Shown here: positions 1-64,000 of the stretch, one piece after another | How positions within the stretch are numbered: the first letter of the stretch is position 1 | Layout: every line of letters starts with the position of its first letter | NCBI GenBank assembly: GCA_903813345.2 | Contig: CAIIXF020000001.1 | Location: 3,782,001 to 3,846,000, forward strand | Reading direction: 5' to 3' | DNA length: 64,000 nucleotides | From: Owenia fusiformis | Lineage: Eukaryota; Annelida; Polychaeta; Sabellida; Oweniidae | Translations under genes and position numbers: made by a program | The notes under the pieces: generated by a model | The model's input: only the letters and a program-made list of their open reading frames with translations | What the model was told of the DNA's origin: nothing | The model's database searches: none

Positions 1-490
1 ATCAAGGGCGATGTTTATGGGTCTAGGTCATCTCAAGGTCAAAGATCAATATCTAAATATTTGGCGTTTTAACGACTTTAGGGGCTGATGCGACCCTTAG
101 TGACCCATGATTGGGTCACCTAAGGACAAGGTCATTCCAAGGACAAACGTCAATATTTAGGTTTTTTGGCATTTGAAGACCCTGGGGCTGCAACCCTTGG
201 AAACGCATGATTTGGTGACCTGAAGTCAAGATCAAGGTCTATGGGTCAAGGTCATCTCAAGGTCAAAGGTCAGTATCTATGTATTTGGTGTTTCAAGGAC
301 CTTGAAGGATACTGTGACCCTTGTCATCTCAAGGTCAAGGGTAAATATCTAGATATTTGGCCTTTCAAGGCCTTTGGATAAGTTCACCTCAATACAAGAA
401 TCAGTCTAGGTCAAACACTCAATAAACAGGTATTTAGCATTTTATGGGGGCTGTTGCCATGTGGGGCTGTTGTGACCCTTGGTGACTTGG
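1..490. repeat. degenerate tandem repeat rich in AAGGTCA
   Basis: Imperfect direct repeats with a period near 115 bp. Each unit carries a 'GGTCAAGGTCATCTCAAGGTCA'-like core cut into pieces, then 'TATCTAGATATTTGGC', then 'GGGGCTG..GTGACCCTTGGTGACC'. Copies begin near 20, 130, 235 and 325. No open reading frame is supported. The unit shares the AGGTCA theme with the dispersed family at 2166, 58351 and 60634, but the rest of the unit differs. Confidence 0.7.
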
Positions 491-903
491 ATGGGTAGAT
501 TGCTAGAAACCCTTTGCATTCGTTTGACTTCGCTTCTCAAAAGAGAGCTTCGTCTTTACTCTTTCAGTTTCCAATAAATCTTTGAACTCAAACAGCGAAT
601 CAGAGATCGTTGTCAGATACAGAGAACTTTCTATATATGGTCATTTTCTCTGACATAATCGCATATTTATTGTGCACGCATTAAGCACTTGTTCTTCAAG
701 CTCGCTGATTGGTTGAGAATAGGTTAGTGTGGTAGGTGTGAAATGATTTAAGACCAGTGCTATCACATGCATCAATCGTGGGGGCTGCTAAACTGTAATA
801 TAGTCTATACTAGACAGAGGGTAGTTTTTAACTAGACTCTGCGTGCAGGGTAATTGCTTGTGTATATTAAAATGGAATTACTGCCTTCCTCATTAACGAG
901 GGG

Positions 904-3900
904 TCAGAAAAAACTCCTTTGATCAGCAACAGAAATATCTGTAACCATGCCATTACCTAATTTCTTTGCCAATGCAGTCCAATCCTGGCCCTCAGATCCA
1001 CCATTTAACATCTTAGCAGCTCCTTTCACCCATGATGGCAGTTCAGGTCCTTTCGCTTCAATGTTCCCATCAGCCTCCTTTATAACTGTGTCGGGAATAA
1101 TTGGTCCTTCAGTCACTGAAATACATATGAAAGAAATATGTATAGACATATGATGTTATTAATCAGTTTCAAGTAATCAGGCAGTAGAAGTGGAATCTAT
1201 AATCAAGACACATAATCATAACCAGTTCATAAATCACACATTTCAATATCATTGTGAAGATAAATATGAGCTGCATCAATATTTCACTCCTTTCTGCCTA
1301 GTTTGAGATTGCATTTCTAAAGACTCAAGGTTTAATTACTGATAACATGTGGTTTTGAAAGATAATGGGACGTTGTTGAAGTAAACAATTATCTTGTTTA
1401 ATAGACCATCCATTTCAAATCAATCCATCAAGTAGTTGGATTGGAAGACAAGACAAAGCAGACAAGAATTTGGGAAGAAAAATCCAAAATGGCCACTTTA
1501 AAATCCACGCAACATACCAGTTTGCCCGGAAATACATTGTTAAATTATTACTTCCCTGTGTTAATGACCTCCAATCATAAGGTTCTATCTTCTATACTCT
1601 GTGTATGGACAGGCAAAGGAATAATCATCATTTTATAGCAACCAAAGAATCCTTAAACTTACCAATCGGAGAAGGTTCTGGAAACAATTTTCTATATGGT
1701 GCCGTCTTGATTCGCTTGTAATCGCAACATACAATCTTGTTTGCCAAACATTCATCCAGGTCCAAGAAATGTATACAGGAGATATCAGAGCATGAAATGC
1801 GTTTATGTTTGGTGCACTTCTTGTCACAGGTGCATTCTATGCAGGCTTTGTAAGATATCCTCCTCATCCACATTTCTTTCAGCTCAAAGAGAACACTATC
1901 TAGGAAATTTCGCACCTGTAAAATTCACCCAGAGGTCAATTACTCTAAAAATCATAAAGGTATGGATCCATCAAAAGTCAATTATTTTATTTTATTTAAA
2001 ATTGCTCCTTAAATCTGAAAATAGACAATATTCGTAACTGGCTTGTTGAGTTCATCCACAGTGTCTACCTCTTTTCATGTCATTTGATCATTCAAGCAAC
2101 TGATTTCATAGGCATATATACAATACATGGAATGTCCAATATGAAGAAATGTGATAACCAAAGATAACAAGGCATTAACATGACAAGATGTCACCACCTA
2201 ATTGCTCACAATATTATTAGTTCAATCTTAAGTCAGATTTGAATTTCTGAGATGATGATTTTGAACAAAAAATTGGTCAATTTGAAGCAAGTTTTTAACC
2301 CTGAGAAGGTCATTGAAGGTGAAATCTCAAATCTCAAGTCAGATTGAACTTCTGAGAACTTGTAGATGAATTTGAAAAAATGGTCAATTTGAAGCAAGTT
2401 GAAAAAAGACCTTTTTGACCTTGAGAAGGTCATTGAATGTCAAATCTATAGTCAGATTTGAACTTTTGAGAACTTCTAGATGATATTGAAAAAAATAGTC
2501 AATTTGAAGCAAGTCGAAAAAAAGACCTTTTTGACCTTTTTTGACCTTGAAAAGGTCAATGAAGGTAGAATCTCAAATCTAAAGTCAGATTTTAACATCT
2601 GATAACTTATAGATGATTTTGAAAAAAAAATTGGTCAATTTGAAGCAAGTTGAAAGAAGATGTTTTTTACCTTTTATACCTTTTTTAAATATATCTTAAA
2701 ATAAATCTTAAATATAAAGTCAGATTTGAACTTCTGAAAACTTGTAGATGATTGTGAAAAAAACTGAAGTCAGTCTTAACAGTATTTGTTAAATTATTGG
2801 AAGTCTTAAGAATTTGTTACAGATGCCACCCGCCGACTGCCAACCACCAACCGCCGTCACAAAAAAATAGAGAGTATAACAATATGTCACCACTTTTTGG
2901 TGGTGATATAAAAGTGAAAAAAATCAGACCAACTTAAAAGAACTCACCCTAGCACAGACTGCAGGTTCTGGTGGAGGGAAATGTCCCCCATTATCTGAAA
3001 CCTCATCAGCGTCACGCAAATCAGCAACTCGCAAAATTGTTACCTGGTAAAAAATGAAAGGACACATGAGATTCTTGATTTTGAAGTACACATAGATTAA
3101 ATCAAAACATGATTTTACCTTATTTACTCAAAGAAAAGCTAGATACAGTTTCTACATCAGTTAATCTCTTACCTTCATTCTGGCAAACTTCATTGGTTGC
3201 ATTTCTAGTACAAAGTCATGTTCAGGATCTATGAAGAACCTTGCCAGTCTGTGGTAAATCTTGGGCTCATATCCTCCACTTTCCTGTGACCATCTTACAG
3301 CACGACATAACATTCGGTGGAATAGACCATCTAAAATATGAAAAACGATATTTGTCATGTTTGATTTTTCTCAAAATATTGATATTCATTGCAGAGAAAG
3401 TGCTGTCAGATTTACCTGACAAGAGGCAAACGCGGTCACTATAAAATATTAACTACAAAATACCAGTCATCCAATGTATTCAATCGGGTCTATCATGTTT
3501 TTTGAACTGTGAGCCAGAAAGGCAAGTACCATAACCTGAACTGACCTGACTGTGATTAACATTACAAACCTGGCAGGAATCCATTAAAATCTAAGTAGAA
3601 CTCTACATCTTGCTTTCCTAGTATATACAGTGGCTCGGATTTGTCAAGTTTCTTCAGTCGAGATGGTACATAGTATGTCTTACTATGTATCTGAGATTCA
3701 TCTTTATTAGCCTGAAATGAAAGAAAAATCAAATTCAATGATGTACTCTTTCAGAAAATTAACTGGTGAATTTTTCCTAACAAGATTATTCAAACCAGGA
3801 GTTTAGGACCATTGGATGATTAACACCAGAGCTATTACATCTGATATGTTTGATATGGTGTTCAGCATCATTGAAGATTCTGCGCATGGATTTCATTTTA

Positions 3901-6900
3901 ATCAAATGCATCAACTAGGAATAGCAACTCAATTAATCTGTAAATAAAAATTGTTCAATTATTATTATTGATTATTGTTCAGTTTATTGCAAAGTCCCTC
4001 ATAAGACGGCCATTTTGAATGTTCCAAGACAGATATCATAACAATGATACGATAATTGGAATCTACTGTAAAATTCTTTTATACAACTATAAAAAAGCTA
4101 ATTACTTCATAGAACACAGAGAAATAATGAAAATCCCCATTCTCCTGGTTGACTCCCATAGACGTTTTCATAAAACATTTCTACAATTTTCAAAGTGGCA
4201 ACCATTTTTAAGAAAACATTTTTTGTGTAAAGCCATTTACCAAAATAAATCTTTTGACAGAAAAAGTGCATAGTAGTGGAGTCATTTCCAAAATGGATAG
4301 ACAGATACAGGGCTCCACTATATCCCTAACAGACTCTGTATTTTATCCCTATTGAACACAGTACTCCCTTACTATCAACTATTCAAACTTTTAACTTACA
4401 TTTTTAGGAGGAAGACGCTCACATATCAGATCAAATTTCTCCATAAGTCCAAGTAGGGCAGCTTTCTGGTCTGCCACATCTGACCATATGTCATCCACTA
4501 GGACACTCTCTAGAACACCAAACTCCTCTAGCTTCTGACAAGCCTCCAAGTGCTCTACCCACTGCAATGTTAGGCATTCAATAGATTATTGTCACACGAA
4601 ACCAAGCAGGCATTGTCACATTTTATCAATTGAACCAGAATCATTGGAAAGATAGTATTACCATAGGGTAATTTGTAAAACTATACTATATTGTATAAGC
4701 TATTTGGGTATTTCTGGTCAGATTTGCCTGGTTTTAGACTAGCCAAGCATTGGTGTATGTTAGATATTTTATTTTGTAGTCACTAATGGTTTTCTCAAAG
4801 TACCAATTCTGTAGAGTCTATTCTCTCTTTTAGTTTTACCATGCAATTTGAATAAAATTCACTGCTAAGTAGATTTCTAAAGTGATCTAACCTGATGTTC
4901 CATTGGTTTGACAGTAATCACTTTCCTGAACATATTCACGAGCCATTGTGGTTTCAGAATAACTGTGTTACGTAACGTGTTGTCAAGAGCGCCGCAACTA
5001 TTACCATAGTATATTATCTGGCCTAGATCGTGATAGAATTCTAACAGTGTCTTCAGTTCTTGGTCCGTAGTAATACCTTCCTCCTGGGCCACTTCCCCAA
5101 TCTAAAGACAATATATAGAAGAACAATAGTTAATGGGTTATTGCAGATAGAAATAATTTTTAAATGAAGATGGTGGAGCAATGCATCATTTCACCACCAT
5201 TGCCATCTTTATACCGGCTTAAAACATATAAGTACACTGTATATAGGAAACTGAACTATTCAAAATAGAACAAGAATAATCAAAACATGTATGGGATCAA
5301 ATTTTAATACAGCTTTCACATGGTATATAATGGTATGTCTAATTCAATTCATCAATATTCATACCTGATCAAGAGAGACAAAATATGTTCCCTCCTCCAC
5401 CAGTTTTGCTACAGCCTGTTCAAAGCGCAGCCATTTGTTGGGGATCTGTTCGCCCATATATGGTTGCTTGCTAGCTATGTCCTCAAGATGGCATCGCAAT
5501 TCTAACACCTACAGTTATAATTTTATTGTTATCTGAGAGGAAAGTGGAAGATAAAAATGGACACAGTGAGTGTTCAGTTGGCTCACATAGTGATTCCTAT
5601 ATACTAAATGTAAATCCTTTTCTACAAGTAAGTCTTTTGAGTTTCATTATTTTTTGTCTTATTTTGGTGACCATTTTAAAAAAATAGTTCAAGTTGCAAA
5701 GGTAATTTTTAGTATTTTTAGTTTTGTTTAGGTTGTATCTGAAATGAGCTTACCTGTGAATCTTCAGTGTCTAGACTGTTCTCTACTGAGTAACATGTGC
5801 CGATTATATGACACTGGTGAGGTTTATTCTCAAACACTTCCTGTATACGACGGAATTTATGATCAATCTAAAAATAATGACAAAAAAAAAATGTAGAAGA
5901 AAATTTAAAACTGTTAATAACAATATTTTGTATTGCTGTACTCTGGCTTTTTTAATATTACAATTATGCTAATAATAGATTTCTTCAATTATCACTTTTA
6001 CGGTGAATATAATGAAGGACTGCTTCTTCCATATAATGCCTTCTATTTAGCATAGTTACCACTTTGTGTCATTAATTAATCAACATGATAGGCTAGAAAT
6101 ATATCTTTGAAAAATGTAAGATTCCGGAAAAGGGAACAATTTTGGAATGGTTCGGAACAGAGTGACTGCCTATGTTAGATAACTTTAAAATCTATGAGTC
6201 GCATTTAAAAACAAAAACCATTTGGCCATTTTATTTAAAAAGAATCTAGAACTTCTTTCAGTGCAAAAATTGAAACAAAAATGCTGTAATGTGACTATTT
6301 GGCCAAAAGCTGTGAAAAGGTAAGATTTCTTTGTTGAGGAACTGAACAGAAATGTTGTTTTATGTTCCACATTCCAACTAGAGAGCCTATTTGTGCAGGT
6401 CAAACCAAAATCAGGTATTCATTAGACCTCTAGTAAAAATGTTAGCTTTCAAGAAGACTCTAGATTAAATATCAAACATTCAAAATTTGAAGATCTAGGA
6501 CCTCTTGCCAATCACTACATGTAAATCAAAGGTATCTTGTAATTTATTTTAGATTAGATTTTTTTTAACACTCACTAATTTTTTCCTGATTTCTGGGTCA
6601 GGATCAAGACTGTTTCTGTGCGTGCCAACTATAAATATAGGTGGCGATAAGGTAGTATTATCAATGCTGTTTCGTGTATTCTGTGCGGCATGCGCATGTA
6701 TGGAACACACCCAATGCTCAATGTAGTCTAAGTTAGTCAGTTCAGAGACATCCCATTCAATCTGAAATGACAAGAATAAGGCTACATCATAAAAATGTTA
6801 ACATGGTTACAAAACAATATTCATTGAAGCAGGTTTTTTCTAGGTGTGATCACTTCCAAGCCACGATTGACCATTCATTAGTGATAGTACCTCAATGAAA

Positions 6901-9900
6901 TCATGTACGTTTTAAACCATTGTCAGTATCTACAAAATTTTAAAGAAAATAAATAAAGACCACAGTGCAGTCTTATAATAATGCATTACATACGATGATT
7001 ACAAATGTCATCAAAATAACAAAATTCAACGAGGTGAAACTACTTCCACAAAGCCTCAAAACTTTTCCATCCCTCTGTTTGTCAAAATTTTGTGAACAAA
7101 ACCTGGCTTACCGAAATGTAATCTCCACTTAAAGTTGATATTTTACACAGTACTTAGTTTCTTACCTCCTGACTATTTTCTGATTTGGCTCTTGGTTTAG
7201 CTAATTCATCTAGGTCATTGCAGAGATTAAACACTATAATATAAACCGCCCTAGATGATAGAAACACTTGATGGGTCGTATAGTACACAGCTTGGCCGGC
7301 AAAATCCCATATATTTAATTTAATATTATGACTAGGGTTACGTGAACTAGCACTGCTTGGAGCAGATGCAGAGTTTTTTCTTGGGTTATTCTCTCGTTCT
7401 TTCCACATCTGTTGCACCAGAGTAACTACTCCCTCTGGCATCTCCTTTAACAGTTCATTACTAGGAATGTCATCTGAATGCAATGGAACATTGTGGCTTA
7501 TGCTCTCCTTTTTCTCTAATTTTCTCTGTAATAAATAAACATGTTTTACATAAAAGCTGCAAGAATGGTTGAGAATCAATTAAAAGACTCATGTAGATTT
7601 TAAGGCTTTCTTAAAGTTACAAAACAGACAGATTTCTCCGTTATGAAGGTCTGGGATTAAGGATGTAAATTACCCCTATAACACTGTATAAAATGGATCA
7701 ACATTGATTCAGATGGACATATGGACGAAAAACTCAGTGATTTACAATAATGTTGACATTGAATAGCTTTTTCCTCTAGCTTCATTTAAGACAGGATTGA
7801 ATTTTGAGGGTAGTTGAACCCTCAGATCTTTTGTTGTATACTTGTTGTACCTTAGTTGTTGCACTGGTACGTCCACTGTGGCTACTCCTAGACTCCCTCC
7901 TCCCTGTATTGTGCTGTACTTCACCCTGGGCTTTCAAATGCTGTTTTTCCTTCTCTCTCTCCTTTTTCTTGTACAGCAGTTCCTGTACTATGTTTGTGGC
8001 TATAGCTCTGTGGTACTCCTCTTCCAGAGCTTCAGCAGTACCTACAATATATTGATCAAATACCAATAGGGCGTGGCTAATGGCTATAGCTCTGTGGTAC
8101 TCCTCCTCCAGAGCTTCAGCAGTACCAATAAATATATTGTTCAAATACCAATAGGACATGGCTAGAACTCTGTGGTACTCCTCGTCTTCTTATGCATTGC
8201 AGACTAAGCTTTACATATCAAACCATAATATATAGAGTATTTGACTGAGAAAAGTGGTGTTTGATAAATGAATTGAAACCTTTGTTAGAATTGAATTATA
8301 CAATTGATTTTTTGCTTACCATTCCCTTCTGTGAGGACATCTTGGGGACTTGTTTCTTTAGACTCGGTGTCACCAGGGGTATTAATAGCAATCTGCCATT
8401 TAGAACGATCACGCAGGTTGAAACTACAGGACGATGACAAGTCAATGCCGTCTGTTCTCTCCTCTAATACATTGTATCTGAAATTATACCAAAAGGTGTA
8501 TAAACTCTAATTGAAATGAACTAATACATAGGGGCTCAGAGAGGTAAAATGGTTATTAGATTTCCAATGATATGTGATGTAATTTTAATTCTCAAGTTCT
8601 TATGAAAATTCATTCTGTCTGTTTTATATATTTCAATTGTACGGTCATGTTATAACTAAACAAAACTATAACAAATAAGATATGGGCTCAACAATATTGA
8701 ACCCTTGTACAGAATATCAATATGGGTTAATAGATACAAGGCAATATAATGATGATTGTGAAGTATGTTGTTACCAATAAAAGACTTTACAGACAAGGTG
8801 TTAGTACAAAAATCCAAAAGAACACCTTAAAATTTACCCCGCATAATTTACATATCCCTGAGAATTTCAAGTTTCATGTAATCTCTCAAACTATCCCTGG
8901 AAAACTATAACAATATGTATTTTGGACCCTCATCACCCCTCTGTCAAATTGATCACAATATATTTCACAGGGTTTGTGATAAAGATGATTATGTTAATGT
9001 ACAGACCACCATATTATATCAAATGTCACAGCATTGATTTTTTCATACATTTTTGATATAACAACCAGATAGTTAGTCGTACAGTATTATGCGTAAGTAA
9101 TGTGACAGTGTTTACATTTCTTATGAACAAACCTTTTAGCATTGAAGTATGCTACTAGATGTGTATACACAAACAGATATAAATAATAGAGATATAACAT
9201 TGATTTATTAAAAGGTCTATAGATTTACCAAGTAATTAGAGTAGGTCAGCTTAACCTCTTGCTTACTAGAGCACATTGCTTCATAATATCTCCATTGATA
9301 TGTCAGAATTAGTATTTTTACAAATAATATGTATGTATCAGAAACAAGTCAAATTCTTTACTTCAGAGAATATTTTTAATTTATTGAGACTTTCGACTAA
9401 TATCCCTTAGTCTTTTTCAAAATATAACAGCATTTTGAAAAAGAGTAAGGGATATTAGTCGAAAGTCTCAATAAATTAAAAATATTCTCTGAAGTAAAGA
9501 ATTTGACTTGTTTCTGATATATTAACCAGAGAGATGAACTTACATAGAAATATGTATGTAATAAGTGAAACATAAAACGCCTCAAACTTACTTTTGCCCA
9601 GTTAAGGCTTTTTTCAAACTGGTTTTGCCGACACGGTCTTGTCCTACAATCATCAGCCTCGTTTTGAAATTTGGTTGCGTGCCACTCTCGCAAGCTGTAT
9701 GGTAGGCATGGAGGGCATCGGGTCCACGAGCAAGGATTTCAACAGGGGCTTCCTCTTCAAATGAAATAAATGATGATTAAAATGACATGCATTGTAAAAC
9801 AAAAAAAATGCAACCCAAAGAAATCGCTATATCTTGAAAAATACTGGTTCAGTTATGTTCATATTTTCAGGAAATAAAGAAGAGACTGTGTATGTATAGC

Positions 9901-10873
9901 TCCTGTAAATGTTTAGTTGTAAAACATGATGCCTTGGACACACAAATTTATATTTCAAATAAAATACATAAAATCATATCATAACAAAGCAATAACATGC
10001 AAAATGTCACCACCTGCCATTTGTTACAGATGGCGAATGCGGGAATCCGGGATATATAAAATCAAAATTACACTGGACTAAATCATAACTTTTGAATATA
10101 ATTTGATACTTAATAGTTATGAGCACAGCCATTGAATATCTCTTATTTTCTAGTCATGTGTAGAACATCATAAACCAATCAGAGAGTGAGAAATAAATAT
10201 GATGGTGATATAATAAAAGGGGTTAATCTTTCAATTCGACTTTTTGCAATTTTAAGAGTAAAATAATCAAGGTAAAAATGTCACCATCTGGTAAGTGAAT
10301 GTTCTATGGTCAACTGCTACATATGTAACAAAAATGTAGGGAGACCTTACTGGAGGCCAGCAAAATTAGAATATGAATTTGTGAGATCTTACCTGCCGGG
10401 ACGAATCTAGCAAAGCTAGTATTGCCGTAAACATCAAAGAGAAGCCAAAGGGGATTGTTTGTAGGAATGTGATTGAGGAATAATCCTTTATGTGCATTAT
10501 TGATGAAGTAATGCATCTGACCATTGGAGTCGACGTAAAATGTAATTCTGTTCCCCGCTTCAGCATAATGTTCGCTTAATGCGCGTGCCCAGTTACCCTT
10601 CTGATTGGTCAGTTCTGGACATGCATAGCGGGGAAGTTCCTTTGTTGAGAGTTTGGACGGATCATTGGTGGTTACACCTAATCTTATGGCACCACTCCAT
10701 TCTATAACATGGCCCACTTCAATACATATCTTTTTACCAATTTTAATTGGTTCGGAGCTGAATGCAATTCCATTGCAAAAGTCTCCAACTCGAGTTGCAG
10801 TGCTTGTATTTTCAGACAATACAATAGCTGAGCCATGACATTTATGGAAATGCATGGTAGTCATGGATACCAT
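904..10873 (-). CDS. NHR-Roc-COR GTPase with C-terminal death-domain-like segment
   Basis: Fifteen coding exons, read right to left: 10393-10873, 9592-9754, 8320-8477, 7851-8041, 7166-7525, 6576-6761, 5754-5867, 5365-5508, 4892-5101, 4400-4561, 3570-3711, 3173-3330, 2948-3043, 1663-1915, 904-1115. All junctions are GT/AG and all phases agree, giving 1009 aa. Residues about 7-157 form a Neuralized homology repeat (HFHKCHG start, VDSNGQMHYFINN). Roc domain: P-loop GQDRVGKTS at 198-206, DFAGQ at 405-409, VGTHRN at 496-501. COR domain about 540-830 (KPQWLVN, YYVPSRLK, GLFHRML). A Cys-rich stretch follows (CIECTCDKKC), then GQDWTALAKKLG, typical of the first half of a death domain. Roc-COR proteins are GTP-dependent dimeric scaffolds in the cytosol; partner and pathway are unknown here. 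The start ATG follows an in-frame stop in the same exon. The 3' end is uncertain: a good donor (AG|GTAATG) at 956 could splice on instead of stopping at 904. Confidence 0.88.
2166..2914 (+). repeat. dispersed GTCACCACC-family element, copy 1
   Basis: Starts AACAAGGCATTAACATGAC and TGTCACCACC (2189) and ends at GGTGGTGATA (2908), so the ends form a short inverted repeat. The body is four tandem units of about 115-130 bp with 'TTTGACCTTGAGAAGGTCAT' and 'CAAATCTAAAGTCAGATTTG' themes. It has no coding capacity. The same 5' and 3' ends occur at 58351-59957 and 60634-61131. Confidence 0.8.
7998..8185. repeat. 84-bp tandem duplication over an exon edge
   Basis: The block starting GGCTATAGCTCTGTGGTACTC recurs at 7998, 8082 and, partly, 8160 (spacings 84 and 78 bp). 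It contains the 5' end of the exon ending at 8041, which encodes GTAEALEEEYHRAIA, plus its acceptor. The copy at 8082-8160 repeats the coding bases, but its acceptor reads ATTGG instead of TGTAG, so it should not be spliced. Confidence 0.85.
9336..9519. repeat. 88-bp-arm near-perfect palindrome
   Basis: Arms 9336-9423 and 9432-9519 are reverse complements with one mismatch seen, separated by 8 bases (ATAACAGC). The hairpin lies in the intron between the P-loop exon and the next exon of the Roc-COR gene. No ORF or known terminal motif is present. Confidence 0.9.
9984..10300 (+). repeat. short GTCACCACC-family fragment
   Basis: Contains AACATGCAAAATGTCACCACC and 'TGCCATTTGTTACAGATGGC' at 9995-10035, with a weaker AAAATGTCACCATCTGG at 10275. 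The first block is the reverse complement of the segment at about 54775-54842. Confidence 0.6.
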
Positions 10874-10939
10874 GACTCATGAGAATTTCCCCATCGTAAA
10901 CCAATGAGGACCTCTATCTTTGAAGGGCCACATCACAAC
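10874..10939 (-). other. 5' UTR part of the first visible exon of the Roc-COR gene
   Basis: A pyrimidine tract and CAG acceptor (TTTTTCCAG on the minus strand) lie directly above 10939. The stretch to 10873 has an in-frame TGA just before the ATG, so it is untranslated. A further upstream 5' UTR exon must exist, probably in 10940-13950, but I cannot place it. Confidence 0.55.
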
Positions 10940-11639
10940 CTGGAAAAATATGAAATTAATATTAAACTGATCACAATGGTATAGTCTTGGGTATGATATA
11001 CTCTGGACAGACAGATAGTGGGCTTTGTTATACCACCACTTTGTTGAGATAATAAAGGCATACTTATACAATCTCTATTCAAATTTTTGGAGGTGTGATC
11101 CAAATCAGAAAATTGGAAAATGGACACATTTATTTGAAATTTACATTAGATGGTTATGTTAGCATGATCAATACGAGAGTATCTACAAGCTTAAATTGCA
11201 TAGCATGTGAGAAATATTGGAAACCTAGAAACAATGACAAGTGGAAATTCAATAGATGATGAATTTACTAAATATACTGTATTATACAAGATTTTACTTA
11301 ACCCAGGGTCCTCACCTTGAATTTTTATTGAACACATTTTCAATGAAATGACCAAATATTTCATGTTACTACATCACCAAATAACAAGCTATAATTTGAT
11401 CAAATCTAAAAGCTAAAGATTGAATCTTTTTTGTGAGTCAATCAAACCTACCCCCCCCCCTCCATACACCCATCACCCACCCTCAGCTTATACTAATTAA
11501 GAAAAACAATGATTTCTTGAACAAGATTATATATAGTGTAAAATTATAGAGTAAAAACCTCTCAAATCCACCACTGTGACCGCCCAAGTGTTTGGATCAG
11601 CAGGTCAACGCAGGTTAAAGTTCGCATTTTTGAATTTAA

Positions 11640-11835
11640 AGGATAGGTATCGATATGGTGAACTGAATTCAACAATGTTTTTCTCTTAAACCAATTATTG
11701 AAAACATTCTGTAAAAAACAAAGTCCGTTTTATGACCATTAAATTGACGATGTGTAAAATTTTCAGAATGTTTTGATGACTGGTTTAAGAGAAACGCGTG
11801 TTCAAAAAGTTACCATATCGATACCACTCCTTTGC
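11640..11835. repeat. foldback element
   Basis: Left GGTATCGATATGGT (from 11646) pairs with ACCATATCGATACC (to 11826). Inner blocks TCTCTTAAACCA/TGGTTTAAGAGA and AAAACATTCTG/CAGAATGTTTT also pair. The span is about 190 bp with no ORF, consistent with a MITE. Confidence 0.65.
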
Positions 11836-13950
11836 AATCACGACAACTGCGACATGTAAAATGTGGTGATCTAACATTTGCTATATTTGTGCATTCTATT
11901 CTTAAGAGTCTAAGCCTAGGTGTATATAGTAGGTGTCAAATGGTTTGAGATTTCACGGTTTGATTCAGCGAATGTATTTTGTAGTTCGTTTCGATTCTGA
12001 CTGCAGTTCTAACAACAAGCTCTGTGAAATGAGCGAACAAATATGAAATTGATCTATGAATCAGACAACATACTGAGTTTTTCACAGTGTTTTATTGTGA
12101 TTTAAAGTGAACGATCATAACTCTTTACTATATCTCGTATCTGTCTAATGTTTGTTGATCTGCTTGCTCAATGTTCTTGTTTTTTCAACAGATAAAATAA
12201 CTTTTTAGCAAACTTTGTAAAGTACTTCACTAAATGAATCCATATTTTCTTCAGAAATATAAGTTTATCCATTTTGTCAGAGGAAAACATGGACCAAGGG
12301 AAACTTTATACCGATACGAGAATATACAAAGTTCACAAATTCAATATATTTGGTATTCGGCTTCATACCATACCGAATTAACTTCTGGGTCAATATGCCG
12401 ACGAATTATCAACATTATCTGATTATAATGTTTTTGAGATTTGCCACCTATATCAGACTAACATCCTAAATAAAAATATCAGGTATGGTCCGCTAATTGT
12501 ATGATGAATAACGATCCCAGACGATGTTTTGTTCGATTGGTATTATATGAAAGTTTGAAATTGGGTTTAAATCTGAGTTCACATTTTTATTTTTCTGATA
12601 TTGTGAAAAAATTTCACAGTGGTTTTCAAGATTGTGTGTGAGCTAACCGTTGTAGGGGTTCGAACCGCAGTAACCGCGGGCCACAGTTAACCGTCTGACT
12701 CCTAGTATCTAGGCAATTACATTTTGGAAGGAACACTCTTATTCATTTTGAAAAACCATTGCTTTTCTCTTAGTCCAGCACTATAGTCTCAGATTGAAGT
12801 AAAAAACTTTAAGTTCAAATTCAGAATTTCTGTTATTTCAAGGTATACTGTAACATGCAACCGACAAGATGGTTGAAAAAAACATTTTCTCAGGGTTTAA
12901 AGTCGATTTCATGGTTTAAAACCTTCTCTGGTGATTCTATTTTCGAACTATGCATGGAAGTCCATTCAAAGTCGCCTATTGAACCTTGAAAGCAATGTTT
13001 AGACTGAGGATTGAAAGGTCTTCACGACAACTTTCCACTCATCTTTTTACGACAGACTGGAAGTGAATTTTCGAGTCGAGTAAATGGTGATAAATTAATG
13101 TTCATTTTTATGAAGCAGGGAAGTCAAAACATTACTTATAGGAATCATAGTACGCATTAGAAGATCATTTGGAAGCATTTAAAATCGAATCTACGGCAAA
13201 ATCTGAATAATTGAAATATTCACACACGGACGTCACAGAACGCACTTTTATAATCAATGATTTTATCAATCAAAAAGTATTTCTATGAATTTATCCGATA
13301 TCTGCTGAAATATGGTATGTATAATTGTATTGATTGTTAAAATACAAAATAAGTACAAGGGTAAAGAATATGTAAAAGTCGTTTGATCTTGTCCCAGTAG
13401 TTATTTTTATCGACTAAAATTCCTTTCATTGATAATGACATTCAGTGGCCTGTAAAGAAGATCAAGTAAGAAGCTCAAGAAAACCGAACCTTTCTCATCT
13501 GCTCTTTTCTCTTTTTCAAGTTGTACTCCGAAAAAATCTACAGCATATTTTACATATGTAGCCCTGTGTTTACACTTACAGTTTTACACAGTCTAAATAA
13601 ATTCCATCCTTGATGGTAAAAGGTATAGACTGTGGACCCTGTACATCGTTGAATAACATGTTTGAGATAAGTCATAAATTGTTCTTATAAAAAACAAATA
13701 AATGGAGCTTACCTTGTCGATTTTTATTGAAATATAATGATTTGAAACTGTCACTGAAAAATCAATTTCTATAGTTTTTAGAAACCAATTACCTTTGCGC
13801 AGTTCAATTGCGCATGAGCATTCATTTTTCATCTTCCAATATTCAAAATATGTGTCCTACATAAAAAAAATGTAACAGAATAATCAAATTGTGCTATAAT
13901 AATGGCTTATTTAGTATATTTGGTATAGTAATTCTTTAAAACAACGATTA
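11836..13950. other. gene-free intergenic stretch upstream of ATP5F1D and the Roc-COR gene
   Basis: AT-rich DNA between two divergent genes. It must contain promoters and probably a 5' UTR exon of the minus-strand gene, but no TATA box, initiator or coding exon stands out. A GGGTTCGAACCGC stretch at about 12657 resembles a tRNA B box, without a convincing tRNA around it. Confidence 0.5.
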
Positions 13951-14032
13951 CTTATTGAGTGAAAACCAAATACTACCACCGGAAGATGGAAGAATTGTGG
14001 GAATACTTTACCGGTCGCCATCTTTGTTAAAA

Positions 14033-17000
14033 ATGTCCCTGCTCAGAAATATTAGAACTTTCCCTGTTTTAGTGCGACAGTGCACTCGTATGGCTACGGC
14101 TGTTCAGCAGCAGAAGCGTGGCTATGCTGAGATGGCTTTCACATTTGCCTCACCAAATGAGGTAGGTCTAATATTAACTTTTAGTCCGAGGCAAATAAGT
14201 CTCTGTCTGACTCTGGTCACTTGTGTTGGTGTGGTGGGAAGCAACTTACTTTTTCACTTATTGAGATACATTTTAAATTAACAAAGTTCAAATTTTCAGC
14301 CCAACAAATCCTCGCATCCAATCAGATCATATAGTCCTATTCAAAAACTTCCCATTCGTTCCACAGTGAACATACAAACTTCCTTCATATTATAGTTCGA
14401 AGGGGTGTAACGTCAACACCATTTTGGGGTAACTTAGACATTTGGGGTAACTTCGACACATTGTTCATTTGCTCTAATTTCAGATCTAGTGGGAAGCCAG
14501 GTTTTTTTCTTGCATGGATCGAGATCTTGCGAGATTTTAATTTTTCCAGAAATCAAGCATGGCGGACCACGGAAATTCCACTACCAAGATTTTCGACATC
14601 TAAAAAGTCACTCGACTTTTTTGCAAAAAACCTTCCAAAAAGTAACAGTCGCATGAATTCACATTGTCGTACTTACAAAATGATCCACCGCCTAACTTAT
14701 GCACCATCGAACTCGGTAATATTGTACACGTAACTATTAATTACCGTATATTCCCATAGAAAACTGGACTTGCTTTTCAACATTTCAAGCGAAAATTCTC
14801 TACGGAGCTTTTGTTTTTCTGACGTAATTTCGGTGACGTGATAGGTTCAGTTCATCTTGTTTCGAAAGGGGTGTCATCTATCTAGAATATTTATTTTCAT
14901 CTTGTCCAGTCCTATATACAACCTGCCCTTATCCTTTTCGCTTGTAAAACCGCGTAGTAATGTTGAAATTATGGAATAGATTCTCTGGGAGTGGCGTTAA
15001 CCTTTTGGAAATTGTGACTGCAAAATAGTGACAAGTTAACCTTTTGGAAAGGTCACTGAACAGAATATATATCATTTTCTATTTCTAGGAATGTATTCAA
15101 AGGAAGAGGTGCATTTATTGGCATATACCTATGGTCAAAATGAATTTCTTAGGTGTAACATGAAGAATAGAATGTCATATAACTCTTTGAAAAATATTAA
15201 AGTGCTCGGGCACACATAGGCTGAGATAGGGGCCATTTAGTTCAGTAATGTTGTATTGACTTACATGGGGCTGTGCATCATTGACTTAACATGAGGATAT
15301 CAGCAGATACCAATAGAGGCCATTGGTCTCCATTGATTATCACAAAAATACCCAAAATACACTATGACCTGAATCGATTGCAAACTTAATAACTTCACAA
15401 TATGACACAAATGGTTTATCTCATCAAATGTGCAAATATGAAGTTTGCAATCGATTCAGGTCATACTTAAAATTAAAAGATTGTGCATTTTTTCATCATA
15501 TTTTCCACTTTTTTCTTATGGGGAGATCCCAATGGAGAGTGCATATGGTCCTTTATCTCAATACTCCATTTGCGATAATCTGGAAGTTATCAGCTGCTTC
15601 TTTGAATGAAAAGACCATGATGCAATATTATATTCGAAAATACATTCATATTATACATGAATGACGTTTGTATCTTAGATTGATTGTGGTTTGGCTAATA
15701 AAATGTGTGGTCTTTTATACTTTGATGCTTCTCTGCCAAGTTATTTTAAAAATAAAAAAATAATGGCCTAAACTTCTTAATTATAAGAGACCACTGGTTT
15801 ATTCCACATGAAACTAATTATGTATCTGAAATATACAAATGTTATTCATATACAATATGAATATATTTTTCCATATAATATTGCACTGTTATCTTTTTAT
15901 TCTTATTGATGATAATAAAACAATGTAATGGACTACTGTATTCAACAGCTAAGCACTGCATCATGTTAAGAAATTCAAAAAATATGTTTGCGTTCTGGCC
16001 CGCCATATGTATGTTAAATCATATAAATTGTTAGAATAATGATGAAAATGTTTGTTTTAGGTTTTCTACAACAGTGCCAATGTGAAGCAAGTAGATGTCC
16101 CCTCATTCAGTGGTAGCTTTGGTATCCTTCCTGAACATGTTCCTACCTTAGCAGTTCTCAAACCAGGAGTAGTCACTGTCACAGAGGAAGATGGATCAGT
16201 CAACAGAATATTTGGTTAGTGTCCTCATTCATTTTATTTTGTAATCTTACACTGTGCTTTCATTTGACTTAACCTGCTACTGGACTTAATTGTAAAATAT
16301 ATGTTTAAGTTGTTAAATATTATAATTATTGTGCAACTTTCTACTGTAAATTCTGTTCCTTTTAAAAAATATTTGGTTCCAAAGACCAGTATACAACAGT
16401 GCTAATTTTTTGTTCCTTTCAATTCTTAGTGGTAATATTGGTTATTTCTTATTCCAGTAAGCAGTGGATCAGTAACAATAAACGATGACTCCTCTGTGCA
16501 GATCTTAGCGGAAGAGGCAGCACCTATTAGCAATCTAGATGTCGCGGTAAGATATAATGCTTTCAATGACAATTCTTTTAAACCAAGTTTGGGAGAAATA
16601 GGGAACTTGTCTCTCTGGGTAATAACTCATAAATTCTGTTAACCTTATGTTGGTTATATTTTATACACATAGCCCCTTGACCCTATGAGAGTACTGCACA
16701 AATCATTATTTTCAAAATGACTGACTGTTTTAATTTTTTTCATGTTCTTGATTTAGTTTATGATCATATATACATTTTTGAACAATCATTGTCTTTTTAT
16801 TGCATCATTGTGTGCTATACAATATAGCCTGTACTGAGATCAAGTATTCTCTATGAATGTTAAGGCCTCCATTTTTTCATCCCAATATCTTGTCCATAAA
16901 GTCTTGTACACACATTTCAAGCCAAATAAATTGATCTGAAATTTTAAGGAATTCTTCTTGGAATGAATGTTTTGAACTGCTCAGTGTTTTGTCTTTTTGA

Positions 17001-17366
17001 TTAAATGTTAAGGTGGCCATTTTTGACTCTCAGTCAGTTGTATACATTTATTTTCCAAAAGTAATGGAGAAATTTTATCGTTATATACAGTAATGTAAAT
17101 ACTTGGAAGTCTGAAGACACATTGACAATTAGACAAAATTAGTAGCTTGAACTTATGGTGTTAATTACCAGTATGGATCCCAATATAATTGTAAACATAT
17201 TGACTGCTTTTGTTTTGATTTTAATGTAATGTTCTGTTTGCAGGCTGCAAGGGAAGGATTAAATAAAGCCACACAAGAACTGGCATCTGCACAAACAGAA
17301 GAAGCCAAAGCTGAGGCCCAGATAGCAGTAGATACATTTGAAGCTCTTGGCAAGGCACTAGAATAA
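14033..17366 (+). CDS. ATP5F1D: ATP synthase F1 subunit delta, mitochondrial
   Basis: Exons 14033-14161, 16061-16214, 16458-16546 and 17244-17366 join in frame to 164 aa, close to the usual length of about 168. The protein sits in the central stalk of mitochondrial F1Fo ATP synthase and with gamma and epsilon couples proton flow to ATP synthesis. Residues 1-30 are basic and hydroxylated (MSLLRNIRTF, QQQKRGYAE), a typical matrix presequence. The N-terminal beta-sandwich follows (AEMAFTFASPNEVFYNSANVK, GSFGILPEHVPTLAVLKPG, the family signature). The C-terminal helical hairpin is AAREGLNKATQELASAQTEE to EALGKALE. An in-frame ATG at 13955 would add 26 residues; I prefer 14033 because the presequence then starts normally. 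A polyadenylation signal AATAAA lies at 17699. Confidence 0.97.
15363..15465. repeat. perfect 25-bp inverted repeat
   Basis: Arms 15363-15387 and 15441-15465 are exact reverse complements (core GAATCGATTGCAAACTT). They lie in intron 1 of ATP5F1D with a 53-bp loop. The hairpin could be a small MITE; no target duplication is evident. Confidence 0.85.
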
Positions 17367-17698
17367 CAAGCATGGACTTAGGATAATTTATAATATATTA
17401 TTTTGTGTGACATTCAACATTTTGAAGACTGAATAATTGCCAAATCTCATATTGTTCTATCAATACACTGACATAGAATTAAGGGAAATACTCTAGTTGC
17501 CGTGGATACAGTTATTGTTAAAGTTGGTATTCAGGGCAATATAGAGTTCATATTGATTGTGTCCTTTTAAACTGTTTTCTCTTAGATGGCATATTACAGA
17601 CCAACTTGCCGCCTTTATTATGATTGCTGATCGATTACACACAATATTGCATATAAAAGAATAATAGTGTTTTATGTAGAGTAAATACATCAAAAGCC

Positions 17699-17704
17699 AA
17701 TAAA
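17699..17704 (+). terminator. polyadenylation signal of ATP5F1D
   Basis: AATAAA about 330 bases past the stop codon, the first canonical hexamer seen downstream in this orientation. Confidence 0.5.
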
Positions 17705-17899
17705 AATGTACAGTTGTTGAAATATAATGTATCTTTCTGCTTTGTATACACACGTTTCTACAGGTGCAGTTTGTTTTTAAAGTTAGCCAGTCGTTTAATC
17801 ACAAAATTGCTTAACTGCTAGAAATCAGCAACTCCAGTAGCAAATCCAAAAAAATGTTATTTTCATGGATCTGTATATGTCACCATCTACTCTACCCTT

Positions 17900-19300
17900 G
17901 ATTAGATTGGCAGATTTTAAGAGATTGTATCTCAAAATTTCAAAACACGTGTATTTGGGTGACCATTTAGGAGTTCCAAAGGCACAAGTGACAAAGACAA
18001 TACAATATTTGAGATTTAGTATAGTATAATGGTCTTAAGGCAGCCATTTTGAATTTTCTGAAGCATGAATCAGAAAAACAACACCGTAATTGTGATCTAC
18101 TTTAAAATTCCTTCAATTTGAGTATAATATAGCCATACTTTGAAGAGATCAGAAAATTATTGCTAAATCCCTTTTAAGTGGGCATTTTGAATTTTATGAG
18201 GCCTGAATCAGAAAAATGATACAATAATTCCAATATATTCTAAATTGCCTTATACTTCAACACATCTCAAAATTAACAAAAATTCCTGTTTTACCGACCC
18301 CCTATTACACAGCCCCTGGGGGTCAGGCTGAAAAACATAATATTTGTGAAAAAGATAGATGTTGTGAATATACTACCAAAATTTCAAATAATAATTTTCA
18401 TTACTTTGGTTAAAAATGAAAAACTTAAGATTTTCGCAAATAATTCCCGCAATTTCTAAAGAGGTGGCCATCTTGAAATTTTTTTGTGTAAAACTATTTA
18501 GCAATATACATCTTTCCACCGAATATGTCCACTAGTATTTGAGTTATCTTCAGGATGGACGGATGGAGGGCTTCACTAAAACCCTACTGAACTTCATTCA
18601 TTGGGATAATTACCAATACAAGAAAGCCCCCTATGACTCTTGGTTAAAAAGCTTGCCTATTTTTGAAATAGCTCCTTTTTTGTTGAAGGAAATTCACTTG
18701 TTGAGCATTTAGTAGCTTTATGAATATTTTTTATAAAAACTGTGACTTGAGATTTTAGGCCATCTTTCACAATCTGGGTTTGCTGATACTGCAGTTCAAC
18801 AATGGAAAGAGTTGGAATATCCTTGCACCCAAGGCATTCAGTAATTAGGACTCAAAAAGAATATCTATGGACCTTCAGAGAAAATTTCCTTTTTATACAA
18901 GAATTGGAATATCCTTGCACCAAGAATGTCATAAAAATCACTTATTGCAATCATTTTTTAAAACATCAATGTATATGAATCTTCTTGAATGTTTGGAACA
19001 CTGGGCATTTAGTTATAGGCCTAAGCCAAAAGGCATTCAGTAATTAGGACTCGAAAAGAATATCTATGGACCTTCAGAGAAAATTTCCTTTTTATACAAC
19101 CTTTTCAAATGAATATTGGACACACATGGGTCTATTGGCATGAAACTGTAGTGTACTTAAATTTTACAAAAAAATTTAAAATTAAAAAGGTGTTGTCTGA
19201 CATGGATAATGTAGGGCATATTGTGTCCAGAATGAAGTGCTTTCCAATGATAAATAGCATATATCAGTGTTTTGTCATTCTATGTTGTGGATTGGGAGGG
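17900..19300. repeat. intergenic repeat-derived DNA with a 70-bp local duplication
   Basis: About 17900-18600 contains degenerate repeats of the 'GGCCATTTTGAATTTT..TGAATCAGAAAAA' type (near 18040 and 18180). A block of about 70 bp (AAGGCATTCAGTAATTAGGA to TTTCCTTTTTATACAA) at 18832-18900 recurs at 19029-19099 with about one change, and GGAATATCCTTGCACC recurs at 18815 and 18904. There is no coding signal. Confidence 0.65.
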
Positions 19301-19310
19301 TGATATATAA

Positions 19311-19443
19311 GGGTTATGTACTGGGAGGTTTTGGATATGGGGTTTATCCAGAGGGAGATATGCATATCTACCTGAGGGACCGAATGTAGATGTGCATATC
19401 TCACAAGGGATGAACCCAATATCCAAACCGACCGTACATAACT
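19311..19443. repeat. foldback element
   Basis: Left GGTTATGTACTGGGAGGTTT then GGATATGGGGTTTATCC and GAGATATGCATATCTAC pair with GTAGATGTGCATATCTC, GGATGAACCCAATATCC and ACCGTACATAAC. The arms are about 55 bp with several mismatches, and no ORF. Confidence 0.7.
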
Positions 19444-19649
19444 GCTTTATCCTATACCAAGTAGAGTTTTCTAAATTTCTTTCAATTTTTTTCAATTCTT
19501 TTCACATTTTTTTTCTTTTTTCATTTGTTTATTCACATTTTTTCTTTTATGAGATATGGAGGTTCAGGATATGGAAACCTCAAAATCAGGATACGGGATA
19601 TATCTTACCAACTTATCTCCCTAAAACTTTACTTGGCATAGGATAAGTC

Positions 19650-21250
19650 ATTTTACACCGTGTGGTGGAGCTGTACAGAGTTTCTTGAATACATCTGATA
19701 ACATGGTGGAGCTGCCAGCTGATTGACTACTCAGCCACCTTGACGTGCTTACATGATACAAATTTATAAAGTAACAAAATTAAATATTTCTTAGAATAGA
19801 ACTTTATTCATCAGTTAATATAACTGAAAATGTACACATTTTACTTGTACCTTGAATTTGTTCACCTGTACAACAGGTTCCTCATCTTGCAGAATTTCAA
19901 TCAGATCATTTATTTCTCATCAATAAAAATACCAAAACTTGTTACGTTCACTTAAGTTATGAACTATAATAGGACCTCACAGAGAAATGATGATCATGTG
20001 ACAATTATCAGCTGAGATAAGAGAACAAAAAGTTTATATTGGAACTCAACAATTTTGCAATGAATCTTATTCATTTTAAAATTGTGTTTTCAAAAAGTAA
20101 ATTACTGAATGATACCAATTGCGATAACCACCTTGTATAAACAAAGTTGTATAAACAGAGTTGCACATAGATTCATGATTGTTAAAAATTTGATTTGGCA
20201 ATTTGTACAATCCAAACAGTTTTTGACAAAACAAACAATGGAAATCAAAATGGCTGCCAGAAAACATGATAGCTGCCAAAAGTTAATCAGCTCAAGAACT
20301 TGTGGTACAATAATGATCATGCTGCCATCATGATTATTATATCTCGCTGGTGGTACAATGGCTGCCACAAAACAAGATGGCTGCCTATCTAGCAAAGATC
20401 AACACTTTTAAATTCATTGAGTAATTGGCAGACAGGTAAATTCTACTCTTTACGACACTTAAGGTTTTGAGTATTACATTATTTTTATAACTTGGAGTAA
20501 TATTGTCTCATTCTCTTAAGATTTAAATCTTGTGTAGAGGCAGTGGGTAGGAAAACAATGCATTAAAATATGCAAATCACTTAATTATCTTTTAAAATTG
20601 CAAATATTAACCAAATTGAAGTTTATAATCTCAATGTCCTGAAGCATCAGTTATTTCAGTGACATAGGTCATGGGGAGCCCAGGTTTTGAAACACAGTTT
20701 CTGACAAATATTTCACTTACCAACTAGTAAATCCTGAGGATATCATTATTATTAAATTGTAAGGACATTACTTCATAAGATAATATTTATATAACGAGAG
20801 GCACAGCCTTAAACTTCAAAATTAACTTTTTGTTTGATGTCCAATGTTTTTAAAACTCCCTCGATCAATTCATTTTGGTACCATATTCAAGTTGTCCCAA
20901 TTTGCATTAGGTACCGAGAGACCTCAAGATTCCATGACAAAGTAAAACCTGTACATAATATGTGATTTGTCTATTTGTCAACAGAGTCATGTCATGTGGT
21001 TATTCTTGCTTGAGTGTATATCTTCCCCTTAAAATCATCGCAATATGTTCACTGTCATTCAAGTTGTGTAAAATTATCATTGTGTGATGGTCGCTTTTCC
21101 TATTCTTTTCACGTAGCCATACACATTATCAACTTCGTGCTTCCTAAGAGGGACAGGTTTTATAAACCCATACCCGAACATGAAAATATTCAAAATACAG
21201 CTACAGGATTTACATTGAATGTATCTTAAGGTCTCTAATGCTTTAATCAG
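19650..21250. other. CARM1 3' UTR and intergenic DNA
   Basis: AT-rich DNA between the convergent ends of ATP5F1D and CARM1. TTTATT at 19803 could be a minus-strand AATAAA, but the true CARM1 3' end is not fixed. Short 'AAAATGGCTGCCA' repeats occur at 20248-20390. No gene is seen. Confidence 0.5.
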
Positions 21251-21271
21251 TTCCCTGCAATGTCTAGTGTC

Positions 21272-29691
<8,420 letters not shown>

Positions 29692-29959
29692 GTTGAATTT
29701 GAAATCGAGGCCGCACTCCGAAAAGACTCCTTCGACGAAACTACAGTTGTTTACATATTAAATTTCAATATTACTATATGACACACCGGATTGATACGGT
29801 TGAATGACACACTTGACTTAGTCATTAGGCCAAGCTTTGTATATTAATGAATTAGAAAGTTAGACAACCTAGATTTCAACTTGCTTTTCCAAAACTTTAG
29901 ATGTAAAATATTTCATAAAACTTTTATAACTTCTAAGAGTTCCGAAAATACAGTTCAAC
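29692..29959. promoter_or_regulatory. shared divergent promoter of CARM1 and EXOSC3
   Basis: Only 268 bp separate the two start codons on opposite strands, so both transcripts must start in or near this segment. The sequence includes a run of modest GC content around 29700-29740 (GAGGCCGCACTCCG). No TATA box is evident at a fixed distance. Divergent housekeeping pairs of this spacing commonly share a promoter; that part is inference. Confidence 0.7.
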
Positions 29960-32900
29960 ATGGAACATGTGGGAAAGATCTTTATGCCAGGCGATGTTTT
30001 ATCCAATTTACAGGCTTCACAGAAGTCAGGAAAGGTTGTGTTGGGACCAGGTTTGAAGTGCGATAATGATTCAGTATTTGTTAACAAGCCAGGAGTTCTC
30101 AAACATAAGGAACCAAATTTCTACTGGATTGACAGCCATCAAAAAAAGGTGAAGTGAATATTGTTTTGTTTTGATTTACTGCAAAGAAAATCCATCCCCA
30201 TTCTATGTGTACCAATAAACAATATGTTACTTAGGAGAAAAAAATGAACCAACCAACTTTCGCCCTCTAAACTATTTTTAGTCTAAACAGGGGGCAAGGG
30301 ATCAGGAACCTGCGACGCGACTTATGCCTGGCACAACCTAGTTCAACATCGTTAAACTCAATAACGGCGTTATTTATTTTTTAAGAATTTTCTTGGGGCC
30401 GTTATTGAGTTTAACCTCTTTGCTATTCTTTCCATTGATGCAAGTTTTGGATCCACCGAAACCATTTTTCCGCGATAACATGCAACTGATACTTGACAAC
30501 AATATAAAAACACATAACATCAAGCGATTCAACACAATATTATTGTATTAAATGGTCATTTATACGAGTAAAATTAGGTTAAACTTACTAATCTCTAAAA
30601 TGACATTTCCGCATGTCCGTCATTGTGTCTGTTCGTCCCGGGTTAAAATTTAAACTATTGAAACGAAATTGTTGTCAAATAGATTGATAATTATCACGCG
30701 ATTACTCGGGATAAAATAACCATTTTTGAGGATAGCAGGTATCTTTGATTTAAGGAATAAATAATGATAGGCCATTCAATATGGTGAAATTCAGCACGAG
30801 TTGGACAGAATGTTGTACAAAGCACGAACCGAAGGTGAGTGCATTTGTACTAACATTCTGTCCAACGAGTGCTGAATTTCACCATATTGAATGGCCTATC
30901 ATTATTTATTCCGATTCAAACATAAAAATTAGTAAAAGCCGTGTCTGTGGAACGGGCATGAAGGAAGAATACGCATGCTGTCAAGATGCTGAAGAACAGC
31001 TATCCCCAGACAGAGCCCCAGATGTGCAGCTGAGATGTGACGTCACTCAAAACAATGCAAATTGCAGATTGAATAGAGCATGGTCGTGCATCTATGGAGA
31101 ATTAGAGAACGTTCTATATTGGCTATGCTGCATTCTGATTGGTTGAGAAATTCGAATAGAGCACGGTCATGTTTGAATGATTTATATAGCGCTTGTATAC
31201 ACATAAAATAGTTATTAATTGCAAACCTACTGTTTGTTGATGCAGTGTCTTAATGACGGCTAATTCCTGATACGATTTGCAATATCGATGTTACCGGAGC
31301 TGACCGATATTTTCGTAAAATTCCAAACCTGTCTCCAATATTTTCGTAATTATGCATCAATATGGTCTAAAGGAGATACGGGATGGTGTGTATGTATTTA
31401 TAAGGTATGTATGCATGCTTGAATGACATTCTTTATGTAATATTACCATGTTTTCGGAGTTTAATTAGTTCCGCTTGTCGGAACCTGCGGAACGATTAAA
31501 TTAACGCATCAAGGGCAAAATGATCATGGAGGTTAGACCTAGCCGGGGCCATAAGACATGTCAGATATGAAACGAGGCCCAGGCTAGGTCTAATGTTGTT
31601 GGACTAGGCACAACCATCACCATGTTACTACTTTTTTCAAGGCCTGACTGCGTCGCTAACATGCTAAATATAAGAGTTAGCTGACGTTTGGGAGTCTGAC
31701 TTACCTTCTAAAGGTTAGAACCCGAATCTTAATGAAACCATATCACCTTTGTTCCGTCAACCATGGAGCATTTGCCACAACATCCAAGAGGTAAATCATG
31801 GATCGAGAAAATGAATGATTTCCTTGTAAGTTCCGGAAGTTTCAATACGAAAAATTACCGAACATATGTGAAAACCGAATATTTGTTCGTTGTTTTCACG
31901 ATTTACAGGTTCGTTTGTTCTTCAATGTTTTGGTCTAAATTATAAAGCATCACCAACAGGTCTTAGTCTTACTCTATTAATCGACTAATACAGCAGACGG
32001 CTCATATTTCTACGTAGCATTTCATTCAGACCAATAGTGGGAGTGTAGATCACGCAGTTTCGTTCGTTGCGTACTTCACTTGAAATTGGTAATTTTAGAT
32101 ATTGACTACTTCACTTAGCTTGGCGGATGTAGAACATTGCTTAATATTCTTTTAATTTTCACACCAGACATGCTTGGTTGACACGTCAACAAAGTAAAGT
32201 TCAAGGGTCAATGCGTTATTTCGTGATAACTACAACGCCTTCCCGGAAGTCAACATTGATGAAAAATGAAAAAGTCGGAAAAGCATTTACGCTAATTTCT
32301 ATCAAATGCTATGTTTATGCATCATCATCGACGCAACAAAGGTGATATGGTTTCATTAAGATTCGGGTTCTAACCTTTAGAAGGTAAGTCAGACTCCCAA
32401 ACGTCAGCTAACTCTTATATTTAGCATATTAGCGACGCAGTCAGGCCTTGAAAAAAGTAATAGTTGCGTAAGGATCCTACCATGACAGTGGTAGTGTTGT
32501 CGCGATGTGCCATAATCGTACATCGATGCATCGGCAATTTTCAGTAGTAAACATCGATGCACATCGCGATGTACATCGAGAAAAAGTCCGAGAAAAGTGC
32601 ACTGAAATACCGAACGCTAATGCACTAAAATACCGAACATCCGGTACATCCGGGAACTTCTAGTAAGGGTGAAATGAAAGTAAAGTAATTTTTTAGATTA
32701 ATGGTTCATTTCGACTAGCTAAAACAGTTTTAAAGCGAAAGAATATCAGAAAACATTGGAAAATGAAATAATACATGAGAAAGATAAGCGATTTGCGTCA
32801 AAATAAGATAAGAAAGGGTGATTTTTAGCAAATTAATTTTTTTTAAAAACATTGATGTTTTGTTTCAGACATCGATGCATCGCGAGAATCAGCTTTGGCG

Positions 32901-35900
32901 ATGTATATCGCGATGTATCGATTAATCGCGACAACACTAGACAGTGGTAGTGTTATTGTGAAAGCCTGGCGTGACTGTAGCCTTTATATGACATATATTA
33001 TCCCACCGAACGAAGTTCGAGGGGGATATAGAAAAGCTGTCCGTTCGTTCGTTCGTCCATCCGTTCGTCCGTCCATTCGTGTGTCCGGGCAATAACTCAA
33101 ATACCGGTTGACGGATTTCATTAAAAATTTATAGGCTTATGACTTATGGGTGTAGGACCTCTGCTCGAGAAGGAATTTTCAATATGGCCGCTATATTCAA
33201 AATGGTGGCCATTTTTCCGAAAAAATATAATCTTTAATTACTCAAATATTATGGCGGCCATTTTTTAGAAAAAATATAATCTTTGATAACTCAAATACTA
33301 GTGGATGGATTTGGTTCAAATTTTAAAATGCTGTTGCCTGGTTACAAAGGAGCCTTGCTCAAGAAGACAATTTCAAGATGGCCACCATATTTCAAAATGG
33401 CGGCTATTTTTCGTAAAAAACGTTATGTTTGATAACTCAAATACCTGATGCCTAGGGACATAGGAGCTCTGCTCGAGAAGGGATTTTCAAGATGGCAGCT
33501 ATATTTCAAAATGGCTGCCATTTTTCATAAAAGAACGTAACCTTTGATAACTCAAATACCAGTTGATAGATTTAGTTCAAATTTTATATGCTGATGCCGA
33601 GAGAAAAAGAAGTTCTACTCAAGAAGATATTTTCATTTTGTATACTGGTGCATAGAGATAAGGGAGCTCTGCTCAAGAAGAAATTTTCAAGGTGGCTGAT
33701 ATTTATCTAAATCTCTGCCATTTTTCATTAAAAATGTAATCCTTGATAACTCAAGTACCAGTTGACGGATTTGGAATAAATTGTATATGCTGATGCCTTG
33801 GGACATAGGAGCTCTGCTAAAGAAGAAATCTAAAGATGACTAAAGAGTCTTATACGATATTCAAATGGTATTGCATCTTTGACAATATCAATACTTTTCA
33901 ATCATCATACCATTAACTTATGACCTCAGCAAAACATTTATCCACAAGTCGATACTTTGTAAAATACCCAATCCACCGTCTAAACAACAGTTTAAGAACA
34001 ATTATCTTTTCAATACAATATAGAGTCTTATACAATAACAGTACCCAAACGTTGCGGACACACTGAATTAGCTCATTAAAGATTCCTCATATTAATACAT
34101 GTATACTAAAAGTTGCCATACCATGTCTGTCATCCAAAAATGCCTGATAATTTTATTTTTCTGACACTTTCACAGTCATAATTCAATGATCATTATGATG
34201 TAACAGGAATGACAGGAGCACCAAAGGGTACATTTTGGGCCTTTTCCATCGTTATGAAGGGTCACTCTTGAAAAGTACATATTTCGATGGTGTTTGTGAA
34301 AAGTGTATTATGTATTTTGTTTCCACATATTTGTTTACCAATAATATAAACTTCTTTTCCTCTTTCTTTTGCAGGTTATTTGAATGAAATCGGACTACAA
34401 ATTCCTGAATTATAGCAACTTTCATGAATCCTGTCTATTGTTATAGAATTTTTTTATTTTATGCTTTCGCACATTGAATACCCCAGGACTTTATAACATA
34501 AATACACTTTCAACAACTGCAAAAGAACATATTAAAATCTTAAATATATACTAGATCAGAAATTAAAAGACCGCAATGTATTCTTAATATTTGTTGAGAT
34601 ACAACACTTTCCATGGTATTTTGTGTATCTGAAATAATTGTCGGTATATAAATGTCACATAAAGGCGATGGTCGTTGCGGGCTTTCACAATAACATTACC
34701 ACAGTCATGGCAGGATCCTTGTGCAATTTAACAATATAGTGATGGTTGTGTCAGGCATAAGTCTTGCAACAGATAGCATGTGCAAATTTGGCAAAATATA
34801 AGGCCCATTTGTTGACAATTTGGCCTAAAAGGTCCTACAAAATCTGGATCTCTTTCTGCCAGTGAGACCAGCATTTTATACTATATTATTTGTATTATGC
34901 TTCAGATCCACAAATAATATTCCATTTACAGTTCTACCATTGGAAACAATGTTTTATTCTGGAGAAGATGATGAATTGAGATTACCAGACTGTACAGTTT
35001 GGGCAATAAATAATTCATTTTGGATTTGCTGAAGTGAGAATCTTAGTTTATTTTTTCAGGAAAAAATTTGTTATTGAATTGCTATATGGATAGGCGCATG
35101 GTATGGAATATGGGTTAGGTCTTCTGAGAGGGGCGAGCAATGTGTCTATAAAGTGAAACAACTTTACACAAATTCTTGTACATATTTGAAAAATGAACTC
35201 AGTAACTTTGTAAGAAACTGGATGTTACACCTCTGAAGAATGAAAAAATTGGGAAAATTTGTAGTTATAGGACTTAAAGTCAACTCACATCTCTTATCAT
35301 GTCTTATACATATTGCTCCCCCCTCCACCCCCCCCCCCCCCATTCGTCCCATTCTAATTATTTTTTATATCATGTTTGGAAAGTTATTCTATAAAGTCAG
35401 CAATGGCATTAATTTAGTTATGATAACATTACTTACAAGTATTTATTACAGGTCGTATAGACCCTTGTTCCTTGATTTATAGCAAAAACATTGACATATG
35501 CACATTGGTGGCCTTGCACCTTTTTTAATAAATCTCATATCTTAGAAGCCTATCTGTAAAAAAATCCTAGAAGACCTAACAAATTTTACCATACTCTGCA
35601 CCTATTCATTCAGGAATTCAATTGTAAACGAATAAATCTTCCAGATTTTTGCTCCCCCTCCATCTCATTTTCACGATCACCGGGCGTGATGTTGAAAACA
35701 AGAGAATTTTCAAGAGGCCATATACCAGTGGATGAGAGATCAGAAAATTTAAAATATACAAATTTTAGGGGATATGTATCTTGACAATAGTGGAAACTAT
35801 AGGCTTTCAAACCACCATGGTTTGGAAATGGTGATAGAAAATACTCATTTATTTATGAATTGCCCAAACTGTAAGCATACATTACAGATCTTATCTTTTT

Positions 35901-38900
35901 TTCTGATTTAATAAAATTTCTTTGTATATTATGCCCCATTATCTTCTGTTTTTAGTATGTGCCAACAAGAGGGGAACATGTACTTGGGGTAGTGACCAAT
36001 CGCATGGGAGATGTTTATCGTGTTGATATAAGAGGAAGTGAACCAGCCTCACTCTCATTTCTCTCCTTCGAAGGGGCAACAAAAAGAAATAGACCTGACA
36101 TCAAGGTAAAGATTTAGTCCAGATAATAGATTTCATTTTGAAAAATATACATATTATAATATGACATACTCTTTGCAACAGTCTGATTTCGCTTCATCTA
36201 CACTTAGTTTTAATACTAGCCTCTGTATTCCTGGGATTATTACATGTACTTATGGGTAATTCTGGCAACAGAGTATTTGTTATATACTGATATAGAAGAA
36301 TAAATAGTTTGAGCCATATTGCTATAGTCTTCCAACTTTTTTGTGGATTGTATTTGGTGGTTGGTATAATTGGGGCTATATGGACACCCTATACAGGGTG
36401 TCAAAAAACAATGGCACTCCCCCCCCCCTCTATGTATATATTTGTACTTCTCTCATCTGCAGATAGGAGATCTTGTATATGGTAAATTGCTCTGTGCCAA
36501 CAAAGATATTGAGCCTGAGATGGTATGCATCGACAGCACAGGGAGGAGTAACGGAATGGGCGTCATAAGCTGCAATGGTGGCTTCATGTTTACATGTTCG
36601 CTAAACCATATACGCAAGTAAGTATTCACATGTACGAGTGTATAGAGTGCTTGCTTTAATGGTGATACACAAATATGAATTTGGTCAGCTTTTTAAAGGA
36701 CTTTTGTTATCCCGTGAATGAAGTTCTGTATGGACATTGAGAAGCTATCCTTTGTTTGTACAGGTATGTTCATATTCATCCCTCCATCTGTTTGGCTGAT
36801 AACTAATATAACAGTGGTCATGTTTTTGTTAAGTTGAACCTTGATGATTGAAGGCCCATTCATTTACATTGAACACAAATCTTTCCCTGATTTAAATCAA
36901 CAGATTTCAATGGTCCTTTTTCCATATAGAGCTTTGAAATCTCGTTAAAATCTCGTTTTTAAAGAGATTTTGGGAGATCTGCATTTTAACCCTTAAACAC
37001 TGCTACCCACCTAATTACACAGACGTATCGTCGGTGTATCATGGCGGAACTTCCTCCGGGACTAGGTTTCGGTAAGATTTTTTTATTTCCCGATTTACAC
37101 CTACTTATAAGTCACGTTGTGGATAATAATTTGGCTCGAAATTTAAGGAAGATAGTCTAGTTTGAGAATGTGTCGATGGTTTTAGGTTTTATATGTTAAC
37201 AAAGACACAATTCACGTATTTAGTCCCTCGCTTTTCTTACACTGACGAACGACCAATATCAGTGTAATATTGGCAATATTAACTCATTCAATACTGGGGC
37301 AAAAAGCACTATAATACTGACGATATTTTGAAAATTGCCATATATGGTACCTCTGAAATAATATATATTGTATATACATGGGCATACATATATAGTGTTA
37401 TATATCATTTTAAAGCATATGATATACTCTTTCAAAATGAATAGTCTTTTTAAGTCCAATTTTATAAGTTGTCATGGTTACAAGATTCCCAAAAATACAT
37501 TGGGTTTGTGCTTGGACTTGATATCACGTCCTTAGTAGTCAACGTATGTGCTTTATGACGTCATATCAAGTCCTTAGTAGCCGATCGTCAGTGTAAGAAA
37601 AGCGAGGGACTAAATACGTGAATTGTGTCTTTGTTAACATATAAAACCTAAAACCATCGACACATTCTCAAACTAGACTATCTTCCTTAACTTCGAGCAA
37701 AATTATTATCCACAACGTGACTTATAAGTAGGTGTAAATCGGGAAATAAAAAAATCTTACCGAAACTTAGTCCCGGAGGAAGTTCCGCCATGATACACCG
37801 ACGATACGTCTGTGTAATTAGGTGGGTAGCAGTGTTAAAGACGAATTTTTTTTTTAAGTTGATCCAAATGGAATTGTTTCTTAAATCAAAAAATTAAGTT
37901 ACTCTGGCAATACATTTACATGTATTCTAGCCCTACCCTTGCCCTACCAATACCCATGATGCCATCTATTTTCCATTTATATGGAAAAAGTTCAATTGAC
38001 CAACACTGTTTTCGTAATGCATACACATAACATAATAAATAATTAATTTGGTCATTGGCGTCATTTTCGCTCTGTATCTCAAGCTAAGTTGAGAGTGTGT
38101 GTAAATACAGAATATATATTTAAAGTCCCCGTCTAAAGTTTGAAAATATTTTTTTATCATTCATTTACTATTTGTCATGACTTAAAAAGTTATTTTAGAG
38201 ATTTTTGAAAAAAAAAATTTCTTGAGAAAAAAGTTGTGAGCATTTCATTTCTCAAATATTCAAATTTCCCGCCATTTTTCAAAAAAAGTTGAAATTTTTT
38301 AATTATCAAATATTTCTTAATGCATTTCAAAAAAGATTATCTTTTTAATACCAATGCAAAGATTGATCAAAGGACACACTATTTCAAGAATAAAATGCCA
38401 TATTTAATGGGCCACTTCAATGTTTTAGCATATCAAAAATATTTGAAACATTAGTGATGTCACTAAGGTAACAAAAACTTTTTGAAAAAAATTGAAATTT
38501 TTTTTTTTTCGATGTCAATCTTTTCTAAATATGCTAGACTTCAATAATAAACCAATGTTGATTGTCTAAAGGCCCGGTCACACCGCCCGGATGTGCTGGA
38601 GCGTTCCTTGAACGTTGAAAAAATTCATCAACGCTCGTCAACTCGCACAAAATGGGGGAAAAAAACAAAAACACGGGCATTGGATTAGCGGTGCACCGCT
38701 GAAGTCGGCGTTGCTTTAGTGTTGGTTAAGCGGTTGCGAGCGGTAGCTAGCGTTTGTTTAGCGGTAATGCGAGCGTTGGTATAGCGGCGTTCTGCGCATG
38801 AGAGCGTTGCTTCGGCGGGGGTATAAATAGCAGCAGCGTTGGTTTAGCAGCATAACGCGTTTGACTACTGGGAAATTATTTCAAGTGGGAAGTGTTTAAG

Positions 38901-41900
38901 AGTAAAGAACTTTATTGGAATTTGTAACTTTAACAAAAGTCCTTCAAGGATTAAAGAAGAAATGTTTTAAATCTAAAGTGCTTCTATTAATGTAATATGA
39001 CATTAAGAATGAATAACATTACAATTTTCTTTAATAATCTCTCATATCATTTCAAACAAACATATCACAATTTAATCGTTGCATTTCCATTACTTGGAAC
39101 CGATTTACGTTCAAATTGCTTTAACAATGTCAAATAACATTTACAGCAAAGCAATAATCATGACGCATGACAAATTTTTGCATTGCTGTGCGCGCATCAA
39201 CTTTTTGTATAATACCATGACGAGTGCAACATTTTACAAGCTGCGCAGAAAATTCACAGATAATTTATTGAATTGCTTGACGTGAAAACACTAGGTATAT
39301 ACTATATTTGAATAAAGGTCTCAGTAAAAGTCTATTTGTATTAACATTTAATGAAAAACAAAAATCGCATAATTCACCTTTTTAAAATCCAAAATCACAA
39401 ACTTTGAGCGCTTAATTTAGGAATTTACAATGCAAAAAATTGAAATGCCAGACATGAATATATATCAAATGTAAAATGCACAAGTGTCTCCACAGTGTTC
39501 TACACAGTGGTGCATTTCTCCACGTATTTATAGCCAAATTCTGGTCCCACTCCGACACCTCTATACCAACGCCAAAGCAAAGTTCATCGCCGCCATGGAA
39601 CGCTGCGACAACGTCCGACACCGTTCCAACAACCCCATGTACGCTGATAAAACGCTAACAACCGCTCCACCGACGTTTGTGCAACGTTTAATCGCCGCCC
39701 GGGCAACGCTGGCGAAGCAGCGGTGGTCCAGCGTTAAGATTTCTGCGTTGGTCTAGCGGATTCAAGCGTCCACGAACTTGCGTCTAGCGGTGCCAAACTT
39801 TGACTGGGCGTTGGTGGAGCGGTGATAAACTTTGCCAGGGCGTAAAATTGTCCCTTTTTCAACGGTCGCAATATTTTGAGCAGCTCAAAACTTTTGGAGC
39901 GTTAGGATGGCCACTCGAGAAACATCCGCGTTGGCCAAGCGTTTACAGCGTTGCTTTAACGGATGCCAACTTTTGTTAAACGGTGGTGAACGTTTACGAG
40001 CGTTGATGATTTTTTTCAACGTTCAAGGAACGCTCCAGCAACGTTTAGGCGGTGTGACCGGGCCTTAACCAGGTTAAAAGGAAGAATATATTATGTTTAA
40101 GATATCATTGTACCATTGGTTTCTATGAGAACTAAAATTTTGAAATGCATTTTTCTCAGAACCATTTTCATGAACTGGTAAGTTCATTTCTCGCTTATTT
40201 ATGAACTGATTTTCTTAATTTTTTCGGCAAAAAACATTTGAGGATGAATGCTATGCATTGGTATGAATTGTGGCTAACTAAAAGATATTTGTGACCTTTA
40301 AAAGTTAGTTTCAAATAAATTCACAAATTTTGGAACAAAAAGTCTATCAAGAACCACTTTTTGAAATTAAAAAAAAAAGTTTCACATATCACACTTTGAT
40401 AACATTGGGTAAGACTACAATATAAGCCAAAGTGGTTTAAACTTTATACGGGGCCTTTAAGTCACATGGACCAATCAGGTTGCAGGGAATTTCACCATCA
40501 TGGAATAAACTCATTTATTAACTAGAAAACTGGCTGAAGTATAAAAGATGTAATAAGATGCAATCAGCTATTTTATAAAATATGCACCCAGTACTGAAAG
40601 ATCTTGAAGTCTTCAACCATACAATTTTCTCTAGCTTCAGTTATAGGTATCCAATCCAATTTTGAGATGTTACGTTTATATGAAAATGTAAATGGCATAA
40701 AAGGGTGTATATTCATGAAATTAAAAAAAGTTGATTACTGAAATCCAGCTTGAAGTTGGAGAAAAGTTATGGCCTCCTATTAACATTACAGTTACAGAAG
40801 TTTGCTAGTTACAAAGTTTATTAAATAGTTCATTCATGAATATTTACAATAAGGAAATAAATTATGAAAAATCTATATCTTATTCAAATAATAAAATTAG
40901 GAACATATAGTACTTCTTACATTTTACCCTCTTTACGTCTAGTTCTTAAATATAAATTGAACACATACAATTAGCTTGTTAGATTGTTAGAGCATGCCGA
41001 CATCAGTTAGATAACCCTTCAATATCCAGGCCCATAGCCAGGAGGGGGTTCGATGACCCCCCCCCCCACCCCCGGCCACAAAATCTTTCAAAATCATGCA
41101 GTTTTTCATCATTCTGAGCATTTTTTAAGTGATATTGGCCATTTTTGGACCATAATTGACACAAGTGAACCCCCCTGGAATTTTTCAAAAAGTGAACCTC
41201 CCTTGGCAAATCCTGGCTAGGGGCCTGAATATCTGTATTGATCACACTATAGTCTGTTCAATGATTGACTGATATTTACAGTGTTTTTGGTTATCTACAT
41301 GGTGGTTATCTTAGTAGAAACTTCCTTATGTCCATCTGGTCCAAACTTATATATATTGGTATGATTCCCCGCACCAACCAATCTATCAATGTGACATTTT
41401 TTCGATTGGTCAAGACTGAAAAGTTGAAATTGTGAGTCTAAATCTGATGATGGATTAGATAGCTTTTTGAAGCAGACATTTGTACGGCTTTTATCACTTG
41501 GGTCATAGGACAAATAGAGATCTTGATTCAGAAATGAAACCAAATGCACAAGATTTGATGGGGCACCTTCTACCGGCTTTACAACAAAGAACCTTGGGTC
41601 TTCTTCCATACGATGAACATCTTTACGGGGAGGTTTGCCTCTGATCAGTGTGACGGGTGAAGATTCATGCGCTTTGTAACTTTTTTGAAGTTGCAGGAAA
41701 ATCTCCTTAAGGGTGCAAAGCATCATTATCCTTGTAGGACAATGGTTAGGTTCATCCATACCACTGAATGTGTAACATACAAATCGGAAAAACACTTTAT
41801 TTTTGTCATATGTCAACGGAGCCAAACAAATTTTATCCCCATTGAGTTTCAAGTAGTTGCCGGTTTTTATATTTTTCAGTTCAATAGGGATTGCACCATT

Positions 41901-44900
41901 CACTCTCATTATGCCATCTATATAATCAAATGTTAATGCGAAATCTTGAGTTATATCGAGTTCCTCACTGTGGACAGTAACATCACCACTGGATGTGATT
42001 TGAATACTTATTTTAAGTCGTATATACTGCTCAGTGGGTATAGGGATATGATCATTATTATTGACAGTTTCTCTACATAGAAGAATGTCAAGTGTTGTTG
42101 GGTTAATGTTTGTCATTGTATCGATTAAATGGCTGTGGTTCATTTCCTTTAGTGATACTCCCATGAACTCTATCAGCTTGTCGCCCTCTTTCAACCGCAT
42201 CTCATCAGCCAAACCACCACCTAAAACTTCAGTAATTTTATGACTGTACACTTGTTGAGCCTCCATGTTGGTTTCAAGTTTAGCGAGTATGTCCAATGTC
42301 TTGGTTTGTTGATTGTTTGTTGTGTCATTTAGTGAAGGCATTGTTCCATCAGTATATTCTACTTCAGTACAGTTTTGTATGGGATGGTAGAGATGTATAT
42401 TACTCGAATCCATTTTGTTAATTTGGAGGATAGCACCCTTGGTGTAAGTACTGGATCTTGTAGATCTCTGAAACAGATAAGTGTTTCTATTGATACCAGT
42501 TGTCAGATTTGGCTTTTTTGAACAAAGTTCAAGATAGATATCAACAACCCTGACAAACATTGAAATACACAGCAACATTTGGCAACATATCTAAATTGCT
42601 TAGGTTCTTAGAAAAAGAAAGGTGTGTGCTTATTGGAACATGTGTGTGTCTATAAAAGCCATATGAAGGGCCATATGGTATAAATACTGTAGATTGGGTT
42701 CATTTGGCACCTTCTTTAATTTGACGAATTTGGCAAAATAGAAAAAACGCCAATTTACATCTTTACCAAAATTAAGAAAGGATCCCCGGAAATTCCATCT
42801 GGTGTATATTTCCGGATTAGATTTTACAAAATCTGAAAAGAATTAGGGTGATAATCAGAACATGTCACCCCAAATTGGCTCATTGAAGGAATGTGTGTAA
42901 CAATTTGTATTTTGTTCCAGTGTATATGGAAATTGTAGCATCTAGTGTTCGCCAAATTGAAAAGCCGCAAATATGACAAAAATGGCAAAATCACCAAATT
43001 GAGTAGTACCAAATTAACCCAATCTACAGTACATGTTTATATCCTTTAGAGCAATGTGTTATCTTTATCAAAACCATGTCACTCCCCTAAATGCTCTTTA
43101 TCATGCAGAGCTTCTTAACTTGAAATGCACAATCAACAATCAACATGTCCTTGAAGTGTTTACTTTGAATTGACCTCATCCTTCAAAATCGAGCTTCACT
43201 GCTGTACAACATCTATGGAATGAATTATAATATGGCTTGGACCAAGGATGAAGTGACCTGACTTTCAATGAATGAGAGGTCATTATAGCATCCTTCTGCT
43301 ATCAAAATCAATGTGATCTACTTAAATATGATAATGAATCTGCAATACTTACCCAAGAATTTGTTTGTTGTCTGATTTCTCACTGAGTGTTCTCTTTCCT
43401 GATTGTTTGTTGTGCCGATCCTCTATTTTGCTGATCCTCTATTTTCCTGGTTCTCTATTATTATTCTGGCCAACTAGCTGTTCAACTAAAAGTGAAAAGT
43501 GTAGTTAAATCTCAAATCAGAATATGCATGTTATGTAGTCATATATTTATATTCAAATTCAATTCATTCACATGAGTAAATCAATATTGAAGTTTATTTG
43601 ATAAATACCAGTATTTAATGTGTTTTTTTACTGTGCATTCTTAAGAAGCGGGTTGCTCATCTAGAGTTACACAAACCGTCTCAAAGTTCATGTTCACAAG
43701 CTTCTTTGCTCTTAACATGTGATAAGGCTCAAATGACATGAATAGTAAGGTAATTACAATACCAGTATGTATGCTTTTAAGCGATTTGAAGTGTTTTTTT
43801 TGTTTACCTTCTTTTATATTTTTTGCTTGAATTAGATTTAATAAGGGTTAGTGAAGGGCATTTTTCAAAATATTTACACATCTTTCGGAGGATAGGTTGG
43901 TTAAAGTAGTTAAAGAGAGAATCAGAGATAGTGAGCAGCCTAACAAAAAATTGTTTCGATTTTAGAACATATCTGGCTTATGTCATTCCTTTTCATGTCT
44001 ATTTTCTATAAATCCCCAAAGTGCACACTTTATTTCAGGAAAACTAAAGATTGTTGCAATAATGTGTTATTTTTCTATAAGAATGGTTACCATTCTTATT
44101 ATTTGGGATAATTTAAACATTTTTCACCCATTTTTGCACCTTGAATCCATTATAACTTCACCAATTAGTAATATATCGAAGATCTTTTGGGAGATATTGT
44201 ATTTGAGATTGTAAGCAATAGATTAGTAGGTCAATTGGACATGTTGCTTGTAATTTTGTCACCCCTATAGATCTGATTCTGCCTTTAATTAGAAATTTAA
44301 ATCTGTTTCAGACCAACCTATCAAATGTACAGGGTGTTTCATAATGACCATCCCCCCATCCAGAGCCAATCCTAGATCATGTGGCCCCATAATCTATATA
44401 CCATGATAAAGGCTATTCAATTCTGGACTTATGTGCAAAATTTTAGCATGACTGGTCAATGAGAACATAATTTGTAAACTTATGTTGGATAGTCACTTTA
44501 CCCTCAGTTTGTGTGATTTGTGGGTACCATTTCTTATAGATTTAAAGAGAGGGACATATTGCTATATAATCCATTGAATCACTTAGAAGTCTCTTGGTAT
44601 TTCTTTGATATATTTTTATACTTTTGTCTTTCAAATATTACCGGGATATATCCTCAGCATATCCTCAGGCACATGGCTAATTTTGGAAAAAATGTAGCTT
44701 TCAGATCATGCTTAAGGTAAAATGGGTACCTTATGTAGAAGCATGAAGCAAGTTGTTAAGACTGTTGAGCTTACTCAAAGTTATTTAAATAAGTCTAGAA
44801 TTGAACAAGCTTTCATATGATATATAACATATGCTGGTATGCTATTTGGGATTGGCGGTTGATGGGGGGACGGTCATCATGAAACACCCTGTACAATCTA

Positions 44901-47900
44901 ACATACTCCAAAATTTAAATATATACTGTTCATCTGTTAGTTAGTTTGTCCACGCAAAAATTTGGCTGATGCCATAATTTTCAGTATTCAAAAAGCCACT
45001 ATTTTATTATTGATAACTCAGATACTGGTTGGCAGTTTAATATTATCAGGGATGGTGTCCAGTCATCAACTTTCGGTATTTTTTCAACTTGTTTCACATT
45101 GGCAAATGTTTTTTTCAAAATCATCTACAAGTTATAAGAAGTTCAAATTTGACTTCAGATTTGAGATTTGACCTTCAATGACCTTCTCAAGGTCTAAAAA
45201 AGTTTGTTTTTTTCAATTTGCTACAAATTGACCAATTTTTTTCTTCAAATTCCTCTACAAGTTCTCAGAAATTCAAAACTAAGATTGAACTAATAATATT
45301 GTGAGCAACTAGGTGGCAACATTTTCTCATGTTGATACCTTTTCATAGTCTTGCTTTAACCCCTTATGCCCCCCCCCCACCTATACACCATACCGCCACA
45401 ACAAGGGAAGGTGAAGTGAAATGTTTCTGAATATTAAGTACATTTATTCCTGATAAATTAATTAATTTAAAAAAAAGAAAAATAAACAAATAAGAAAATT
45501 TTAAGATGTAAAGATATAAAAAGATTTTAATATGTAGAAATAAATAGATTTTTCCTTTTGGCAAGATCGAAATATTTAACTGTACTTACCATTCAGAATG
45601 TGATCTTTGACTGAAATGAGATATCAGTAAGATTAGCTTTATTTAAAGTGTAGAGAATGTTAAGTGAGTCATGCACTTCCTGTGTATTACTGAAATTTTC
45701 AAATTTTATTAAGTTATTTTTCTCTTCCTGGTCCATTGTCTCTATTTTTCTTTCAAAATTTTTAATCTTCTTCCTGGTTCAAAGTCTTAAAACTAATTTC
45801 TGTCACCCAGCCAGTATGGAAGATGAGAACACTACCCTATTGGTAAATAAAGAAGAGCTTATTTAAATGTGTTTTTAATAACTTCACTTCTTTTAAGTAT
45901 GAGATCTTTTGAAAAAGGCACTTATCAAATCTGAATCTGCATGTGAGAGAGAGCGAGCTAATGAGTGTGTCACAGAGCCTGATTTAGAACTACCTGGTTT
46001 ATGACACGCATTATTAGATATTTACAAATTCCAAGCCAGTTCACTTGTCATACTAAAAAAATAATACTCCTACGCATAAATTGGTGGCTGTTAAATTTTG
46101 AATAAACTTCCCTGATTCTAAAAATAGGATTTGCATTCCAAGGGAAAAGGGAACTCTAAAATTAGCAGGTGTGACAAATATATGCATTTATAAGGTAAAT
46201 AAAATTGTCAAATATATCATGTGCTTGGATTACAAAGTTGTAGGATGCTTCATATGCCTTGCTTGCTGTGGCTACAATTGAATGAATTTTCCTGTACAAT
46301 AAAGCTAAATTGCAGAAAATTTTGATTGGCTCATTACTAGAAAATTAGGATGTTAGATCAAGGGGAATCTATATTAAATGGATGACTACAATTTCCATTT
46401 GTTAACATTTGATCTTCTGAAGAGGGAGGATTTTTTAAATATTATAGAAGTTTTCAATAGAAAGGTGTGATTCTGTTTTAAAAAACGTCAATATCCCCAG
46501 TAACATAAACCTTATTTTTCATGAGATATGATCAACATATAAACTTCCAGGTCATGATTGAATACATTCATATTAAATGTATGTATGTAATGTACTTTAA
46601 TGACTGTGAGCATTTCTTTGGTTTTCTTCAACAGTGAGGTCATCATAGTTTCAGTACTTGTACTATTAGTCCATATTCATTTACTAAGTTGATTTTCAGT
46701 CATGAAAAATATAAAAACTTCATACCTTTGTAATACAAGATGCTATTCTTTTAGTGTTCAAAGATGTGACACTTTTTGTATTTTGGGATGATTTTCCGTG
46801 GGCGTGGGCTATATTTTGAGTTTGTACGCCCACTCGGGGATTTCTGATCTTGTGGGGGCTGGGGGTATGTGCCCCAGGAATTTTTTCCAAAGACAAACTT
46901 TAAATATTCTATTCTGCTAAAACTTAATGGTTAAATATACAAATACAGAATCATCAATAAATGTGCAAACAAATTAATGCATTTTTAACACATTTTTAAT
47001 TTTTGTACCAGGCTTTCATATTGGTACTCGGTCAACTCGGACCCTAGTTAACTCGGACCCTAGTCAACTTGGACCCTAGTTAACTCGGACCCTAGTCAAC
47101 TCGGACCCAGTTATATTCAAAATAGATCAGAGGCATTTTGCTATATAAGAGGTGAAAGCAATTAACTTGCAAAATATTAAGAATATTGGAACAGTTTAAG
47201 ATATAATTCAATTCATTACTCAAATCTTTAAATAATGATGTTTATGTATATTCCTGATTGGTCAAAATAAATATTTTAAAACCTTTATACTTTTATGCTA
47301 GTTGCCTCATATGTGATCAAAATATTCTTTATAATTAAATAAGAATGATTTTGATTCATTTTATATTGACTTTATTTAGAATTTAGAATTTATCAAAAAC
47401 TTCATACCTTTGTAATACAAGCTGCTATTAATCCTCTTTTAGTGTTCAAAGATGAGACACTTTTTGTATTTTGGGATGATTTTCCGTGGGCTAGGGCTAT
47501 ATTTTGAGTTTGTACGCCCACTCGGGGATTTCTGATCTTGTGGGGTCTGGGGGTATGCGCCCCAGGAATTTTTTCCAAAGACAAACTTTAAATATTCTAT
47601 TCTGCTAAAACTTAATGGTTAAATATACAAATACAGAATCATCAATAAATGTGCAAACAAATTAATGCATTTTTAACACATTTTTAATTTTTGTACCAGG
47701 CTTTCATATTGGTACTCGGTCAACTCGGACCCTAGTTAACTCGGACCCTAGTCAACTTGGACCCTAGTTAACTCGGACCCTAGTCAACTCGGACCCAGTT
47801 ATATTCAAAATAGATCAGAGGCATTTTGCTATATAAGAGGTGAAAGCAATTAACTTGCAAAATATTAAGAATATTGGAACAGTTTAAGATATAATACAAT

Positions 47901-50900
47901 TCATTGCTCAAATCTTTAAATAATGATGTTTACGTATATTTCTGATTGGTCAAAATAAATATTTTAAAACCTTTATACTTTTATGCTAGTTGCCTCATAT
48001 GTGATCAAAATACTCTTTATAATTAAATAAGAATGATTTTGATTCATTTTATATTGACTTTATTTAGAATTGGAACCTATAGTATGTTTAAAAAGAAATT
48101 AATTCAATTTAGCCTGTTTTGTATAATGCTGTTATATTAAGTTTGATTAAGAAACCCAATTAAGAAATCTTGTATCCTCTGATAAGCATTTAATTAGGGT
48201 GTTGAAGTAAACAGAATATATAGCTAGTATTACATTGATTCCAATATACAGTATGGTGAAATGTATAGTGCATTTGTGTTTTAACAAATATTCTTTCTAG
48301 TCTGGCAGAAATATAGGGTTATTTTGACATTCAATCGTTTTCTTCGGATTACAATGTTTTTATTTTAACTTATCAACATGAATATAGGATTGGGACCTCA
48401 AAACCACCGGATGCCGGTGCGGCACCCTTGGGCAACTCTCTACAGAGCAATTCTTATACCCCCCTGATAAAATATACAGGGGGTACTATAAGACACCCTC
48501 ATATCTCAGATACTGATAAATATATTAACTTGAGATTTTCAGGAATTAGTTTTAGTATGATGCTTGACATGTATGACAAAAATCAAGAAAAAATCTAAAT
48601 CCGTTGCTATAGCAACAGCAACAGAACACTATTTGTTACCATAGAGATGCATTATTTTGCTGGTTTTCAACATTTCTTCATATAGTTGATTCTTAAACTA
48701 GTATATAGTATTACACTTGTATATAGGACACTGCATATTTTATTTTTAGTATATACATGTATATCAAATGAAATCTAATGAATTCATACAGTAGTTAGGT
48801 TGGCATATAGTCTAGACTTTGGCATTTAGAACATGCATCATAATAAAATCTAATGTAATTATACAATAGAGAGGTTGGCATAGTCTAGATTTTGGCATAA
48901 TGTCTAACTTTTATAAGCATTTGCTTTCCTCATCTGAGCAATCAGACTACTGGGGGACCCTGTATAGCTTCTGGGGGCCACTGGGGACCATCATATAGAT
49001 TTTAAAGGCACTGTGAATATTTGATTTAACATTGAATTCAATTGGATATTTCTCTAACAGTGAAATTTAATGGCCATGAAACATTTCAGATTGACAACAT
49101 CGTGAATTTTTGTCAGTGAAAATTTGGGCTTACTTATGGGGGCCACTGGGGGCCCTCGTATGGTTTCTGGGGGCCACTGGGGGCCCCTGTATAGCTTCTT
49201 AGGCCACCATATAGCTTTTTTGGGCCACTAGGGGCCCCTGTATAGCTTCTGGGGGCTCCTGTTTAGCTTCTTGGAGACGCTGGGGGCCACCATATAGTTT
49301 TTGGGAGCCACCGTATAGCTTCTGGGGGCCCATGTATAGTTTCTTGGGGCCATTGGGGGCCAACGTACAGCTTCTGGGGGCAACCATATAGTTTCTGGGG
49401 GCTACTGGATGCCATCCTATAGCTTCTGGCAGCTGCTGGGGGCCACCGTATAGCTTCTGGGTACCATCATATAGCTTCTGTGGCCTACCATATAGCTTCT
49501 TGGGGCCACTAGGGGCCCCTGTATAGCTTTTAGGGGCCACTGTAAAGCTTCTTGGAGCCACTGGGACCACCACATAGCTTCTGGGGGCTACTAGGGGCCC
49601 CTGGATATGCTTCTGGGGGCCACCATATAGCTTTCCGGGGCCACCGTATAGCTTTAAGGGGGCACTAGGGGCCACTGATTAGATTCTGGGGGCTACTGGG
49701 GACCCCTGTATAGCTTCTGGGAGTCACCATATAGCTTCTAGGGGCCAGTTGGAGCCCCTGTATAGCTTCCGGGGGCTACCATATAGCTTCTGGGGGTTAC
49801 TATGGGTCCCTGTATAGCTTCTGGGGGCTCCTGTTTAGCTTCTTGGGGACACTGGGGGGCCACCATATAGTTTTTGGGAGCCACCATATAGCTTCTGGGA
49901 GCCCTTGTATAGTTGCTTTGGGCCATTGGGGGCTACTGTATAGCTTCTGGGGGCTACCATATAGCTTCTGGGGGCCACTGGATGTCATCCTATAGCTTCT
50001 GGGGCCTACCATATAGCTTCTTGGGGCCACTAGGGGCCCCTGTATAGCTTTTGGGGGCCACTGTAAAGCTACTTGGAGCCACTGGGGACCACCATATAGC
50101 TTCTGGGAGCTACTAGGGGCCGCTGGATATGCTTCTGGGGGCCACCATATAGTTCTCCGGGGCCACCGTATAGCTTTAAGGGGGCACTAGGGGCCACTGT
50201 ATAGATTCTGGGGGCTACTGGAGGCCCCTGTATAGCTTCTGGAAGTCACCATATAGCTTCTAGGGGCCATTTGGAGCCCCTGTATAGCTTCTGGAAGTCA
50301 CTATATAGCTTCTAGGGGCCATTTGGAGCCCCTGTATAGCTTCTGTGGGCTACCATATAGCTTCTGGGGGCTACTAGGGGTCCCTGTATAGCTTCTGGAG
50401 GCCACCTTATAGCATCTTAGGGCCACTGGGGGCCCTGTATAGCTTCTGGGGCCACTGGGGTCCATGGTATAGCTTCCGGGGGCCACTGGGGGCATTTTTT
50501 ATTTGAACCTTAAAAATTAATCTATTTTTGCCAGATTTGGTGGCTGTCGAGGTGGGGTAAAATTAAATTATAATTTTTTTTTCAAATTCATGTGACTATT
50601 TATCTCTAAAGCAGCACTTTTTTACCTAGGGAGCATAACCTTTTCAAGAAGAGTTATTTTGGACCACCTTTTTAAAGAAAGTGAAATGTAAAAACCTGAT
50701 TATTAAGTGCTGTTACCATAGCAACTGAAATGTTAGATATATTACATAAACCATATGATGAATTATTTCATCTTTACTTCTAATCATGTATTTAACAGAT
50801 ATGTATATACTTCAGATGCTTTAAGAATCAAGAATATGAAGAAAATTATGAAACTCAGCAAAATAATGCATTTCTACGGTAACAAATTGTGTCTATTTCT

Positions 50901-53900
50901 GTTGCTATAGCAACGGATTAAGATTTTTTCTTGATTTTTGTCACATGTGTCAAGCATCATACTAAAACTAATTCCTGAAAATTTCAAGTTAATATATTTA
51001 TTAGTGTCTGAGATATGAGGGTGTCTTATAGTACCCCCTGTATATTTTATCAGGGGGGTATAAGAAATGCTCTGTAGAGAGTTGCCCAAGGGTGCCGCTC
51101 CGGCATCCAATAGTTTTGAGGTCCCAACCCTATGTTCATGCTGATAAGTTAAAAAAAAACATTGTAATCCGAAGAAAACGATTAGCTTTGAAGTTTCTGC
51201 CAGACTATTCCAAATTCATTTTCTAAACATATGCGTAAAATTACTTTCTGTTTGTCGAAAATACATGATTATTTCACAACACCTTTTTATTTCATATTTC
51301 AAAACTTCAAGGCGCATTTAATGGAGATACAATGATTAAATAATTTGGTGATCTTGGTAATAATTGAATGGGTGGGGAATTTGAAATATATTTTGATTTA
51401 ATAAATCAAAGAATTACAAATGCAAATTGCAAAGGGGACATGCCATTAAGAGGCCATTCTCTGACTTAGTCATTTTTTCAAAAGTGTCAAAATAAAAAAA
51501 TTCATGAAAAGTCCTAAAAATATTCTGAATAACAAGTTGAATATATATATTTAATGATGGCACAAGCAAAAGTCTGAAAATTAACATGAAATGAAGGGTT
51601 TTGACAGATGCAAAAGATGGTAGATTTGTGATGAAGAAATAGAGGTTTTTGCAGTAACAACACAATTACCTCAAAGTTATCCGTTATGAGAGGCTGAGGA
51701 CTAAACTTGACATAATTTTCAATCTCAGATTATCAGTAGTATCTAACTTAAGCCGGACAGCCACTCAAAATGTATATGGAGCCCATAAGATTCATTTTTC
51801 TCAATTGAAGTCACTATTTCTGTTTTTAGCTTCAGAGGAAAAGAGGTACATGAACATGCTAAGTTTACCTAGATCACAAGGCTTACCACAAATATAAAGT
51901 ATATAGGAATAGAGTTGATATGTGTGAAAACCTTAAACTTCACATTTTATTGGGGATGGAACTTGTGGACCATGTGTATTTCTAACTTCTTCACATGTGC
52001 ATGGATCTAAAATTGTGGCAGCCATCTTGGATTTGTCATATTATGTGGACATGGTTTTGGTTGTGCTGAATTTGTTTCAAAATAACATTTCTTGTATACC
52101 TTCGATAAGTGAGATAGGCATTTGAAATTAAATACAGATAGTATACTTGACATTTAATGCATTAAACAGTAATACAATTCATTCTTACATAATAAGTGAG
52201 ACCAGACAAAAAGTTGTTATTGTGTTAGTTTAACTGGGCATAAATTACACTCATTGGCCTTGGTTTTCTTAATTGGCTTGGATAAAATGTTGTTCTGTTT
52301 ATTCAGAAAAGGAGTATAGTTAAATATGCAAGTTCACATTCGTTCCATCCTCTTGTAGAAATGAATCTCATATTATTTCATCTCAAATATAGAACACAAA
52401 AATATAATAAAAAACAAGTTTCTATTAATTGCAAAAGTTAGCTTCTATGTCATGACTGAGTTTGGGTTCCGCTTCTAGGGAAAAAAATATCCATCTGGAA
52501 ATATCGTATTGACCATTGCTATATACACTCCATATTTAATCCTCCCAGTAAATAACATTGATATACAGTATACAAGTATATATGACATCGAGGATCTGGT
52601 GTTTGGGTAATGTGAGACATGAGGCCACTTGTCTCTTTGAATCTCATATTCAATATTCTTTCTTTAAACCCTCATATTTATTAATATTTTTGGAGTGGTA
52701 ATTCAATTATGTCTCTATTTTTTATTCGTTATCCCATAGTTGAACTCTGTTCCGCTCTGTTAGGTAACATGAAAACATATTTATGATATTTTGCAAATGC
52801 GTGGAAAAAGTGATATCTGTGGAATACGGAAAATATTTCACAGATATTACCTTTTGGCAGGGATTTGAAAACTACCACCAATATGATGTGTTTTGTACAT
52901 AGTGATTTCATGACATCACGGGGATGAATGAATGAATGGATGTTGTTTTAATATGCTTTGTTTAGTTTTAGAGGTGAACTATGGGAAAAATAGAACATCC
53001 TATGAATTTTCGTGATATTGTGTTAATCCAACTCATTGATATCAATATCTGCGCTAATTCGCTATGCTAACTTGGCAAGATATTGATATCAACTCGGAGA
53101 TAAAGATAAAATCATTTAAAATCATATGATATCCTATACATATCCTTTACTGTGCTACAACTTTCTCATATGTTATATATTTTGGCACAGGCCATCATTT
53201 ATTTTCCTTGAATTCATGCTTTTGTTCCTCGTTTTAGAAATGAGAGGAAATCTTTGATTTTCCTTGTATTTAAGTTGCTTAAATGTTGCCCTGTAATGTT
53301 GATAAAAGTCAATAGTAATCCATTACAGTCACAGTTGAAATGTACCCATTGCTAGCCCAAAACCTACCAAAATAGCATTTGCATTTTGTCAGTATTGCCC
53401 TATGTGCTTTTCCATGAAAATAATTTTAATCGTATCTTTTCTTCAGTATTTCATATATTACATTTTAATATATTTAAATTGGTTAATATTGATATGCTAT
53501 TTACTTAGACAACAATAAATAAAGAATTTTTTGTAAAAACACCAAAAATGGTATATGATCCTTAAATGACTGTTGTGTGAACATCAAAGGTCAAAATTCG
53601 CTGAAATTGTATTTTTATAAAGCACAAATGATTTTTCTTCAATATGATATGCATTATTATCAGATATCTTTGGGGGCTAAAAAGGGCCCTTAATGACACC
53701 CCTCCTTTATCAAACATTGTATTATCATTTGATTTGAAACTTTAATGTTTTACTTTTTTAAGTAATTCATTAAAAATCATTGGCTTTCAATTTAATTAAC
53801 ATGTTTATAACTATAACTTGGTTTGAAGAATTAAAGTCAACAAAGTTTAATTCACATTGAATTTGTAATTTATTGTCAAATACTATTTATTTGTAATATA

Positions 53901-55187
53901 AATTAACCGGTTTCATGTAAAATCAAACTCTTGGTTATTAAATATTTAATCCTACTGGTATATGATTTCACAATTAGGCTGAGTGGTTTATGAGTGAATC
54001 GAAAGTGTCAGAATTTTTTCACAATTTTCAACCATTGTTTGGTCTAACAATTATATATGATTAATGTTTTATAAAAGACTTCTATATTTCTTTTCATTTT
54101 AATGCTCAAACTGAGGAAAAATATATAAAAATACATCGGTCCAAGTTGACTAGGGTCCGAGTTGACTAGGGTCTGAGTTAACTAGGGTCCGAGTTGACTA
54201 GGGTCCGAGTTAACTAGGGTTCGAGTTAACTAGGGTTCGAGTTGACTTAATAAAGCAATGTGGAATCTATGCATGGTATGTTGAATATTTAATAAATTTT
54301 TAATTCATAGCAACATTTGACTGAAAATAAATATTGATTGAGAAGCATAGTCTATAAACATTTTGATTGAGTCTATATAATTAACTTAATAAAAATATGC
54401 TCTCTTGCTCCATAGATACCAGCAATTTCATTATGTTACAATTACAAAATATATTCCATTCACTTCTCTACTTTCGCTTTTGATATCTAATGATTCTTGA
54501 ACTCAAATTGCATGCTCTTTCCCCTTTAATAGAAATTTGGGGTCAGCCCATTTGTACTAAATGAGGACTCAGTACAAATAAGGAATGTTCATACATGGTC
54601 ATATGGTGCAACATGACATTTTTTGACATTTCATATATTTATTTCATAAACCTGGCTCTTAATATAGGATATTTTCATATTATTTTGTAAAAAATGAATG
54701 TCACCTCCAAAAGTATAGTATTGGTCAATATAGTCTCTAACTTTTTCTGGACAGTGTTCATTGGTTGGTGTCTGTAACAAATGGCAGTCGGCATCTGTAA
54801 CAAATGGCAGGTGGTGACATTTTGCATGTTCATGCCTTGTTCAAGCACTTCACTTCATTCCATAGCTGCTATATAGCAGCGAAGCCCGATCTTGAAAGAT
54901 GACACTGCTCTTCATTTCATTTCATTTCGTCTGGTATATATTTATTTAAAATGAACATTTTTTCTAATTTCAGGATTCTGTCCCCACAGTTCAATCTACT
55001 GAAGACACTAGGAAATTCTTTGCCGTTTGAAGTAGCAGTCGGCATGAATGGTCGGATATGGGTGAAGGGAAGATCTATTAAAGAGACAATAGCTATTGTT
55101 AATGGACTAAATAGTGTGGAATATATGGACACTAATGAAATTAAAGTAATGTGTAGAAAATTGTTAGACACTTTGGCAGGTTTCTGA
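29960..55187 (+). CDS. EXOSC3: exosome complex component RRP40
   Basis: Exons 29960-30148, 35956-36105, 36463-36617 and 54974-55187 join in frame to 235 aa, shorter than the vertebrate form (about 275) mainly at the N-terminus. This is one of the three S1/KH cap subunits of the nine-subunit RNA exosome and guides RNA into the 3'-5' decay channel in nucleus and cytoplasm. Signature stretches: GPGL and [18 protein letters not shown] (N-terminal domain), [20 protein letters not shown] (S1 domain), [31 protein letters not shown], and [15 protein letters not shown] in the KH domain. Intron 3 is about 18.4 kb, holds an antisense gene (41295-42413) and is filled with repeats; intron 1 (5.8 kb) is also repeat-rich. 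A polyadenylation signal is at 55209. Confidence 0.97.
30352..30416. repeat. short hairpin with 18-bp arms
   Basis: GTTAAACTCAATAACGGC (30352-30369) pairs with GCCGTTATTGAGTTTAAC (to 30416), with about 29 bp of loop, in EXOSC3 intron 1. Function unknown. Confidence 0.7.
30753..30916. repeat. long foldback hairpin (arms about 72 bp)
   Basis: GGAATAAATAATGATAGGCC.. on the left pairs with ..GGCCTATCATTATTTATTCC on the right through CCATTCAATATGGTGAAATT and GAGTTGGACAGAATGTT. The loop holds AAAGCACGAACCGAAGG. The open frame starting at 30781 runs across the hairpin and is a by-product of it. Confidence 0.8.
31627..32465. mobile_element. foldback/TIR element, 840 bp
   Basis: Arms of about 129 bp: 31627-31755 and 32336-32465 (for example GGCCTGACTGCGTCGCTAAC / GCGACGCAGTCAGGCC, and GGTTAGAACCCGAATC / GATTCGGGTTCTAACC). 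The small plus-strand frame at 31763-31945 resembles no family I know. Non-autonomous. Confidence 0.8.
32492..32939. mobile_element. non-autonomous hAT-type element with 8-bp target duplication
   Basis: Begins TAGTGTTGTCGCGAT and ends ATCGCGACAACACTA, a 15-bp terminal inverted repeat. It is flanked by the identical octamer GACAGTGG at 32484-32491 and 32940-32947. An 8-bp duplication with TAGTG-type ends is the hallmark of hAT transposons. At 448 bp with no transposase it is a MITE mobilised in trans. Several internal ATCGATGCATCG-like palindromes are present. Confidence 0.92.
32995..33845. repeat. tandem 'TTGATAACTCAAATACC' repeat array
   Basis: A (GTCC/GTTC)n run at 33040-33085 leads into irregular units marked by GATAACTCAAATACCAGTTG (near 33092, 33280, 33430, 33548, 33745) followed by AGCTCTGCTCGAGAAGG and 'CAAAATGGCGGCCATTTTT'. 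Spacing is about 115-200 bp. Non-coding. Confidence 0.75.
34786..35955 (+). other. remainder of EXOSC3 intron 1
   Basis: AT-rich intronic sequence with one poly-C run (35323-35341). I see no gene, RNA or transposon end in it. Confidence 0.5.
36997..37834. mobile_element. 838-bp foldback element with 250-bp arms next to TTAA
   Basis: Arms 36997-37248 and 37583-37834 are near-identical reverse complements (CACTGCTACCCACCTAATTA at the tip, GGGACTAAATACGTGAATTG inside). TTAA lies at 36993-36996 and at 37835-37838, with a one-base offset at the left tip. Each arm carries ATGGCGGAACTTCCTCCGGG.. followed by GGTAAG, which looks like a start codon, ten codons and a splice donor. No transposase. Confidence 0.85.
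38569..40066. mobile_element. 1.5-kb TIR element ending AAGGCCCGGTCACACCG
   Basis: Left AAGGCCCGGTCACACCGCC.. and GAGCGTTCCTTGAACGTTGA pair with TCAACGTTCAAGGAACGCTC and GGCGGTGTGACCGGGCCTT at the right end. The interior is full of short GCGTTG/GCGGT repeats in both orientations, giving higher GC than its surroundings and fortuitous open frames at 39476-39756. No target duplication is obvious. Non-autonomous. Confidence 0.85.
40067..41290. other. 3' flank of the nested PDZ/trefoil gene
   Basis: AT-rich intronic DNA in EXOSC3 that must contain the 3' UTR of the minus-strand gene ending at 41295. TTTATT at 40818 could be its polyadenylation signal. It holds a poly-C run at 41058-41066 and no other gene. 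Confidence 0.45.
41295..42413 (-). CDS. PDZ domain plus interleukin-1-like beta-trefoil protein
   Basis: A single coding exon gives 372 aa. I start at the ATG at 42413 (MDSSNIHLY): the open frame runs 55 codons further up, but a clean acceptor (CTGTTTCAG|AGATC) at 42468 makes that part intron, and the upstream exon is untranslated. Residues 58-115 look like a PDZ domain ([27 protein letters not shown]). Residues about 175-335 have three beta-trefoil-like repeats: [34 protein letters not shown] and [24 protein letters not shown]. The 'x-YLS..., F-x-F/V-x-K, SQFQLF' order matches the last two thirds of interleukin-1 family domains. No signal peptide is present, as in IL-1 cytokines. FGF or another trefoil is possible. 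The gene lies antisense in EXOSC3 intron 3. Confidence 0.85.
   Translation of the reverse strand: MDSSNIHLYHPIQNCTEVEYTDGTMPSLNDTTNNQQTKTLDILAKLETNMEAQQVYSHKITEVLGGGLADEMRLKEGDKLIEFMGVSLKEMNHSHLIDTMTNINPTTLDILLCRETVNNNDHIPIPTEQYIRLKISIQITSSGDVTVHSEELDITQDFALTFDYIDGIMRVNGAIPIELKNIKTGNYLKLNGDKICLAPLTYDKNKVFFRFVCYTFSGMDEPNHCPTRIMMLCTLKEIFLQLQKSYKAHESSPVTLIRGKPPRKDVHRMEEDPRFFVVKPVEGAPSNLVHLVSFLNQDLYLSYDPSDKSRTNVCFKKLSNPSSDLDSQFQLFSLDQSKKCHIDRLVGAGNHTNIYKFGPDGHKEVSTKITTM
43353..43478 (-). other. probable 5' UTR exon of the PDZ/trefoil gene
   Basis: On the minus strand this block ends TTCTTGG|GTAAGT, a strong donor, and begins after a CAG at 43479. Joined to the acceptor at 42468 in the frame of the coding exon, it has an in-frame TGA and no ATG after it, so it is untranslated. 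Confidence 0.55.
44327..44895. mobile_element. 569-bp TIR element ending TGTACAGGGTGTTTCA
   Basis: TGTACAGGGTGTTTCATAAT GACC at 44327 pairs with GGTCATCATGAAACACCCTGTACA ending at 44895, and the CCCCCC tracts also pair. No transposase frame. Non-autonomous DNA element. Confidence 0.85.
45085..45350 (-). repeat. GTCACCACC-family element, truncated, inverted
   Basis: The reverse complement of this segment begins GGTATCAACATGAGAAAATG then TTGCCACCTAGTTGCTCACA and TATTAGTTCAATCTTA, matching the 5' end of the copy at 2166, followed by one or two GACCTTGAGAAGGTCATTGA units. Confidence 0.75.
47027..47108. repeat. 17-bp repeat ACTCGGACCCTAGTCAA, copy A
   Basis: About five tandem units of CTCGGACCCTAGT(T/C)AA in the first half of the 690-bp duplication. 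The same array recurs at 47715-47796. Confidence 0.9.
47715..47796. repeat. 17-bp repeat ACTCGGACCCTAGTCAA, copy B
   Basis: Identical in structure to the array at 47027-47108, carried along by the 690-bp duplication. Confidence 0.9.
48298..51210. mobile_element. 2.9-kb inverted-repeat element enclosing a minisatellite
   Basis: TAGTCTGGCAGAAA, AATCGTTTTCTTCGGATTAC, GGGACCTCAAAAC and GGTACTATAAGACACCCTCA on the left (48298-48660) are mirrored on the right (50860-51210), giving arms of about 340 bp. The middle is the minisatellite at 49130-50490. No transposase frame is seen. Confidence 0.85.
49130..50490. repeat. GC-rich minisatellite, GGGGGCCACCATATAGCTTCT units
   Basis: Dozens of variant units of 22 to about 32 bp built on GGGGGCCAC(C/T)..(G/A)TATAGCTTCT. 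A longer period is also visible: the block beginning near 49483 resembles one near 50003. Open frames on the minus strand (APRSYMV repeats) follow from the period and the lack of stops. Confidence 0.92.
51211..54135. other. intronic DNA of EXOSC3 without recognisable content
   Basis: AT-rich sequence. I see no coding exon, RNA gene, TIR or tandem repeat in it; the longest open frames are about 60-80 codons and look random. Confidence 0.5.
54138..54250. repeat. 17-bp repeat array in inverse orientation
   Basis: Seven tandem units of CGAGTT(G/A)ACTAGGGTC, the reverse complement of the arrays at 47027 and 47715, about 6.4 kb away in the same intron. Confidence 0.92.
54765..54845 (-). repeat. 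GTCACCACC-family fragment
   Basis: CTGTAACAAATGGCAG appears twice, then GGTGGTGACATTTTGCATGT and CATGCCTTGTT. The reverse complement matches the fragment at 9984 and the tip of the family (ACAAGGCAT..AACATG). Confidence 0.7.
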
Positions 55188-55208
55188 TTTGTGGAAATAT
55201 ATTTTTTT

Positions 55209-55214
55209 AAATAA
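55209..55214 (+). terminator. polyadenylation signal of EXOSC3
   Basis: AATAAA 22 bases after the stop codon in an A/T-rich context, a normal position for a short 3' UTR. Confidence 0.6.
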
Positions 55215-55880
55215 ATCTTTATATAATACACATGTTGTTTGCAATGTTGATCTATATTAAGATATGTAGTTTCCCAGTTTGAGGTTTCAAACATCAGAGT
55301 CAAATGACTAGATGAGTGGCATTTTCACTGCCTGACACTTTATCTTCAGAACATATTCTATTGAGCATAGAAAACAAAATTCTCGGCAAAGTATTCACAA
55401 ATAACATAGATTCCAAAACAATTTATTGAGTAAATCAAAACTTTGAATGAGCAAAGTGCAATATGTGGAAAACATGCATTCATATTTTGGATACAAACCT
55501 GTGTTTCGTGGTTTGGCTAACAAATGATATATTTTGATGCTTGTCTGACAGTTATCTGCGCATAAAACTAATTATCTAAACTATACAAATGCTACTAAAA
55601 TGTTACTAAAATATGAATGCATTTTGGTCCTTTGATCTCCCATACTTCAAAGTCCATGTCCATGCACTTGAGTGGGTGCAAAATTGTATTTCCATAATTT
55701 AGCCTAATTTTTATGATTTTTATGTGGGTGCAAATGGATTCTCAAGAGGGTACAGGCCTGTTATTAAAATCTCAAGTGGGTACATTAACCAATTGTTAAA
55801 TGCTATCTCAGCATGGTAGAGTGACCAATATGGGCTCAACACAATGTCTTTAATATACAGTCACATAAAATGATCAGCGC
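55215..55880. other. intergenic DNA between EXOSC3 and the satellite
   Basis: No gene or element is recognised. The two flanking genes are convergent. Confidence 0.45.
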
Positions 55881-55889
55881 AATGTATTT

Positions 55890-56680
55890 ATTCTTCACCT
55901 GAAGTGACCAATATGAGTTGAACACAATATAGTTCATCTACATAGAGTGGATATGAGCTGAATACAATGTACCTCATCTACATAGAGTGCACATGAGCTG
56001 AACACAATGTACCTCATCTACATAGAGTGCACATGAGCTGAACACAATGTACCTCATCTACACAGAGTGGATATGAGCTGAACACAATGTACCTCATCTA
56101 CATAGAGTGGATATGAGCTGAATACAATGTACCTCATGCACACAGAGTGGATATGAGCTGAACACAATGTACCTCATGTACACAGAGTGCATGAAATGAG
56201 CTGAACACAATGTACCTCATCTACACAGAGTGCATGAAATGAGCTGAACACAATGTACCTCATGTACACAGATTGCATGATATGAGCTGAACACAATGTA
56301 CCTCATCTACACAGAGTGCATGAAATGAGCTGAACACAATGTACCTCATGTACACAGAGTGCATGATATGAGCTGAACACAATGTACCTCATCTACACAG
56401 AGTGCATGAAATGAGCTGAACACAATGTACCTCATGTACACAGAGTGCATGATATGAGCTGAACACAATGTACCTCATCTACACAGAGTGCATGAAATGA
56501 GCTGAACACAATGTACCTCATGTACACAGAGTGCATGAAATGAGCTGAACACAATGTACCTCATCTACACAGAGTGCATGAAATGAGCTGAACACAATGT
56601 ACCTCATGTACACAGAGTGCATGATATGAGCTGAACACAATGTACCTCATTTACACAGAATGAGAGCTGAACACAATTTA
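55890..56680. repeat. satellite array of 40/43-bp units with 86-bp higher order
   Basis: The first units (to about 56160) are 40 bp (GAGCTGAACACAATGTACCT..). From there units are 43 bp and alternate between CATCTACACAGAGTGCATGA AAT and CATGTACACAGAGTGCATGA TAT types, giving an 86-bp dimer repeated about five times. Edges are degenerate. Confidence 0.93.
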
Positions 56681-56769
56681 CTTGTATCTCACCTACACAT
56701 AAAGTGAGCAATGTAGGCTTAACACAATACATTTCATCTAGTACACAGAGAGTCACCAATGCGCGACGA

Positions 56770-57405
56770 AAATAATTTATTTCAATTCTTATTAAAACAA
56801 GACAACATTTTGGGCTAAGTTTTATATTTATTTATTCACTTATCCAAATGATTAACTGCCCTTACACTTATAAACTTTGAACATAATTGCAATTCCTATA
56901 TGTATAAACAAAACAATACAATGGATTGCATCTTAATGCCAATGCACACCAATCAACAGAATTATTCATTAATTTAACCATATGGCAAGCCATGTGCATT
57001 AATTTTGAATTTTCAAAAGTTCTCATTTTGTCATTAACCAAATCATTGTGATTGCATGCTATATATGTTTAAATCATTATATAGTACAAAACATGTTTCT
57101 ACCTATTGTTATTAAGACTTACATACGATACTGTTGGTTTTATTGCCATATTCACTTCCCTCCAAAAGCCAACCCTGACTTACAATGTTTTGTGTTTGAA
57201 ATTTACTTTTCTTCAATGACTGGATATATATGATTTCAATGATTTTTTAAGTAGCCAAGTATAAACAGGCATGCCGTCCAATAGAGGTGTTGGTGTGGCC
57301 AATTCTTTGAAAAGAAGTGTATATGCTTAGCAACAGTCATTTGGTACAATGTATTATATAAATATTTCATCAAGAAGTAAAACTTGTGCATCGTTCATCT
57401 TTCCT
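56770..57405. other. gene-free intergenic stretch
   Basis: AT-rich sequence with no coding or repeat signal that I can support. Confidence 0.45.
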
Positions 57406-57410
57406 GAGTA

Positions 57411-57568
57411 CAGTAAAACCTGAAAAGTGGAACACCTCTCTGAGCGGAACATCTCCAGAAGTGGAACACTTTTAAGATCTGTTACCCTTTAACTAAAATA
57501 AAATAAACCTCCAAAGTGGAACACCATTTTGACGTACCACAGGTTTTTCCCTTACACAGGTTTTACTG
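57411..57568. mobile_element. TA-flanked mariner-like MITE, 158 bp
   Basis: CAGTAAAACCTG.. to ..CAGGTTTTACTG with TA on both sides (57409-57410, 57569-57570). The interior has AAGTGGAACACCTCT-like repeats. TA target and CAGT ends fit Tc1/mariner MITEs. Confidence 0.85.
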
Positions 57569-57599
57569 TAATTTTAGAGAATATTTCAAAGGATTGTTA

Positions 57600-57707
57600 C
57601 TTGTGAAAGCGACACAGGTATTACCCAAATATAGAATGAAATATTTGTTTCATTATTTCAATTACTTATAGCCTATGTTTGATGAATACCTGCATCGCTT
57701 TCACAAA
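57600..57707. repeat. imperfect inverted repeat between two MITEs
   Basis: TTGTGAAAGCGACACAGGTATT pairs with AATACCTGCATCGCTTTCACAA with a few mismatches and a loop of about 60 bp. Confidence 0.7.
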
Positions 57708-57714
57708 ATAAATA

Positions 57715-57883
57715 CAGTGAAACCTGTAAGGTGGAACACCTCTAGAATGGGAACATCTCTGTTAGTGGAACACTTTTCAGAGTCCCAAGACCAACTGACT
57801 TAATGTTATAAGTGGAACACCTCCCAAGTGGAACACATTTTAGAGGTACCAAAGGTATTCTTCCACTTAGACAAGTTTTACTG
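57715..57883. mobile_element. TA-flanked mariner-like MITE, 169 bp
   Basis: Same family as 57411-57568: CAGTGAAACCTG to CAAGTTTTACTG, TA at 57713-57714 and 57884-57885, same GTGGAACACCTC interior, same orientation. Confidence 0.85.
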
Positions 57884-58185
57884 TATTCCCCTAGTCATAT
57901 GTCTTCCTTCGCATAACTATATCAACCCCCCCTCCCCCCACTCCTAGACATAATTTATAATTGCTTCAGGAAAATACATTGATATTGTTTGATTGAGCTC
58001 CTGTTCATTTAATAGTTTTAACTTAACCAATGTACTGTTGAAATTACATAAACCAAATGAGCAAATAATAAGAACAAAACAGTTTATGGGTATAGAAATG
58101 ATTTGTAGAATTAATCATGTTTTAACAATCCATTCTTTACGCTCCACTCTCTAGTTCCACTATTTAAGCACAAACTGCATATTTG

Positions 58186-61100
58186 TCATACATTGAAGCT
58201 TTCTCCACATCCACATGTTCCTTTTATATTAGGATTGTTGAAGACAAATTCACTAGATAATAGTCCATCAACATAGTCCATCTCAGTTCCTAGCAATGTT
58301 AATTGTGCTTTAGAGTCTATTAAAATTTTTATTCCTGAAATAAGAAATCAAACAAGGCATTAACATGACAAAATGTCACCACCTAGTTAGGTCATTGAAG
58401 GTCAAATGTCAAATCTAGTCAGATTTGAATTTCTGAGAACACGTAGATGATTTTGAAAATTTTTTTTAGTCAATTTGAAGCAAGTTGAAAAAAGACCTTT
58501 TTGACCTTGAGAAGGTCATTGAAGGTCAAAGGTCAAATCTAAAGTCAGATTTGAACTTCTGAGAACTTGTAAAGTCAAATTTGAACTTCTGAAAAGATGT
58601 AGATGATTTTGAAAAAAAAATTTGGTCAATTTGAAGCAAGTTGAAAACAGACCTTTTTGACCTTTTTTGACCTTGAGAAGGTCATTAAAGGTCAAATGTC
58701 AAATCTAAAGTCAGATTTGAATTTCTGAGAACATGTAGATGATTTTGAAAAAAAAATTAGTCAATTTGAAGCAAGTTGAAAAAAGACCTTTTTGACCTTT
58801 TTTGACCTTGAGAAGGTCATTGAAGGTCAAATGTCAAATCTAAAGTCAAATCTAAAGTCATATTTGAATTTCTGAGAACATGTAGATGATTTTGAAAAAA
58901 AAATTTAGTCAATTTGAAGCAAGTTGAAAAAAGACCTTTTTGACCTTTTTTGACTTTGAGAAGGTCATTGAAGGTCAAATGTCAAATCTGAAGTCAGATT
59001 TGAATTTCTGAGAACACGTAGATGATTTTGAAAATTTTTTTTAGTCAATTTGAAGCAAGTTGAAAACAGACCTTTTTGACCTTAAGAAGGTCATTGAAGG
59101 TCAAATGTCAAATCTTAAGTCAAATCTTAAGTCAGATTTGAATTTCTGAGAACACGTAGATGATTTTGAAAAAAAAATTTAGTCAATTTGAAGCAAGTTG
59201 AAAACAGACCTTTTTGACCTTTTTTGACCTTGAGAAGGTCATTGAAGGTCAAATGTCAAATCTAAAGTCAGATTTGAAGGTCAAATGTCAAATCTAAAGT
59301 CAAATCTTAAGTCAGATTTGAATTTCTGAGAACATGTAGATGATTTTAAAAAAAATTTAGTCAATGTGAAGCAAGTTGAAAAAAGACCTTTTTGACCTTG
59401 AGAAGGTCATTGAAGGTCAAATGTCAAATCTAAAGTCAGATTTGAACTTCTGAGAACATGTAGATGATTTAGAAAAAAATTGAAGTCAGTCTAAACAGTA
59501 TTAGTCAATTTGAAGCAAGTTGAAAACAGACTTTTTGACCTTTTTTGACCTTGAGAAGGTCATTGAAGGTCAAATGTCAAATTTAAAGTCAGATTTGAAG
59601 GTCAAATGTCAAATCTAAAGTCAAATCTAAAGTCAGATTTGAATTTCTGAGAACATGTAGATGATTTTGAAAAAAATTTAGTCAATGTGAAGCAAGTTGA
59701 AAAAAGACCTTTTTGACCTTGAGAAGGTCATTGAAGGTCAAATGTCAAATCTAAAGTCAGATTTGAACTTCTGAGAACATGTAGATGATTTAGAAAAAAA
59801 TTGAAGTCAGTCTAAACAGTATTTGTTAAGTTATAGGAAGTTGTAAGAAATTGTTACAGACGCCGGACGCCAACCTCCAACCTCCAACCACCAACCACCG
59901 CCGTCGCAAAAAAAACGGAGACCATAACAATATGTCACCACTTTTGGTGGTGACATAATAATCAGAGAATTGAATTTCACAGAAAGGATTTGGATGTAGG
60001 AGGATGTACATGTAAATGAAGACAATATGAATGCAGGTGAAAGTATTCCGCTCTTATGAATTCAGAATATATCTCATGACACACCACATGTTAAAGGAGA
60101 AGCTGATTGCATCTTTTATTCAAGTAAAAGTGTACAATTGATAATAAAAACAGGGGTTAACGGCTACTTAAACAAATATTTGGTGAGCAAAAGTAATTTA
60201 ATTTTAAAAATGAAATGGCACTTTTTTAGTTCGCCATGTATATTTTTAATACCAATGAGGACCAATATTAGTATTTCTCTGTCCTATGACAAGTGTCACA
60301 ATATCTCTGTCAGATGATACATCCTAATTAGAATACTTTATTTGGGTCACATGAGAACAAACCTGTTATGAACTTACCATCTTGAATAACTTCCTCATCA
60401 AATTTTCCCTTCTCTGTAGCATAGTCTAAAGTATATGATAATCCATTGCACCCTCTTGTTTTTACACCGATTTTGAAACCGACCTGAAACAATATAAAAA
60501 TTATCTCTAAAAAGCAATTCCATCCATGTCTATGGATTAGCAAATCCTGAACAAAACTATGATGCACCTAAATGCACCCAATAAAATATGATGCACCTAT
60601 ACAATCCTTTTGGACTATACAATGCACAAATTAGACAAGGCATTAACATGACAAAATGTCACCACCTAGTTATGAGTTCAATCTTAAGTCAGATTTGAAT
60701 TTCTGAGAACTTGTAGATGATTTGGTCAATTTGAAGCAAGATGAAAAAAGACCTTCTTGACCTTTTTTGACCTTGAGAAGGTCATTGAAGGTCAAATCTC
60801 AAATCTAAAGTCAGATTTGAACTTCTGATAACTTGTAGATGATTTTGAAAAAATGGTCAATTTGAAGCAAGTTGAAAAAAGCCCTTTTTGACCTTTTTTG
60901 ACCTTGAAAAGGTCATTGAAGGTCAAATCTTAAATATAATGTCAGATTTGAACTTCAGAAAACATGTAGGTGATTTTGAAAAGAATTGAAGTCAGTTAAA
61001 CAGTATTTGTTAAGTTATTGGAAGTTGTAAGAATTTGTTACAGACGCCGATCACCAACTGCCAACCACCAACTGCCGTCAAAAAAACGAAGACCATAACA

Positions 61101-61550
61101 ATATGTCATCACTTTTTGGTGGTGACATAAAAAGAGAAGAACAATTCCTACTTAACGTATTTTGTGTAAGCAACAGCCTCTAAAATTATAAGTTATTTGA
61201 AGAATATGTACATTAACATGTAGGCACAATGGATTTTATCTATTGAACCCCATCATGATAAACCATGAGATCTCATTTCTTCTCAGCCCTGAGATGTTTC
61301 AAGTGAAACAGAAAGATGCTATGAGTATCAGAATGATTGTACCCCTGGAAAGTTGCATATCTTTGTAAAAAGTTTTTATAACAGGCCAATAACCAATATG
61401 ATAAATATATTTTTTTATTTTCTATAGATCGAAAAACAGAAATGAATATTTTTTGGAGGAACAGAGATCATCAAGGCATATAATATATAGGCTTACCGCA
61501 GTTGGCTTTTCCTGTAATAATTCTTTAATTCTTGAAACAGCTGCAGGCGA
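58186..61550 (-). CDS. ISCA1: iron-sulfur cluster assembly 1, mitochondrial (3' exons)
   Basis: Three exons: 61497-61550, 60378-60483 and 58186-58334, with consistent phases. They encode about 102 residues, the conserved A-type domain of roughly 130-aa ISCA1. With ISCA2 and IBA57 this protein builds [4Fe-4S] clusters in the mitochondrial matrix. The three cluster-binding cysteines are present: TRGCNGLSYTL and the C-terminal GTCGCGESFNV. Other family marks are SRIKELLQEKPTAVGFKIGV, FDEEVIQDGIKI, LLGTEMDYV and SSEFVFNNPNIKG. The N-terminal exon with the targeting peptide is upstream of 61550 and not recognised; it may lie past the window. Introns hold two copies of the GTCACCACC repeat family. 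The gene converges on EXOSC3. Confidence 0.95.
58351..59957 (+). repeat. dispersed GTCACCACC-family element, expanded copy
   Basis: Same tips as the copy at 2166 (AACAAGGCATTAACATGAC.. and ..GGTGGTGACATAA), but the internal unit (about 130-150 bp; GTAGATGATTTTGAAAAAAA, GTCAATTTGAAGCAAGTTGA, TTTGACCTTGAGAAGGTCAT, CAAATCTAAAGTCAGATTTG) is repeated about ten times, with a second 310-bp period from about 59230 to 59820. It lies in an ISCA1 intron. Confidence 0.88.
60634..61131 (+). repeat. dispersed GTCACCACC-family element, short copy
   Basis: The same 5' tip (GACAAGGCATTAACATGACA) and 3' tip (ATGTCATCACTTTTTGGTGG) with only two or three internal units. It lies in the ISCA1 intron between exons 61497-61550 and 60378-60483. 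Confidence 0.85.
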
Positions 61551-61815
61551 CTGAAAAACCAAAAACAATGAGATCACATTAATGAGAAATGAATTCCTGG
61601 AATTCAATCACTTTGACAAATGTTACAAGTTGTGATAAGGTTGACTTTTTTATTGATACTGTCCCCAGGTCTGATTTCGGTGATCGGCTAGTAAAAAAGG
61701 TTTGAGGGTATCATTTTGTTCCAGACACTCTCTAGAGTAAATTATCCTAACTTGAGTAAAAATGTGTGGTAAGTAAATTCGCAATGGGCAGTTAAAGAGG
61801 CGCCAACTATTCATT

Positions 61816-63400
61816 TTAGTGACATTTGGTTACAAACCTGGCTGCTCTTCTCTGTACCTGTTCCAACATATCAATATCTTTTTGTCGGTATGGATCCCAT
61901 GCCGAGCTGGCATACTCTAAATTAGGCCGGACTAGTGACTTGTACGCCTGAGCTTTCACTTTTTCAGGGCATTGATGGAGGTTGCGCCTGAGGAAACCAA
62001 GCACCTTATTGGCTTTGGATACAATAGTTTGAATATGTGTAGTCCAGCGTAAGTTATTAGTGATGTCAATACCTAGGTATGGGATGTGTGTTACCGACTT
62101 AAGGTTTTCCCCTAGCATGGTGTAATTGTGAATGATAGGGGATTTACCTTTGTGAATATTTAGCACATAGCATTTTGATGGATGGAATTTCATTTGCCAT
62201 GTTGATGCCCAGGAGACCAGTTTATCAAGATTCTCCTTTAGTGTTAATGCATCTGGCTTGCTTTCAACTGTCATGAATAAAAGGCTGTCGTCAGCAAATA
62301 GCTTAAGACTGGCTGAGGATGATAGGTTATTGCCCATATAATTGATATAAACAAGGAAACAGAGTGGTCCAAGAACTGTTCCTTGAGGAACTCCTGATTT
62401 TACTGGAGTTTTTGAACTTGATTCGCCATCGAGCACTACCTGTTGTGATCTTCCCACAAGCCAGGATCTGAACCAGTTCAAGTTATTATTGCGAATTCCA
62501 TAATAGTCGAGTTTGAGCAAGAGGCGTTCGTGAGCCACCGTGTCAAACGCTTTGGAAAAGTCTAATACCAACATGTCTGTTTGTTTATGGTTGTCGAGGG
62601 CCCAAGCTATATTCTCTATTGTTTGACAAGTTGGGTTTCACATGAGTGCTTTGACCTGAATCCATGTTGGAAGTTTACTAGAATTTCATAGAGGTCAAAG
62701 TGGGCAATAATATGATGGAATATAATATGTTCCATTATTTTACATGGAACTGACGTCAGAGATACAGGCCTGTAATTCACAGCCTCATCTCTTCGTCCCT
62801 TTTTGTAGATAGCAGTAACATTGGCATGTTTCCAGTCCATAGGCACTAAGCCTTCATCGATGGACTGTTGAAAAATTATTTAAAGGAATGGCGATATGCT
62901 GTCACTGCATTCCTTCAGGACCCTAGTCGGAATAAGATCGGGTCCAGTGGCTTTTGATGGATTTAGGCCAGTTAGCAATTTGTGAATTCCTTTTGTCGAA
63001 ATTTTGATATTTGGCATTTCACGAATTTGACTGGGTACCATTGTCGGTAGAGTAGCATCCTCATCTGTGAATACAGAATTGTATTGGTCATTGAGGATGT
63101 TTGCTTTCTGGCCGGCGTCTGTTATTTCGTCGCCATCTTTGTTACGGAGCACGCTGATACCTGATGCATCTTTGCGTTTAGACTTTATGTAGCTCCAGAA
63201 GCGTTTGGTAATGCCTTTGTGCTGAACATTCTCATTTATGATTTCGCTTTCATCAATGTCGAGCAGATCGTTGATGTAGCGTTGATGTTCTTTACGAATT
63301 TCACTATGGATTAATTTCCATAGTGATTTGTATTTATGCCAATGATGAGGTTCATTTGAACACAACACAACACCAAAATTTATGAAATTGGTCATATTTT
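61816..63400 (-). mobile_element. decayed non-LTR retrotransposon (jockey/CR1-like reverse transcriptase)
   Basis: Minus-strand fragments read as one reverse transcriptase: RKEHQRYINDLL, ATGPDLIPTRVL, VNYRPVSLTSVPCKIMEH, LDFSKAFDTVAHERLL, SGVPQGTVLGPLCFLVYIN, the FADD catalytic box, and RPNLEYASSAWDPY. It is broken by an in-frame TAA at 62880-62882 and by a one-base frameshift near 62620. The endonuclease region is missing at the 5' side (about 63400), and the 3' end stops at 61816 without a poly(A) or simple-repeat tail. The motif order fits the jockey/CR1 group; the exact clade is uncertain. It is a dead, doubly truncated copy in or upstream of ISCA1 intron 1. Confidence 0.93.
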
Positions 63401-64000
63401 TCGAAATATTATGTGGTTATTTACACGTCACTAAAGAATACATAGTTCAAAATCAAAATATTTCCACAAATTATTTTTTCAATATTGAATTTATTTTTTC
63501 GAGGTCTCCTCTGCCGAAGGCAGCGCGAAGTAGGAGCGTAGCAACTACTTTGCGGGAGACCTCGAACCATTGATCACGTTTGCTCCTGTAATTATTCACT
63601 TCTTCACCTCTTTAAAATGTGATTTCAATCAGTTGATCAAATCGGACTTTGACCTCAAATTCAAATATTGATATTTATAAGAAAAAATACTGACTCATTA
63701 TTATACTTTAAAAAGTCTTTCAAATAAAGTGAAATGAAGCCAAAATCAGCTAAAATTATGCAATGTCGTAAAATGGCGTTACTGGAATATGATGCAATCA
63801 CCTGTGACGTCAGACACGTATCGCCACATCATTGATCAACAACTAAACAAACAATTAATATAGACTTCACTGATTGGTTTAAATATTCTTTGCATCATTT
63901 GTGACGTCATAAACACGTTACCCAACCAACAACTAAACAAATAACAAATAGGCATATAGGTTCGTTCAGTGCCACGCTCCTGAATCAGTTATACATGTTA
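63400..64000. other. right edge, no gene identified
   Basis: At 63500-63568 an imperfect inverted repeat (CGAGGTCTCC..GGAGACCTCG) encloses a GC-richer core. At 63790-63925 TGTGACGTCA occurs twice (63803 and 63901) with an AACAACTAAACAAA(C/T)AA repeat beside each. I could not find the ISCA1 first exon here. Confidence 0.5.

Follow-up and report, generated by a model that had tools for sequence, protein, structure and literature searches.

The window analysed here, a 64-kb stretch (64,000 nucleotides) of the genome of the annelid Owenia fusiformis, harbors a gene whose product, P0001 (P1), is in our judgement rather likely to be an apparently leaderless protein that joins an N-terminal PDZ domain to a beta-trefoil at the C-terminus. 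The trefoil would belong to the IL-1/FGF superfamily and resemble its IL-1 members most, and the protein would have the same domains as the fish IL-1 ligand nIL-1F. We favor describing P1 as an IL-1/FGF-superfamily protein that resembles nIL-1F, and not as a proven member of the IL-1 family. In the passages available from a 2022 review, no IL-1 gene had been found outside the vertebrates, and IL-1-receptor-like genes were recorded in cnidarians, protostomes and deuterostomes (PMC9020223); the corresponding passages of a 2022 research paper call IL-1 a vertebrate innovation that invertebrates and jawless vertebrates lack (PMC9382457). Since published work confines IL-1 ligands to vertebrates, an IL-1 relative in a worm would be surprising. 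Among the matches listed in our literature search, which covered titles and the beginnings of abstracts and had subscription papers and preprints outside its coverage, there was no earlier report of a PDZ-trefoil protein or of an invertebrate IL-1 ligand.

The coding region of P1 occupies positions 41295-42413 of the minus strand as one open, stop-free frame of 372 amino acids, and it contains the four motifs quoted in a preliminary description of this DNA. With the base composition of the window, 372 open codons would occur by chance with a probability of 9e-13 at one place and of 1e-7 over the whole window, and we therefore reject a chance reading frame as the origin of P1. An intact paralog with about 50% identity, P2, is present on contig C5; 171 of 329 aligned residues are identical between the two proteins (dN 0.36, dS 1.45). 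Two distant paralogs, P3 and P4, are arranged in tandem on P1's own contig (C1:58.7-58.8 Mb), and their trefoil region is divided among four exons. The O. fusiformis genome thus contains a small family, made up of two one-coding-exon PDZ-trefoil genes and two tandem multi-exon trefoil genes. The dN/dS ratio amounts to about 0.25 for P1/P2 and to 0.26 for P3/P4 (NG86, with dS above 1); the family is under purifying selection, and P1 is a real, functional gene. A recent pseudogene or a recent retrocopy is rejected by the intact paralog and the dN/dS value. PDZ exons were not found upstream of P3 (~30 kb) or P4 (~34 kb) with a two-sequence HMM of low sensitivity, no PDZ domain was conserved between the compared stretches upstream of these genes, and none of the 129 PDZ matches in the genome lies near C1:58.7-58.8 Mb. 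Searches of prokaryote genomes and of viral contigs confirmed no relatives of P1, which fits a gene of animal origin, and no RNA family reached its gathering score in the 64-kb window.

The coding region consists of a single open coding exon, in agreement with what had been proposed for it. Acceptor-like sites precede the ATG in both P1 and its C5 paralog, and an extra exon upstream of the P1 start codon is therefore likely. The putative splice acceptor CTGTTTCAG of P1 (42468-42476, minus strand) ends 54 nt ahead of the ATG, so that the exon would start at 42467; the similar acceptor of P2 ends 20 nt ahead of an ATG at residue 12 of P0002. The predicted upstream exon could be coding, since no stop codon interrupts the P1 frame across this acceptor up to 42590. 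The claim that P1 has no signal peptide consequently holds at the predicted ATG, but is open to revision by such an exon. Close to the predicted start, hydropathy over 11 residues peaks at -0.15 in P1 and at 0.1 in P2; by this measure, which considers hydropathy only, there is no hydrophobic N-terminus at the predicted P1 ATG. On the other side of the gene, a candidate poly(A) signal AATAAA (40817-40822, minus strand) is located ~470 nt past the stop codon. The C-terminal tail of P1 (residues 337-372; 41298-41405, minus strand) is mostly missing from the C5 paralog, and the linker between PDZ domain and trefoil (residues 118-169; 41907-42062, minus strand) is partially conserved with it.

Judged from the genomic sequence, P1 sits antisense inside an intron of the housekeeping gene EXOSC3/RRP40, as had been claimed, because pieces of RRP40 flank it on the plus strand. 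The matched parts comprise two successive S1-domain pieces at 35956-36108 and 36454-36561 (PF21262; E 6.5e-20 and 5.1e-11) and a KH-domain piece, KH_6, at 54987-55076 (PF15985; E 6.8e-11), which we joined into one EXOSC3 gene by their order and strand. An old retroposition, the origin that the preliminary description had raised, appears plausible, given that P1/P2 lack three of the introns of P3/P4 and that P1 lies antisense in a host intron; an intron-bearing PDZ-trefoil parent gene for P1/P2 was not found. The acceptor ahead of the ATG in both P1 and P2 is, however, a counterpoint to retroposition. Outside the coding region, the P1 and P2 loci share DNA likeness in one repeat only, which is present in opposite orientation.

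The PDZ domain that had been placed at residues 58-115 is confirmed at the level of sequence profiles. Its core (residues 58-110; 42084-42242, minus strand) aligns with positions 27-80 of the 81 positions of PF00595 and scores 24.0 bits in a six-frame search of the genome, above the curated cut-off of 23.2; for the isolated protein the score of 21.6 bits (E 2.8e-4) is just below this value, and P2 scores 16.1 bits. A profile of the two paralogs matches a DLG4 chain (E 5.9e-5), and in the paralog alignment a wider PDZ-like region can be delimited by eye at residues 38-117 (42063-42302, minus strand). The cores of the PDZ domains of DLG4, InaD-like protein and SNX27 align with residues 58-110 of P1; in contrast to them, P1 has no recognizable GLGF-type carboxylate-binding part, as profile positions 1-26 are unmatched and no such loop is visible in the alignment. 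Peptide binding by this PDZ domain is therefore doubtful.

The C-terminal half of P1 is very probably a beta-trefoil. It is predicted at about residues 170-336 (41406-41906, minus strand) from PDB profile matches, the paralog alignment and a low-confidence model, and a 12-strand pattern could be laid out by eye at residues 175-335. A profile of the four paralogs, compared with 177,635 PDB sequences, gave 19 matches at E<=10. Designed beta-trefoils filled the first 12 places and made up 14 of the 19 (best E value 8e-6); they also took the first 9 of the 29 places in the search with the two-paralog profile. In the five alignments listed, only the first repeat of the four-paralog query was matched, and the designed proteins gain from three identical repeats, with 7-9 bits for each single match. 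No natural IL-1 or FGF chain was present among the 19 matches, P3 alone retrieved two CdiI chains (E 0.85 and 1) and no trefoil at E<=10, and an internal three-fold repeat was not detected in the trefoil region by hhalign. Since AlphaFold reached a pLDDT of only 32 for P1 alone and of 40 for the trefoil region with seven paralog rows, matches of the fold are weak. Foldseek, a check suggested in the preliminary description, did place IL-33 first with the latter, low-confidence model (probability 0.90), but at an E value of 0.065 and with no match at E<=0.001. IL-33 was likewise first in VIA-align (Z 4.5, 115 residues, rmsd 4.8), where no match reached Z>=5. Among the best 50 rows obtained with this low-confidence model, 12 belonged to the IL-1 family and none to FGF in Foldseek, and 21 and one, respectively, in VIA-align.

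The trefoil probably belongs to the IL-1/FGF superfamily, and we lean towards placing it on the IL-1 side. The IL-1-like beta-trefoil of the preliminary description is thus well supported as a trefoil, by family profile and 12-strand layout; its assignment to IL-1 rather than to FGF or another trefoil is favored but not proven. Pfam IL1 (PF00340) found no match in P1 (E<=5), P2 or P3 (E<=10), and none by exon across the genome in a search run without a positive control. None of the four paralogs matches the PROSITE IL-1 signature in the form given in the accessible passages of PMC4880838; the signature is matched by four of eight human IL-1 trefoils, with IL-18, IL-33, IL-36G and IL-37 failing. 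Pfam FGF (PF00167) was equally unmatched by P1, P2 and P3, and four FGF exon matches elsewhere in the genome lie above the Pfam cut-off. In hhalign, the family scored 27.7 over 95 columns against the eight human IL-1 trefoils, a value that none of 300 column shuffles attained, and 21.0 over 30 columns, out of register, against FGF, with three of 300 shuffles as high. Three of the four single members preferred IL-1, and P1 alone scored 19.6 against FGF and 12.0 against IL-1. The hhalign probability for IL-1 is 17%, a reversed control scores 20.5, and the IL-1 score drops to 20.8 without IL-18 and to 20.6 without IL-33; in these profile comparisons, the preference is evidently carried by the latter two cytokines. 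Both have been argued to be separate in origin from IL-1, and trefoils can arise independently, according to the passages available from PMC5861070. Mean pairwise Z scores (IL-1 1.18, FGF 0.73, other trefoils 1.48) did not separate the classes. On an IL-1 motif matrix, P3 outranked 75,144 background windows and P1 and P2 failed; FGF2 reached 20.0, above P3.

Intron positions add a further line of comparison. In IL-1 beta genes, the last three intron phases are 1, 1, 0, and the twelve strands are encoded by the last three exons (PMC4880838, in the passages available). P4 has these phases, 1, 1, 0, over its trefoil exons, followed by one extra phase-1 intron; the window gene is intronless there. 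The three mapped introns of P3 have phases 1, 0, 1, and the nearest candidate for the first acceptor would give phase 2. This pattern is not specific to IL-1, as FGF has the last two phases (1, 0) too: the O. fusiformis FGF gene L014 (C2:3988465-3989084) possesses a phase-1 and a phase-0 intron at the same two places of the trefoil as P3/P4, with a middle exon of 104 nt (counted by hand).

The available passages of PMC7144542 describe fish nIL-1F (e.g., that of lumpfish) as an IL-1 ligand of 352 amino acids that combines a PDZ with an IL-1 domain, and they include elephant shark and coelacanth in its clade. P1 unites a PDZ domain and a very probable trefoil in 372 amino acids, a likeness that concerns the domain content described in these passages and not the domain order. 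The coding sequence of nIL-1F is spread over seven exons, and its IL-1 domain is recognizable and carries the signature (PMC7144542, same passages), whereas P1 is encoded by a single coding exon and matches neither the Pfam IL1 model nor the PROSITE signature. IL-33, the first match of the low-confidence model, has the spacing of an FF...ES...FL-type segment in common with P3/P4, and most pairwise scores of the family against IL-33 and IL-18 are near chance. To our knowledge, human IL-18 and IL-33 possess no PDZ domain.

The introns of L014 also speak for a different reading, in which the trefoil is an FGF-derived, lineage-specific family, which might act inside the cell as the FGF homologous factors do, and the PDZ fusion took place independently of nIL-1F. 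The preference of P1 alone for FGF, the FGF2 score on the IL-1 motif matrix and the best PDB profile matches, which we take to be FGF1-derived designs, point the same way. We nevertheless consider this reading unlikely: the family profile as a whole scores lower and out of register against FGF, the Pfam FGF model is unmatched by P1, P2 and P3, FGF is missing from the best 50 Foldseek rows, and a PDZ-trefoil protein is documented for IL-1 while we know of none for FGF.

The trefoil is a fold that fascin, MIR and lectin proteins use as well, and P1 could accordingly be an intracellular, non-secreted PDZ-trefoil scaffold or lectin-like adaptor whose trefoil would bind a cytosolic partner. The N-terminal PDZ domain and the missing leader at the predicted ATG fit such a protein, as do the presence of fascin, lectins and the IP3 receptor among the Foldseek and VIA-align matches and a profile score of 22.1 against fascin plus hisactophilin that none of 300 shuffles attained. 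IL-1 precursors, however, are leaderless too, fish nIL-1F has the same domains, and the intron phases fit IL-1 and FGF in a comparison that covered IL-1 and FGF genes, not fascin or MIR; we regard the scaffold or adaptor as improbable. It is very improbable that the region is an unrelated beta-rich domain with repeats that are trefoil-like by chance. The low pLDDT values, the undetected internal repeat, the failure of P3 alone to find a trefoil, and millipede hydroxynitrile lyases, presumably lipocalin-like, that tie with IL-33 in VIA-align (Z 4.2 and 4.1) would all suit such a domain, but designed trefoils lead the matches of both the four-paralog and the two-paralog profile.

Under the favored reading of P1 as an nIL-1F-like protein, it would be made in the cytosol, and its PDZ region, in the position of the pro-domain of IL-1 precursors, may anchor or mask the trefoil. 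Damage or cleavage would free the trefoil, which might then engage a receptor with Ig domains that is linked to TIR signaling; the parts of this mechanism that concern expression, release and receptor are put forward tentatively. The genome search yielded 123 TIR matches among 150 scored candidates, and the inspected TIR gene resembles an EGF-TIR receptor. Two Ig_6 matches lie just above the cut-off, and L028, one of five, reads by eye as a generic I-set domain. No Ig-TIR receptor was identified in the one TIR gene and the one of five Ig_6 matches inspected.

A possible, though by no means firm, evolutionary reading is that the IL-1 superfamily goes back to a PDZ-IL-1 form, which was already present when the annelid and vertebrate lineages parted and was kept as fish nIL-1F and the worm family, with loss of the PDZ domain leading to IL-1 beta and IL-18. 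On this reading, the common phase-1 and phase-0 introns would mean that IL-1 and FGF genes derive from one intron-bearing trefoil gene, and IL-1 ligands would therefore be no vertebrate invention. The introns common to the family and FGF hence bear on a single origin of the two cytokine families. Should the IL-1-like nature of the trefoil be borne out, signal proteins of the IL-1 type would predate the vertebrates by far, and an annelid PDZ-trefoil family with the domains of nIL-1F would hint at the source of IL-1. The family would also supply a candidate ligand for the orphan invertebrate receptors and open the question to testing; developmental and adult-tissue transcriptomes of O. fusiformis exist, according to the available passages of PMC9977687.

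The window gene is an uninterrupted frame of 372 residues on the minus strand (41295-42413; protein P1). Chance does not account for so long an open frame at the base composition of the window, and the observation made in the preliminary description is confirmed. Plus-strand pieces of EXOSC3/RRP40 (35956-36108, 36454-36561 and 54987-55076, within 35956-55184), which we take as one gene from their order and strand, flank a gap of about 18 kb. The minus-strand gene therefore lies antisense within an EXOSC3 intron, as had been claimed. Splice-acceptor-like sequence ends 54 nt 5' of its ATG, and a similar sequence ends 20 nt 5' of the ATG at residue 12 of P0002, the second ATG in P2, the paralog of the window gene on contig C5. 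An exon upstream of the window gene's ATG is thus likely, and it could be coding, since the window frame remains open to 42590. About 60 nt past the stop codon lies a short MITE-like element (41022-41232) whose terminal inverted repeats are 22 nt long and 91% complementary; a related repeat is found downstream of P2 in opposite orientation.

The PDZ-like domain described for P1 was recovered as a Pfam PDZ match at residues 58-110 (E 2.8e-4, 21.6 bits for the isolated protein), scoring 24.0 bits in a six-frame genome search, above the cut-off of 23.2. The profile of P1 and P2 together found a DLG4 chain (5.9e-5), and the PDZ score of P2 was lower than that of P1 (16.1 bits). The first third of the Pfam PDZ profile, including the carboxylate-binding loop, is unmatched in P1, which makes peptide binding by this domain uncertain. 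No hydrophobic stretch is present at the predicted N-terminus of P1, in agreement with the absence of a leader noted earlier.

The 498.26-Mb assembly (525 contigs) contains further family members. P2 (346 aa in its longest frame) is identical to P1 at 171 of 329 aligned residues (dN 0.36, dS 1.45), and searches by P2 and then by P3 uncovered two more genes, P3 and P4, in tandem on contig C1. Each has four mapped exons with GT-AG introns (P4 within C1:58759365-58763989, P3 within about C1:58797344-58800778), and exons B and C measure 161 and 115 nt in both. The trefoil region of P3 is 59% identical to that of P4, 26% to P1 and 29% to P2; the dN/dS ratio of P3 and P4 is about 0.26. A minisatellite of about 3.3 kb that is open in several frames (L009, C1 about 58792735-58796100) lies some 1.2 kb upstream of P3. 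No PDZ exon was found in the sequence upstream of P3 (about 30 kb) or P4 (about 34 kb). The three introns that divide the trefoil of P3 and P4 are missing from P1 and P2; an old retrocopy, or intron loss predating the P1/P2 duplication, would fit this pattern. Our searches found no intron-bearing PDZ-trefoil parent gene.

The C-terminal half of P1 is very likely a beta-trefoil. A four-paralog profile of this region gave 19 matches at E<=10 among 177,635 PDB sequences, and ranks 1-12, and 14 of the 19 overall, were designed beta-trefoils (best E 8e-6), whose three identical repeats let matches of 7-9 bits add up in the profile score. In the five PDB alignments shown, the query joins these proteins by its first repeat only, and P3 alone found no trefoil in the PDB. 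Twelve strands can be placed by eye in residues 175-335 of P1. AlphaFold modeling reached a pLDDT of 32 for the whole of P1 and, when the trefoil was modeled with paralog rows, of 40. The Foldseek comparison proposed in the preliminary description placed IL-33 first (probability 0.90), but with an E of 0.065 and from the pLDDT-40 model; the best 50 of 107 matches (E<=10) included 12 IL-1 family members and no FGF. VIA-align of the same model likewise ranked IL-33 first (Z 4.5, 115 residues, rmsd 4.8), with 21 IL-1 family rows and one FGF-2 row among the best 50, every Z below 5, and millipede hydroxynitrile lyases (Z 4.2 and 4.1) level with IL-33. These IL-1 family fold matches of a predicted model are only suggestive.

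Intron positions and phases were also compared with those of IL-1 and FGF genes. The exon A acceptor of P4 has phase 1, followed by phases 1, 0 and 1 for its A/B, B/C and C/D introns; the three mapped introns of P3 have phases 1, 0 and 1, and its nearest candidate acceptor of exon A would give phase 2. None of these introns is present in the window gene. Relative to what we take to be the intron positions of human IL-1 beta, the B/C intron of P3 coincides and A/B is two residues off (hhalign alignment). Since one of this genome's FGF genes (L014, C2:3988465-3989084) has phase-1 and phase-0 introns at the same two places, enclosing an exon of 104 nt (counted by hand), the trefoil introns support the IL-1/FGF superfamily without deciding between its two branches. 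IL-1 beta genes are described as typically having final intron phases 1, 1 and 0 and the twelve strands in the last three exons (passages of PMC4880838), with which the upstream phase-1 intron of P4 agrees.

We compared the family with eight human IL-1 trefoils, six FGFs, and fascin plus hisactophilin, using sequences of which those of IL-18 and IL-33 were confirmed against the PDB. Against IL-1, hhalign scored 27.7 (probability 17%; 95 columns, in register), a value that none of 300 column shuffles equaled (reversed control 20.5), against FGF 21.0 (30 columns out of register; shuffles 3/300), and against fascin and hisactophilin 22.1 (0/300); FGF against IL-1 gave 18.1. The IL-1 signal depends on IL-18 and IL-33: it drops to 20.8 or 20.6, respectively, without them and stays at 27.4-31.0 when any other is left out. 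Singly, P2, P3 and P4 scored better against IL-1, and P1 against FGF (19.6 versus 12.0). Pairwise scores do not separate the families, Z values of at least 3 occurring in 6 of 32 IL-1, 1 of 24 FGF and 1 of 8 other pairs, and in 6 of 48 FGF-IL-1 pairs. A matrix built on the 'F-F ... FES-PG-WF' segment, described as conserved in IL-1s (part of PMC12108812), gave P3 a score of 14.5, which none of 75,144 background windows reached (best 9.9); P4 scored 9.8, with two background windows higher, FGF2 reached 20.0, and P1 and P2 failed. The reading of P1 given in the preliminary description is partly supported: a beta-trefoil is very likely and the IL-1 side of the superfamily is favored, but IL-1 family membership is not proven, because P1 lacks the Pfam and PROSITE features of IL-1.

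The strongest clue to the identity of the window gene, absent from the preliminary description, is the fish ligand nIL-1F (352 aa), which combines a PDZ with an IL-1 domain; it is almost equal to P1 in length and has both domain kinds in common with it, provided that the P1 trefoil is IL-1-like. Its clade is reported to take in elephant shark and coelacanth and to lie between IL-1 beta and IL-18 (in the portion of PMC7144542 consulted). The two-domain form of both proteins may be of common descent. An IL-1-like reading of the worm protein departs from the restriction of IL-1 ligands to vertebrates stated in passages of PMC9020223 and PMC9382457, and the separate origins from IL-1 argued for IL-18 and IL-33 (PMC5861070, in part) would weaken every single-origin reading.

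The selected gene, its PDZ domain, the gene family and the intron phases form the established part of our account. Beyond it, P1 might be made as a leaderless cytosolic precursor in which the PDZ region would occupy the place of the pro-domain, and the trefoil, once set free, would act on a TIR-coupled receptor. Across the whole genome, 123 of 150 scored candidates were TIR matches, many of them lying in open frames long enough for a Toll receptor; the matches inspected yielded no Ig-TIR receptor. One TIR gene (L008 and L027, G000:C10:3.184-3.197 Mb) apparently encodes an EGF-TIR receptor: by eye, its frame carries EGF-like repeats, and exons for a probable TM segment and for TIR follow. The same interval holds a row of three TIR exons with short frames.

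Elsewhere on the minus strand of the window, one ORF encodes a Roc GTPase fragment (7154-7579; PF08477, E 4.4e-10) and another encodes a Neuralized domain (10310-10873; PF07177, E 3.1e-43). Open frames of repetitive sequence, rich in one type of peptide repeat, occupy 49054-50562, and a reverse transcriptase fragment at 61816-62574 (PF00078, E 5.1e-23) is a retroelement remnant.
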